From Fragilaria crotonensis (Eukaryota; Bacillariophyta; Fragilariophyceae; Fragilariales; Fragilariaceae), in NCBI GenBank assembly GCA_022925895.1, contig JAKSYS010000183.1, positions 30,056 through 94,055 of the forward strand: DNA of 64,000 bases, given 5' to 3'. Both the position numbers and the translations under genes were made by a program. The notes under the pieces were generated by a model. That model made no database searches. It saw nothing but the letters and a program-made list of their open reading frames with translations, and was not told the origin of the DNA. The first letter of the stretch is position 1. Each line of letters begins with the position of its first letter. Of this stretch, positions 1 through 64,000 are shown one piece after another.

Positions 1-628
1 TGTAAGTTTGTCGAGCGTACAGAAGTAGAAGACTCGGAAGCATAAACTGCGCGATAAGGACAAGGAAGAGAAGAAACCAAATCCAGACGTTATTCCACCA
101 ATTCTTGTGGTGCATCACCATGATTGTGAACATGCCAATGTCCGACTGAGACTTCATGAATTCCTCCCAGTCCGCTGAAAGGGCGGCTCTGGCATTGGTA
201 CGTGACGCGATCAAATCCAGCCCAATTTTGATGACTCGTTCATTGCCTGCAGCACCGTCCGGTAATTCACCAGCCTCCTTATCTGCCAGGGCATCTGCTT
301 TAGCGGCTTCTCTAGCCAAACAGCTGCTTCCTCATCCAAAAGTTAGCTTCTACCCACGCGCGTGCTGCAGCGGCTTCGGCATGGCCAACTAATGCCTGGG
401 AAACGGCCCCAGGAACATTGCTTTGATTAGCAGCGGCTTGGGCTGCCTCTAGCAGAGTCTGCGCGTGAACGGCGAGTACATAGAGATCGCTAGCTCTCTT
501 GGCAGCGTCAGCGGCCAACTCTCGGGCTTCAATGGCTTCGTTGAAGGCATCAATGAAACGGTCAGCTTGGAGATCAGGGCGTCGTCGGCGTCGTTATCAA
601 TTTGGATTGGAGGGTCGACAGCGTCCAT
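1..628 (-). pseudogene. A1: polytopic membrane protein family, 5' part only, frameshifted
   Basis: This is the N-terminal part of a membrane protein whose C-terminal half lies beyond the window start. The ATG is at 628, reading leftward. It matches the intact paralogue A2 (51555-52778) almost base for base but lacks single bases near 330, 340 and 588, which break the frame. The visible part is the acidic start and the alanine-rich helical region, up to the conserved SDIGM motif and the first membrane helix. No function is known to me. The three one-base losses lie partly in base runs, so sequencing error is as likely as decay. Confidence 0.75.
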
Positions 629-1321
629 GTTTTATTGCCTCTGAGTCAATTCCGCGCTACTTTTCGACGTTGATGTCTATGAATTAATGTCATCGCAATT
701 TTGCGTTTGACACACCACTTACAAAGTGCTTTCAACTGATGATAGGTATCATGTCAAGAGCGTTATCTCATGCATCGCTAGATTTAAGCCTGCTCCGTTG
801 AGAGCGTTCGGCCGATTTCCCAACCGTTCCGTCACGTCCCTGGTCATACATAACTGGAGACTGGAAAAGTTGTCATCTCCGTCAATTAATCATTTAATAC
901 TCTCCAAAGCAGGAGTGCTTGCTCTCCACTCCTGGACAAAGTATGAATCGAGGTATGATATCAATCAAAGATATTGGAGGCTTCCTTCTAGTGGATGATG
1001 CATCGCGGAACCTTTTAAAAACACTTGTGTTGTCTATGTAGATATGGCACTTTGGTATCAGGTGCGTTGAGTTTTTATCTCTTTTTTATGATACAGTACG
1101 CAATACACTCAGTGACGCTGCATCATATCGTATCATGATAGTACTTGGTACTCCAGTGCTGTACTCGGGTTGTCGTAAATTCGATTGGTACAGTAGCAAT
1201 ACTACCGGTAGAGTACTTTAGACTTTACTCTCCAGTGCTCTGAGTGTACTGTACTTTGAGTACAGTAGCTTGTCGGTTCAGTGCGATTGCAACAACGGGA
1301 ACCCTCGGATACATCGCTTTA
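629..1321. promoter_or_regulatory. Divergent intergenic region between A1 and F1
   Basis: This non-coding stretch separates the minus-strand gene A1 from the plus-strand gene F1. It is shared, with moderate divergence, with the regions upstream of D (23839-24600) and E (29775-30370), and almost exactly with 52779-53476. Conserved parts include a short CACTT/AAGTG inverted repeat just upstream of A1, a block around 750-870, and GTAC-rich palindromic stretches at 1135-1280. The conservation suggests a shared two-way promoter. No experimentally defined motif is recognised. Confidence 0.5.
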
Positions 1322-2729
1322 GGCCGATGCTTACCGTAAACAAAACTGTTTTTACAAAATTCGCAGAGCCTTTTGGTGCAATTTTTGTGTGACAACCCTC
1401 CTTAAGTTAACAAAACTGTTTTCACAAAATTTGCAGCATGTTTTGTTGCAAGTTTTGTGTGACAACCCTCCTTACCGTCAACAGAAATTTTTGTTTTATG
1501 TTTAATATCCATACATGAGGAGCATTTAAAATGGAAAACATACGAGTGCAAGTGGAATGGTCATTTTACGAGACTCGTCCATTTTGCACCTTCACACCAC
1601 CATGTCAGATCCACCATCAGGCATGGCTTCTTTGCCGAAATCAGAAATGAAGAAGAAGAGTCGGAACTGTGGAACGAATGTGAGAAAGAGGGGCTTAGAG
1701 CTTGCATGGTGGTGCGGTACTGCTTGTTTCGACGATGAATGTCTAAGCAATCAACGCCACATTCGCGATGGCAAGTATGAAAGCGATGGCGAGTAGTAGT
1801 AGCTAGGTGTCCTATGTAGTAGTACTAAGTCAGTTAACAAATAGTTTAAATGGTAGGAATGTTTCGAGGCTTATCATTGACCAGAAACTTCGGCCAAATC
1901 ACTACATTCTTGTGAAATGCAAGCTTAAAATGCTCCACAAGCATGGACTGGTGCTGAAACAGCGGTAGTAACGATAGGTTGTTAACGGTCTCGTTGTCTT
2001 TTCAAGAAATGCTTCTGTTGGTGTTGCTCATCAAATGATCATGATCGCCGATATTGTCCTCCTCACTGTCAAATGCTTCGTCATCACGAGCCATATAGCC
2101 ACAGTAAGTTCCATCGTACGTTAATGGCCCCCTAGTATCACCAGCATTGAGGAGATCCATCAACCTCCAGATCGATGCCGGAATATCGCTTGTATCTTCA
2201 TTTAGCGCACCGCCTTCAGTTTCCCAGCGTCTTCTTGATCAAGATGTTCTTGAAAATTGTCATCGTTAAATGTGCGATTCTCGTTGTAGCAAGCCCATTC
2301 ATTGATGGGACGAACGTCGTGCACACCATCGCGAATGCTTTGCATCAATGCTGTCACATCGGTTCGAAGTTCTCTACCGGTAGACTATGAGAAGAACCCA
2401 TCTTCCGCAGGTGACGAAAGAAATGTGAAACACAGTGGGTTGAGATGAATGGAGGCAACTAGGAGATATTGACAACGAAGAAGACACCGTCACATAAATA
2501 CAGAGGTGCTGTTTTTTAATGTATCCAAGGTCGCGAGGCAAATTTTGTTCGGCTCCGGGATATTCACAAAATTTGCAGCAAGTTTCGTGGAAAAGTGGGA
2601 TGTCACCCGGCTTCACGAAAAATGCAGCATTTTTTGTGAATTGTTTTGTGTGGTTAAGCACCAGGTTTTATAAAATTTTCATCGAATTTTGTTTTTGTTT
2701 GCAACTTTTGTCTACGGTAAGCATCGGCC
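1322..2729. mobile_element. Harbinger-like non-autonomous element (1408 bp, TTA duplication)
   Basis: Terminal inverted repeats begin GGCCGATGCTTACCGTA at both ends, and the element is flanked by TTA at 1319-1321 and 2730-2732. The related D-F2 intergenic region lacks the insert, which shows the empty site. A three-base TTA duplication is typical of PIF/Harbinger elements. Inside are a doubled subterminal repeat (about 1338-1477) and a minus-strand open stretch near 2000-2170 that may be a transposase tail remnant. It has no intact transposase. It sits in the F1 promoter region. An equal-length copy lies at 53477-54884. Confidence 0.85.
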
Positions 2730-2732
2730 TTA

Positions 2733-2928
2733 CGACGATATCTGTGTTATGCGGTCACCACTGCCCGCATTCCCTATTCAGTCCTTGCCGCGAACGCATC
2801 TCCATCGCTCGAGTCTGTAGAACTGTTCTTGACACCATCAAGACATTTGGCATCAAGGTTGGAGAGAAGGAAGCGTGATTCTAGGACATCCTTCGATTGA
2901 ACCTGGACAGGTTGCTGTTTGTTGCACC
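2733..2928 (+). promoter_or_regulatory. 5' leader region of F1
   Basis: This segment is conserved immediately upstream of all four F genes (compare 24590-24766, 50470-50661 and 54888-55081). It is probably the F 5' untranslated region plus proximal promoter. An in-frame ATG exists upstream at 2875, but that reading is interrupted by a stop in F2, so the ATG at 2929 is preferred as the start. Confidence 0.45.
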
Positions 2929-3820
2929 ATGTTGCCTTTTCGCACGACTCCCAAGAAGTCAGTATGTTCTCTACTGTCACCGGCACGGTCTTTAGCACTG
3001 TTACTGTTGCTGATACTCGGACTTCTTGTTTCAGTCACCTGGGTAAGCTCCGGTTCGGGCCATGTTAGGCACTTGTACCAGTCCTACCTTACGCATGCCA
3101 AAGAGCTTATGGATTGGTCTGAATCACTGCCCTATACACTAGGAAGAAGACTTCAACATGATTCTGGAAAGGGTGATGATGGCATGTATTTCTGCATCGG
3201 TAAGGATGGCAACCCCGTCACCATGGGACAGAATGGCGGAGGAAGGCGAACATTACAACGACTGCGCGACGCATATCCGCCATATTGCAATGATTCGGTA
3301 GGTGGCGGATATCCTGGGGATGTTGGCAATTCGCAATATCCGATTCCTCCACCAAATTATCCTGTTGCTAGTCCGGCCACCATTGAAGTCGATCCTCCTA
3401 CTTTGCAGTCGAGCGATGCCCCATTTGCACCAGATCGGTCGCCTTTAGCGTCACCCACTTTTGTCAGTGCAACACTTACCCCGCATCCAACGTTTCCCGA
3501 TATATTCCTCAATACTACCAGGCGGCATCTCATTACGAGTCAAGTAAGCTGTGCGCTCCCACCATTTCCGGAACGAGTCACTAGTTCTGGACTACGAAAA
3601 CGAATTGTTTGGAGTCGCCGAATGGCCGAGAGGCTTGGAACATGGTTGCGTCTTCTTCAAAGACAGGGAAGACGTGTTGATTCACAGCGTGACGAAGGCG
3701 TCCCCTTTGATCATCCACACTCCTGGAAAGTTCTATGGTTGTCTCGACCTTTTGATCGAAAAGGTGGGTGGCCTTAGTCAAAGAAGATACCTCAAGGCCA
3801 ATGAGGTCAAGAAACACTAG
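2929..3820 (+). CDS. F1: signal-anchor or secreted protein, unknown function, probable C-terminal frame change or tiny intron
   Basis: The protein starts with a short basic segment and a strongly hydrophobic stretch at about residues 20-42, either a signal peptide or a type II membrane anchor. Next come a glycine-rich segment (MYFCIGKDG, GQNGGGRR) and a long Pro/Ser-rich spacer. After about 3543 the better-conserved reading is in another frame (to 3820: DYENELFGVAEW...EVKKH). That frame stays open in F2, where the first frame hits a stop. A GTAAGC...AG intron at 3544-3577 would join the frames in phase, giving about 285 residues, but 34 nt is very short for an intron. The gene is divergent from A1. 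I do not recognise the family. Confidence 0.6.
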
Positions 3821-4290
3821 AGTTGCGATGGCGCGCCTGTCGCATATGATTCTTTGGAAAATAAACATTCGGGATTTTGTGGGCATAGAAATTAGGATTA
3901 AAATGTAGTATTCTATCATACAGTATACGTAGAAATACCGGTTATAGTCCTTCGAGTCCGCAGTAGGCAAGAAAGGTCTCAATGATGGCATCTTCGTTTC
4001 AATCGTCGGCGATTCGGTTCCTTTTGTTTGAGGGTTACGGAAGTTTAGGAGTGTTGTTCATGCGATGCAAAATCGAAAACGAGGAGCTGTATCAACCAAA
4101 GATCCTGCATTTGATACGGCCACTACAAGAAAGGATGATCTTACACAATTTTCAACAGTTGAAGGTTGGGATTGGTGGTCATGGTCGATGGTGGCGTTAC
4201 AACTCGTGCGGAACACTCGCACTCTGAATCCCGATTCCGACTTGGAGGTATGCGAAGCACTAAACCTCAACGTCAGACTATTGGCCACGT
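3821..4290. other. F1 downstream region, part of a repeated intergenic cassette
   Basis: No convincing gene. From about 4060 the sequence is shared with the regions upstream of B1 (7040-7240) and C1 (10480-10680) and downstream of F2 (25900-26130). Short open frames are present but do not keep one frame between copies, so I treat it as a non-coding repeated cassette. Confidence 0.5.
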
Positions 4291-4666
4291 TGTTGGAAGA
4301 TCTAACTTTACAGCTATCATAGATCGAAACAGTCTGATTCCAGTGACCGCGTCTCGGACAACAGTATCGGTACCGGTAACAGTACCACACTAGGACTTGA
4401 CGCCAACGAGAATCCTCACCCGACGAGCGTATCTTGGGCTGACGTGGTAAAAGGAAGACGTGGCACCAAGATACTTGGAAACCTACCTTATAGTGTAAAA
4501 GAGAAAGGATTGCAGGAGATCATTCTCTCGAAGTAATCCAGTTGATTAACGATTTGATTTGATTGATCTCGTCGTCTAGTCTTCAGTAATCTAGACTAAC
4601 CCGATACCCCTCGATACGCACTGGGTTCAGGGCCCATAGTGCTTCGGGAGCATCTACTTTATAACA
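4291..4666 (+). mobile_element. Solo LTR of a copia-type element (376 bp)
   Basis: It starts TGTTGGAAGATC, ends CTTTATAACA and is flanked by the five-base duplication CACGT (4286-4290 and 4667-4671). The equivalent region downstream of F2 (near 26130) lacks it, which confirms the insertion. The LTR carries an open frame ending SWADVVKGRRGTK...K, similar in position and sequence to the LTR-encoded tail of the copia element at 17322-22182. This copy has 5 extra bases near 4315 compared with the one at 56444-56814, and they break the frame. Confidence 0.85.
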
Positions 4667-4671
4667 CACGT

Positions 4672-5269
4672 ATGTATGCCCCGCCTACACGGCTAGACGT
4701 GGTCCCGGGGGGCTTTTCAATAGCATCGGGGTAAACATTGTGAGTTTACAGTTTGTCTTCGGAAGTTGGGAGTTGAATCTCCACGATGTTCTGTGCTGTC
4801 ACATCAGCGAAACTTCGAACGAGTTATCATACCGACTTGGTACCTGGTATCGCGTTCGTTCCTTGTTGGTTGGCATCCATCAAATGCAACGAATGTGAAG
4901 CGTCAATTTTCAATTCAAGCTCGTTCTTCGGGTTTGACGACGCGACCCTGTTGCTCGAAACACCCATGCACTCTCTGATTCACAACGCCAAATGTTGTCC
5001 CAACAAACAAAAGAGAACGTACAGTACTGGAGTACAATGGCTCCCAATGCATACCGGCCTGGCGTAAAATGCTTGACATGGTCAAAGGGGCTTGTCAAAA
5101 ATATGATATTGATGGATGATCCGAAGCAGCATCCCTTGCCCGCATTGCTGTCGTCCGAGGTGTCATAATGATCCTCCGCTCACTAAACCACGGTTGAGAT
5201 GCCGCTGTTTCGAAACAATATACAGTACGGTGGAGAACCAAATATAGATGGGTGTTAATTATCCTGTTA
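4672..5269. repeat. Repeated intergenic cassette, second half
   Basis: This continues the cassette interrupted by the solo LTR. It contains the inverted repeat GTAAAC-7 nt-GTTTAC at 4731-4749, followed by a conserved block (TTGGGAGTTGAATC..., CACATCAGC..AAACTTCG). The same order is found at 7296-7400, 26184-26290 and, less well preserved, 10706-10800. No gene is seen. Confidence 0.6.
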
Positions 5270-6778
5270 TTAGAAGGAGGGGGGAGGGGAGGGGGACGAA
5301 GTCCCAGATTTGCACCATGGAAGCCAAATCAAAGCCAACACAATGAGGACTGGCAGAATGTTGTTTAACATGTTGTACAACACATCGTACAACCTGTACA
5401 ACACTTTGCCCACTTTGCCCACTATGCCCACTATGCCCACTATGCCCACGTTGTCCGCGTCGTCCACGTTGTCCGCTGAGTATGCTCGTGGCGTGGCGTC
5501 CCTGGTGAGATGGAATGTCTTATCGTACACTGCGATAATCGAGTCGTGGAACCTGGCATGCGTAGAAAGCGAGTACTCCTCCTCCACAACAATAGAAACA
5601 TACTTCTTCTTCACACCGTCGTCAAGCTGTAGAATGAATTCAAATGCCAACGCATTCAGCACCATGTTGAGGGGATCTGGTGTCACGAAAACAATGAAGA
5701 GATTGATGCCGTACATGAAAAGTTCATACGGTGTATTCATAACGCCGTCCAGGAATAGGGCCACACGGAGCCAGCGGAAGGTTTGAGTTGAACCATATCG
5801 TTCGCGTTTCTTGCTTTTCAACGAAAACGTTATTCTGACGAGGTAAATGCATCCGATGGCAATTGCAACGAGCAGTTGTATAACGTCGGCGCTCATCGGG
5901 CACCCATTCGGTAGTTTGTAAGTGTCTTTAGCGTACAGAAGTAGAACAATCGGAAGCATCACCTGTGCGATAAGGACCAGGAGGAGAAGGATTCGCACCC
6001 AAACTGTCTTCAACCAATTCTTCTTGTTGTGCATGAAGAAGATAGTCAACATTCCGATGTCCGACTGATTCTTCATGAATTTCTGCCACTTCTTTGATCG
6101 GACGGCATCCTCAGCGGTAAGTGATGCAAGCCAAGCCAACTTAGCATCGGTGACTCCTGTGTCGGCTGCTTCATCGACCGCGTTGGCAGCGACATTGACC
6201 GGTACTTCATTGACCGCTGATGCAAAGGCCGTTCCTGCATCGGCTAGGGTACCGGGATGAGTACCTGATGCAGCGACAGCTGTAGTCTCATATGCGTCAG
6301 CGGAAGGATGAGCCAATTGTGCTGCAAATTCATCTGCTTCAGCAGCAGCTTTAGCCGCTCGTGCTGCAGCCTTATCGCATTCGTCAGCTTCGTTCGATGC
6401 GGCATCGAAAGCGTCTTTGGCGGCGGCAAGTAATGCCTTGGAACTGTCATCGGGCGCATTGCCATGGATAGCAGTGACATTGGCTTCGGCTGCCGCTAGC
6501 ACTGCCTTTGCGTGAACGACGCGTTCATAGGCAGCAGAGGCTTTGTTGGTAGCGGCAGTGGCATCTTCATGGGCTTTAATGGCAGCGTTCAATGCAGCAA
6601 TGAAATCATCATCCTGACCATCAACTTGTAGATCATCGTTTTCGAAACCAGGAGCTTGGGAATCAGCATCTGCGCCATCATGAGCTTCGGGATCAGCGCC
6701 TACGCGACCAGCGGCTTCGAGATCAAGGGCCTCGTCATCTTCAGCATCAATTTGGATTGGAGGGTTGACACCGCCCAT
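5270..6778 (-). CDS. B1: polytopic membrane protein with acidic/alanine-rich N-terminal half (502 aa)
   Basis: The start is the ATG at 6778 (MGGVNPPIQ), shared in position and sequence with the paralogues. Residues 1-60 are acidic and include three 10-residue repeats (21-50). Residues 60-230 are alanine-rich and probably helical. The conserved SDIGMLTIFFMHN motif (239-251) precedes four hydrophobic segments at about 262-282, 300-320, 350-367 and 470-488. The family core LAFEFILQLDD (377-387) follows the third. An Ile-Val-Gly tripeptide repeat at 445-453 comes from a short tandem DNA repeat, and the other copy B2 has one unit fewer. No known domain is recognised. It is probably an integral membrane protein, divergent from G1. 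Confidence 0.8.
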   Translation of the reverse strand: MGGVNPPIQIDAEDDEALDLEAAGRVGADPEAHDGADADSQAPGFENDDLQVDGQDDDFIAALNAAIKAHEDATAATNKASAAYERVVHAKAVLAAAEANVTAIHGNAPDDSSKALLAAAKDAFDAASNEADECDKAAARAAKAAAEADEFAAQLAHPSADAYETTAVAASGTHPGTLADAGTAFASAVNEVPVNVAANAVDEAADTGVTDAKLAWLASLTAEDAVRSKKWQKFMKNQSDIGMLTIFFMHNKKNWLKTVWVRILLLLVLIAQVMLPIVLLLYAKDTYKLPNGCPMSADVIQLLVAIAIGCIYLVRITFSLKSKKRERYGSTQTFRWLRVALFLDGVMNTPYELFMYGINLFIVFVTPDPLNMVLNALAFEFILQLDDGVKKKYVSIVVEEEYSLSTHARFHDSIIAVYDKTFHLTRDATPRAYSADNVDDADNVGIVGIVGIVGKVGKVLYRLYDVLYNMLNNILPVLIVLALIWLPWCKSGTSSPSPPPSF

Positions 6779-8291
6779 GTTCTTATAGCTTCCGATTCAA
6801 TTCCACGGTACTTTTTGATGTTTATGTCGCTGAAATATGTCCTCGGCATTTCGCGTTTGAAAGACCACTTACAAAGTGCTTTCAACCGATGATTGATAGT
6901 ATGATGTAAAGAGTGTATTTTTGCATCGTCAGATTTAAGCCTGCTGCGATAAGAGTGTTTGGCTTCCGATTTCAAAACCGTTCCGTCAAGTCTGGAGTCT
7001 GGAGTAGTTGTCTTCTCATCCTGCATACCCTTCGTGCATGTGATACTGGCACTACAAGAAAAGGAGATCTTTGAGACCTTGTTACGTAATCGTCAACAAG
7101 TGAAGGTTCGGATTGGAGGTCAAGGACGATGTTCACGTTTAACATTGTTGGTCGTGTGGAACACTAGCGCTCTGAATCCCGATTCCGAATGGAAGGCACG
7201 CGAAGCACTAAAAACCGCAATGTCAGACTATCGGCCACGTATGCCCTGCCTGAATGGCTTGGCGTGGTCTCAAGGGCATTTCCAATTGCATCGGGGTAAA
7301 CAATGTGAGTTTACAGTTCGGCTTCTGAAGTTGGGAGTTGCATCACCGCAATATGTTCTGGGCTCACATCAGCCAAACTTCGCACGATTTATCATACCGA
7401 CTTTTGGTATGCATACTTGGTATGACTTTCGTTTCTTGTTGGTGGGCATCCTTCAAGTGTAACGAATGCGAAGCTTCGCATTTCAGTTCGGACTTCGGAC
7501 CAAGCTTGAAGACATGGTCGAAGGGGGTTATCAAAAATATGCATTTTAGAATATTTAGATATGACGTACAGTACTACAATTATGTTCTGTATAGTGTGTA
7601 CCAGGTACTGTATGATCCAAAACGGCATCCAGAACAATGCATGCCGTTTTGCTGTCCACTGTGGTGTTTGTCTAGTGCACACCTATTCATAGTAGCTGCA
7701 TCCAACGGTGCGAGTTTTACAGTTCGCAGCCACCTTGCTCAGGCTCCTGTTCTTCAAACAACAATGGTTGAACGATGGGAAACGTTGAACCACGACTGCA
7801 GCTGCATTCGTTTCAAATGACTCCACAATTTCGTCTGACAACTTTGTCATACACAAAGCAATGCTTAATGTATCATGGCTTCCTCCCTGGGTCAACGGTG
7901 TTCCTCGCATTCCCCTCGCATTCCTTCAGTACACCGTCAATTGTTCCAAAACAGATTTGCAATATACTACCAGTAGGAGTACATACAAGCGGGTGCTTAT
8001 GTTGAACTGTTGAACCTTGGAACCACTTCTGCAATCGCACCTTGACCTCCTCTATTCCGAACCAGCAAGATGTAATCAACATGCCTGGCCGCCTTTTAAA
8101 AGTCACTTTGTATTTCTTTCCTCGGCGGTGGACTTCAAGTGTAACATAGACACGAGTCCACTAATCTGGTACTCGGAGTACTTGAGTCGCTTCACCTCAA
8201 CTAGTGTTGAAGTTGTAAAGTGTGCAGTACCATCACAATCAAAATCATCATCGCCTGCATACTTCTTCGCACTTCAAGAACACCAACCAAG
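6779..8291. promoter_or_regulatory. Divergent intergenic region between B1 and G1
   Basis: It holds the conserved upstream block of the membrane-protein genes (6820-7015), the repeated cassette with GTAAAC...GTTTAC at 7296-7314, and a stretch near 8100-8291 conserved upstream of G2. Position 7693-7694 (TA) is the empty site of the MITE found in the other copy at 59835-60574. Short open frames here lack support. Confidence 0.5.
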
Positions 8292-8699
8292 ATGAGGATG
8301 AGGTTGATTCTACTAGCCATTCTTCTCGCAAACGCTGACGGCCAAAGCAATAATGTATGCTTCGTATGTGGCGAGGGTAAAGTCGTCACGATCCCAAACG
8401 CCGTCGTTGAGATTCCGGGCCAACCCAGTGTTCCGTGTCAAGTCCTGTCGATCGCTGGTCTTAACGGATCGTTTCCGCCCGACCAGTGTGCTCTTCTTCC
8501 AGGGATGGTGGGAAATCTTTTTGGTTGCGCACCAGTGTCCGCATCACCAACCACAAGGGCACCGTACCATGCTGGAAAAGGGAAAGGAAAAGGCAATTCG
8601 TCACCAGCTGAAAAGGTACCCAGCACCACGACACCAACTACTACAGTTACGAAGACGCCTACCACCGCACAATACAACGGAAAAGGAAAAGGGAAATGA
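8292..8699 (+). CDS. G1: small secreted Cys-motif protein with Gly-Lys tail (135 aa)
   Basis: The ATG at 8292 gives MRMRLILLAILLANADGQ, a clear signal peptide with likely cleavage near residues 16-18. The mature part begins NNVCFVCGEGKVV, followed by an IPG.P...C motif, AGLNGSFP..QCALLP and a further Cys. This looks like the CxxCGEG-type extracellular motif common in diatom secreted proteins (recognition from memory, no database match made). The tail is Thr/Pro-rich with GKGKGKG repeats and probably lies outside the cell or in the wall. An in-frame ATG at 8220 would hide the signal peptide and was not chosen. It is divergent from B1 and convergent with C1. Confidence 0.8.
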   Translation: MRMRLILLAILLANADGQSNNVCFVCGEGKVVTIPNAVVEIPGQPSVPCQVLSIAGLNGSFPPDQCALLPGMVGNLFGCAPVSASPTTRAPYHAGKGKGKGNSSPAEKVPSTTTPTTTVTKTPTTAQYNGKGKGK

Positions 8700-9083
8700 G
8701 CATGCTGTATTCGTGCTGACTTGGAGATTTGCCGTTTCATGAGAGCGAGGGATTCCTGTGGTCAAGGGAAATCCAGGAAGGAGATCACATTGTGCTACGT
8801 TGAACCTAAATACATACTTATAGGTTGGCTTATCAAAACGGAACCTGATGGATGATCCGAAACGGCTTCCCGTGCCCGCCTTGCTTGTGTCCTCCGAGGT
8901 GTCATCCCGTATCCCCGCCCGCACCAAAGCCATGTTGAGAAGCTGCTGTTACACATACTTTTATGCTATAGTAACCCACTCTGCTTGGAAAGCTGTTGCG
9001 CGTTGATTCGCAACAAATGATCCTGCTATTAGGGAGGAGGGAAGTTACACAAATGGGCGCACATTTAGAGTTCTCAAATTTCT
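8700..9083. other. Convergent intergenic region G1-C1
   Basis: This is the 3' flank of G1 and C1. It includes a block (8840-8930) similar to one near 5105-5190 at the 3' side of B1. No gene or element boundary is seen. Confidence 0.4.
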
Positions 9084-10229
9084 TCATGATTTTGATAGGT
9101 TCCCAGGTTTGCACCATGGAAGGTAAATCACGACATAGAGTTGCGTGGTAAGCCTTACAATATAGCCAAAAGCGAGGCTCAACACGCTGCCCGTTAAGAA
9201 TTCTGGCCTCCTGGCTTCGCTGGTTAGCTCAAATGTCGCATCGTACACTTGGATAATCGTGTCGTGGTACTTGGCATGAATAGAAATGTACTTTTCTTTC
9301 ACAACGTCGTCTAACTGTAGGATGAACTCAAATGCCAAAGCATTCAACACCATGCCAAGGGGATCCGCCGTGAAGAAAACAATCAAAAGATTAGTGATGT
9401 AAACGAACCCTTCGTAGTACGTGTTCATGCCTTTGTCCAGGAAAAGTGCCAGATCGCGCCACACAGAATCACGAGCGATCCTTTTCATTTCGACTGAGGG
9501 TTCGCAGCTCTTGCTAAAATAACTAAAAACAATTCGGGTCTGGTAGATGCATCCGATGGCAAATGCGACAACCCTTGGTAGTGCGTCGGCGCTATTCGGG
9601 CAGGAACTCGTCCCGTCGAAAAGGTATGGAGTATTCACAAGTAAAAGAATTGGAAACATCACCTGTGCGAGAAGGAGAAGGAAGAGAAGACTAATCATCC
9701 AGTAGCTGAGTAGATCCCGCGGATACGCCTCATTGTGCATGAACATGATAGTGAACATCCCGATGTCGGACCGAGACTTCATGAATTGCTGCCATTCCTC
9801 TGATTTAGCAGCTGTTACTGGTGCAACCCTAGCATCATAATCAGAATAAGAGGCTGCGGCAGCGGCATCTGCTGCAACGACTGCTACAGCATAAGCGTCC
9901 GCTGCTAGGGCAGCGGTAGTGCAATCTGTTGCAGCGGTCGCGCATTGGTCAGCAACGTCGGACCAAGTTTTGAAAACGAATGCACAGACAAAAGCCTTGG
10001 CCAAGGCATCGGCCTTGTCATCGGCGTTGGCGTTGGCCTTGGCCTTGACAACGGCTTCCGCTTCGTCTAGCACTGCTTGTGCACGGACGGCGCGTGCACG
10101 GGCAGCAGAGGCTCGGTCAGCAGCAGCCGCGGATGCGATATGGGCATCCAAGGCAATGTTAAAGGCAGCAATGCAAGGGTCTCCCTAAGCATCAGCATCA
10201 AATTCGATTGGAGAGTCTACACCGGCCAT
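9084..10229 (-). pseudogene. C1: polytopic membrane protein paralogue with premature stop at codon 15
   Basis: The family-typical ATG is at 10229 (MAGVDSPIEF), but codon 15 is TAG (10187-10185). The frame downstream stays open to 9084. That open part holds an alanine-rich region, the SDIGMFTIMFMHN motif, hydrophobic segments, the core LAFEFILQLDDVVKEKY and a C-terminal membrane segment. No ATG lies between the stop and the SDIGM region, so any product would lack the N-terminal half. The stop is shared by C2, so it predates the block duplication. The intact downstream frame suggests recent loss or unusual initiation. Confidence 0.65.
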
Positions 10230-11156
10230 GTTAGATTGCGCCTGACTTGATTCCACGCTACTTTTCCACAGTGTCCTCTCACAACTCTCCGTATGTAACA
10301 CCACTTTAGAAGTGCTTTGAACCGATAATCGTATCTTGTACTACTTGTACTCCGGAATGCTCCCAGTATCAGATGCTCGACACGAAATTGCTGCGTTAAG
10401 AAGCCTCCAGTTTCACAACCGTGTCTTGAATATGTTTTTTATGTGAAGGCGAACGAGAAGTTGCATCAACAAAGATCCTGCATACTCTTCGTGCACTTGA
10501 TACAGTCACTTCAAGAAAAGGAGAATCTTACAGATCTTGTTGCATAATCTCCAACGAGTGAAGGTTCGGATTTGAGGTCAAGGTCGATGTTCGCTCTGAC
10601 GTTGTTGGTCGTTTGGAACACACACTCGCACTGAATCTCCACTCCGAACTGAAAAAGGGCACGCGACACGGCATTATCTCGGGGGCTTTTCACTTACATC
10701 GTAGTGAACAATGTGAGTTTACTGTTCGGCTTCTGAAGTTGGGAGTTGAATCACCGTAATGTTCTGGCCTCACATCAGCCAAACGTCGCACGATTTATCA
10801 TACCAGGTACCGATTTGGTCCTGTATGCCTGGTACAATCGTATCGCGTTCGTTCCTTGTTATTATTTGGCATCCACCATCAGCTGCAACGAATGCGAATG
10901 CGAATGCGAATGCGAATGCGAAGCTTCGCATTTCAGTTCACGCATGGCTCTTCAGGTTCAAGGAGCTGGTCATCATGGCCCGGCTTTGACGGCGGAACAC
11001 GTGGTCAAAGGGGCTTATCAAAATGCACTGATTGTTGTCCTCCGAGGTGTGTCATGCCGACCCCCCGGCCCCCGCCCACCAAACTATGTATGATATGCAT
11101 ACATGTGTATGATACAGGATGAGAAAAGCCACTCTTTCGCGACAACATACAGCACT
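10230..11156. promoter_or_regulatory. Upstream region of C1 with repeated cassette
   Basis: It contains the family upstream block (CACTTTAGAAGTG near 10304) and the repeated intergenic cassette (about 10480-10820), with a weaker form of the inverted repeat near 10706. A hexanucleotide array (GAATGC, about five units) lies at 10888-10920. No divergent partner gene is present here. The TTA cluster of transposons begins at 11157. Confidence 0.45.
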
Positions 11157-11159
11157 TTA

Positions 11160-11937
11160 GGCCGGTGCTTACAGCAAACGAAACGTCCCGCAAAACAGAA
11201 CGCCGCGTCTATTCCGGGGAAAAATGGTCCTTACAGCCCCCAAAACTGCCCCCGAATGGCGCGCGCGTTTCGGGAATCCGGGTAATTTTGATCGAAACCA
11301 CAGAACGCCGCGGGCGTTCTGTGTGAAAGCCGGGTTCGCACGAAACGCAACAACCGAGTTTGTGTATGAAGTGCTACGTAATTAGAACTCGGACTAAATG
11401 GGACCAGACATGGGACGGTGTGGTACTACAGTATGCTGTGCCAATGGAGTACAATGCGAGTTGCGGTGCGCGGGCAGGCGGCTATTCTTGTCTTCGGAAC
11501 TCATCTGATTGTCACCGATAACCGCATCCGATAGATAAGCTCGTCGTTTGATCCGAGACGGCGAATCGTAGCATCCGAACGAAACGAGCGCCTGCCTTTC
11601 TTTCACGAGCCGCGGCATGTCTGTCGAGTGCTTCTTGCGGTTTTTTGGCCCATTTGCTCATGGCGGCAAATTTGTTCGACGAACGAAGTGACAAGCGACA
11701 AACGAGACGACTGATACACATGATACCTTTAGTACATTTTTAACGCAACTACATTCAACGCCTGATTTCTTTTACACTTATTCATGTCAGTATAGTATAC
11801 ATAAAATGCTCTCCGATTCTGCGGTTTTGTGGTTATTTCTAGGGAGTACGCCTGTAAGGACCATATTTCACGTTTTCACGGAACAGTACGTGACGTCCGT
11901 TCTGCTGAAAACGTTTCGTTCGCTGCAAGCACCGGCC
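11160..11937. mobile_element. Harbinger-like MITE alpha (778 bp, TTA duplication)
   Basis: Inverted termini start GGCCGGTGCTTACAGC (left) and GGCCGGTGCTTGCAGC (right, reversed) and match for about 27 bases with few differences. It is flanked by TTA at 11157-11159 and 11938-11940. The termini resemble those of the element at 1322-2729, so both likely belong to one family. No transposase was found. The right-hand TTA is also the left flank of the next element. Confidence 0.85.
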
Positions 11938-12053
11938 TTAGGCCCGTTCCAATCGCTGCAGATTCAGCCGCAAAATCAGCCGCAGATTGCATTCGTATGA
12001 GTCAAACTTTTCTGCGGCTGATTTTTCAGAGCTGCGGCTGAATAACCTCCAGG

Positions 12054-12413
12054 CAGGCTGTGTTATTTGGGGAAAGTTCCCCAAAACACCAAAATAACTT
12101 ATTTCGGGACATTTTTGAAACTTATTTTGGGAACTTTAATTGGGAACATTACAGTACACAGTACAGTGAGAGTCCTACGTGATTCCTACGTGGATCGTCA
12201 CTACATCGATGATATCATACAGTAAAACAGTAATTCAGTACTACTTTGACCGAGTCGCCAGTACGACGCCAGTCCAAAAAAGATTCGGGCGATGGCCAGT
12301 TGATCTCTACTGAATCCTACGTATTCTACACGGTTTAAATCGGGAACTTTTAAAATGTTTAATTGGGAACAAATTCCCAAAATAAGAAAAAGTTCCCAAA
12401 ATAACACAGCCTG
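12054..12413. mobile_element. hAT-like MITE nested in the Harbinger element (360 bp, 8-bp duplication)
   Basis: Inverted termini CAGGCTGTGTTATTT match at both ends. The eight-base duplication CCTCCAGG lies at 12046-12053 and 12414-12421. An 8-bp duplication and a CAGG start fit the hAT superfamily. It is too short for a transposase, and the inner sequence repeats GGGAAC/GTTCCC motifs. Confidence 0.8.
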
Positions 12414-12450
12414 CCTCCAGGCAATCCTTGGGAGGTTTTTCAGCCGCAAT

Positions 12451-12527
12451 TCAGCCGCAGAATTTTAGGTGTTCTCAAATCAGCCGCAGAATTTTAGGTG
12501 TTCTCAAATCAGCCACAGAATTTAAGG
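12451..12527. repeat. 29-bp tandem repeat, about 2.6 units
   Basis: Units beginning TCAGCCGCAGAATTTTAGG start at 12451, 12480 and 12509, the last partial and mutated. AGCCGCA motifs also occur in both ends of the Harbinger element, so this may be a subterminal transposase-binding array. Confidence 0.6.
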
Positions 12528-13250
12528 TGCACAACAATCTTGGATTTGCTGTCCCATACCACACCAACAAGCAATGAGTGGCGGCAGCAGCATGTTGTCA
12601 TCCTCCCTGCTGGAAGAATTGGATGACTTGGATTTGTGCATTCTTCTCCTTCTACTACATACACTGGAGGGTGATTTAATTGTTCTCAGAGCAAATCTCA
12701 TCGCAGCAAGGGAACGGATTAGAAGGGAAGACTTCACGGAGAAGCGTGCGAAGCCCAATGTTGCGATGCGACAATCTTTTGATCAAATCATTCAAGTGCT
12801 GTCACCCATTCATTTTCGCAGAATGTTTAGGATGAATCGATGATCTTTTGACAGACTTTGTGAATGCATCATCGCCAAGGTTGGAGAGACTACATTTAAG
12901 TCGCAAGAGTGGCTGCTTTCCCATGAAGCTACGAGAACGTCAACGTACCACGCGACCAATGCCCTGAGAGGTATTCTATCAGGGGAAGTTAAAATTGCAA
13001 TTATGCTACGCCTTATGGCTGGAGCCAGTTATCTTGATGTCCTGCTCACATACGGTATCTCAACTGCTTCTGTGTATTTGGTGTTCCACGAAGCACTTGC
13101 CTGGATACCCTCGACGTTTCAATTTTCTTTCGTGAAATGGATTGTTTCTAAAGACGAAGCCGCTCTGAACAGTGTTGCAGAAGGATTCTTGTCAGCAAGT
13201 GGTGGGGTTTCAGGAAGTGCATTGGTGCTTTAGATGGCGTCGCCATTATA

Positions 13251-15053
13251 TACTAAACTCTTCTATACATGTTTATAACCGGCGATCTATTTCTAGGTCG
13301 ATTCATTTCATGTTGCTAGCCTCAAAGGGCGGGCGAATTGGTTAGGGACAGAACAAGATAAAGTTGCAATAGCAGAGCTATACGACAGCAGACAGGATGA
13401 AAACATGGCGAAAGCGAACGCGTGCGCATAGTGGACACACGGAGGAGGAAAAGAAGCGATGTTCAGAGAATTCGCAGCAGTAGAGTAGAATCAGGATGAC
13501 GAGGAGGGAAAGAAGCCCGTGATAGGAAGTTGGAGCTGTAACAGCGGGTCCGCGGAGCGGAGAGCAGACGCCAAGGAAGGCACGGACAAAGAGATGGGAG
13601 GATCCGCACCAAGAGGAGGGGAAGCATAGGGAAAATAAGTCGATAAAAGTTGTTGGCGCGTCCCGGTTGCAGAGGAGTGGGAGGTGGCAAGGCGCGCAAG
13701 ACGAAGCCATCGTTTGCGTTGTCGGGGGGGCTGACGGAGTCTGTCTTCCAGGGGTAGAGTAAAATAACTCTGTAGTATTGGCGAGAATGTTGACTTCAGG
13801 GAGTAGAGTTGGGAGATGGCGTGATTTAGTGAAGCATGGACAATGGCAAGACTATCGGAGCCGACTTCATGAAGCACTGCATTCCTCCTTTTCCAGATGG
13901 CCAGAGAGTAGTCTTGAACAGCCAGAATCACATCAGACAGTGAGGGTTCGGTGCGTTTTCGACTATTAGTCTATTAGTCGAGACTTGCACTGGCGACGAG
14001 GCAGCGGCAGAACCCCATTCTAGGCTAACAAAGCCACGGGAGAAGTTTAACCAACCGATTGCATGTTGTCGATACAGTGCGCGGTCAGCATAAAAAGGAG
14101 CGCTGGGACGATCAGCTTCTGTTGGTGCGAGGAGGCTCGACGATACCGCAAAGGATGCAGGATTGAGAGTCCAGTCTCGAATGGCTCGAAGGAGAGTAGA
14201 GCCGCGTTCGCCATAGTCCGCAAGAACCTTGCGTAGGGGAATCATGGCATAATACCGAAATGCAAGAGCACGAGGTTCGACACATGTGAGCATATGTAGA
14301 AAGTCCTCCGCTTCTGCGCAGTAGGGGCATTGACGCGCAATCTCCAAATTGGACCCGCCGCTTCCAAATTTCGCACGCTGAGATCCGAGGTTAAGCCAAT
14401 TGTGAACCAGCTTCGAGCGGGTGACGGGGTTTACAAGGGCAGGGCGTCGAGCACCCTGCATGAAGGAGTCCCATGCAATGGATTCCCAGATTTGATTGGT
14501 CCATTTGTACTTGGCTTGCAGAAATGCACGGTGGCGAGCCAAACAGATGGACTCACGGAGGCGAGCAATGTAATGCGACGAGATGACTTGCCCAGAGTAT
14601 CGGACAGCAACAGAGAGTGTTCGAGGGATAAGAGGAATGGAAAGAGTGCGCTGTGCAGCATTGCCTGATTGTTGTTTCAGCTGATCAGTAGCCATCGTAT
14701 CGCACAGAACGTTTAGCTGTGCGGGAAACGGCAGGTCGTCAAAGGCCGTGGAGTCATCCTGGTGGTTGGGAACATGAGTAAGGCGAAAATGCTTCAAAAC
14801 GTAGTGAGCGGAGCTCATTGTAGACAGAAGATCGGCGTGGTTGGGAAAGCGTCGTATGGGAATCAGATCGCGAAGCAGCTTGACGTTGCTGATGGCGCTG
14901 GTGCTGTCAACATACAGACGAAAGTTACATTGAATGTCCACCTGGTGGTAGGTGGCGAATTCGTTGACATAAAGAGTGAGAGATGCAATCGCAGCAGCTT
15001 CGCTGCGAAGCGAGCTCTGGCACCGATGCCATCCGTCAACAGGACCAGAGTTC
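13251..15053 (-). mobile_element. 5'-truncated LINE fragment with RNase H (about 1.8 kb)
   Basis: It is flanked by a perfect 15-bp duplication (GGCGTCGCCATTATA at 13236-13250 and 15054-15068). The minus-strand content is the 3' part of a LINE polyprotein, and the 5' end stops abruptly inside the RNase H domain, as expected of truncated reverse transcription. No clear poly(A) is seen at the 3' end (near 13251). Confidence 0.85.
13491..15053 (-). pseudogene. LINE ORF2 C-terminus: RNase H plus Cys-rich region, frameshifted
   Basis: The reading begins NSGPVDGWHRCQSSLRSE, typical of the RNase H fold (Glu in RSEAAAIA). It continues with the Asp of YVDSTSAI and HVPNHQDD. A zinc-binding-like CPYCAEAEDFLHMLTC follows near 14310. 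Around 13930 the coding sequence shifts frame and continues (ILAVQDYSLAIWKRRN) to 13491. The reverse transcriptase part is missing by truncation. Confidence 0.75.
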
Positions 15054-16003
15054 GGCGTCGCCATTATAATTAAGTGTCCAGCCAGTTGCAAGCAACCTAA
15101 TCAGTGACCCAGGAAACTACTTTTGCAGAAAGGGGTTTTATGCTTTGAACGTACAGGCCATCTGTGACAAATCACGACGTGTGCTGTGGATGAGTGCAGG
15201 TCATAAGGGTTCTACAGATGATTCTACTGCTTTTCTTGAAACGCAACTCTTCAAGATTCTCGAGGACAGTTCCGATTGGCTTCACGAGAAAGGATATTTC
15301 TTGGTTGGTGATTCTGCGTACCCATTGATGGGTCACCTCATGGTTCCATACTCTGATGCCAAGTCCCTTTCTCCCGAAGATGCCTTCAATTTTTGGCATT
15401 CCAACAGCCGAATCCAAATCGAATGTACGTTTGGCGAAGTTGTGATGCGCTGGGGAATTCTATGGAGGAAGCTGCTTTTTGACATTCAAGATGTCGGCAA
15501 GGTAGTAACTGCAGCAATGCTCCTTCATAATTTCTTACTAATTGACGAACGAGAATCCGATCTTGGTTTCAATTCTGAAGATGCAGATTACTTTCGCAAC
15601 TTCTCCCTCCGTGAACTAGATGAGCGTGCTGTCGTGTCGAGTAAGGCACCATCTGCAGTGGCAACAGCAGTCTGGGTCATTGCGAGGGTCGTCAAACACC
15701 TGCAAGGGGGGTGGCATTTCAAGATCAGCATCCATCGTTGTTGCTTTTTGTGCATTTGTGGCGTTACAGCGAGTGCATAGATCTGTGCATAGTACATTCT
15801 GCTCCTCGGAGGGAGTTCAAGATATATTCTGTTTGCTTGTCAGAAGAGAATAACACTCCAGTTCACATCTTGGTCAAATTCTGCGGAGTCCTCTTTTCAG
15901 TGTTTCCAACCGTCATAACGAATCAGCCGCAAAAACGGCGTGCAAAGCGTGCGGTTGCAAGTGATTTTTGCGGCTAAACCTGCAGCGATTGGAAAGGGCC
16001 TTA

Positions 16004-16761
16004 GAGCATGCGCACCGGTAGCGCTATTTTGTAGCGTCTTTAGAAACTTAAGGTGTCTTTAGAAACCTATTTTGGATATTTCGGAAATGTCCTGTGTGGG
16101 TCCTATCCCACACCTGTAACGCTATTTTTTGTCAGATTCAAAAACTGGCGCGGACCCGTGCCCAAAATTACAAAGGTCTGACCCGCGCCCGCGCCTAATT
16201 ACGAAGTATGATCCATACTTCACTCCGTTCTTAAAAATTATAGTGGGCACTGTCGTCTCTCGACGTATCTTGTCTCGAACTTTTATGAGGAGAACCACTA
16301 CAGGAGCAGAAGACAATGGGGTATTGTACCTGGTTTGCGTGCAAAATGTATGCCAAACTTCAGGGCTGAAGACATTGTCGTCGAATATACAGGAGGAAAA
16401 GAACATCCATGTTGATTGGTGTCATTTTTTGTTTTTTGTTTCCTTCCCAAGATATGACATACGGCGCACGATCGCACGATCGCACGATCGATGGAAGCAA
16501 GTCAATCGAAGTGATCAAATAGAGGAAATGCTGCAATCGAACTAATCGAATAGGACATATTTCGACACGCTGCAATCTGACATTTGGTGACCAAACGCTA
16601 TTCCAATGTCCACATGTGGACGTTGGAATAGCGTTTGGTCAGAAAATTGCGTCGCAAAAGTTACAATGTAGCGTATCAGGCCCAACCGGTGGTTATAATT
16701 TTACGATTTTTCGGTCAGATCTGACAGAAATCAGAAAATAGCGTTACCGGTGCGCATGCTC
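16004..16761. mobile_element. TTA-type MITE gamma (758 bp)
   Basis: Inverted termini GAGCATGCGCACCGGTA are followed by CGCTATTTT at both ends with few changes. TTA flanks lie at 16001-16003 and 16762-16764. No transposase is present. It contains a triple GCACGATC repeat near 16465-16490 and a long palindrome at 16588-16641. A 138-residue open frame inside has no recognisable features and is not called a gene. Confidence 0.8.
16588..16641. repeat. 54-bp near-perfect palindrome
   Basis: Arms of 27 bases (TGACCAAACGCTATTCCAA... and its reverse complement) pair with one mismatch and essentially no loop. Transcribed on either strand it would form a long hairpin. Confidence 0.85.
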
Positions 16762-16764
16762 TTA

Positions 16765-17301
16765 TCTGTGGTAACAGGTAAGACAGCAGGGGTTCCTATG
16801 GGTCGAGTATGCATAACCCCTGCGGCTGTGCTTAAAAATAGATTTTTGATTTGGCATATGTTTATATGGTATATACCGTAGTACTGGTACTTGTACGTGT
16901 CTGCAAGGTGTAGAAGTGAATTGAAACCTACGCTGCACTGGACTGAGATGCCATCGTTGTACTGTGCTACCGTGAGGTCATCCATCGAAATGTGAAACAT
17001 GATACGCTGTACTGACCGGTCTCTAACTAATTTCGTACGAACTACGCGACAAATGAGCTCTGGAATGTCAAATGCCATTTCTGACACGTTCGACGAGTGT
17101 GTCGTTCATATGCATACGATCGAATGCCGAATTTACTGTACCTGGTAGCTTATAATTTCTCAGAACGTACTTTGTGTGAAGCCTTCCTACAGTAATTTTC
17201 TTACAGTACTACGTACTACATCCTACGATTAGAGTATCATCTCCGGTGATAGTCTCAATTAAGTGTAATGAGCGATGAGCGATGAAAGATTCGGCCATTT
17301 T
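16765..17301. other. 3' flank of gene D, nothing recognised
   Basis: Between the MITE chain and the copia element. No gene, element terminus or tandem repeat was recognised. Open frames on the minus strand are short and featureless. Confidence 0.4.
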
Positions 17302-17316
17302 TCAGAGAGGAGGGGC
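17302..17316 (-). other. Detached last codons of gene D
   Basis: Read leftward and joined across the copia element (through the duplicated GTCTG), these bases would continue D as Ala-Pro-Pro-Leu-stop. The original stop is TGA at 17304-17302. They are now 4.9 kb away from the rest of D. Confidence 0.75.
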
Positions 17317-17321
17317 GTCTG

Positions 17322-17653
17322 TGTTGGGAAAGAACAACCGATTACGCGCGACATCGCACCTCCGGGTGCAAATGAGGTTGCGAAAGAACAAGTAAAAGGT
17401 AAAGACGAGATACGTGACCTAACGTGGGCCGACATAGTGAAAATGCCCCCGCGTGAAACGAAGCAGAACGTACTACGAGGAAGAGAAGGTAAAAAAAGGA
17501 TAAGTTTCGAGCGCACTTTCTCGCAACAATCCCGTTAGTAGAACCGAAGTTTGATTGACTTCCGACTGCTATCAACATTGTCTACACCGCCTGGAAAAGC
17601 AATAAGGAGTTAAACGCTCCATCATATTGTAGGCGGAATAGCTATTTGCAACA
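17322..17653 (+). repeat. 5' LTR of the first copia element
   Basis: 332 bp with TG...CA ends. An open frame runs through most of it and, in the 3' copy, is continuous with pol. Confidence 0.9.
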
Positions 17654-17735
17654 TTGTTGCGAGAAAGGTACAATTCCTGTATTTATACATCAGACGCATT
17701 TTCACTAACGTATCGTTCCTGCCCAAACCCGATTA

Positions 17736-18095
17736 ATGGAAGACAGAAGCTTCGAAGAGCTTGTTGAGGAACTACGAGAACTGAAGATCAAGGAAGCAGA
17801 GCTTACCGTCAGAATCGAGCACGCAAGACTAGCAAGAACAGAGAGGGCCGTCGCAACAACCGCTCCACCGCTCGAACGTACGTTTTTCACAAACGGTTTC
17901 AGGCCGGGCGATCGCGTTCGCGTCACGAACAAGGTACGGAAGCCAGCAACTGCGGGGCCAACGTGGACCGAAGCTAGGGAGCGCCTGGCCACAGTAACAA
18001 GGGTCATTCCCGATCAGGTTCACATTCTAACGGACAACGGAACCAAGACCTGGCGAGCCCCAAATAACCTGAAGCAGATATTCGACTCGCACTAG
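17736..18095 (+). CDS. Copia leader protein (119 aa) with coiled-coil start and SH3-like segment
   Basis: The reading frame is intact (MEDRSFEELVEELRELKIKE). The first 45 residues are charged and heptad-like, probably a coiled coil. The rest (FRPGDRVRVTNKVRKPAT...TDNGTKTWRAPNNL) resembles a small beta-barrel found in diatom copia elements, from memory of the family. It lies just before the Gag start. Its role in the element is unknown. Confidence 0.55.
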   Translation: MEDRSFEELVEELRELKIKEAELTVRIEHARLARTERAVATTAPPLERTFFTNGFRPGDRVRVTNKVRKPATAGPTWTEARERLATVTRVIPDQVHILTDNGTKTWRAPNNLKQIFDSH

Positions 18096-18100
18096 CCAGC

Positions 18101-18615
18101 ATGAGCAGCAACAGCAGTACCGCTGCCGACACCACCACCAGCGGTCTAACAACCGACACTGGACGAAGCAACCCCCCGGGGCGGACGGGAGGCCGCGGCA
18201 GAGGGCGCGGAGGCAGAGGAGGCGGACGCGGACACGCTCGCTCCACCGCTTCCAGGCCCAGGAGTAGCGGTTTCAAAGGCACGACCCCGGAGATGAACGG
18301 GAACGTTTTTGAGTGTTATGATGAGCAGACGGATCGTAGGCAGTACATGAAAACGCTCGAGGCTTTGGAGGGATACGCGAAGAAGACCCTTAAATACGCC
18401 GAAGACCTGTCCCCACTCTTCGCATCCGAGATGAAGCTACCTGTACTGGAGAAACCAGCGAGGCCAGGTGAAGAGGCTGACGAAACGGACATCGCAATTT
18501 GGAACGAGGACGTTCGCGACTATGCGAAGAGGAAGCGCGTTCTCCGAGGGAACCTCGCTGCGATCCACGCGGTTATTTGGGGACAGTGTAGCGAATCCAT
18601 GAAGGCGAAAGGCCT
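18101..18615 (+). pseudogene. Gag N-terminal fragment of the copia element
   Basis: It begins with a Ser/Thr-rich start and an RGRGGRGGGRGHARS basic/glycine segment, then a Gag-like body (FECYDEQTDRRQYMKTLEAL, WGQCSESMKAKG). It is cut at about 18615, where it joins pol out of frame. No zinc knuckle remains. Confidence 0.75.
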
Positions 18616-21600
18616 GACATTGCTACCCTCAAGGGCAAGACCACACGTGCCGGCACCGCCACGCACACGCCTGCGTTCGAATCCGTTCCTCTGCCCCCTC
18701 CGGTGCTCGAACACCACCGCGACGTCGTACTGTGCGTTGATTTTTTCTTTGTCCAAGGCCATCCGTTTCTTCACACCATCTCGCGCAACATCCAGTTCCG
18801 CACAGTCAGCTCCGTCCCTGACCGCACACATTCTACAATGGTGAAAGAAATCCAGGCCATCCTCCGCCTCTACGCCGACCGCGGTTTCCGCGTGCGCACC
18901 CTCCATGTTGATCACGAGTTCGCCTGCGTCCGCAACGACATCTCACCAGTTCACCTTGACGTCGTCGCCCCCGACAGCCACGTTGGGGAAATTGAGCGCT
19001 CCGTTTGCACCGTGAAGGAGCGCCTCCGGTCCACCGTCCACGGTCTCCCTTTCAAGCGTTTGCCCAAGCTCATGATCGTCCACATGGTGGCCGACGCTGT
19101 ACGCTGCCTCAACATGTTCCCCGCCGACAACGGCGTCTCATCTTCCCTGAGCCCCCTTTCCATCGTGACCGGCGTCCCGCCTCCCGACTACGCGTCTCTT
19201 CGTCTCGAGTTTGGCTCCTATGTCCAACTTTTCCAAGACCATTCCCCGTCCAACACCATCGCTGCCCGCACCCTCGGCGCCATTGCCCTCACCCCGACTG
19301 GCAACGCGCACGGCGACTACCACTTCCTGTCGCTCGCGTCCGGTTGTCGTGTCTCCCGACACCGCTGGACCGCCCTCCCGATGACCGACATTGCTATCGC
19401 TCGTGTCGAGACCCTCGCCCTTCACGAAAAGCAGCCCCTCATTCAGGAGGATGGCCTCGTCGTTGAATGGCGCCCAAACCAGCCCGTTGACGTTGACGAA
19501 TACGACCGCGACTACGTTCCCCCCCTTCGCGATGATGTCGATGACCCCCTCCTCGCCGCCGATTATCCCCCCCTTGACCCGACCGAATTGGCTGATCTTC
19601 GCGCCGATGCTGCTCCTCTCGATGATGCCCCTTTTCCCGCCGTCGCGTTCGAGGACCAAGGAGCGCACATACCGCAGCCCGACGCTAACCCCGCCATCAA
19701 CAATCGGCAACAGGAACCCTATCCAGCGTTTGACGAAACCAACGAGCACAATGATTCATCTGCATCCTACGAGGAAGACGACGAGGAAGACGCCGACGAA
19801 CACACCTACGACGACACAAATGGGGACTACACAGCACAAGAAGACGACGAAGGCTACGAACAGGACCATGACGAACCACACGTCGACGCAGACGCAGATT
19901 TTAACCACGATGACGCCGCACTACTAGGAGACGACAACGACGCACACGACGGGCGCCTCCAAGATGATACGAACGCGGCGGAGCAAGGAGCGAACACGAC
20001 CACCGGTACGGACCAAGGAGCGGCTTTACAAGCCAGATACAACTTTCGGAACCGAGTTGACAGTACCGCCAGGCGATTCAGAACTGCCATGGATGAACCA
20101 TTCAACAACAAGTCGTACTTCCCGCCAACTCAGCTTTTATACGCTGGCGGCGACATTTTTTGCTACATCATGGACATGTGCGCGACTGACCCTGAGTTTG
20201 CCTACACCATGACACAGATGTCTGCCAATGCAGGGATAAAAAAGCACGGAAGAAAGGCAATGGAGGCTTTAATGGCCGAATTCGCTCAACTCGAGGACCT
20301 AACTGCCTACGAACCGCTTGACCCCACAAAGCTGACCAGGGCCCAAAGAAATCGGCCCTCAGAGCCATAAATCTGATCAAGGAGAAACGGTGCGGAAAGC
20401 TAAAAGGACGCACTGTTGCAGACGGACGAGCACAGAGGACACTGTACGACAAATCAGAAACTGCATCGCCAACGGTGGCTACGGACTCCCTCATGATATC
20501 GATTGCGTGCGACGCTCGAGAACGACGTGACGTTGGCACCGCCGATATCGCCGGGGCATATCTAAAAGCATACATGAAGGATTTTGTAATCATGAAGTAC
20601 ACGGGTGCGTCCGTAGACATATTATGTGAGATGAACCCCAGGTACAAGGTTTTTGTAACCGTCGAGAATGGGCAGAAGGTCATATACGTGCGACTCATCA
20701 AGGCCTTATATGGGTGCGTACAGTCTGCCCTCTTGTGGTACGAAATGTTTCATTCGTACCTTGCTGAAATTGGTTTTGAGTTGAACCCATATGATCCGTG
20801 CGTAGCAAACAAGATCATAAATGGTAAACAATGCACCATCGCGTGGTACGTCAACGACATGAAAATTTCACACGTCGACCCGAACGTTGTCACCGACGTG
20901 ATTGGACAGATCGAAGACCGTTTTGGGAAGATGACCGTCACCAGAGGTAAGGAGCACACGTTCCTTGGAATGAAGATTTTGTACAAGGAGAACGGAACTG
21001 CAGAGATCACAATGCGAGACTACTTGGAGGAAGCCATCGCAGACTCCGGGTTGGACATAACCAGGAGCGCTTCCACGCCGGCCAGGAGAGACTTGTTCGA
21101 GACCGATGCCACCGCACGGGCCCTAACGAAGAGGGACGCCGAGGTTTTTCATAGCGTGGCCGCCAAGCTTTTATACGTATCCATCCGTGCGCGCATGGAC
21201 ATACTGCTCCCCGTCATTTTTCTGTGCACGCGAGTGTCCAAAAGCACGGAGCAGGACCGGGCCAAGTTAAAGCGAGTGTTGGAGTACTTGAAGGGGACTC
21301 TACATCTCAAGTATACGATTGGCTCTGACGACATGGGAAAAATCAGGACCTGGGTGGACGCATCGTACGCAGTTCACCCCGATATGAAGAGCCACACCGG
21401 CGGCCTACTATCGTTCGGAACCGGCGGATTAGTCTGCAAGTCAGGCAAGCAGAAGCTTAACACCAAAAGTTCCACTGAAGCGGAGCTAGTCGGAGCCAGT
21501 GACTACTTGCCTAACTTGATATGGGTACAGAATTTCCTCAAAGGACAGGGATACAAGGTGACAGAGAGTACGCTACAACAGGACAACGAAAGTGCAATCA

Positions 21601-22067
21601 AGGTGGAGAAGAACGGACGGATGTCGGCTGGACAGAAGTCTAGACACATCGACGTTAGGTATTTTTGGATTAAAGATCGGGTGGAGTCAAGCGGAATCAC
21701 TATACAGCATTGTCCCACCCTCGAGATGTTAGCGGATTTTTTTACCAAACCTCTACAAGGAAACCTGTTCCGCCGCTTCCGCGACGTCGTGCTAGGGTAC
21801 AGTCACATCGACACCCTTCGGCGCGACCCCGCCGTACCGTTCGAGGAGCGTGTTGGGAAAGAACAACCGATTACGCGCGACATCGCACCTCCGGGTGCAA
21901 ATGAGGTTGCGAAAGAACAAGTAAAAGGTAAAGACGAGATACGTGACCTAACGTGGGCCGACATAGTGAAAATGCCCCCGCGTGAAACGAAGCAGAACGT
22001 ACTACGAGGAAGAGAAGGTAAAAAAAGGATAAGTTGCGAGCGCACTTTCTCGCAACAATCCCGTTAG
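18616..22067 (+). pseudogene. Copia pol remnant: integrase, reverse transcriptase, RNase H
   Basis: The integrase core has visible acidic residues in LCVDFFFVQG, LHVDHEFACV and VGEIERSV. A long acidic Asp/Glu/Thr-rich linker follows (about 19490-20000). A one-base frameshift lies near 20364. The reverse transcriptase continues (VGTADIAGAYLKAYM) but its catalytic box reads YVND (20847-20858) instead of YVDD. RNase H motifs (VDASYAV, STEAELVGASD) and SRHIDVRYFWIKD follow. The frame runs 72 codons into the 3' LTR. The missing protease, the frameshift and the altered active site make it non-autonomous. Confidence 0.85.
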
Positions 22068-22182
22068 TAGAACCGAAGTTTGATTGACTTCCGACTGCTA
22101 TCAACATTGTCTACACCGCCTGGAAAAGCAATAAGGAGTTAAACGCTCCATCATATTGTAGGCGGAATAGCTATTTGCAACA
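21851..22182 (+). repeat. 3' LTR of the first copia element
   Basis: 332 bp, one visible difference from the 5' LTR. It supplies the new stop codon and last residues of gene D on the opposite strand. Confidence 0.9.
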
Positions 22183-23838
22183 GTCTGACAAATTCCCATC
22201 AGGTTTGCAATATGAAAGGTAAAACAACGTCAACGGTGGCGATGTACACGCCAAAATGGGGACAACGTAACCAATCCACACGTCATAAACGTCATACAAC
22301 GCTTGAAGCTGGTATGTCCATTCTGGTTCAGTTGCGTCAAAGGTGAGAAGGAATCTCTCATCGTACTTTTCGATAATCGAGTGGTGGTTCATGGCATATG
22401 TAAAAAAATACTTCTTCTCATCCTGCACAACAATAGAAATGTACTTCTCCTTCACAACATCGTCAAGCTGTAGAATGAATTCAAATGCCAAAGAGTTCAG
22501 CACCATGTCAAGGGGATCCGGCGTTGCGAAGACAATGAAAAGATTGATGCCGTACACGAAAACTTCATACCACACGTCCATAAAGTGGTCAAGGTAAAGG
22601 GCCAGGACCACATCAAGATTGTTGATGAAGTGGACACCTCCTTCCGACCAACGCATAAAGTGTTCCGAGAAACTGTTCGCATAGCTCCTGAAAGGGCCCG
22701 CTCTTAATGTGACATAGTGTTCGCTAGTCTTGCTTTTCAACAAAAACGAAATTCTGACGAGGTAAATGCACCCGATGGCAAATGCAACAACCCTTGGCAA
22801 TGTGCCGGCGCTATTCGGGCAAAAACTGGGTATGCTGTAAGTTTGTTGAGCGTACAGAAGTAGAAGAATCGGAAGCATCAACTGTGCGACAAGGACAAGG
22901 GTGAGAAGACACCAAACGAAGAGGTAATTCCACAGATTCTCCTTGTTGTGCATGAGCATGATAGTCAACATTCCAATGTCCGAGTGAGACTTCATGAATT
23001 CCTGCCACTTTTCTGATCGGTTGGCATTGGTAACGGCAACTGCGCGAACCCAAGCCAAGAAAACCTTGATCATTGCTTCATTGGGTTCGGCCCTGGCCGA
23101 AAACCTAACGTTTTCCAAATCTGCTAAAGCGACTTTTGCAGCTTCAACAGCATCAGATGCAGCAAACTGGCGACTTAGAGCTTCCACCTCCGCAGTGGCT
23201 TTAGCGGGCCCGACGACCCGATTGAATAGTGTGGACAAGGCGTCAGAGTCGCCACGATAATAGTATGCCCTTTGCACTGTATGTGCGAGTGCCGCGAGTT
23301 CATTGGATTTAGAGGCTTCGGCTGCAGCCTCAGCGGCCTTGCTTTGGGCTGTAAGGGCTCCGTCGACGGCCTCAATGAAAGGAGCAGCAGCTTGGGCATC
23401 GGCTTCTATAAATGCTGCCAATGAGGCAGCATGGGGATCACCGTCTCCCTGAGCAGCAGCTCCCTGAGCAGCAGCTTGGGGGTCGCCGTCTCCCTTAGCA
23501 GCAGTTTGAGGATCGCCGACTCTGAAATCAGAAGCGCCGAGATCATCGTCTCTATCTTCTGGAGCTTCGGGAGCAACGTCTCCGAAATCGGGAACTTCGA
23601 GATCAGCGTCTCCGCCATCAGGAGCGTCGAGATCATCGTCTCCGCCATCAGCAGCTTCGAAATCATCGTCTCCGCCATCAGGCGCTTGGGGATCAGCGTC
23701 TCCGCCATCAGCAGCTTCGAGATCATCGGCTCCGCCATCGGGAGCTTGGGGATCAGCGTCTCCGCCATCAGCAGCTTCGAGATCAGGGGCGTCATCAGCG
23801 TCATCATCAATTTGGATTCGAGGGTCGACACCGTCCAT
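22171..23838 (-). CDS. D: polytopic membrane protein with ten N-terminal 10-residue repeats (555 aa), tail altered by copia
   Basis: The ATG at 23838 gives MDGVDPRIQI. Residues 21-120 are ten acidic 10-residue repeats of the type EAADGGDADP/QAPDGGDDDL. Residues 125-270 are alanine-rich. SDIGMLTIMLMHN (287-299) precedes membrane segments at about 308-330, 348-368 and further on, the core LAFEFILQLDDVVKEKY and a C-terminal hydrophobic segment. The last residues (Cys-Cys-Lys-stop) are read from the copia LTR; the original end lies at 17302-17316. The frame is intact, so the protein is probably still made. It is divergent from F2. Confidence 0.8.
   Translation of the reverse strand: MDGVDPRIQIDDDADDAPDLEAADGGDADPQAPDGGADDLEAADGGDADPQAPDGGDDDFEAADGGDDDLDAPDGGDADLEVPDFGDVAPEAPEDRDDDLGASDFRVGDPQTAAKGDGDPQAAAQGAAAQGDGDPHAASLAAFIEADAQAAAPFIEAVDGALTAQSKAAEAAAEASKSNELAALAHTVQRAYYYRGDSDALSTLFNRVVGPAKATAEVEALSRQFAASDAVEAAKVALADLENVRFSARAEPNEAMIKVFLAWVRAVAVTNANRSEKWQEFMKSHSDIGMLTIMLMHNKENLWNYLFVWCLLTLVLVAQLMLPILLLLYAQQTYSIPSFCPNSAGTLPRVVAFAIGCIYLVRISFLLKSKTSEHYVTLRAGPFRSYANSFSEHFMRWSEGGVHFINNLDVVLALYLDHFMDVWYEVFVYGINLFIVFATPDPLDMVLNSLAFEFILQLDDVVKEKYISIVVQDEKKYFFTYAMNHHSIIEKYDERFLLTFDATEPEWTYQLQALYDVYDVWIGYVVPILACTSPPLTLFYLSYCKPDGNLSDCCK
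23479..23778 (-). repeat. Coding minisatellite: ten 30-bp units in D
   Basis: Thirty-base units (plus strand GATCAGCGTCTCCGCCATCA...) each encode 10 acidic residues. Neighbouring units are very similar in the first half of the array and diverge toward its C-terminal end, as expected for unit slippage. Confidence 0.85.
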
Positions 23839-24766
23839 GATCTATTGCCTCCGATTCAATTCCACGGTACTTTTGACGTTGATGCCAATGAATATTGTCC
23901 TCGCAATTTTGCGTTTGAAACACCACTTAGAATGTGCTTTCAACCGATGATTAATAGTGTATCATGCAAAGAGTGTAATCTCATGCATCGTCAGATTTAA
24001 GCCTGCTGCGATAAGAGCGTTCGGCCTCCGATTTCACAGCCGTTCCGTCAAGTCTCTGATCATACAGAACTGGACACTGGAGTGGTTTGGTCTTCTCCGT
24101 CAATCAATCATGTATTACTCTGCAATCAGGAGTGCTTGCTCTCCACTCCTTGACAAAGTATGAATCGAGGTATGATATCAATTGAAGATTTATGAGGCTT
24201 CACTTCCAGTTGATGGTGCTCCAACATCGCGGAACATTTTAAAACCACTTTTTTTGTCTATGTACACGTGACATATATGGGGATCAGATGCGTTGAGTTT
24301 TTTACCTCGTTTTTCTGATATCATACACAATACAGGCTGTGACGCTGCATCATGTCATCATGTCGTATCATGATAGTACTCGGTGCTCCAGTGCTGTACG
24401 CCGGAGTAGTCATAAATACGATTGGTACAGTAGCAATACTAACGGTAGATTACTTTAGACTTAACTCGGAGTAGACTCCATCAGAGTGCTCGGAGTATAC
24501 TGTACTTTGAGTACAGTAGCTTGTCGGTTCAGTGCGATTGCAACAACGGGAACCCAGACGAATACATCGCTTTTCGAAGGTATGTGTTATGCGGTCTCCA
24601 CTGCCCGCATTCCCTATTCAGTCCTAGCCGCGAACGCATCTCCATCACTCGAGTCTGTAGAACTGTTCTTGCCATCAAGACATTTGGCATCAAGGTTGGA
24701 GAGAAGGAAGCGTGATTCGAGGACATCCCTTCGATTGAACCTGCACAGGTAGCTGTTTGTTGCACA
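23839..24766. promoter_or_regulatory. Divergent intergenic region D-F2
   Basis: This is the uninterrupted form of the pair promoter (compare 629-1321 plus 2733-2928). It contains the family upstream block at 23940-24080, GTAC-rich palindromes at 24370-24530 and the F leader from 24590. Confidence 0.5.
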
Positions 24767-25658
24767 ATGTTGCCTTTTCGCACGACTCCCAAGAAGTCAG
24801 CATGTTCTCTGCTGTCACCGGCACGGTCACTAGCACTGGTACAGTTGCTGATACTCGGACTCATTGTAGTATTCACCTGGGTCAGCTCCGGTTCAGGCCA
24901 TGTTAGGTACTTGTACCAGTTCTACCTTACGCATGCCAATGAGCTTATGGATTGGTCTGAATCACGGCCCTATACACTAGGAAGAAGACTTCAAAATGAT
25001 TCTGGAAAGGGTGATGATGGCATGTATTTCTGCATCGGTGAGGATGGCAGCCCCGTTGCCATGGGACAGAATGGCGGAGGAAGGCGAACATTTCGACGAC
25101 TGCGCGACGCATCTCCACCATATTGCAGTGATTTGGTAGGTGGCGGATATCCTGACGATGTTGGCAATTCGCAATATCCTTTTCCCCCGCCAAATTATCC
25201 TGTTGCTAGTCCGGCCACAATTGAAGTCGATCCTCCTACTTTGCAGTCGGGCGCTGCCCCATTTGCACCAGATCGGTCGCCTATAGCGTCACCCACTTTT
25301 GTCAGTGAAACGCTTTCCCCGCATCCTACCTTTCCCGATGTATTCCTCAATACTACCCGGCGGCATCTCATTACGTGTCAAGTAATCTGTGCGCTCCCAC
25401 CATTTCCGGAACGAGTCACTAGTTCTGGACTACGAAAACGAATTGTTTGGAGTCGCCGAATGGCCGAGAGGCTTGGAACATAGTTGCGTCTTCTTCAAAG
25501 ACAGGGAAGACGTGTTGATTCACAGCGTGACGAAGGCGTCCCCTTTGATCATCCACACTCCTGGAAAGTTCTATGGTTGTCTCGACCTTTTGATCGAAAA
25601 GGTGGGTGGCCTTAGTCAAAGAAGATACCTAAAGGCCAATGAGGTCAAGAAACACTAG
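24767..25658 (+). CDS. F2: signal-anchor or secreted protein of the F family
   Basis: ATG at 24767 (MLPFRTTPKK). Upstream codons that are open in F1 contain a stop here, which fixes the start. A basic start is followed by a hydrophobic stretch at about residues 20-40, a Cys/Gly segment and a Pro/Ser-rich spacer. In the first frame the protein ends at 25483. The alternative frame, conserved with F1, continues to 25658 with only one amino-acid change (Gly to Ser). The donor-like site here is GTAATC. From about 25380 to 25800 the sequence is nearly identical to F1, unlike the first exon. Confidence 0.6.
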
Positions 25659-27166
25659 AGTTGCGATGGCGCGCCTGTCGCATATGATTCTTTGGAAAAT
25701 AAACATTCGGGATTTTGTGGGCATAGAAATTAGGATTAAAATGTAGTATTCTATCATACAGTATACGTAGAAATACCGGTTGTAGTCCTTCGAGTCCTCA
25801 GTAGGCAAGAAAGGTCTCAATGATGGCATCTTTGTTTCAATCGTCGGCGATTCGGTTCCTTTTGTTTGAGGGTTACGGAAGTTTAGGAGTGTTGTTCCTG
25901 CGATGCAAAATCGAAAACGAGGAGCTGCTTCAACCAAAGATCCTGCATTTGATACGGCCACTACAAGAAAGGATGATCTTACACAATCTTCAACAGTTGA
26001 AGGTTCGGATTGGAGGTCATGGTCGATGGTGGCGTTGCAATTCGTGTGGAACACTCGAGCTCTGAATCCCGATTCCGAATTGCAGGTATGCGAAGCACTA
26101 AACCTCAATGTCAGACTATTGGCAACGTATGCCATGCCGACATGGCTATAGGCGTGGTCTCGGGGTTTTCCGATGGCATCGGGGTAAACATTGTGAGTTT
26201 ACAGTTTGTCTTTGGAAGTTGGGAGTTGAATCACCGCGATGTTCGCTGTGCGGTCACATCAGCGAAACTTCGAACGATTTATCATACCGACTTGGTACAA
26301 CCTGGTATCGCGTTCGTTTCTGGTTGGTTGGCAATCCATCAGCTGCAACGAATGCGAAGCGTTGCATTTCATTCTGGCTCGGCTTAACGATCAAAGTGGG
26401 AGTGATTATTAGAAATGACATATTTCTGGATTATCCGAACCTGCTTCTTGTAAGTGCCCGCATTGGTGTCCACCGAGCAGCGAGTCGTTGTCACGTGGTA
26501 CCAGTAGGTCTACGTATAGCTCTTACCTCCTACTATAGTCGAACTGTACAGATGTGTACATGTCCCACAATGCCTATGGCCTATGGCCTATGCCTATGGC
26601 CTATGGCATACCGGGATCCATGTACCAGTCGTACTCGGACTACAAATTTTGCAGTTCATAGTTCATATGGCTGCATGGCTGCAAACCTGTTCGAACGCCG
26701 TGGGACGCATGATAATTGGCGTAGCGGTACTGTATGCATACTTTGACACTCGTCTCGAATGACTCCACAATTTCGTCCATACAACTTTTGTCATACTCCA
26801 AACGATGCAGGTTGCTCCCACGTTGTGGTCGGTGCTCCACTCTTACCTTTGGTGCATCTTCAATCTTCCGAATCAGATAAGAGTATGTAGAACCCAGTTT
26901 GCTCTTATGTTGAACTGTTGAACCGCTTCTGCAATAGCACCGTGACCTCCGTTCTTTCGAATCAGCGAGACGTAATCAACATGCCTGATCGCCTTGATAG
27001 TTCTTTTTCCCCGGCGGCATACTTCAAGTGTAACATACGAACACGTCCACTAATCCGGCACTCGGAGTACTTGAGTCGCTCAAGGCCTCAACATGTGTCG
27101 AAGGTGTAACGTTGCAGTATAATCGTCACATTCATTCATCTTTGCACTTGAAGAACACCAACAAAA
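25659..27166. other. F2-G2 intergenic region; membrane-protein gene absent
   Basis: The first part matches the F1 downstream cassette without the solo LTR (empty site near 26130; inverted repeat GTAAAC...GTTTAC at 26184-26202). The last part matches the G upstream region. A B-type gene, present at this place in the other units, is missing. A short CCTATGG-type repeat lies at 26570-26605. Confidence 0.5.
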
Positions 27167-27697
27167 ATGAGGATGAGGTTGATTCTAGCCGCTCTTCTGC
27201 TCGCATACGCTGACGGTCAAGGTAACAATGTATGTTTCGTATGTGGCGAGGGCAAAGTCGTCACGCTCCCCGATGCCATCATCTCGCTTCCGGGCTTCGA
27301 CACTGTTTCGTGTCAAATCCTGGCGAGCGCTGGTCTCAACGGAGCGTTTCCGGACGACCAGTGCGCCCAACTTCCAGCCTTGGTGGATGCTACTTGTGCT
27401 TGTGCGCCAGAGGCGACTGCCGCGCCAGTGTCCAAGTCGCCGACCACTAACGCGCCACATTATGGAAAAGGGAAAGGCAAAGGAAATTCACCAGGTGAAA
27501 AGGTACCCACCCCGGCACCTATCAAGACAGCTACTAAGAAGCCTACCACCGAACAAGACAACGGAAAAGGAAAAGGAAATGAAGAGGCTTTTCGTGACTT
27601 GCTGGAGATTGGTTGTTTCATGAGAGCGAGCGTTCCTGGTCAAGGGAAATCCAGGATGGAGATCACCTGTACTACATTGAACCTTAATGCAGAGTAA
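27167..27697 (+). CDS. G2: small secreted Cys-motif protein (176 aa) with extended tail
   Basis: The signal peptide MRMRLILAALLLAYADGQ is followed by NNVCFVCGEGKVV, LPGFDTVSCQIL, AGLNGAFPDDQCAQLP and two more Cys near CACAPE. The GKGKGKGN and Thr/Pro-rich tail matches G1. A one-base difference in the final Gly-Lys codons removes the stop used in G1 and G3 and adds about 38 residues. The plus-strand neighbour upstream is F2, and it converges with E. Confidence 0.75.
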   Translation: MRMRLILAALLLAYADGQGNNVCFVCGEGKVVTLPDAIISLPGFDTVSCQILASAGLNGAFPDDQCAQLPALVDATCACAPEATAAPVSKSPTTNAPHYGKGKGKGNSPGEKVPTPAPIKTATKKPTTEQDNGKGKGNEEAFRDLLEIGCFMRASVPGQGKSRMEITCTTLNLNAE

Positions 27698-28062
27698 TAG
27701 GTAGGGTTCCTTGGTGAGTGAAATCCCAGAGAGAAATCTTAACTTTCGATATCCCTATGATAAGCGTAGTCCACTAGTGAAGATTACAACGACTACAAAT
27801 AACACATCCATTGAGAACCTCGTCTTAGCATCTGCATTACTGATGAGGCCGCGGCGTCGAAGTTTCTGGTAACACCTACTTCAGAAGAATGTTGACATTT
27901 AATCGTTCGCAAATTGGATTACTAGACCAAAAAACCATTTTTCAGCCACATCAAGTCAGATTCGCCTTCACCAAAAATATCTTTTAGTCAACGGGCTTTG
28001 TATATTGAATTACAGTAGCCCGGACCTGACTACTTTTCGCACATTACAATGTCCATATTTCC
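27698..28062. other. Convergent intergenic region G2-E
   Basis: 3' flanks of G2 and E, AT-richer than the genes. Nothing recognised. Confidence 0.4.
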
Positions 28063-29774
28063 TCATGACTGGGCTGTGTTGTCGGGTTTGCACAATGGAA
28101 GGAAAATTAATGCCAATGGTGGCAAGATAATCGTCACAACGTAAACCGGCACAACGTAATTCAGCAGGTAGATTGTTTGGTGTGTTTTTGTCGAGGCTTC
28201 CCTGTCGAATTCGAATGTCATATCGTACACTTCTGGAATCGAGTCGTATTTCTTGGAATCTTTGAAAAACGAGTCGTCTTTCTTGGAATGTTTGAGAATG
28301 TACGTCTCCTTCACAACGTCGTCAAGCTGTACAATGAATTCAAATGCCAAAGAATTCAGCACCATGTCAAGAGGATCCGGTGTTACAAAAATAACGTAAA
28401 AATTGATGCCGTAGACGACAAGTTCATACCACGTGTCCATAATGCCGTCCAGGAATAGAGCCCCGAGGAGCCAACGTTCATCACGGAAGACCACCCGAAT
28501 TCCAATTAACTTTTCTTTAGCCTTGCTTCCCATCTTGGAAACAATTCTAACGAGGTAAATGCATCCGATGGCGCCTGCAACACTCTTTTGTATAGGGTTT
28601 GCGCTCATCGGGCACCCATTCGGTAGTGTGTAAGTTTGTACAGAGTAAACAAGTAAAAGAGCCGGAAGCGCCACTTGTACGGCAATAACAAGGATGAGGA
28701 GAAACTGTGTCCATCGTTTTCTCCACGGATAAGACTCCTCGTGCATGGACATGATAGTCAATATTCCGATGTCCGACCGAGACTTCATGAATTCCTGCCA
28801 CTTCACGGAAAGGGCGGTTCTGGCTGCGGTTTTTGCAGCGAACCATTCCAGACGAGAATCGAAGATGGTATTGTTTTTGCCCGAGAACGCAAAAAAAAAC
28901 ACTAAATTTTTGGCTTTGGTATCTGCCATCCGATCTAATCGAGCGGCGGCACGAGCCAGAATTGCTGCCTTTCGATCGCAATCCTCAAGTTTTTGATTCG
29001 CATTCTCAACGGCGGCTTTGGCGTCAGCAACAGCGTCTGTGTTGGCAGGGTTATAAAAATTGTCATAGGCTTCAGCAGTGACATCGGCTAGATATGCCTC
29101 GGCCCGATCCGCGAGTTCATAGGCAGCAGAGGCATTGACAGCAGCGATATCGGCAAGTTTACGGGCTTTAATGGCAATTTCGAACACAAAAATGTAATCG
29201 TCTTTCAGAAGAGAGGCAGAGAGAGAACGGAGATAAGAATCGAAATCGACACCTTCAAGGGCTTCAGCGTCACCTTTAAAGCATTCAAGGACGGCACCTT
29301 TGACGGTACCAAGAAGACGAAGGAAATCGTCTTCCTGATCAGCAGCCTGGGGTCAGCGACTCCTGGGCGGCAGCGAGGCATCGTCTTCTCCGCCATGAGG
29401 AGCTTGAGGATCAGCATCTCCTGATCAGCTGCCTGGGGATCAGCTTCCTGGGGATCAGCTTCTCCGCGATCAACAGCCTGGGGTTCAGCTTCTCCGCGAC
29501 CAACTGTCTGAGGATCAGCGTCTCCGCCATCGGCAGCTTCGATGTCAGCGTCTCCACCTTCAGCAGCTTGAGGATCATCGTCTCCGAAATCAGGAGCTTC
29601 GATATCATCGTCTCCGAGATCAGGAGCTTCGAGATAAGCGACTACCGGAACAGCAGCATGGGGATCAGCGTCTCCGCCATTAGCAGCTTCGATATCAGCG
29701 TCTCCAACATCAGCAGCTTGGAACTCAGGGACATCGCCAGCTTCAGGCACTCTTGGAGGGTTGACGCCGTCCAT
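28063..29774 (-). pseudogene. E: polytopic membrane protein paralogue with a frameshift after its repeats
   Basis: ATG at 29774 (MDGVNPPRVP). Residues 19-108 are nine acidic 10-residue repeats. Near 29352 one base appears to be missing, and the family sequence continues in the next frame (DDFLRLLGTVKGA...). That frame holds an alanine-rich part, SDIGILTIMSMHE, membrane segments, LAFEFIVQLDDVVKETY and a C-terminal hydrophobic segment, to 28063. A single-base loss could be a sequencing error, so the gene may be intact in the organism. Its divergent partner F3 is now 20 kb away because of the second copia element. Confidence 0.65.
29451..29720 (-). repeat. Coding minisatellite: nine 30-bp units in E
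   Basis: Same 30-base unit type as in D, encoding EAADGGDADP-like decapeptides. The unit at residues 39-48 has lost the pattern. Confidence 0.8.
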
Positions 29775-30374
29775 GTCCTTGTTGCCTCCGATTCAATTCC
29801 AAGGTACTTGTTGACGTTGATGTCGATGAATAAATGTCCATTTATTTTCCGCGAGAGACACCACTTACGATGCGCTTCCAACCTAGGCTAGGTATCATGT
29901 CAAGAGTGTTATCTCATGCATCGTTAGATTTAAGCCTGCTCCGTTGAGAGCGTCCGGCCTTCGATTTCACAACCGTTCCGTCACGTCCCTGGTCATACAT
30001 AACTGGAGACTGGAAAAGTTGTCATCTCCGTCAATTAATCATATAGTACTCTCCAAAGCAGGAGTGCTTGCTCTCCACTCCTGGACAAAGTATGAATCGA
30101 GGTATGATATCAATCAAAGATATTGGAGGCTTCCCTTCCAGTGGATGAGGCTCCTGCATCGCGGAACCTTTTAAAAACACTTGTGTTGTCTATGTAGATA
30201 TGGCACTTTGGCATCAGATGCGTTGAGTTTTTTATCTCGTTTTTATGATACACGCAAAGCACACTCGCGACGCTGCATCATGTCGTATCATGATAGTACT
30301 TGGTACTCCAGTGCTGTACTCCGGAGTTGTAGGGTAAATACGATTGGTACAGTAGCAATACTACCGGTAGAGTA
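29775..30374. promoter_or_regulatory. Upstream region of E, cut from its F partner by copia
   Basis: It matches 640-1225 closely and contains the family upstream block. At 30375-30379 (CTTTA) the second copia element begins. The other half of this intergenic region resumes at 50348. Confidence 0.6.
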
Positions 30375-30379
30375 CTTTA

Positions 30380-30966
30380 AGTCGAAGTACACGGCGTGAT
30401 CAAGGCTGCGTACTAGTTCGTAGAAATCCGGGTTCGGTCAAACGTAGAGTTTTAATTCTAGAGTTGTTTAACTTATGAGCTTATTTCTAGGTTTCACTTT
30501 GAAGGAACCAATTCAATCCAGGTCCGATTGAATCTTGCCGGTCTACTTTCGCGAAGTTAGAGGGTTGTGGGAGTGAACATTCAAAGCCTTCATCCCACTG
30601 ATAAGGGCATTGAAATGTCAGCTCCAACTCCACTTGCAAGAGTAAATTGGTGATCGCAACAACTGTTGCAACATGGCCAGACTTAGCCAACATGATGAGG
30701 GACACATGTTGGAAATTAGTTGACACATGAAGGGAGATTGCAGTTGAATTGCACTGGGTTAATGTGGACAAATTGTTGTTGTAGAAAAGGAGGTTATGAG
30801 GGCGGAAAGCAGTCCGGGACAACTGTAGTTTTTGTACTGGCGATTCGCCGTATACAGTTGGCGTGAGAATCTTCGTATCCAAAGCCGGATGGGACTCAGC
30901 TGGCGGGGACGAAATTTCAACGTCAATAACGGCACAATAACAGCTGTTAGCTGCTGTACCTTGACT
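30380..30966 (-). repeat. 3' LTR of the second copia element
   Basis: 587 bp, with no difference from 49756-50342 in the stretches I compared. It contains a 131-codon open frame on the sense strand (30882-30487) that I do not call a gene. Confidence 0.9.
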
Positions 30967-30974
30967 CTCCCTCT
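30967..30974 (-). other. Polypurine tract of the second copia element
   Basis: AGAGGGAG in the element's sense, directly before the 3' LTR. This is the usual plus-strand primer position. Confidence 0.65.
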
Positions 30975-31108
30975 AATTCAATGAAACAAGAAATAGATTA
31001 GTGATGGTGTGGTGAAAATGTAGGACAGGAACAATAAACATATGGGCTTGCAGGATAAGAGGGGAACACTCTTAAATCCACCCAACACAAATGCGGCGGT
31101 GCCGCGTG

Positions 31109-33745
31109 TCACCAACCTTGAGCGAGCTTTCGAATGCGTTCGAAAACTTCGCGATTGAGGCCCTTGGTAAGGTAGTCAGCCAACTGGTCAGTGGTTGCAA
31201 TCTTGAGCACTTCAACATCTCCGTTGCGGACGTGGTGCCAAAAGAAGTGCCACTTAACCAGGAAGTACTTGGTGCGATTAGTAATGCGTTGCTTGGTAGC
31301 GAGCAGCAGAGCACCGTTGTTGTCTTCAAAGACGCGGCAGCGAATGGTAGACTTGAAGTCAGGTGGCAGAGTCAATTCCTTGCAGATTTCTCCAAGAAGA
31401 TCACGAAGTGGCAACAGAGTCCTCATGCTTGCACTGAGAGCAGAGTACTCAGATTCCAATGTGGACAGGGAGATCTCTGTTTGTAGTTGAGACTTCCAGA
31501 GAATTGGACAACCTCCAAGGGTGATGATGTAGCCGGTGCGGGACTTGGCGCTGGTGTCAGAATGATCAGGGTCACGGCCATGGAGTCCAGCAAAGTCAGC
31601 ATCAACATAGCAATCAAGAGAGAGGTCGCCAGTTGGAGTCACAACAGTTCCTTTGTCAGCAGTACGATGCAAGTAGCGGACAATGCGTTTGATTGCAATG
31701 GCATGGCTCTTCTTGGGAGAATGATTGAACCTGGCAACTTGACTTACTGCAAATGTGATGTCTGGTCTTGTGTTTGTTGACAAGTACAAGAGCATTCCAA
31801 CAATAGAGCGGTAGTTCCAGAACTCATCCATGGGTTCTCCATCAGGGTCAATCCCAAGGCATGCTTGCAAAGCAGGGGTGTGGTTGGAGTTGCAGTCTTG
31901 AAGTCCTGTTGCCTTTATGATCTTCTGGATCAAACCCTTTTGTGTTAGGGTGACAGTGTTGGCAACTTCATCCTTGACAAACTTGATTCCAAGGAAGTCA
32001 GTGAATGTGCCTTCACGAGTGAACTCCAAACCCAAATCAGTAAGATCCTGGAACAGTTTGTCAAGATCCTTCTTGTTGGAGTAGGCAATCCCAAGATCAT
32101 CAACATAGAGAACAATCATGATGGTCTTGTTGTACAAGAGGCATGAGTCTGTGGCACTCTGCTTCAATCCTTGGAGGAGGAGTGCTTCACGAATGTGTTG
32201 ATACCAAAGGTGGGGAGCAACCGAGAGACCGTAGAGGCTCTTAACAAGTCGTAGGCAAGTCCTTTGGTCGCTTGGCTGATCAGACTTGAAGCCCCTTGGC
32301 ATGTGGATCCAGACTGGGTCAGTTAGGTTAGCTTGGACAAAGGCACTGCTGAAGTCAATGGAGCAAGTTTGCCATCCCAATGTTAGGGACAAGACAAGGA
32401 ACAATCGAACTGAACTCCAAGCAACAACTGGGGCATAGGTTTCAGGTTCTCCTTCTTCAAGGTCGCCTCGAACACAGTAGCGCGCTTTGTACTTGGTGAT
32501 TTCTCCATCTGGGGATCGCTTGCGCCGAAATACCCAAGTCCCTGGGAGAATCTTGGTCTTGGCTTCAAGGATACTGACTTCCTTCCAAGTTCCATTCTTC
32601 TCAAGGCTTGCCACTTCCTTGGCAGCTGCCTCCATCCACTTGGTCACATGCTCAATGTCAGCCATAGCTTGGTCAAAGCTCAGAGTGTCAGGATCAGATG
32701 CAGTTGCCTTGAAGGCAGTTGGGGAAAGGATGATTCCATTTTCCTCAAAGATCCAAGCACTTGGAGAAGCCAAGTATCCATGGCCTTGAGTGTTGTCGTA
32801 TCCAAGGCGTTGTGGTGCTGCGCGAATGCGGTTGGACCGGCGCGGAGACGTTGGTGGCGGAGGCGACTTGACTGGTTGCTCGTCACGTGGTGAGTCAAGG
32901 GCGAATGCATTGTCTGGAACAGGACTCTCCCTCGCTTCAGACATTGGGGTCTGCTCCAGAACTGGGGAGAAGATTGGCTGATGAACTGGGGAGATCGGGG
33001 TAGCTGGTACCTTGCGTGGCGTCGCTTCCTTGGCTTGTGAGCTGGAGTGTGGACGGCGTTGCAGAGATGAAGTTCTGATGTCTGGCGTTGGAGGAGACTG
33101 GAGAGACCGAAGATCGATAGACTGCTCCCTCGTTTGAGACATCAAAGGAGTTGGAGGCCTTGGAGTGAGCAATGGAGAACTTGGCAATGGCTGTTGGACA
33201 GTTGGTGTCCTGGGTGGAGCCTCAGCCAAGGGAGGAACTGGGAGTTGTTCAATTGCAACAGCTTCATCCATGGAGGCAGCAACTCTTGTTTGGTTCTCAT
33301 TGATGGCTTCTGTAGCTTGGGAGTCCATTCGCGCTTCCTCTGTAGCATCATTGTCGTCGTCGTCATCGAATGGGAACTGATATCTTGAGTCGCCAAACAA
33401 ACGGGCCCAACGCGTTGTATTAAAATCCGGGAGGGCATCCACATTAGTAGCCACCGTTGCAAACCAGTCATCAAACACAATGTGATATTGGGGAGTGATG
33501 TACCCTGTCTCTGGATTCAAAACCAAGGGGACTGTGCTTGCATGCTTCTTGGAGAGCCCCATGTTGACGCAGCGGATGGACCGAGGCTTCCAGCGAGGCA
33601 GCTTCTTTCCATCTGCAATGGTTTTCTCAAGAGCATACACAGGACATCCCCACACATGCAGATCATGATACTTCCTTTGCTCCCACCTGGACTTAGTGAA
33701 GACATCACTTGGACAGAGACCTGTTGCCAAATCAGGAACATCATC
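31109..33745 (-). pseudogene. Copia pol, 3' part: reverse transcriptase and RNase H
   Basis: It resumes at Asp-Asp-Val-Pro right after the DNA transposon and stays open to 31109. It starts in the integrase C-terminal region (LHVWGCPVYALEK), then a Ser/Pro-rich linker. The reverse transcriptase has KARYCVRGD, QTCSIDFSSAFVQANL, LVKSLYGL and an intact YVDD (32107-32096). RNase H follows, with DCYVDADFAG, STLESEYSALS and VFEDNNGALLLA, ending at DYLTKGLNRE. All catalytic motifs look intact in this half. The protein is interrupted upstream by the insertion and by a stop at 45685-45683. Confidence 0.85.
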
Positions 33746-33889
33746 TAAGGGTGCCAAAACCAAGTCGGCTCTTGGATATGAAAAACCAATTATCTTTGAT
33801 ATGAGAATTTTTTGTTCATAATTTTTACCTAAAATATAGGTAAAAACTTAGGACTAAAGAGCTTGTACATCATGTGTATGAAGCGGGTT

Positions 33890-34110
33890 TCCTCGTATTC
33901 CTGAACTCTGAAATTTATGTTTCCTGAACTTTTTCATCTCTTGCATAGGAGCTCATACTTTGCATTCCTGAGCTCCAAAATTTCAATTCCTGAATTTCAC
34001 TGACTCATTTTTACTAACACTCGGGTGGGATTCCTGAACTCTTGGACTCTAAATATATGAACTATACCACTTCTTCATTTGTGATCATGAATTTCAATTC
34101 CTGAATTAGA
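33890..34110. repeat. Left subterminal repeats (TTCCTGAACT type)
   Basis: At least six copies of TTCCTGAA(C/T)T or close variants lie here on the plus strand. The same motif recurs in both orientations near the right end (45400-45560). Such arrays usually bind the transposase. Confidence 0.65.
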
Positions 34111-34302
34111 TATTCGAAAAGAAGAAGTTTGCTGTGTAGTGTGTATGAAGTAATCACCTCAGTAGTTCTGAGCTGACATTGTTCATATAATAGATGTTAT
34201 TGTCGCTCATTTTAACTTTTGTTGGAGATTAGTTTTAATTGTGCCTATTCGTGTGGCTTTGATGAACCATTCTACTATTCATTACTAAGTGTCTGATCTA
34301 TT

Positions 34303-35716
34303 CTAAACTGCCTCCACTTTCAATTCACTGTAGACAAGTTCAGGAGCAAGATGACTGGAGTAGTTATCATCCTCCTCATCAGAGTCCTCGTCAAATACAT
34401 CAATGCACTTGTGTGGGCGTTTCTTACCCTTGTCATCAAATTGTTTCCTGACCCCCCCGGCCAGACTCCTTTTTCCTTCTGGACAGAAACATTTTAAGTA
34501 GTTCCTGGTTGAATGTTGGGGTGGTTGATTTCTTTCTATCATTCTTGATGGCCATGTATAATTCATCGTATTTCCTCATTCCCACCTGTGACCAACCACA
34601 GCCTCCCCCATTATCATGAGCACCCTTGTTCCTGGAGAATGTGTAAAGTGGTGGCTGCCGAACATGGTATTGCAAAGATTGGTCAGAAGTTAGGATGTGG
34701 TTTTTTCATTTCATTTAGTATCATAGTGTAACTTACGGGTAGGTTGTTGTTGTCCTCATCAGTCCATGTACCAATTCGCTGTTTCCAACAAGTGATAACA
34801 AAACAAGTCAGTTTCTTGTTGTTTGTTCTGTGACAAACCATTCGGATAAACTTACCATTTTCTCTGTCTTAACTAATTCCGCGAACCACCTCTTCCCATA
34901 GTTGATCAGGCACAGCAAAATGAATGCTTCATCACTTATGGACAGGATTTTCTTGCTCCATACTTTTCTGTCAGTTGTTGCACAGTGGTTCTCCATGTTG
35001 ATAGTGTTATTCCACTTGCTGCTGCCGACAATGCATGGGGCATAGGTGTCTATGATTTGGGCATAGTAGCAGATATTATCCCTCATCTTGAGGAGGTAAC
35101 TGGTTTCTTCCTCGCTTCCACTGTATAGGCTGTGTTCATACGTTCCTAAATTGGAAGTGAATCCCTCTGGATGCAAGGTGTTTGATGTTGAATGCAAGTG
35201 AGTGTGAGTATGCTCGGGCTTTGGCAAAGTACACTCACTTCAATTCCTCACCTTTGAATTTCGTTTGCATGTTTTTATTGCATTGTTCCGAAGATCAGTG
35301 TGTGTTTTACAACTATTCTCCGCATCCCAAGCCACCAGTTTTCGGTTCCTCGAATGTTTGTGTGCTTCATGATAAAGCCACAAAGTGTTTTCTCATCTTC
35401 ACTGAAATGAGAATGATAGTCTTTTGATAGAACTTCCAAATAGAGAACACGTGTTTTTGATGCAAGTCTTGATCACACTGATTTGATTCTCTTCTGTATT
35501 TTCCGTCATGCTCATGTCCACTATGCTGCTTAGCCCTGGAACCGATGATGTTAGTTGGCTGTCACTTGATTTCCCGACTTTAATAGTTGAAGGTAGGGAT
35601 GGTGGATTTCCGTATGCATGCTTCTGTCCTAGTTTTGCATCCATTTTCCGTGGCACTTCTTCCTCCTCCTCCTCCTCGTTGTCACTTTGAATCAGATCAT
35701 TGGGATCTGTGGTCAC
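34303..35716 (-). pseudogene. Reverse-strand accessory gene of the large transposon, probably with introns
   Basis: Several open segments read in one direction. The first has an acidic Glu-rich start (35716-35399). A middle segment contains SDEAFILLCLINYGKRWFAEL (near 34900). A last segment has GGGCGWSQVGMRKYDELYMAIKNDR and a basic then acidic end, to 34303. A GT-starting intron is plausible near 34740. The segments resemble a type of protein I have seen in diatom genomes, but I cannot assign a function. Joining of segments is uncertain. Confidence 0.4.
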
Positions 35717-36167
35717 TCGTTCACGCCTCTTATGAAGTCTCTCCTTTGTTTCCTAGAGCTGGGCTTTAAGGCAGTCATGCCTGCTGCTGTTTGGTGTGCC
35801 ATTGATGCCATGGTTGTATTTGTGGTGCTTCCTTGTTGTGTGAAAACTTTCCGATTGTGCGCCAAATTTTGAACACTGAAAATCCTGTTTGTGGGATAGT
35901 CTTTTTGCCACCATTTGAATTTCATACCAAGTACCGAGTTGGTATGTAGGTTCTACACATTCATGCAGGGTTTTCAAATTTTGAATTCATACCACACCCC
36001 CCTTCATTTTTTACATACACCAAAAATGTACCGAAAGTAAATGTACAATTTGAATGCACGCTTTCCCGAACTTCTGTTTAGTGAATCTGTGTCCTGTCAA
36101 TTTCAACACCTCATTTTCACTTCACTCGTCCTCTTCAAAACCCTTTCTTCAAAACCTTCTCTTCAAA

Positions 36168-38701
36168 ATGTTGTCCTCGTCTGCTTCCTCAAAGGCACCC
36201 CTGCTCTTCTGTCAAAACCCCTTCTGCCTGAATTTCAACAAGAAACCCTTTTCCAATCAAGCAGCATATACACAGCATATTGATAGAAACATCGGGTGTT
36301 ATAATTTCATTGTGAAGAAATCACACCATGCAGCAACACATGGGGCTTCTGCTTCACACCGTCGCCGTCTTCATGAGGATGGGAATATCACATGCACAAG
36401 TAACAAGAGGCCTGCCCTTTTAAGGCGACATATGGTGAATGATCCCCACATGGATTTTGATGGCACAGACAACCTTCTGCAGTTTCCGGCTGGCAATGGT
36501 GTGGAAGTTGAAAGCACTTCTTGTGAGGACATCGAGGACTGCAACAAAAGTGATGATTTGTCCATGTTAAGTGATGACCCAAACATTCTTACCTGTACGA
36601 ATTCTGCACTTGATGAAGATGTGGAAGCCCCATCATTTCGTTCAAACTTCATGTATACTACCGATCAGAAGTGGACTGTTTCTCTCCTCAAAATCCTGGA
36701 CCATGCCAATGCACCCGACTACACTTTTGGTCAAGTCCTGGAGTGGGCACGCTCTGCATCTGCTGATAATTATTCTTACAACCCAGTGGGTGGACTCTCG
36801 CGTGCCAAAATGTTGATGCCCTGATCAACTCAGTTCGTAATGGGAAAAGACTGCTTCCCTTTGTACGAAGAGTGGATGTACATCATGGCTCTCCATCAGA
36901 TGTGATTTGTTTTGACTTCGCTTCACAGTTGCTAAGTTTGCTGCAAAATCCAAGCATTATGACTGCAGAAAACCTTGCCATCGATATCAATGATCCCCTG
37001 AAGCCCTACCACAAATTGAAAGGCAGCAATGTTTTGGGTGAGGCACTGTCCGGGAGTGTCTATCGCAAGGCGTATGATCGATTAATCACAGATCCTCAGA
37101 AGCAATTGTTTGTTCCAATCATCCAATGGATTGATCGTACCTCTGTAACAGGGAATGATCGCTTTTCACTTAAACCCTACATGTTCACTCCAGCCATTTT
37201 TACAGAAAAATTCAGAAGGAGTATCAAGGCATGGGGCTATCATGGCTTTCTCCCAAAGAGGAAGTCCTCATCAGCTCAGAAGCAGACACTTCGTATGGGC
37301 GATGCCATTCGTATCTATCATAAGGAGCTGGATGCTGTATTGGAGACCTTTCGGAAATGTTCACCACAACTGTGTGGTGTTCATTTGCCAATTGGTCCAA
37401 AGGGTAGAATCTGTGTCGACATTGTCACATGTGTGTTGTTCATCATTCAAGATATGCAAGAAGGAGATATGCTGTGTGGTCGGTATGGTGTTCACACCAG
37501 TGGAATCCAACGCCCTCATCGGTGCTGTGATGTCAATTATGATGATCTGAAGAACTGTGATGTCCATTGCAAATACCTGGTAGCCTCGGATATGGGTTTC
37601 ATTGCCAGGAGTAATGATGATGATCTCAGGAAACGATGGTCTCAACATAAACTTGAAAATGCATTTGAACACATTGCCTTTGCTGACCCTGAGCGTGGAA
37701 TCTTTGGGGCCACTCCTGTGGAGACAATGCATGCATTTCGGAAAGGTGTCATCGAGAAAGTAACAAAACTTATATTGGACAGTCTTCCAGCATCCAAGAA
37801 GGCTGCCTTTGATGACCTTGCAATAGCATTTCACAAGTCTCATCGCCAAACCTACCGAAAGGAGTATCCATCAACAGATTTCAGCAATGGGGTAACAAAT
37901 TTGACAAAGATAACTGCATCAGAACGCGTTGGCCTCGTTTTTGTTTGTCATCCTCTTCCAATATGAAGCAGGATGGCAAATGATCCAAACATGTCTTGAG
38001 AAAAGAACAACTAAGAAGGTTCCTGAGGTCCTTGAAGTACTTGAATCTCTCCTTTGTTTCGATGCTTGGCTAAACCAGAGTCATTACTGGGAGACTACAA
38101 ATCCAGCACATGTTGCAAATGAAATGAAGAAACATCAGGATTCCATTCGCAATTTCATGGATATGTGCAAACAGTCCATTCCCTTGAAAGTTGAGGGAAA
38201 GGAGGATGACAAGAAAAAGGGTAAGAAAAAGGGAACCATCATAAGGAAGGAAGGACAGAAAAGCAATGCCGAGGATGCATGGAAGTTTCGAAATTCCATG
38301 AGTTGTTACACATTGTGGATGATATGTCTCGGTTTGGCTCTCCAGTGAACTTTTGTGCACAGCGTCCAGAATCACTTCTAATTCCTGCTGCAAAGCACCC
38401 TGGGAGACGGGCACAGAAGCGAATTGAGGGTTCTGCATATGAACTTCAGGCAGCCCAACGTTTAATGTACTCCTTCATGATCGACACCATACACACGCGC
38501 ATATGGGAGCAACCAGATGGTGATGCTGATGTACCCGACAGCCACCATGATGATGAAACAACAAGGAATGGAATCTTTCAGAGCACCGGACAAGCAACAT
38601 TTGGCTGTGTTTATCGATTCAAATCGAGTAAACAAATTCAGTACAAAATTGAATGGGACACCAGAACTCACCGTGATTTACTTGCTCTTCCCTGGAGTTG
38701 A
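36168..38701 (+). pseudogene. Putative DDE-type transposase of the large transposon, frameshifted
   Basis: The ATG at 36168 (MLSSSASSK) is followed by a C2HC-like zinc finger (CQNPFC ... HIDRNIGC). LDHANAPDYTFGQVLEWA leads to a one-base shift near 36813. The core then reads FVPIIQWIDRTSVTG (possible first Asp), LKPYMFTPAIF, GRICVDIVTCVLFIIQD and EGDMLCGRYGVHTSG...RPHRCC (possible second Asp region), and TPVETMHAFRKGVIEKV (possible Glu). Frame shifts near 37950 and 38280 lead to KFHELLHIVDDMSRFGSP...HPGRRAQKR and an end at 38701. The overall pattern recalls Plavaka/KDZ-type transposases. Catalytic residue assignment is inference. Confidence 0.6.
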
Positions 38702-39112
38702 TTGAGTTTCTTTTGATTCCTTTAAGGAATCCGACTCAATAACATTTTGTACTGAATACAAACGAGATGTCCACACCTTTCGATGTCATCCCTGCTATCA
38801 GTCCGATGGTCCCATACATGACTGGATGATAATTGACTTTGGGAACATGGGAAGTTTCCTGTCGTTTGGCTCTTGTAGTTGTTGTTGACTCACCCGCGGA
38901 TCCGGACGAGAGATACCAACTGGTTGTTCAATCAACAACAGAAGAAATTAAAGAACACGAGTCAACACTGTTGAGGAGTGGAAGTGGTCTCCAACATACC
39001 ACCTTGTCTCTGGAAACACTGTCGTGGCCCCTTGTTTTGTTATATCCATCTCACACAACAGTTCCACAGTTCTTGAGACAAAACCATATACAGAGTGGGC
39101 ATCCAAATTCGC
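38702..39112. other. Convergent spacer in the large transposon
   Basis: Lies between the ends of the transposase and the reverse gene. No feature seen. Confidence 0.4.
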
Positions 39113-42100
39113 TTAGCTAGCTTGTTGCATCAAAGTACCTAAAGGAAACATGTTGCCATCGTCTGTCCGAGCCCTCACAATCTTTGGACCATCACCATCG
39201 GCTCGCTTTCGCTTGTTTGAATCTACCCAAAGAGTAAAACTTGCCTTCCTGTTGATGTCTGGGCCATCATAAAAAAAGAGAGTTGCCTTCCGAAAGCTCA
39301 CAAACTCATTCTTCACAGTTGAGGTTGAGCAGCAATAATCCAAGGCCTCCTTGCAGAGAGGAATTGCAACCACTTCATTTGCATCATACACATACCCACT
39401 GTGAATGGTAACTGCATGTGAACCATTTCCATCGGATTCATTGAGCACAGCCAATACCATTGTGTCCTTCATTTGTTCTTGAAGGAGTTGCCAATCAAAC
39501 ATGTGTGGTCTCTTCAGAACTTGTCGGGTGATCCATGTAGGCAGCTGAGTTTCAGCAAACTGTCCCACCTTTCGAATGGCATCAACAGTACCTCCTCTTA
39601 GGTGACTTTCACCAAAATGGTTAATGGATTTGGCAGCATTATCAAAGCCAATTGCATATAAAGCACTGGCCAATGACTTTGAAACACAAAGATCTTCACC
39701 TTCGGATTGTACAAAGTGGACCTGGGGTGCTTCAGGAACCTGCAGCTTGGGATATTCATGCAAATGTGATTCTTTGAAATCGCCCACTGGTATGTCAACA
39801 AATCCACACCTCATACGCTTGACCTCCTCCAAGAATCCTGTCTTAAATTGTTTCACAAAGTCTTCATCAGTTCGAATGGGCTGTGTTTCTCCATGAAAGA
39901 TGACCTCCCAGTAACCAGGGGCCTGTATCTGCTTCATATGTTTACCCCCCTGGTGAGTCACTGTTGCTCCTTAAGGACCTTTTCGACTGAGGATCAAACA
40001 CCCATTGTGTCTGTGGGGGAACGTATCGCAGCTTATGTACCTTTTTAGTATGAATGAGGATGGTTTCCCCTTCAGGAACAGGTACAAATCCATCCGTGTT
40101 TCCAACGTTAATGACATGTTGGATTACCCCTTTTGCATAATCGGCATCCTTGATCCAGTCTTTGGAAACAGCAATTTTTTTCTTCCTTCTTTTCCAACTT
40201 TCCTTCTTTTGTCTTAACATTGTAAACCAAAAGTGCAACAAAGGTATCTTCACGTGGGTTGTACTTGAGGCCATGCACCATGGCCTCAGTGCCAAATGTC
40301 CATTCCAATTCAAATGCCCTTTTGAATTTCTTCCTTTCCTTCTTCATAAACTTTATTTCTTTCGTGTACTGCTCTCTGTAATCATCCTTTGTCTTTTTCT
40401 TCTTACATCCATCAATTTTTCTTTGCATCTCGGCCCGCTTCTTTTCCACATTCTTCATGTGATCTTTGGTAGAGCTCCAACCCCAGTACAAAAATCTGTC
40501 CTCCACGAATTTGTTCATTGCTGCTTCATCCCTAAGAAGCACTGGTCGATCTTCACCGTCATCTCCTTTCTTTCGCCACTTTTTTCTAAATTTCTCAACT
40601 TCATTGTCTGATACCAATGTTTTGTACCTACTTTCTCCGAAAGGTAATTTCGGGCATTCATCAGGTACATGAATGTCTCCATAACCATACGTACGAGGAG
40701 GCCCACCTTTCCATACCCTGCTTGCTCGGGGAAGCTTAGCAGGATCATTCCACCAGGCTTCGTTGAGATCAATATCTTCTTCCTGTTGTTCAGGTCCATC
40801 AGCAGATCCAGATGGTTTGAAATCGGCAACATCCTCCTCTGATGGCAAACTCCGTTCATTGGCATTTGGCAAAACATCCTCCCTGGAAGAAACATCCTCC
40901 AACGTAACACTGTCGTCCTCTGTGGCATTGGATGGTACTGGCACCCAGGGCCACGTGAAAGTCTGAAGTTCCAACTTCAGACTTCCGTAACAGGGATCCA
41001 TCAAATGATTTGAATTCTGACGTTTTGGGACTGTGACGTGTTGAAATTCTGCAATGCGATCAAACAGCAAAAACCACTGTGCTTTCATCGCATGCAAGTA
41101 GGAAATGGAAGCCGAATCATCCCTTTTAAACAGTTTTGTGAATATTCCCTGTGGAAAACAGCAAATGTGCTCCTTCGATTTCACATCAGTTGACATCTGG
41201 ATTTCCATGCGATCGCGTCTAAACATTTCGTTGTGCTGCAACTCCATCTTGAGTCCCAATGATATCTCGGAGAATTATTGCAATTGCAGCTATAATCCCA
41301 ATCCCACAGCTATGGCCATCTTCTTGCAGGGAAGAACATCATTATCCAACACCCTCAATGCAGGGAATGTATTGGTGCCCTTCATTTGCCCAAAAGGTTC
41401 GTCCGAACGGACTGAGCCACTTCATCTTGTTTGGAGTGCTGCTATCATTTGCACTGTTTTCCTTTGCTCCTGGTAACTGAAGGCAAGGTTCAGGAACCAG
41501 ACAACACCGACATTGTTTGGAATTTTCTCGTGCCGGAGGGATGAAGACTGCAATAGCGAAAAAACATGTCCGGAGGCATGATACATCATCCGTGGCAGCC
41601 ACAACGTCTCCAGCATTGAAAACAAATGTTGCCCCCAATGATCGTTGCTGAGATTCGTAGGAAACACAATCAACCTTTTCTGCAGAAGCCCTGGATAGAA
41701 CAACAGGACTTCCTTCACAACACGATTCATTTGGTCATCATACTTCTGGTAAAGTTCTTCCTTAGAACTTCCATACCTTTTTCACAAGGGCAAGACATTC
41801 TGCATGATCGGCTCCATTGGCTACCATCAAGTCGTTTCGTACTTCTTTGCAGATAGATGACGTTGAAGACGTGCAAAGCAACCTTGAATTACCTGCATGT
41901 CGTCAAAAGACAGGATTGCAACTGATGTGTGATACCTGCCATCCCTCATGAGGAGTGAAGTCATCATTTGCAGCTCACGGGTGGCCATCCAAGTTTTCCC
42001 ACCACTTTTGCTATGATCAAGCCTTTCCTGTGATCCCATTTCTCCAAAACCACGCAACTGGTCAGGCAGAACCAGGTCACCAAATGGTGGTGGAAGAAGG

Positions 42101-43430
42101 TTGTTCAAATAGTCCAGACCGGTAAATGCCTCTTCCAGATCTGCATTTGTCAGCAATGCTCCACTTGCAACATCATCTTGGAGATCGATTGTTGATGAAG
42201 GGTATTGGCACCATACAAATGTTTTTCTGGTGTTGCTACCATCATTCCGTGCACTGACTGTCTCATTGTTGCTCTGCACAATCTCCAAAACATCACTGCT
42301 CACGAGGAAGGGGAACCACCACTCGATTTTGCGACTATATTGATCTTGCTTTCTTCCTCTGACTCAACAACAGCACGCGGGAACCATCATTTCTTGTTGC
42401 ACTGATCACATCACTGTTGCTTTCAACAACCTCGACAGCAGCACTGTTAGCAGCACTGTTCAAAAGGGAACCGGAAGAAAGTTTCATCAGAGGGATAATG
42501 CAGTGCTCCTCAGACTCTGGTACAATCCATGCAAATCCACCTGTGGTCTCGTCCATTAAGGTGTCGGCAATTGTCTTGGGAAGAAACTCAATGCCAGTTG
42601 TGTCTTGGAGATTGATTTGACGGAACCCACAGGCTTGGTAGAATTCCTTTGGCTCGTCATGGGGACACTGCAAGTAGATGTCCACACCATGTAGGCTCTC
42701 CTGACATTGTGACAGCTCACGGTGAGACAATAATAAAAAAGTTGAATGCTTGATGAGCATTACTAACATCAGACGTCCAAACCCTTGCCGTCTCCAGGAT
42801 GTAAGACCGGATGGCTTCCGTGATTCAGATTCTGCAATCAACAGCCAAAGCACCAACGACGCACCAACTTCATCTCCAATTCCACTTGAAATGTAATGCA
42901 TGCAATAACAACAGAGTCTTGGCACCCTATGACAGATTTCTTGAAGGGGTCATCTTCTTTTCAAGAGGACGTCCCACAATCATTATTGATGGATCAGAAT
43001 TCACAGCACGATCGATAGAGCTCAAATCAGCTTCTGTAGAATTGAATGATGTGCTGTAGAATTGCCTTGCAGCTTCTGTCGCCCACTTAAACCTTGTCGC
43101 CTCAGCTTTGTTTGTTTGGACACGTGTGGGGTACAACGTAACTACCTTGAATTGCCAAATTTCATTGGAGTCCTCTCTTTCGTTCTGAGTCATAATCTTG
43201 GACAACGGGAGGTCTTGAAACCAAGAGCTGAACATGTGTAGTGGAAACTCTGAAACAGCACGAGCGGGTGATGATAAAAAGACTCGAACTTGCGATCTGA
43301 ATTGTTTATTGACCTTTGTTCCTGGAGGTGGTGTGAATTCATCCATACCATCACGGAACAGGTACGCCTTATCCATAGGGACTCCTCCTTGCTGACGAGA
43401 GACAGGGGACAGTGATGGAACCTCTGCCAT
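39113..43430 (-). pseudogene. Large reverse gene: GNAT-like, Ulp1/C48-like and papain-like segments, multiply frameshifted
   Basis: It starts at the ATG at 43430 (MAEVPSLSP). An acetyltransferase-like segment follows (about 42940-42640), with LVLWLLIAES, RRQGFGRLML (the R/Q-x-x-G-x-G/A motif) and FYQACGF. Next is a C48 peptidase-like segment, with the His in PTNLSNDHWGATFVFN (near 41650) and the Cys in DGHSCGIGIIAAIAIILRD (41320-41264). An acidic, then Lys-rich region runs 41250-40110. The last part (39961-39113) looks like another cysteine peptidase (LCVSKSLASALYAIGF and SHAVTIHSGYVYDANE). At least five frame changes separate the parts. Ulp1-like enzymes remove SUMO-type tags; the role in the element is unknown. 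Confidence 0.55.
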
Positions 43431-43789
43431 TTTGTTGGTTGAAATATGAATAATCCTCCAACTGGTGTGCGTGTATACAACTCTTGAGCATGCGAACAGA
43501 CAACTGACAAAAAGAACCAATACCGGTAGATCAATCTGGTTTGATTCACTCAAATCAATGAGAATCTCGCAGATGACCGAATATTGGATTCTAGATGACA
43601 GATTGCCTTACAAACTCAATCGAAGCACGCACACAAGACGAAGTACTTATTCCCTCAATTAACAACAAAATGAGAAGCACAACACTTGTCGACAAGGATC
43701 CTAATTATGAAAGGAGAAGAAGAGGAGGATGTGAGATTGAAAGCTGGAAAATACAATCATGTGCAATGACACAACGTCAACAAGAAAGA

Positions 43790-44560
43790 CTGGAGTACAG
43801 TACCAGCACAATGTTGTACGGAAGCCTCCAAGGTACTGTCGTGGTGCGAACTCGTCCCAGTACTTGACAGTACCATGAGTACAGTACGTAGACAATGGTA
43901 CAGGCACAACAGGAGTACCTCAACAAATCAATCAGTTGCTCACAATGATGGAAACGACGATTCAACACAACATTCTTGTGTTGATAGGACAAAACAATCA
44001 AAAACTCACGAACAAGAACGACAGTTAAGTGCCCTTGTTAGTGGAAAGGAAGAAGAAGCAAAGGGCAAAGGGACAAGCACAGAATGAAACATTCAATGCG
44101 GTGTTGGGCATGACACCAAGTTGTGACATCGACAACCGTACAGCAGGCACAAGGTAGTATTGTAATAAACCGTAGCGTCCACCAAGGTACTGTCATACTC
44201 CCAGTACTTGATAGCAACATGAGTACAGTACGTAGACAACAGTACATGCACAAGGTAGTGTTGTACCGTAGCCTCCAAGGTACTGTCGTATTCCCAGTAC
44301 TTGGCAGTACCATAAGTACGGTACGTAGACCACGGTACAGGCGCGACGTAGTGTATTACCGTAGCCTCAAGGTACTGTCGTACTCCCAGTACTTGGCAGC
44401 ACCCTAAGTACGGTAGGTAGACGACTGTACAGGCGCGACGTAGTGTATCACCGTAACCTCCAAGGTACTGTCGTGCGAACTCGTCCCAGTACTTGACTGC
44501 ACCCTGAGCACCGTACGTAGACAACGGTACTGGCACAACGGGAGTACCTCAAAACTCATT
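43790..44560. repeat. Tandem repeats of about 93 bp
   Basis: Units contain CCTCCAAGGTACTGTCG, CCCAGTACTTG, AGTACGGTACGTAGAC and a CGACGTAGTGT end. Four units start near 44175, 44268, 44362 and 44453, and a separate one near 43824. The units are rich in GTAC palindromes. Confidence 0.75.
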
Positions 44561-45399
44561 CGACCATCACCATGATGGAAACATTCAATCAACACAACAA
44601 TCAACACGAAAAAAAGCACATTTGCAGTCTTACCACTTAAGACTGCAATGTCTTGTGGGTGGGAAAGGACGAAGAAGGAGCGAAGATGCCAAATAATGGA
44701 GCATCAATGTGGTGTCGGGCATGACACCAAGTGGTGGAGTGCTCAACGAACGAAGTGTGAGATGTGACACTTCCCGCAAAAAAAATCACGTACGATTCTA
44801 CTAAAGACAATACTGTGGCTGAAAAAGAATTAATTCCTTGTAGAAATATACAGCATGCACTGGTATTGGTGCCAAAGAATTAATCAGTACATACTATCGC
44901 CTACAATTCTACGGTTTGTTGTTGAAAACACAAGATCACGTAGTACGTAGCATAGTGTCATAGGAGTACTCGCATGATACAATACTGTACTAAAATTATA
45001 CGCTACCACCATACCGTAGTACACAAAACACAGCGCTATAGTAATGAAAGTACCGTACACAGTACCACACTACCATACACACAGACCACGCCGTAGCTAC
45101 CATACTGTACACCACCGCACCATACTAAACGTACTGTAGCAGGCACCGAACACCATGCACCATGCACCAGACACGCCCATAGCTACTTGTACAACGTACA
45201 ATGTACAGCGTATAACCAACAACGAACCATTGCGCTAGTACGACGGTAGTATCCCAGCTGACAGCACTGTAAAAACCGCTGTATACTGTACACTGTACGG
45301 CACAACCAATAGTCCACCCACGATACACCATGCTACTCCAGTATTTCGTACAAAACACGTACAGTACTCGGTGTTTTATGTGCATCGAAATAATGAAGA
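44561..45399. other. GTAC-rich non-coding segment of the large transposon
   Basis: Many short TACAGTAC/GTACTGTA palindromes and TACCGTA-type motifs, with no credible gene. It may be degenerate tandem repeat. Confidence 0.45.
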
Positions 45400-45560
45400 A
45401 AAAAGCTCAGGAATAATACTGCAGTAGTTCAGGAGCAAAAAAAATTCTTCATAAAAATGAGGAAACAGCAAATGTCGGAATCCTGAACTAAATAAATAAA
45501 CCAGAAAAAAACTTCAGGAATCCTGAACTAAATATGGGAATCCTGAAATTTTTCCAATAA
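45400..45560. repeat. Right subterminal repeats
   Basis: Copies of AATCCTGAACT and AGTTCAGGA in both orientations mirror those at the left end. Confidence 0.6.
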
Positions 45561-45612
45561 ATATGATAAAAAATTCTTGTATCAACTATGGTACTTAGTT
45601 TTGGCACCCTTA

Positions 45613-47740
45613 GATGATGGTTGTGGTGAAAGATAGCATGGGAGACTGCCATTGGCCAAAGTGTTGCATCAGCCACATCTGGTCAATGTACCGCTGAATG
45701 GAGCATCATTGTCCGAGCGATCGACATGATCGTTTGGATTGCCCTCTCAGCATGGCCATTGTGATGGTGAGCTCCAACTCCAGCAAACTTGACAACTTGC
45801 TTCAGAGTTCCAAGGTGCTCAGTGAACTTAGCTGAGGTGAAGCTCCCACCATTGTCAGAGAGATAGGATTGTGGAATGACTCCACTGTCCCTTGCCATCA
45901 ACTCAAAGTTCTGCTTGGCCTTCAAGGTCTCATGAGTGTTCAGATGCTTCTGAAACTCGACATGCACAAAGTTGGAAGCATGATCAATGAAGAGGCAGCC
46001 ACCAGCAAACATGTCTGAGTTCAAGCTCCTTGTTCCAGCTGAAGAGAAGAGCCTTCCCTTTGTTCCACAAATGAAGTGATCAATGGAGACTTGTTGTCCA
46101 GGGAGCAAGTTATATGCCTTGAGAACTCCAGCTCGATCCTTGATAACAGTTGTGATCTTGGCAGGAGCTGGGCGCTGATGTTGCTTCCCATATTGGCATG
46201 CAGCACACTTGGGAGGGTTGACAATCCGGCAGGCAGCAGTGTGGAGTGATCGATGCGACTCACTCCGACTCAGGACTCCAGTTCGCATGATGAATTGGAT
46301 CTTGCGAAAAGAAAGGTGTCCAAGGCGGTGGTGCCACCTTAACAACTCCTTCTCAGCTTCAGTCAAGTTGAGGTTGCTCTCGTGAACAGTGTTCAAAGTA
46401 ATGTTGAGAGCTGCAACTGCCTTGGGAGTATCTGAGCTGCGGTGTGCATCAGAGGTAGGCAAGTTGTTGTCAGGGTTGACTCTTGCAATGAGTTGCCCTC
46501 TGGCTTCATCAGAGGTGCCACTCAAGGTCAGTTGATGAGCTTCAATGGTGATGGTTTCTCCAGGATAAGCTTGGAGCAAGCTTGTGGTGGATAGGAGCCT
46601 GACCTTGATGCAAGACACCAAGTATGCTGGGACCTTGAGCATCCTTAGGTTGCCCAGAGTATCTTGTATTGCCCACAGAACATGACCTTGACCTTCAATC
46701 CTGAGTCCCTTTGCAATGCCCTGCAGTTGAGTAATAGGGCCAGGAGTGTTGATGGGTCCAACAAAGTCCTTGCGGTCAGGAGTGATCGAGATGCTTGCGC
46801 CAGAGTCCCAGATGACTGGAAACGTTGAAGTCTTGGGAAGGGATTCGCGGAAGCGGTCGCTTGACTGGAGAGCCATGCGAAGGATTGTGGAGTAGTTGCC
46901 GTTTGGAAACTTAGCCATGTTCACTTGCATTGCCATCTTGCGAGCAGCTTGAAGTTGCTTGGAGGTCCACTGATGGTTCCCTAGGCCTTGGAAGCCAATG
47001 GGAGAGACGGGGCGATAGACGCCGTTGGACTTGGGAAGCCTGCGAGCGCGGCGTCGCTGCCAGCGAAGCGGAGCGTCGAGGTAGGCGTCGTTGATATCGC
47101 AGTGGTTGATCCTTGGCCCTTCCTCTTGCGTCGACAAATCCGATGGCGAGCGGGATGTGTTACGGACCTTGGGGCAAGGTTCAGTTGGCCCATGGACGAT
47201 TGTATCGTTGCAGTGGCGGCAGGTCCAGTGAGTTGATCGCGGAATGGAGCGCTTGAGCGAATCGACACGCTGAAGGAGAGTCGCAACCTTGGAGTGAAGG
47301 TCGTTCAACTGCACTTGCTGCTGTTGTTCAACCAACGTTGGTGCATTCCTCCGAATGTAGCGTCCCATGGATCGCAAGTTAATGGGGTACCTGCGATGCA
47401 GTCCATGGGAGCGAATACTTCCGGCTTGGGGAACATTCGCGCGTCGTGTGACCTTGCGATTGTGTTGCTTGAGAGCACGACGATGGCGGCGAGAAGGTAG
47501 CTCCTTAGGATCAGGCTCAGGCGATGTTGAGCTGGGCTTAGGAAGCCAGAACAGTACGACCGTAGCCAGTAGTGCCCAAAGCAATGGAGCAATGAGCGCC
47601 TCCTGGTGAGCCTCCAAAATTGCGAGACGTGCGGGCGAACGACCATGACATGCGCTCGAAGGATTGCCATGACTTGGCTCCAATCGACGGCGTTGAAATG
47701 CGCCATGGCGAGTTGAATAATTTCCAGCGTGGAGGTCCAC
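45613..47740 (-). pseudogene. Copia pol, 5' part: protease and integrase, with a premature stop
   Basis: The open frame begins inside gag, in the -1 frame relative to it. The protease site is WDSGASISITPD (46807-46799 for Asp-Ser-Gly). The integrase has a His-His zinc part (LRWHHRLGHLSFRKI ... KCAACQYGK) and the core acids in VSIDHFICG, YLSDNGGSF and NGHAERAIQTI. At 45685-45683 a TGA stands where Trp is expected (HSAVH-stop-PDVADATLWP). Beyond it the frame reads on to the DNA transposon at 45612. Its N-terminal 100 residues include a hydrophobic segment (LLWALLATVVLFWLP). Confidence 0.8.
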
Positions 47741-49302
47741 ATAGTTTTTGCAAACGGGACTGAAAATATTGCCATCACGTAGGTGAGCAGTAGAACGAGT
47801 ACGGGGAGGATCCGGGTCATCATGGTGCGCAGGATAAAGAGCGCGTCAGTCACACTTGGGACGACCTCAATTTCCGTGGTCCACACCGATGGATCGAAGG
47901 CAAGGGAGACATTGTTGATTGCAGAACCAACACCTTGAGGGCCCTCAGAGCTCTTCTTGACGCCAGTATGCGTTGCCGTTGCGTGGGTGGTGGTCCAACG
48001 CTTGCAGCTTGCGCACCAGTTGAAAGCTTTTCCGTTGGCTTGCTTGACTTGAGGTGCTCCAGATGGAGGAGGAGTAGACTTCCAGGACTTGACATCCTTT
48101 GGTCTTTCATTGCCATTCCCGTTCCTGCCCTTGCCCTTGTTCTCTGGGCATTCGAGCGACCAGTGTCCAGGCTTGTTGCACTTGTGACAGACTCCTTTCT
48201 TGGCAAGTCCAGCGCCATTGTTGGAGGCCTTGGACTGGATGAGGTTGAGTACCTCAGCTCTGGTGATTGGAGTTGCCATGTTTCCGAATGCAGCTGGTGG
48301 AGCCTTGGAGTCGCGAGTGTGACGTGCAGGCGGCCACTCCTTCCTGTCAAAGAGCGTCCTGTAGGCATCCTCTGCGTGAGCGCAGATGTCCTTGTAGGTC
48401 AGCTTGTTGACTTGCATGTGAAGGTTGGCAGCTTCCTTGTCCTTGAATCCAATGTCCAACAAGGCTTGCTCCAACTTCTGCTTGACAGATCGCAAAGGAA
48501 AGCGGAAGTCCTCGTTGCCAGAACCACCAGACAAAAGAAAGATCTTGAGCATGGCCAGAGTGAGGTTGTGGTCATACTGGCCAGCAGTCGTCAACTCATT
48601 TGCATCCTTGCGAAAGTGAGCTGCCAATTGTTCAAGGTTCTCTCCAGAGTACTGACTTGGGAGCCTGGCCTTGATGATGGCCTTGAGATCTTCAAACCTC
48701 TCAATGGAGGTGGACTGGATTGACTTGAGGAACTGGAGCCACACAACTGGGAAGGAGTCAGAATCATCCAACCTCTCAGTTACCTTGTTGCTGAGCTCAG
48801 TGGAGAGTGAAGCAAGCAAATAGGTCCTAGCTGCCATGTCGTTGGTCCTGTCATACTTGTCGTAGCGTTGAACTTGAGCTTCCGCCAACAACTTTGCCGA
48901 CTGGACCGTGTACCTGGCGTGAGCCTTGATAACGTTAGTCATCTTGGCGTCGTCAGTTGGGTCCCTGAGGTAAGCAATGGAGTCCATCCCGGTGTCCTTG
49001 AGATGATCCCAGACAACATTCTGGAAGCTGATCAAATCATCACTTGGCTTGAAGGAGATCTTGTGCCCAGTTCTCCTGAAGTTGTAGCCCTTCTGGGCTG
49101 CAGAAACATAGACAGGGCGGAGCTGGTTGGGAGAGGTGTGCTCTAGGAGAGCAATGGAGCCATCCAAACCTGTCCAGGTGTAGTTGGGCTTTCCACCTGT
49201 CCAAGCAGACCATTCATCCTTGGTCACCAAAGTGATTCCCCCAATGAGGGGAACAAGAGGCTTGGAGCTTGAAGGAGCTGGGAGCTCCACTGGGGCAGTC
49301 AT
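47305..49302 (-). CDS. Gag of the second copia element, with a C-terminal membrane-like extension
   Basis: The first ATG in the open frame is at 49302 (MTAPVELPAP); the frame is open somewhat further upstream without ATG. The body has UBN2/retrotran_gag-like helices (VVWLQFLKSIQSTSIERFEDL, LAAHFRKDANEL). A zinc knuckle CHKCNKPGHWSLEC (near 48170) and a second Cys/His group (WCASCKRWTTTHATATH) follow. The last 170 residues contain a hydrophobic stretch (ILPVLVLLLTYVMAIF) and overlap pol by 436 bases, so pol may be made by a -1 shift. Confidence 0.75.
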   Translation of the reverse strand: MTAPVELPAPSSSKPLVPLIGGITLVTKDEWSAWTGGKPNYTWTGLDGSIALLEHTSPNQLRPVYVSAAQKGYNFRRTGHKISFKPSDDLISFQNVVWDHLKDTGMDSIAYLRDPTDDAKMTNVIKAHARYTVQSAKLLAEAQVQRYDKYDRTNDMAARTYLLASLSTELSNKVTERLDDSDSFPVVWLQFLKSIQSTSIERFEDLKAIIKARLPSQYSGENLEQLAAHFRKDANELTTAGQYDHNLTLAMLKIFLLSGGSGNEDFRFPLRSVKQKLEQALLDIGFKDKEAANLHMQVNKLTYKDICAHAEDAYRTLFDRKEWPPARHTRDSKAPPAAFGNMATPITRAEVLNLIQSKASNNGAGLAKKGVCHKCNKPGHWSLECPENKGKGRNGNGNERPKDVKSWKSTPPPSGAPQVKQANGKAFNWCASCKRWTTTHATATHTGVKKSSEGPQGVGSAINNVSLAFDPSVWTTEIEVVPSVTDALFILRTMMTRILPVLVLLLTYVMAIFSVPFAKTMWTSTLEIIQLAMAHFNAVDWSQVMAILRAHVMVVRPHVSQFWRLTRRRSLLHCFGHYWLRSYCSGFLSPAQHRLSLILRSYLLAAIVVLSSNTIARSHDARMFPKPEVFAPMDCIAGTPLTCDPWDATFGGMHQRWLNNSSKCS

Positions 49303-49743
49303 TGGAGTTGGGAACTCCAAGACAGACTCTTCATCAGTAGCAAGAGTCCTGGCTTGAGCGATTGCCTCGGTGAGGCGAACGTCGACAGGATCGGAGATCT
49401 CGAATCCTTCTGGATTGCCGCGGCCTTCGACAGCAGTCCCGAGGATTCCAACAACAGGTTCGTCTGGAAGATTCGTCGGGACGTAGAGCCTTCAGATGGT
49501 GGAACCGACATGATGATTGGAGTCTTGGCTTGGAAAGCAGATCTTCAACCACTCAACAGATTGCTGACTGCGTACTCGAGTTGGCAGAGAGCAATGAATC
49601 AGCCTAGTCTTGGGAAGACGTGGGGCTGTCGCAGGATCACCGGAGGAGACCTGCCTTGACGCGGAGTGTAACTTCCTTGGAAAGGAACTTGAAACGAGCT
49701 TGCCGGAGAGGAAAGTGCGTTAGAGGGTAAGTCTTATTATTGG

Positions 49744-49755
49744 GCGAAAATAACC
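49744..49755 (-). other. Primer-binding site of the second copia element
   Basis: In the element's sense TGGTTATTTTCG follows the 5' LTR directly. The leading TGG matches a tRNA 3' CCA end. The tRNA is not identified. Confidence 0.5.
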
Positions 49756-50342
49756 AGTCGAAGTACACGGCGTGATCAAGGCTGCGTACTAGTTCGTAGA
49801 AATCCGGGTTCGGTCAAACGTAGAGTTTTAATTCTAGAGTTGTTTAACTTATGAGCTTATTTCTAGGTTTCACTTTGAAGGAACCAATTCAATCCAGGTC
49901 CGATTGAATCTTGCCGGTCTACTTTCGCGAAGTTAGAGGGTTGTGGGAGTGAACATTCAAAGCCTTCATCCCACTGATAAGGGCATTGAAATGTCAGCTC
50001 CAACTCCACTTGCAAGAGTAAATTGGTGATCGCAACAACTGTTGCAACATGGCCAGACTTAGCCAACATGATGAGGGACACATGTTGGAAATTAGTTGAC
50101 ACATGAAGGGAGATTGCAGTTGAATTGCACTGGGTTAATGTGGACAAATTGTTGTTGTAGAAAAGGAGGTTATGAGGGCGGAAAGCAGTCCGGGACAACT
50201 GTAGTTTTTGTACTGGCGATTCGCCGTATACAGTTGGCGTGAGAATCTTCGTATCCAAAGCCGGATGGGACTCAGCTGGCGGGGACGAAATTTCAACGTC
50301 AATAACGGCACAATAACAGCTGTTAGCTGCTGTACCTTGACT
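49756..50342 (-). repeat. 5' LTR of the second copia element
   Basis: 587 bp, same length as the LTR at 30380-30966. It should hold the element's promoter. Confidence 0.9.
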
Positions 50343-50347
50343 CTTTA

Positions 50348-50661
50348 GACTTTACTGAGTACTGAGGACTCCAGTGCTCTGAGTATACTGTACTTTGAGT
50401 ACAGTAGGTTTCGTAGGTTCAGGCGTGCGATTGCAACAACGGGAACCCACACGAATCCATCGCTTTACGAAGAAATGTGTTATGCGGTCACCACTGCCCG
50501 CATTCCCTCTTCAGTCCTTGCCGCGAACGCATCTCCATCGCTCGAGTCTGTAGAACTGTTCTTGACACCATCAAGACATTTGGCATCAAGGTTGGAGAGA
50601 AGGAAGCGTGATTCTAGGACATCCTTCGATTGAACCTGCACAGGTTGCTGTTTGTTGCACC
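50348..50661 (+). promoter_or_regulatory. Remaining promoter half and leader of F3
   Basis: Continues the E-F3 intergenic region after the copia element and matches the D-F2 region at 24480-24766. It includes GTAC-rich palindromes and the F leader. Confidence 0.5.
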
Positions 50662-51282
50662 ATGTTGCCTTTTCGCACGACTCCCAAGAAGTCAGTATGT
50701 TCTCTACTGTCACCGGCACGATCACTCGCACTGGTACTGTCGCTGATACTCGGACTCATTGTGGCAGTCACCTGGGTCGGCTCCGGTTCAGGCCATGTTA
50801 GGTACTTGAACCAGTTCTACCTTACGCATGCCAATGAGCTTATGGATTGGTCTGAATTACTGCCCTATACACTAGGAAGAAGACTTCAAAATGATTCTGG
50901 AAAGGGTGATGATGGCATGTATTTCTGCATCGGCGAGGATGGAACCCCGGTTGCCATGGGACAGAATGGCGGAGGAAGGCGAACATTACGACGACTGACC
51001 GACGCATCTCCACCATATTGCAATGATTTGCCTGGCGGATATCCTGGCAATTTTGGCAATTCGCAATATCCTTTTCCCCCGCCAAATTATCCTGTTGCTA
51101 GTCCAGCCGCCATTGGAGGCGATGCTCCCACTTTGGAGTCAAGGTATGCCCCATTTACACCAGATCGGTCGCCTTTAGCATCACCCACTTTTGTCAGTGC
51201 AACACTTGGAAAAACTGGGAAAAACTCTGTTTTGTATACGTACCCGCAACAGGGTACTTGTACTGCATACTGCATAATGTAG
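50662..51282 (+). pseudogene. F3: truncated F-family member
   Basis: The ATG at 50662 and the first 190 or so codons follow F1 and F2: basic start, hydrophobic stretch, Cys/Gly segment and Pro/Ser spacer. After SPTFVSATL the sequence departs from the family and ends in 20 unrelated residues. The conserved C-terminal part (DYENELFG...) is gone, so a deletion or rearrangement fused the gene to the A2 3' flank. It may still make a secreted or anchored stub. Confidence 0.65.
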
Positions 51283-51554
51283 GACAAAAAGAGAGTTTTA
51301 GAACGTGTGCTACGGAGCAGACAGAGTAGAACCAGTCATACGTTCTGGAGATCCTGTCGTTGTTTTATGGGAATTGGGAATTCTATGTACAGTCTATGAA
51401 ATACACCGAACAAATGTGATGAACCCATACTCGTACCGTAGAATGTAGAATCATTACTTCGGGATTTTACTGTCAACAACAACCCTACGGCTGGTATATA
51501 CCGATCGACCTCGTTTGAAACATCGTTCTCTCGGCGGCGTTATTACGGTTGAAA
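51283..51554. other. Convergent spacer F3-A2
   Basis: Unmatched sequence between the truncated F3 and the A2 stop. Nothing recognised. Confidence 0.35.
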
Positions 51555-52778
51555 TCACACAGGCTTGCAATATGGAAGGTAAAACAAAATCAACACTGGC
51601 AAGACCCATGCCAAAACGCGGAGAGGCATAACTTCAATCAACGCGTCGTACATTGAGTGTGCTGGTGGCTTTGCGTCCCTGGTGAGATAGAATTGCTTAT
51701 CGTACGCTTCGATAACCGAGTTCTGGTTCTTGGGCGTCTGATTGTCCTCCCCGTGCATCGCAATAGAAATAGCCTTGTTCTCCCAGTGCATAAGAATAGA
51801 AATGTACTTCTCCTTCACAACATCGTCAAGCTGTAGAATGAATTCAAATGCCAAGGAGTTCAGCACCATGTTGAGGGGATCTGGTGTGACAAAAACAATG
51901 AAAAGATTGATGGCGTACACGAAAACTTCATACCACATGTTCATACAGTGATCCAGGAATCGCGCCACACTGAGCCTGAGGCGAACAAATTTACCAAAAG
52001 ATGCATGGTCAGTTTTAATTGCAACAGAGTGTTCGCTTGCCTTGCTTGTCAACATAAAAACAATTCTGACGATGTAAATGCATCCGATGGCAGATGCAAC
52101 AGCCTTGGCTATCCCGTCTGCGCTCATCGGGCAAAATTCGACTATGATGTAAGTTTGTCGAGCGTACAGAAGTAGAAGACTCGGAAGCATAAACTGCGCG
52201 ATAAGGACAAGGAAGAGAAGAAACCAAATCCAGACGTTATTCCACCAATTCTTGTGGTGCATCACCATGATTGTGAACATGCCAATGTCCGACTGAGACT
52301 TCATGAATTCCTCCCAGTCCGCTGAAAGGGCGGCTCTGGCATTGGTACGTGACGCGATCAAATCCAGCCCAATTTTGATGACTCGTTCATTGCCTGCAGC
52401 ACCGTCCGGTAATTCACCAGCCTCCTTATCTGCCAGGGCATCTGCTTTAGCGGCTTCTCTAGCCAAACGAGCTGCTTCCTCATCCAAAAAGTTAGCTTCT
52501 ACCCACGCGCGTGCTGCAGCGGCTTCGGCATGGCCAACTAATGCCTGGGAAACGGCCCCAGGAACATTGCTTTGATTAGCAGCGGCTTGGGCTGCCTCTA
52601 GCAGAGTCTGCGCGTGAACGGCGAGTACATAGAGATCGCTAGCTCTCTTGGCAGCGTCAGCGGCCAACTCTCGGGCTTCAATGGCTTCGTTGAAGGCATC
52701 AATGAAACGGTCAGCTTGGAGATCAGGGGCGTCGTCGGCGTCGTTATCAATTTGGATTGGAGGGTCGACAGCGTCCAT
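51555..52778 (-). CDS. A2: polytopic membrane protein (407 aa), intact
   Basis: The ATG at 52778 gives MDAVDPPIQI. The acidic start is short and lacks the decapeptide array of D and E. Residues 25-150 are alanine-rich and helical. The motif SDIGMFTIMVMHH (163-175) precedes hydrophobic segments at about 183-205, 223-243, 282-298 and 385-403, with the core LAFEFILQLDDVVKEKY (309-325) after the third. It is the most compact intact member and shows the minimal architecture. Divergent from F4. No known domain recognised. Confidence 0.8.
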   Translation of the reverse strand: MDAVDPPIQIDNDADDAPDLQADRFIDAFNEAIEARELAADAAKRASDLYVLAVHAQTLLEAAQAAANQSNVPGAVSQALVGHAEAAAARAWVEANFLDEEAARLAREAAKADALADKEAGELPDGAAGNERVIKIGLDLIASRTNARAALSADWEEFMKSQSDIGMFTIMVMHHKNWWNNVWIWFLLFLVLIAQFMLPSLLLLYARQTYIIVEFCPMSADGIAKAVASAIGCIYIVRIVFMLTSKASEHSVAIKTDHASFGKFVRLRLSVARFLDHCMNMWYEVFVYAINLFIVFVTPDPLNMVLNSLAFEFILQLDDVVKEKYISILMHWENKAISIAMHGEDNQTPKNQNSVIEAYDKQFYLTRDAKPPAHSMYDALIEVMPLRVLAWVLPVLILFYLPYCKPV

Positions 52779-53473
52779 GTTTTATTGCCTCTGAGTCAAT
52801 TCCGCGCTACTTTTCGACGTTGATGTCTATGAATTAATGTCATCGCAATTTTGCGTTTGACACACCACTTACAAAGTGCTTTCAACTGATGATAGGTATC
52901 ATGTCAAGAGCGTTATCTCATGCATCGCTAGATTTAAGCCTGCTCCGTTGAGAGCGTTCGGCCGATTTCCCAACCGTTCCGTCACGTCCCTGGTCATACA
53001 TAACTGGAGACTGGAAAAGTTGTCATCTCCGTCAATTAATCATTTAATACTCTCCAAAGCAGGAGTGCTTGCTCTCCACTCCTGGACAAAGTATGAATCG
53101 AGGTATGATATCAATCAAAGATATTGGAGGCTTCCTTCTAGTGGATGATGCATCGCGGAACCTTTTAAAAACACTTGTGTTGTCTATGTAGATATGGCAC
53201 TTTGGTATCAGGTGCGTTGAGTTTTTTATCTCTTTTTTATGATACAGTACACGCAATACACTCAGTGACGCTGCATCATATCGTATCATGATAGTACTTG
53301 GTACTCCAGTGCTGTACTCCGGAGTTGTCGTAAATTCGATTGGTACAGTAGCAATACTACCGGTAGAGTACTTTAGACTTTACTCTCCAGTGCTCTGAGT
53401 GTACTGTACTTTGAGTACAGTAGCTTGTCGGTTCAGTGCGATTGCAACAACGGGAACCCTCGGATACATCGCT
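52779..53473. promoter_or_regulatory. Divergent intergenic region A2-F4
   Basis: Near-identical to 629-1318, with a few added bases (for example at the GTACTCCGGAGT palindrome) that are missing there. Confidence 0.5.
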
Positions 53474-53476
53474 TTA

Positions 53477-54884
53477 GGCCGATGCTTACCGTAAACAAAA
53501 CTGTTTTTACAAAATTCGCAGAGCCTTTTGGTGCAATTTTTGTGTGACAACCCTCCTTAAGTTAACAAAACTGTTTTCACAAAATTTGCAGCATGTTTTG
53601 TTGCAAGTTTTGTGTGACAACCCTCCTTACCGTCAACAGAAATTTTTGTTTTATGTTTAATATCCATACATGAGGAGCATTTAAAATGGAAAACATACGA
53701 GTGCAAGTGGAATGGTCATTTTACGAGACTCGTCCATTTTGCACCTTCACACCACCATGTCAGATCCACCATCAGGCATGGCTTCTTTGCCGAAATCAGA
53801 AATGAAGAAGAAGAGTCGGAACTGTGGAACGAATGTGAGAAAAGAGGGGCTTAGAGCTTGCATGGTGGTGCGGTACTGCTTGTTTCGACGATGAATGTCT
53901 AAGCAATCAACGCCACATTCGCGATGGCAAGTATGAAAGCGATGGCGAGTAGTAGTAGCTAGGTGTCCTATGTAGTAGTACTAAGTCAGTTAACAAATAG
54001 TTTAAATGGTAGGAATGTTTCGAGGCTTATCATTGACCAGAAACTTCGGCCAAATCACTACATTCTTGTGAAATGCAAGCTTAAAATGCTCCACAAGCAT
54101 GGACTGGTGCTGAAACAGCGGTAGTAACGATAGGTTGTTAACGGTCTCGTTGTCTTTTCCAAGAAATGCTTCTGTTGGTGTTGCTCATCAAATGATCATG
54201 ATCGCCGATATTGTCCTCCTCACTGTCAATTGCTTCGTCATCACGAGCCATATAGCCACAGTAAGTTCCATCGTACGTTAATGGCCCCCTAGTATCACCA
54301 GCATTGAGGAGATCCATCAACCTCCAGATCGATGCCGGAATATCGCTTGTATCTTCATTTAGCGCACCGCCTTCAGTTTCCCAGCGTCTTCTTGATCAAG
54401 ATGTTCTTGAAAATTGTCATCGTTAAATGTGCGATTCTCGTTGTAGCAAGCCCATTCATTGATGGGACGAACGTCGTGCACACCATCGCGAATGCTTTGC
54501 ATCAATGCTGTCACATCGGTTCGAAGTTCTCTACCGGTAGACTATGAGAAGAACCCATCTTCCGCAGGTGACGAAAGAAATGTGAAACACAGTGGGTTGA
54601 GATGAATGGAGGCAACTAGGAGATATTGACAACGAAGAAGACACCGTCACATAAATACAGAGGTGCTGTTTTTTAATGTATCCAAGGTCGCGAGGCAAAT
54701 TTTGTTCGGCTCCGGGATATTCACAAAATTTGCAGCAAGTTTCGTGGAAAAGTGGGATGTCACCCGGCTTCACGAAAAATGCAGCATTTTTTGTGAATTG
54801 TTTTGTGGTTAAGCACCAGGTTTTATAAAATTTTCATCGAATTTTGTTTTTGTTTGCAACTTTTGTCTACGGTAAGCATCGGCC
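53477..54884. mobile_element. Harbinger-like non-autonomous element, second copy (1408 bp)
   Basis: Same termini and TTA flanks (53474-53476, 54885-54887) as 1322-2729. A minus-strand open stretch at 54320-54138 (MDLLNAGDTRGPL...) could be a transposase tail remnant; it is frameshifted in the other copy. Confidence 0.85.
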
Positions 54885-55081
54885 TTACGACGATATCTGT
54901 GTTATGCGGTCACCACTGCCCGCATTCCTATTCAGTCCTTGCCGCGAACGCATCTCCATCGCCGAGTCTGTAGAACTGTTCTTGACACCATCAAGACATT
55001 TGGCATCAAGGTTGGAGAGAAGGAAGCGTGATTCTAGGACATCCTTCGATTGAACCTGGACAGGTTGCTGTTTGTTGCACC

Positions 55082-55973
55082 ATGTTGCCTTTTCGCACGA
55101 CTCCCAAGAAGTCAGTATGTTCTCTACTGTCACCGGCACGGTCTTTAGCACTGTTACTGTTGCTGATACTCGGACTTCTTGTTTCAGTCACCTGGGTAAG
55201 CTCCGGTTCGGGCCATGTTAGGCACTTGTACCAGTCCTACCTTACGCATGCCAAAGAGCTTATGGATTGGTCTGAATCACTGCCCTATACACTAGGAAGA
55301 AGACTTCAACATGATTCTGGAAAGGGTGATGATGGCATGTATTTCTGCATCGGTAAGGATGGCAACCCCGTCACCATGGGACAGAATGGCGGAGGAAGGC
55401 GAACATTACAACGACTGCGCGACGCATATCCGCCATATTGCAATGATTCGGTAGGTGGCGGATATCCTGGGGATGTTGGCAATTCGCAATATCCGATTCC
55501 TCCACCAAATTATCCTGTTGCTAGTCCGGCCACCATTGAAGTCGATCCTCCTACTTTGCAGTCGAGCGATGCCCCATTTGCACCAGATCGGTCGCCTTTA
55601 GCGTCACCCACTTTTGTCAGTGCAACACTTACCCCGCATCCAACGTTTCCCGATATATTCCTCAATACTACCAGGCGGCATCTCATTACGAGTCAAGTAA
55701 GCTGTGCGCTCCCACCATTTCCGGAACGAGTCACTAGTTCTGGACTACGAAAACGAATTGTTTGGAGTCGCCGAATGGCCGAGAGGCTTGGAACATGGTT
55801 GCGTCTTCTTCAAAGACAGGGAAGACGTGTTGATTCACAGCGTGACGAAGGCGTCCCCTTTGATCATCCACACTCCTGGAAAGTTCTATGGTTGTCTCGA
55901 CCTTTTGATCGAAAAGGTGGGTGGCCTTAGTCAAAGAAGATACCTCAAGGCCAATGAGGTCAAGAAACACTAG
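55082..55973 (+). CDS. F4: copy of F1
   Basis: Encodes the same protein as F1 (basic start, hydrophobic stretch, Cys/Gly segment, Pro/Ser spacer) and has the same switch to the second frame ending at 55973. The GTAAGC...AG candidate intron is at 55697-55730. The leader differs by small deletions near 54930-54965. Confidence 0.6.
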
Positions 55974-56443
55974 AGTTGCGATGGCGCGCCTGTCGCATAT
56001 GATTCTTTGGAAAATAAACATTCGGGATTTTGTGGGCATAGAAATTAGGATTAAAATGTAGTATTCTATCATACAGTATACGTAGAAATACCGGTTATAG
56101 TCCTTCGAGTCCGCAGTAGGCAAGAAAGGTCTCAATGATGGCATCTTCGTTTCAATCGTCGGCGATTCGGTTCCTTTTGTTTGAGGGTTACGGAAGTTTA
56201 GGAGTGTTGTTCATGCGATGCAAAATCGAAAACGAGGAGCTGTATCAACCAAAGATCCTGCATTTGATACGGCCACTACAAGAAAGGATGATCTTACACA
56301 ATTTTCAACAGTTGAAGGTTGGGATTGGTGGTCATGGTCGATGGTGGCGTTACAACTCGTGCGGAACACTCGCACTCTGAATCCCGATTCCGACTTGGAG
56401 GTATGCGAAGCACTAAACCTCAACGTCAGACTATTGGCCACGT
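55974..56443. other. F4 downstream cassette
   Basis: Copy of 3821-4290; no gene. Confidence 0.45.
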
Positions 56444-56814
56444 TGTTGGAAGATCTAACTTTACAGCTAGATCGAAACAGTCTGATTCCAGTGACCGCGT
56501 CTCGGACAACAGTATCGGTACCGGTAACAGTACCACACTAGGACTTGACGCCAACGAGAATCCTCACCCGACGAGCGTATCTTGGGCTGACGTGGTAAAA
56601 GGAAGACGTGGCACCAAGATACTTGGAAACCTACCTTATAGTGTAAAAGAGAAAGGATTGCAGGAGATCATTCTCTCGAAGTAATCCAGTTGATTAACGA
56701 TTTGATTTGATTGATCTCGTCGTCTAGTCTTCAGTAATCTAGACTAACCCGATACCCCTCGATACGCACTGGGTTCAGGGCCCATAGTGCTTCGGGAGCA
56801 TCTACTTTATAACA
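56444..56814 (+). mobile_element. Solo LTR, second copy (371 bp)
   Basis: Flanked by CACGT at 56439-56443 and 56815-56819. Here the LTR reading frame is continuous from Val-Gly-Arg-Ser at its start to the stop at 56684, and contains SWADVVKGRRGTK. Confidence 0.85.
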
Positions 56815-56819
56815 CACGT

Positions 56820-57417
56820 ATGTATGCCCCGCCTACACGGCTAGACGTGGTCCCGGGGGGCTTTTCAATAGCATCGGGGTAAACATTGTGAGTTTACAGT
56901 TTGTCTTCGGAAGTTGGGAGTTGAATCTCCACGATGTTCTGTGCTGTCACATCAGCGAAACTTCGAACGAGTTATCATACCGACTTGGTACCTGGTATCG
57001 CGTTCGTTCCTTGTTGGTTGGCATCCATCAAATGCAACGAATGTGAAGCGTCAATTTTCAATTCAAGCTCGTTCTTCGGGTTTGACGACGCGACCCTGTT
57101 GCTCGAAACACCCATGCACTCTCTGATTCACAACGCCAAATGTTGTCCCAACAAACAAAAGAGAACGTACAGTACTGGAGTACAATGGCTCCCAATGCAT
57201 ACCGGCCTGGCGTAAAATGCTTGACATGGTCAAAGGGGCTTGTCAAAAATATGATATTGATGGATGATCCGAAGCAGCATCCCTTGCCCGCATTGCTGTC
57301 GTCCGAGGTGTCATAATGATCCTCCGCTCACTAAACCACGGTTGAGATGCCGCTGTTTCGAAACAATATACAGTACGGTGGAGAACCAAATATAGATGGG
57401 TGTTAATTATCCTGTTA
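56820..57417. repeat. Repeated intergenic cassette, copy of 4672-5269
   Basis: Same sequence and inverted repeat as the first copy; no gene. Confidence 0.5.
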
Positions 57418-58917
57418 TTAGAAGGAGGGGGGAGGGGAGGGGGACGAAGTCCCAGATTTGCACCATGGAAGCCAAATCAAAGCCAACACAATGAGGACTG
57501 GCAGAATGTTGTTTAACATGTTGTACAACACATCGTACAACCTGTACAACACTTTGCCCACTTTGCCCACTATGCCCACTATGCCCACGTTGTCCGCGTC
57601 GTCCACGTTGTCCGCTGAGTATGCTCGTGGCGTGGCGTCCCTGGTGAGATGGAATGTCTTATCGTACACTGCGATAATCGAGTCGTGGAACCTGGCATGC
57701 GTAGAAAGCGAGTACTCCTCCTCCACAACAATAGAAACATACTTCTTCTTCACACCGTCGTCAAGCTGTAGAATGAATTCAAATGCCAACGCATTCAGCA
57801 CCATGTTGAGGGGATCTGGTGTCACGAAAACAATGAAGAGATTGATGCCGTACATGAAAAGTTCATACGGTGTATTCATAACGCCGTCCAGGAATAGGGC
57901 CACACGGAGCCAGCGGAAGGTTTGAGTTGAACCATATCGTTCGCGTTTCTTGCTTTTCAACGAAAACGTTATTCTGACGAGGTAAATGCATCCGATGGCA
58001 ATTGCAACGAGCAGTTGTATAACGTCGGCGCTCATCGGGCACCCATTCGGTAGTTTGTAAGTGTCTTTAGCGTACAGAAGTAGAACAATCGGAAGCATCA
58101 CCTGTGCGATAAGGACCAGGAGGAGAAGGATTCGCACCCAAACTGTCTTCAACCAATTCTTCTTGTTGTGCATGAAGAAGATAGTCAACATTCCGATGTC
58201 CGACTGATTCTTCATGAATTTCTGCCACTTCTTTGATCGGACGGCATCCTCAGCGGTAAGTGATGCAAGCCAAGCCAACTTAGCATCGGTGACTCCTGTG
58301 TCGGCTGCTTCATCGACCGCGTTGGCAGCGACATTGACCGGTACTTCATTGACCGCTGATGCAAAGGCCGTTCCTGCATCGGCTAGGGTACCGGGATGAG
58401 TACCTGATGCAGCGACAGCTGTAGTCTCATATGCGTCAGCGGAAGGATGAGCCAATTGTGCTGCAAATTCATCTGCTTCAGCAGCAGCTTTAGCCGCTCG
58501 TGCTGCAGCCTTATCGCATTCGTCAGCTTCGTTCGATGCGGCATCGAAAGCGTCTTTGGCGGCGGCAAGTAATGCCTTGGAACTGTCATCGGGCGCATTG
58601 CCATGGATAGCAGTGACATTGGCTTCGGCTGCCGCTAGCACTGCCTTTGCGTGAACGACGCGTTCATAGGCAGCAGAGGCTTTGTTGGTAGCGGCAGTGG
58701 CATCTTCATGGGCTTTAATGGCAGCGTTCAATGCAGCAATGAAATCATCATCCTGACCATCAACTTGTAGATCATCGTTTTCGAAACCAGGAGCTTGGGA
58801 ATCAGCATCTGCGCCATCGCGAGCTTCGGGATCAGCGCCTACGCGACCAGCGGCTTCGAGATCAAGGGCCTCGTCATCTTCAGCATCAATTTGGATTGGA
58901 GGGTTGACACCGCCCAT
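57418..58917 (-). CDS. B2: polytopic membrane protein (499 aa)
   Basis: Copy of B1 with the same start, three decapeptide repeats, alanine-rich region, four hydrophobic segments and core motif. Two protein differences are visible: His to Arg at residue 33 and the loss of one Ile-Val-Gly unit. Divergent from G3, but the space between now holds a MITE. Confidence 0.8.
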   Translation of the reverse strand: MGGVNPPIQIDAEDDEALDLEAAGRVGADPEARDGADADSQAPGFENDDLQVDGQDDDFIAALNAAIKAHEDATAATNKASAAYERVVHAKAVLAAAEANVTAIHGNAPDDSSKALLAAAKDAFDAASNEADECDKAAARAAKAAAEADEFAAQLAHPSADAYETTAVAASGTHPGTLADAGTAFASAVNEVPVNVAANAVDEAADTGVTDAKLAWLASLTAEDAVRSKKWQKFMKNQSDIGMLTIFFMHNKKNWLKTVWVRILLLLVLIAQVMLPIVLLLYAKDTYKLPNGCPMSADVIQLLVAIAIGCIYLVRITFSLKSKKRERYGSTQTFRWLRVALFLDGVMNTPYELFMYGINLFIVFVTPDPLNMVLNALAFEFILQLDDGVKKKYVSIVVEEEYSLSTHARFHDSIIAVYDKTFHLTRDATPRAYSADNVDDADNVGIVGIVGKVGKVLYRLYDVLYNMLNNILPVLIVLALIWLPWCKSGTSSPSPPPSF

Positions 58918-59832
58918 GTTCTTATAGCTTCCGATTCAATTCCACGGTACTTTTTGATGTTTATGTCGCTGAAATATGTCCTCGGCATTTCGCGTTTGAA
59001 AGACCACTTACAAAGTGCTTTCAACCGATGATTGATAGTATGATGTAAAGAGTGTATTTTTGCATCGTCAGATTTAAGCCTGCTGCGATAAGAGTGTTTG
59101 GCTTCCGATTTCAAAACCGTTCCGTCAAGTCTGGAGTCTGGAGTAGTTGTCTTCTCCATCCTGCATACCCTTCGTGCATGTGATACTGGCACTACAAGAA
59201 AAGGAGATCTTTGAGACCTTGTTACGTAATCGTCAACAAGTGAAGGTTCGGATTGGAGGTCAAGGACGATGTTCACGTTTAACATTGTTGGTCGTGTGGA
59301 ACACTAGCGCTCTGAATCCCGATTCCGAATGGAAGGCACGCGAAGCACTAAAAACCGCAATGTCAGACTATCGGCCACGTATGCCCTGCCTGAATGGCTT
59401 GGCGTGGTCTCAAGGGCATTTCCAATTGCATCGGGGTAAACAATGTGAGTTTACAGTTCGGCTTCTGAAGTTGGGAGTTGCATCACCGCAATATGTTCTG
59501 GGCTCACATCAGCCAAACTTCGCACGATTTATCATACCGACTTTTGGTATGCATACTTGGTATGACTTTCGTTTCTTGTTGGTGGGCATCCTTCAAGTGT
59601 AACGAATGCGAAGCTTCGCATTTCAGTTCGGACTTCGGACCAAGCTTGAAGACATGGTCGAAGGGGGTTATCAAAAATATGCATTTTAGAATATTTAGAT
59701 ATGACGTACAGTACTACAATTATGTTCTGTATAGTGTGTACCAGGTACTGTATGATCCAAAACGGCATCCAGAACAATGCATGCCGTTTTGCTGTCCACT
59801 GTGGTGTTTGTCTAGTGCACACCTATTCATAG
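58918..59832. promoter_or_regulatory. B2 side of the B2-G3 intergenic region
   Basis: Copy of 6779-7692, including the cassette and its inverted repeat; no gene. Confidence 0.45.
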
Positions 59833-59834
59833 TA

Positions 59835-60574
59835 CCAGTTAAAAACCGCTTTGAACCAATAATTCGCTTTGAACCAATGAAGTGGTAATTTTTTTGGTTC
59901 CTACGCAAACATTTGGTAAAAAGTCATATTCGAGCATTTTTTGTATGGAGAACTTGTTCATTTTCTCATGATGATGAATTACTCTACTTGTTTAAAAGCA
60001 AGCTTGAGTGATCTGTCTTACAGTGCATTGCACTGAGTTTTTGATTGGGAGAATTGTTTGGAGTTTGAGTTTTTCCCACGTTGAGCCGGGCCTCACTTTA
60101 TATGCTACCTCACGGCGCTTTATATTTGTCAATGCTTGCGACATTTTTAGCTGCGCCTGAACTCATACCGCGCCATGAAATCTACGTGATTAGTTTGGTA
60201 ATCCATGAAATCTGGTGCTGTCACAATCACAATATGAACATACACGTTGCCAAGTGCGTAGCAGTAGAAATTTGTTTGGCGAGAATACATGTAAACGTGT
60301 GAAAAAAACTACGCGCCCACCTATTGATTTTACTTAATGTACGTTTATTTTTTAATGTTCCGCATTGAACCAAAAAGTCCCGAAGCGAGGCCTTCAGAAT
60401 GTTTGATAACTCAATGAATACTTAGTCCAGTACAAGAATGATTCATTTTCAGCATAAACGAGAACATTGAAAAGAATTCTTAACCCAACGGAAATGAAGC
60501 TGGAGGCCGCGTGAAACAGACATCCTTAGTCGGATCGTGCGGTAAATTATTGGTTCAAAGCGGTTTTTAACTGG
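59835..60574. mobile_element. TA-type MITE (740 bp), Tc1/mariner-like, present in one copy only
   Basis: Perfect 30-bp inverted termini starting CCAGTTAAAAACCGCTTTGA, with TA at 59833-59834 and 60575-60576. The other block has the empty TA at 7693-7694. It has no transposase. A 73-codon open frame inside is not convincing. Confidence 0.9.
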
Positions 60575-60576
60575 TA

Positions 60577-61173
60577 GCTGCATCCAACGGTGCGAGTTTT
60601 ACAGTTCGCAGCCACCTTGCTCAGGCTCCTGTTCTTCAAACAACAATGGTTGAACGATGGGAAACGTTGAACCACGACTGCAGCTGCATTCGTTTCAAAT
60701 GACTCCACAATTTCGTCTGACAACTTTGTCATACACAAAGCAATGCTTAATGTATCATGGCTTCCTCCCTGGGTCAACGGTGTTCCTCGCATTCCCCTCG
60801 CATTCCTTCAGTACACCGTCAATTGTTCCAAAACAGATTTGCAATATACTACCAGTAGGAGTACATACAAGCGGGTGCTTATGTTGAACTGTTGAACCTT
60901 GGAACCACTTCTGCAATCGCACCTTGACCTCCTCTATTCCGAACCAGCAAGATGTAATCAACATGCCTGGCCGCCTTTTAAAAGTCACTTTGTATTTCTT
61001 TCCTCGGCGGTGGACTTCAAGTGTAACATAGACACGAGTCCACTAATCTGGTACTCGGAGTACTTGAGTCGCTTCACCTCAACTAGTGTTGAAGTTGTAA
61101 AGTGTGCAGTACCATCACAATCAAAATCATCATCGCCTGCATACTTCTTCGCACTTCAAGAACACCAACCAAG
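60577..61173. promoter_or_regulatory. G3 side of the B2-G3 intergenic region
   Basis: Copy of 7695-8291, including the G-proximal block; no gene. Confidence 0.45.
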
Positions 61174-61581
61174 ATGAGGATGAGGTTGATTCTACTAGCC
61201 ATTCTTCTCGCAAACGCTGACGGCCAAAGCAATAATGTATGCTTCGTATGTGGCGAGGGTAAAGTCGTCACGATCCCAAACGCCGTCGTTGAGATTCCGG
61301 GCCAACCCAGTGTTCCGTGTCAAGTCCTGTCGATCGCTGGTCTTAACGGATCGTTTCCGCCCGACCAGTGTGCTCTTCTTCCAGGGATGGTGGGAAATCT
61401 TTTTGGTTGCGCACCAGTGTCCGCATCACCAACCACAAGGGCACCGTACCATGCTGGAAAAGGGAAAGGAAAAGGCAATTCGTCACCAGCTGAAAAGGTA
61501 CCCAGCACCACGACACCAACTACTACAGTTACGAAGACGCCTACCACCGCACAATACAACGGAAAAGGAAAAGGGAAATGA
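61174..61581 (+). CDS. G3: small secreted Cys-motif protein (135 aa)
   Basis: Same protein as G1: signal peptide, CFVCGEG start, IPG and AGLNGSF motifs, GKGKGKG and Thr-rich tail. The ATG at 61174 places the signal peptide at the N-terminus. Confidence 0.8.
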   Translation: MRMRLILLAILLANADGQSNNVCFVCGEGKVVTIPNAVVEIPGQPSVPCQVLSIAGLNGSFPPDQCALLPGMVGNLFGCAPVSASPTTRAPYHAGKGKGKGNSSPAEKVPSTTTPTTTVTKTPTTAQYNGKGKGK

Positions 61582-61961
61582 GCATGCTGTATTCGTGCTG
61601 ACTTGGAGATTTGCCGTTTCATGAGAGCGAGGGATTCCTGTGGTCAAGGGAAATCCAGGAAGGAGATCACATTGTGCTACGTTGAACCTAAATACATACT
61701 TATAGGTTGGCTTATCAAAACGGAACCTGATGGATGATCCGAAACGGCTTCCCGTGCCCGCCTTGCTTGTGTCCTCCGAGTGTCATCCCGTATCCCCGCC
61801 CGCACCAAAGCCATGTTGAGAAGCTGCTGTTACACATACTTTTATGCTATAGTAACCCACTCTGCTTGGAAAGCTGTTGCGCGTTGATTCGCAACAAATG
61901 ATCCTGCTATTAGGGGAGGAAGTTACACAAATGGGCGCACATTTAGAGTTCTCAAATTTCT
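61582..61961. other. Convergent region G3-C2
   Basis: Copy of 8700-9083. Small deletions relative to that copy begin near 61780. Confidence 0.4.
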
Positions 61962-63084
61962 TCATGATTTTGATAGGTTCCCAGGTTTGCACCATGGAAG
62001 GTAAATCACGACATAGAGTTGCGTGGTAAGCCTTACAATATAGCCAAAAGCGAGGCTCAACACGCTGCCCGTTAAAATTCTGGCCTCCTGGCTTCGCTGG
62101 TTAGCTCAAATGTCGCATCGTACACTTGGATAATCGTGTCGTGGTACTTGGCATGAATAGAAATGTACTTTTCTTTCACAACGTCGTCTAACTGTAGGAT
62201 GAACTCAAATGCCAAAGCATTCAACACCATGCCAAGGGATCCGCCGTGAAGAAAACAATCAAAAGATTAGTGATGTAAACGAACCCTTCGTAGTACGTGT
62301 TCATGCCTTTGTCAGGAAAAGTGCCAGATCGCGCCACACAGAATCACGAGCGATCCTTTTCATTTCGACTGAGGTTCGCAGCTCTTGCTAAAATAACTAA
62401 AAACAATTCGGGTCTGGTAGATGCATCCGATGGCAAATGCGACAACCCTTGGTAGTGCGTCGGCGCTATTCGGGCAGGAACTCGTCCCGTCGAAAAGGTA
62501 TGGAGTATTCACAAGTAAAGAATTGGAAACATCACCTGTGCGAGAAGGAGGAAGAAGACTAATCATCCAGTAGCTGAGTAGATCCCGCGGATACGCCTCA
62601 TTGTGCATGAACATGATAGTGAACATCCCGATGTCGGACCGAGACTTCATGAATTGCTGCCATTCCTCTGATTGGCTGTTACTGGTGCAACCCTAGCATC
62701 ATAATCAGAATAAGGGCTGCGGCGGCGGCATCTGCTGCAACGACTGCTACAGCATAAGCGTCCGCTGCTAGGGCAGCGGTAGTGCAATCTGTTGCAGCGG
62801 TCGCGCGTGGTCAGCAACGTCGGACCAAGTTTTGAAAACAGATGCACAGACAAAAGCCTTGGCCAAGGCATCGGCCTTGTCATCGGCGTTGGCGTTGGCC
62901 TTAATTGACAACGGCTTCCGCTTCGTCTAGCACTGCTTGTGCACGGACGGCGTGCACTGGGCAGCAGGGCTCGGTCAGCAGCAGCCGCGGATGCGATATG
63001 GGCATCAAGGCAATGTTAAAGGCAGCAATGCAAGGGTCCCTAAGCATCAGCATCAAATTCGATTGGAGAGTCTACACCGGCCAT
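61962..63084 (-). pseudogene. C2: copy of C1 with the same early stop and many small deletions
   Basis: ATG at 63084, with the TAG seen in C1 a few codons downstream. Unlike C1, the rest is broken by many one- to three-base losses, and only fragments stay open (for example 62650-62360, with SDIGMFTIMFMHN). The losses continue outside the gene, so poor local sequence accuracy is a real alternative to decay. Confidence 0.65.
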
Positions 63085-63988
63085 GTTAGATTGCGCCTGA
63101 CTTGATTCCACGCTACTTTTCCACAGTGTCCTCTCACAACTCTCCGTATGTAACACCACTTTAGAAGTGCTTTGAACCGATAATCGTATCTTGTACTACT
63201 TGTACTCGGAATGCTCCCAGTATCAGATGCTCGACACGAAATTGCTGCGTTAAGAAGCCTCCAGTTTCACAACCGTGTCTTGAATATGTTTTTATGTGAA
63301 GGCGAACGAGAAGTTGCATCAACAAAGATCCTGCATACTCTTCGTGCACTTGTACAGTCACTTCAAAGAAGGAGAATCTTACAGATCTTGTTGCATAATC
63401 TCCAACGAGTGAAGGTTCGGATTTGAGGTCAAGGTCGATGTTCGCTCTGACGTTGTTGGTCGTTTGGAACACACTCGCACTGAATCTCCACTCCGAACTG
63501 AAAAGGGCACGCGACACGGCATTATCTCGGGGGCTTTTCACTTACATCGTAGTGAACAATGTGAGTTTACTGTTCGGCTTCTGGTTGGGAGTTGAATCAC
63601 CGTAATGTTCTGGCCTCACATCACCAAACGTCGCACGATTTATCATACCAGGTACCGATTTGGTCCTGTATGCCTGGTACAATCGTATCGCGTTCGTTCC
63701 TTGTTATTATTTGGCATCCACCATCAGCTGCAACGAATGCGAATGCGAATGCGAATGCGAATGCGAAGCTTCGCATTTCAGTTCACGCATGGCTCTTCGG
63801 GTTCAAGAGCTGGTCATCATGGCCCGGCGACGGAACACGTGGTCAAAGGGGCTTATCAAAATGCACTGATTGTTGTCCTCCGAGGTGTGTCATACCGACC
63901 CCCCCCGCCCACCAACTATGTATGATATGCATACATGTGTATGATACAGGATGAGAAAAGCCACTCTTTCGCGACAACATACAGCACT
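63085..63988. other. Upstream region of C2
   Basis: Copy of 10230-11156, with the cassette and the GAATGC array (about 63736-63767) and scattered small deletions; no gene. Confidence 0.45.
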
Positions 63989-63991
63989 TTA

Positions 63992-64000
63992 GGCCGGTGC
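63992..64000. mobile_element. Left end of MITE alpha, second copy, cut by window end
   Basis: GGCCGGTGC follows TTA at 63989-63991, exactly as at 11157-11168. The rest lies beyond the window. Confidence 0.7.

Follow-up and report, generated by a model that had tools for sequence, protein, structure and literature searches.

Plavaka transposons lie within the CMCT clade (CACTA/EnSpm-Mirage-Chapaev-Transib), a clade characterized by CA..TG ends and target-site duplications of 2-5 bp (Kojima 2025, PMC12730594). Their duplications measure 2 bp in PlavakaA, whose ends read TGT..ACA, and 2-3 bp in PlavakaB, whose ends read CATCA..TGATG, and some fungal Plavaka families carry a companion TET/JBP dioxygenase gene (PMC12730594). 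Transposon-encoded Ulp1/C48 domains are known from Mutator-like and Ginger1 elements (PMC2836005). The literature found with the word Plavaka describes no diatom element, and a prior listing in Repbase is possible.

We analyzed a 64,000-nucleotide stretch of the Fragilaria crotonensis genome (hereafter the window), in which an element of 11,875 bp (33742-45616) interrupts a copia pol reading frame. We interpret it as a young copy of an autonomous Plavaka DNA transposon with a core second gene (gene 2), at a probability of about 0.85, a figure that covers the identity of the element and not the anti-silencing step proposed below. Compared with known Plavaka elements, it is distinguished by its diatom host, its length of 11.9 kb, a second gene with GNAT-, C48-, and papain-like parts instead of TET/JBP, and a third gene, ORF3. 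The C48-like domain is a likeness to the Ulp1-bearing Mutator-like and Ginger1 elements, but the transposases of those elements are unrelated to the one in the window, and the Ulp1 or OTU domain of Ginger1 is fused to the transposase (PMC2836005), whereas here the C48-like domain is encoded together with a GNAT domain in a gene distinct from that of the transposase.

Element boundaries and target-site duplications

The ends of the element were fixed by comparing multiple copies, since the sequence common to independent copies extends to CATC..GATG (base C of 5'-CATCTAAGGGTGCCAAAAC), with divergence setting in directly beyond it (Table 1). The terminus pair, CATCTAAGG..CCTTAGATG, is of the CA..TG type found in the CMCT clade. 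The original prediction of a single large DNA transposon of about 11.9 kb was confirmed by the measured length, the matching inverted ends, and the many copies. It had placed the ends at 33748 and 45610, with 18-bp inverted termini bearing one mismatch and flanked by a TA duplication. The termini are indeed inverted and differ at one position, but they are 24 bp long, and the true ends lie 6 bp further out on each side. The TA turned out to belong to the terminus (CATC-TA-AGGG), and the actual duplication is AT here and variable elsewhere. An exact 2-bp duplication was found in 18 of 19 testable end pairs (AT, CA, CG, TG, GC, TA, AA, GA, or TC), with C55 as the lone mismatch and with the two copies in contig C95, which represent one duplicated insertion, among the pairs tested. 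The duplication was TA in only 4 of the 18 matching pairs; TA-specific insertion was rejected on the sequence of the duplications, as was an assignment to ESTA, which has TA duplications.

When 33742-45618 (the element plus one AT) is taken out, the copia pol reading continues through the junction without a stop, in agreement with the predicted restoration; the right flank has a separate in-frame TGA about 30 codons off. At least 40 other copia copies match the reconstituted 300-bp empty site along its whole length, the top one at 99% over exactly 300 bp, so the search for empty sites that had been suggested yielded exact ones. Genome-wide, the 19-bp end occurs 119 times with at most one mismatch, against 0 for its reversed control, and the window contains two occurrences where 0.04 would be expected. 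The further copies that had been anticipated thus exist, flanked by variable 2-bp duplications rather than by TA.

Table 1. Features of the Plavaka element and its insertion site, in window coordinates
Feature	Position	Strand	Remarks
Left target-site duplication, AT	33740..33741	.	Exact 2-bp duplications in 18/19 testable copies; empty site
Left terminal inverted repeat, CATCTAAGGGTGCCAAAACCAAGT	33742..33765	+	24 bp, 1 mismatch vs right repeat
Left subterminal array, 6 copies of ATTCCTGAACT-like motif	33899..34104	+	Spacing near multiples of 22 bp
ORF3 (third gene)	35258..35921	-	Kept in divergent Plavaka loci and the 6.7-6.9 kb class; frames broken in window copy
Plavaka transposase gene	36054..38701	+	N-terminal C2HC-type finger (CQNPFC..H..C), DDE domain
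PF18759 (Plavaka) match	36995..37756	+	Profile match
Gene 2 (GNAT, C48-like, coiled linker, papain-like)	39113..43553	-	Overlapping frames; convergent to transposase
Papain-like domain	39113..39961	-	Q..C..H..D/N invariant
Ulp1/C48-like domain	41270..42303	-	His motif RLIVFPTNL..HWG, ~41640-41690; Cys motif QEDGHSCGIG, ~41285-41335
GNAT domain	42335..42925	-	Motif SWRRQGFG
93-bp tandem repeat, 3.7 copies	44182..44534	.	Inside element
Right subterminal array, 6 copies of same motif	45407..45546	.	Both orientations
Right terminal inverted repeat	45593..45616	-	24 bp
Right target-site duplication, AT	45617..45618	.	Same basis as left copy

Copies, age, and assembly quality

The genome searched comprises 62.1 Mb, and the window copy lies in its contig C95. 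From the first 100 of the 119 ends listed, 36 end pairs were formed, including at least 15 full-length pairs of 11.8-12.6 kb and at least 14 of 6.6-7.0 kb, together with some internally deleted copies. Nearly complete sequences were read for the copies in C361, C647, and C548. At the left end, 27 of the 28 other copies carry 0-0.73% substitutions relative to the window copy over 1.5-2 kb, with 5-20 gap openings in each alignment; over 11.8 kb, the window copy is separated from that in C647 by 9 substitutions and 44 gaps, and from that in C361 by 28 substitutions and 46 gaps. The gaps between near-identical copies are mostly of 1 nt and fall within short homopolymers. Indels that outnumber substitutions to this degree point to errors of long-read assembly and make frame breaks in this assembly unreliable; those of the window copy would largely be such errors and say little about decay. 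Most copies lie below 0.5% substitutions, which indicates a recent burst. At the level of sequence, the element is recently active, its mobility being recorded in duplications, empty sites, and near-identical copies.

The copia sequence with its Plavaka insertion is present twice in contig C95 (C95:5260-20084; window 32223-47131), about 57 kb apart, and the flanks of the two insertions are 98.7-99.1% identical, as would result from a segmental duplication or if the assembly had joined two haplotypes. Elsewhere in the host genome, the silicon-transporter family gave 19 matches of up to 646 bits, which speaks for a diatom. At C97:29749-33762, a single 1456-aa open frame contains three fused silicon-transporter domains, and two are fused over 1008 aa in C771.

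The transposase gene

The zinc-finger transposase-like gene of the original prediction was borne out as a plus-strand gene with a C2HC-type finger and a PF18759 domain, the latter scoring 42.5 bits against a cut-off of 26.3 (E=6e-11). The same profile matches at least 75 loci of the genome, with relatives reaching 57.4 bits. Single-base indels break the frame in the window copy; the copies in C361 and C647 have open stretches of 765 aa and 644 aa, respectively, and relatives have open frames of up to 969 aa. Three acidic residues (D361, D467, and E557) are invariant in an alignment (A1) with relatives 52-61% identical to the C361 transposase and are candidate catalytic residues, and E567 is conserved wherever the aligned sequences cover it. 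Between the second D and the E, a C(2)C motif occurs in only some relatives (HCRSC, HCRAC), and an H(3-4)H motif was not recognized by eye. A PDB sequence search with the transposase profile returned no relative.

A second class of Plavaka-profile matches, at about 45 loci (e.g., C456:45037, C797:70798, and C8:16371), mostly covers profile positions 39-165 only and mostly has no papain-like ORF nearby, which suggests another Plavaka lineage in the genome. Viral contigs gave no matches when searched with the gene 2 domains and a single match when searched with the transposase, in L086 (IMGVR_UViG_3300049043_000356, 3075-13381). A piggyBac-like frame is present in this contig, together with a Plavaka transposase that shares about 50% identity with that of the window and breaks off inside phage-like sequence; although filed as viral, the contig is probably a chimeric assembly.

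Domains and possible role of gene 2

Overlapping frames in the window copy, C647, C548, and the relative in C872 lead us to infer that gene 2 is one gene, which may contain introns or frameshifts. In C872, a frame of 1145 aa comprises the GNAT part, the C48-like part, and the linker, and in C548 the linker and the papain-like part share a frame; a single unbroken frame spanning the C48-like and papain-like parts is absent from every sequence read. Inverted ends were looked for around the C872 relative, and none were found. A reverse gene with GNAT-, Ulp1/C48-, and papain-like segments had been predicted, and the GNAT and papain folds stood up well, the C48 assignment less so. In the GNAT domain, the W-R-R-x-G-x-G acetyl-CoA loop is invariant, PF13673 exceeds the Pfam cut-off in the relative in C874, and the modeled C872 domain has GCN5/PCAF histone acetyltransferases as its closest predicted fold (Z 13 over 155 residues). 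The predicted structure of the GNAT and C48 parts together is good only in the GNAT half and poor in the C48 part. The C48 assignment is the weaker one, drawn from a PF02902 match below the cut-off (E 0.006) and from conserved residues: H186, Q294, and C300 are invariant, as are HWS and Q..D..NC motifs, and the active-site Asp was not located in the alignment. The domain may have C48 activity. In the papain-like domain, Q85, C92, H182, D193, and N195 are invariant in 8 sequences, and the model (pLDDT 80) resembles staphopain (Z 8.8, 139 residues, 3.4 A) and the C39 domain of PCAT1 (Z 8.5). As modeled, this is a papain fold with a Q-C-H-N/D site and a predicted clan CA peptidase. The papain-like family matched nothing in Pfam or NCBIfam, and PDB sequence searches with the C48 and papain-like profiles returned no relative.

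We interpret gene 2 as a core accessory protein of this Plavaka lineage and propose that it acts on host chromatin or on SUMO/ubiquitin marks. Its GCN5-like domain would acetylate, its C48-like and papain-like domains would deconjugate, and the combined action would counter silencing or license transposition. That gene 2 acts on such marks, and thereby allows silencing escape or transposase licensing, is our preferred but tentative reading, at somewhat short of even odds. With greater reserve still, we raise the possibility that it is a new type of anti-silencing effector, kept throughout a lineage of diatom Plavaka elements, in which a GCN5-like acetyltransferase is joined to two peptidases, one of SUMO type and the other papain-like and undescribed; the TET/JBP dioxygenases kept by fungal Plavaka and KDZ elements would be its parallel. 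As the main alternative, gene 2 could be a self-processing regulator whose peptidase domains mature gene 2 itself or the transposase, with no silencing role, as might suit two cysteine-peptidase-like domains within one gene and the presence of the PCAT1 C39 peptidase among the nearest folds. We regard this as unlikely, because it leaves the GCN5-like acetyltransferase domain unexplained and because ubiquitin or SUMO pathways are the supposed targets of Ulp1 domains in other transposons, such roles having been discussed for both Ulp1 and OTU domains (PMC2836005).

Conservation of the gene set

The pairing of gene 2 with the transposase was further examined at 23 divergent Plavaka loci of the same genome, outside the family of the window. 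At 21 of these 23 loci, the strand opposite the transposase bears a papain-like ORF at a distance of 1.9-2.5 kb, and the GNAT part was also detected at eight of the divergent loci, C874 among them. The papain part is 48-55% identical among families. For the longest pairs, dN/dS is 0.09-0.22 in the transposase and 0.16-0.25 in gene 2, indicative of purifying selection; short segments are noisier (0.17-0.85). The conserved convergent pairing and the purifying selection argue that gene 2 is a maintained part of the transposon and not a passenger, and the earlier label of cargo is accordingly misleading for a conserved partner of the transposase in the divergent Plavaka families of this genome. 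GNAT and papain folds are frequent in host proteins, and about half of the divergent papain-like matches have no transposase match within 15 kb (among the matches listed, from exon-wise and incomplete transposase searches), as might be expected if passenger acetyltransferase and peptidase genes had been captured from the host, outside the machinery of the transposon. Such a capture is improbable in view of the unchanged convergent order and spacing beside divergent transposases, the level of papain-part identity among families, and selection on gene 2 that resembles that on the transposase.

The second reverse gene that had been predicted is likewise real: ORF3 is conserved in divergent loci, and it matched no Pfam family. 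At 14 divergent Plavaka loci, its homologues lie on the strand of the transposase, 3.7-10.6 kb away, whereas in the family of the window ORF3 lies on the other side of the transposase in minus orientation, a difference which indicates that the gene block has been rearranged. ORF3 homologues are also held by 13 elements of 6.69-6.88 kb that have the ends of the window family (e.g., C34:7629-14508 and C482:147242-154028). These elements show no transposase or gene 2 match among the matches listed and therefore look like a distinct non-autonomous class.

Both subterminal regions are enriched in TCCTGA/TCAGGA, with 6 occurrences in the first 400 bp (0.33 expected) and 6 in the last 300 bp (0.13 expected), against 9 in the remaining 11.2 kb. 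Spacings in the left array (23, 44, 22, 44, and 67 bp) are close to multiples of 22 bp, a distance of roughly two turns of the helix. Short subterminal repeats of this kind are also found in Spm, and it is at arrays like these that the transposase or an accessory protein would be expected to dock. The product of ORF3, a third core gene, could perhaps bind subterminal DNA in the manner of TNPA of Spm, a role that remains rather doubtful.

Superfamily assignment

The element resembles PlavakaB in its PF18759 transposase, its 2-bp duplication, its CATC..GATG ends, and the occurrence of companion genes in the group. Its ends match neither the exact PlavakaB form nor the PlavakaA form: with CATCT..AGATG here and CATCA in fungi, four of five letters are shared, and since the fifth base differs, membership in sub-lineage B is not claimed. 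CACTA/EnSpm elements belong to the same wider clade but have a 3-bp duplication and CAC..GTG ends, against 2 bp and CATCT..AGATG in this element. CACTA was rejected on the 2-bp duplication and the CATC..GATG ends, and Transposase_21 had no match in the genome.

The original prediction had also pointed to an affinity with KDZ (Kyakuja, Dileera, Zisupton) or to an undescribed TA-inserting lineage. KDZ elements, too, are large and carry accessory genes, and large size together with a Ulp1-like domain would suit either placement. PF18758 (KDZ), however, has no match in the window proteins at E<=1 and none in the genome, where the positive control of the search was itself silent, and the variable 2-bp duplications contrast with the 7-8 bp of Kyakuja and Zisupton (PMC12730594). 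The Plavaka profile, by comparison, is over its cut-off, with duplication and ends of Plavaka type, so both placements are very improbable and the lineage is not an undescribed one at the superfamily level. A chance composite of several nested or adjacent mobile elements taken as one, conceivable given that nested elements occur in diatom genomes and that the gene order is unlike other families, with ORF3 on the opposite side of the transposase, is refuted by at least 15 copies of nearly equal length with shared ends at different sites and by empty sites without the element.

Implications

Under the Plavaka assignment, the DDE transposase would bind the CATC..GATG ends, and possibly also the subterminal TTCCTGAA arrays, excise the element, and join it to staggered 2-bp cuts in target DNA of any sequence, giving rise to 2-bp duplications; we infer this cut-and-paste chemistry with 2-bp staggered joining. 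The superfamily is already known, and what is new, according to the literature and Repbase aside, is the conserved GNAT/C48/papain-like partner and ORF3 in diatom Plavaka. The family, in which near-identical copies go together with exact empty sites and well-defined ends, is a candidate both as a working transposon tool for diatoms and for testing the silencing of transposons in algae. The constant pairing of the transposase with a GNAT/C48/papain-like gene has a parallel in the fungal elements that bear a TET/JBP demethylase, which suggests repeated acquisition, by transposons of the CMCT clade, of enzymes acting on chromatin or protein marks.
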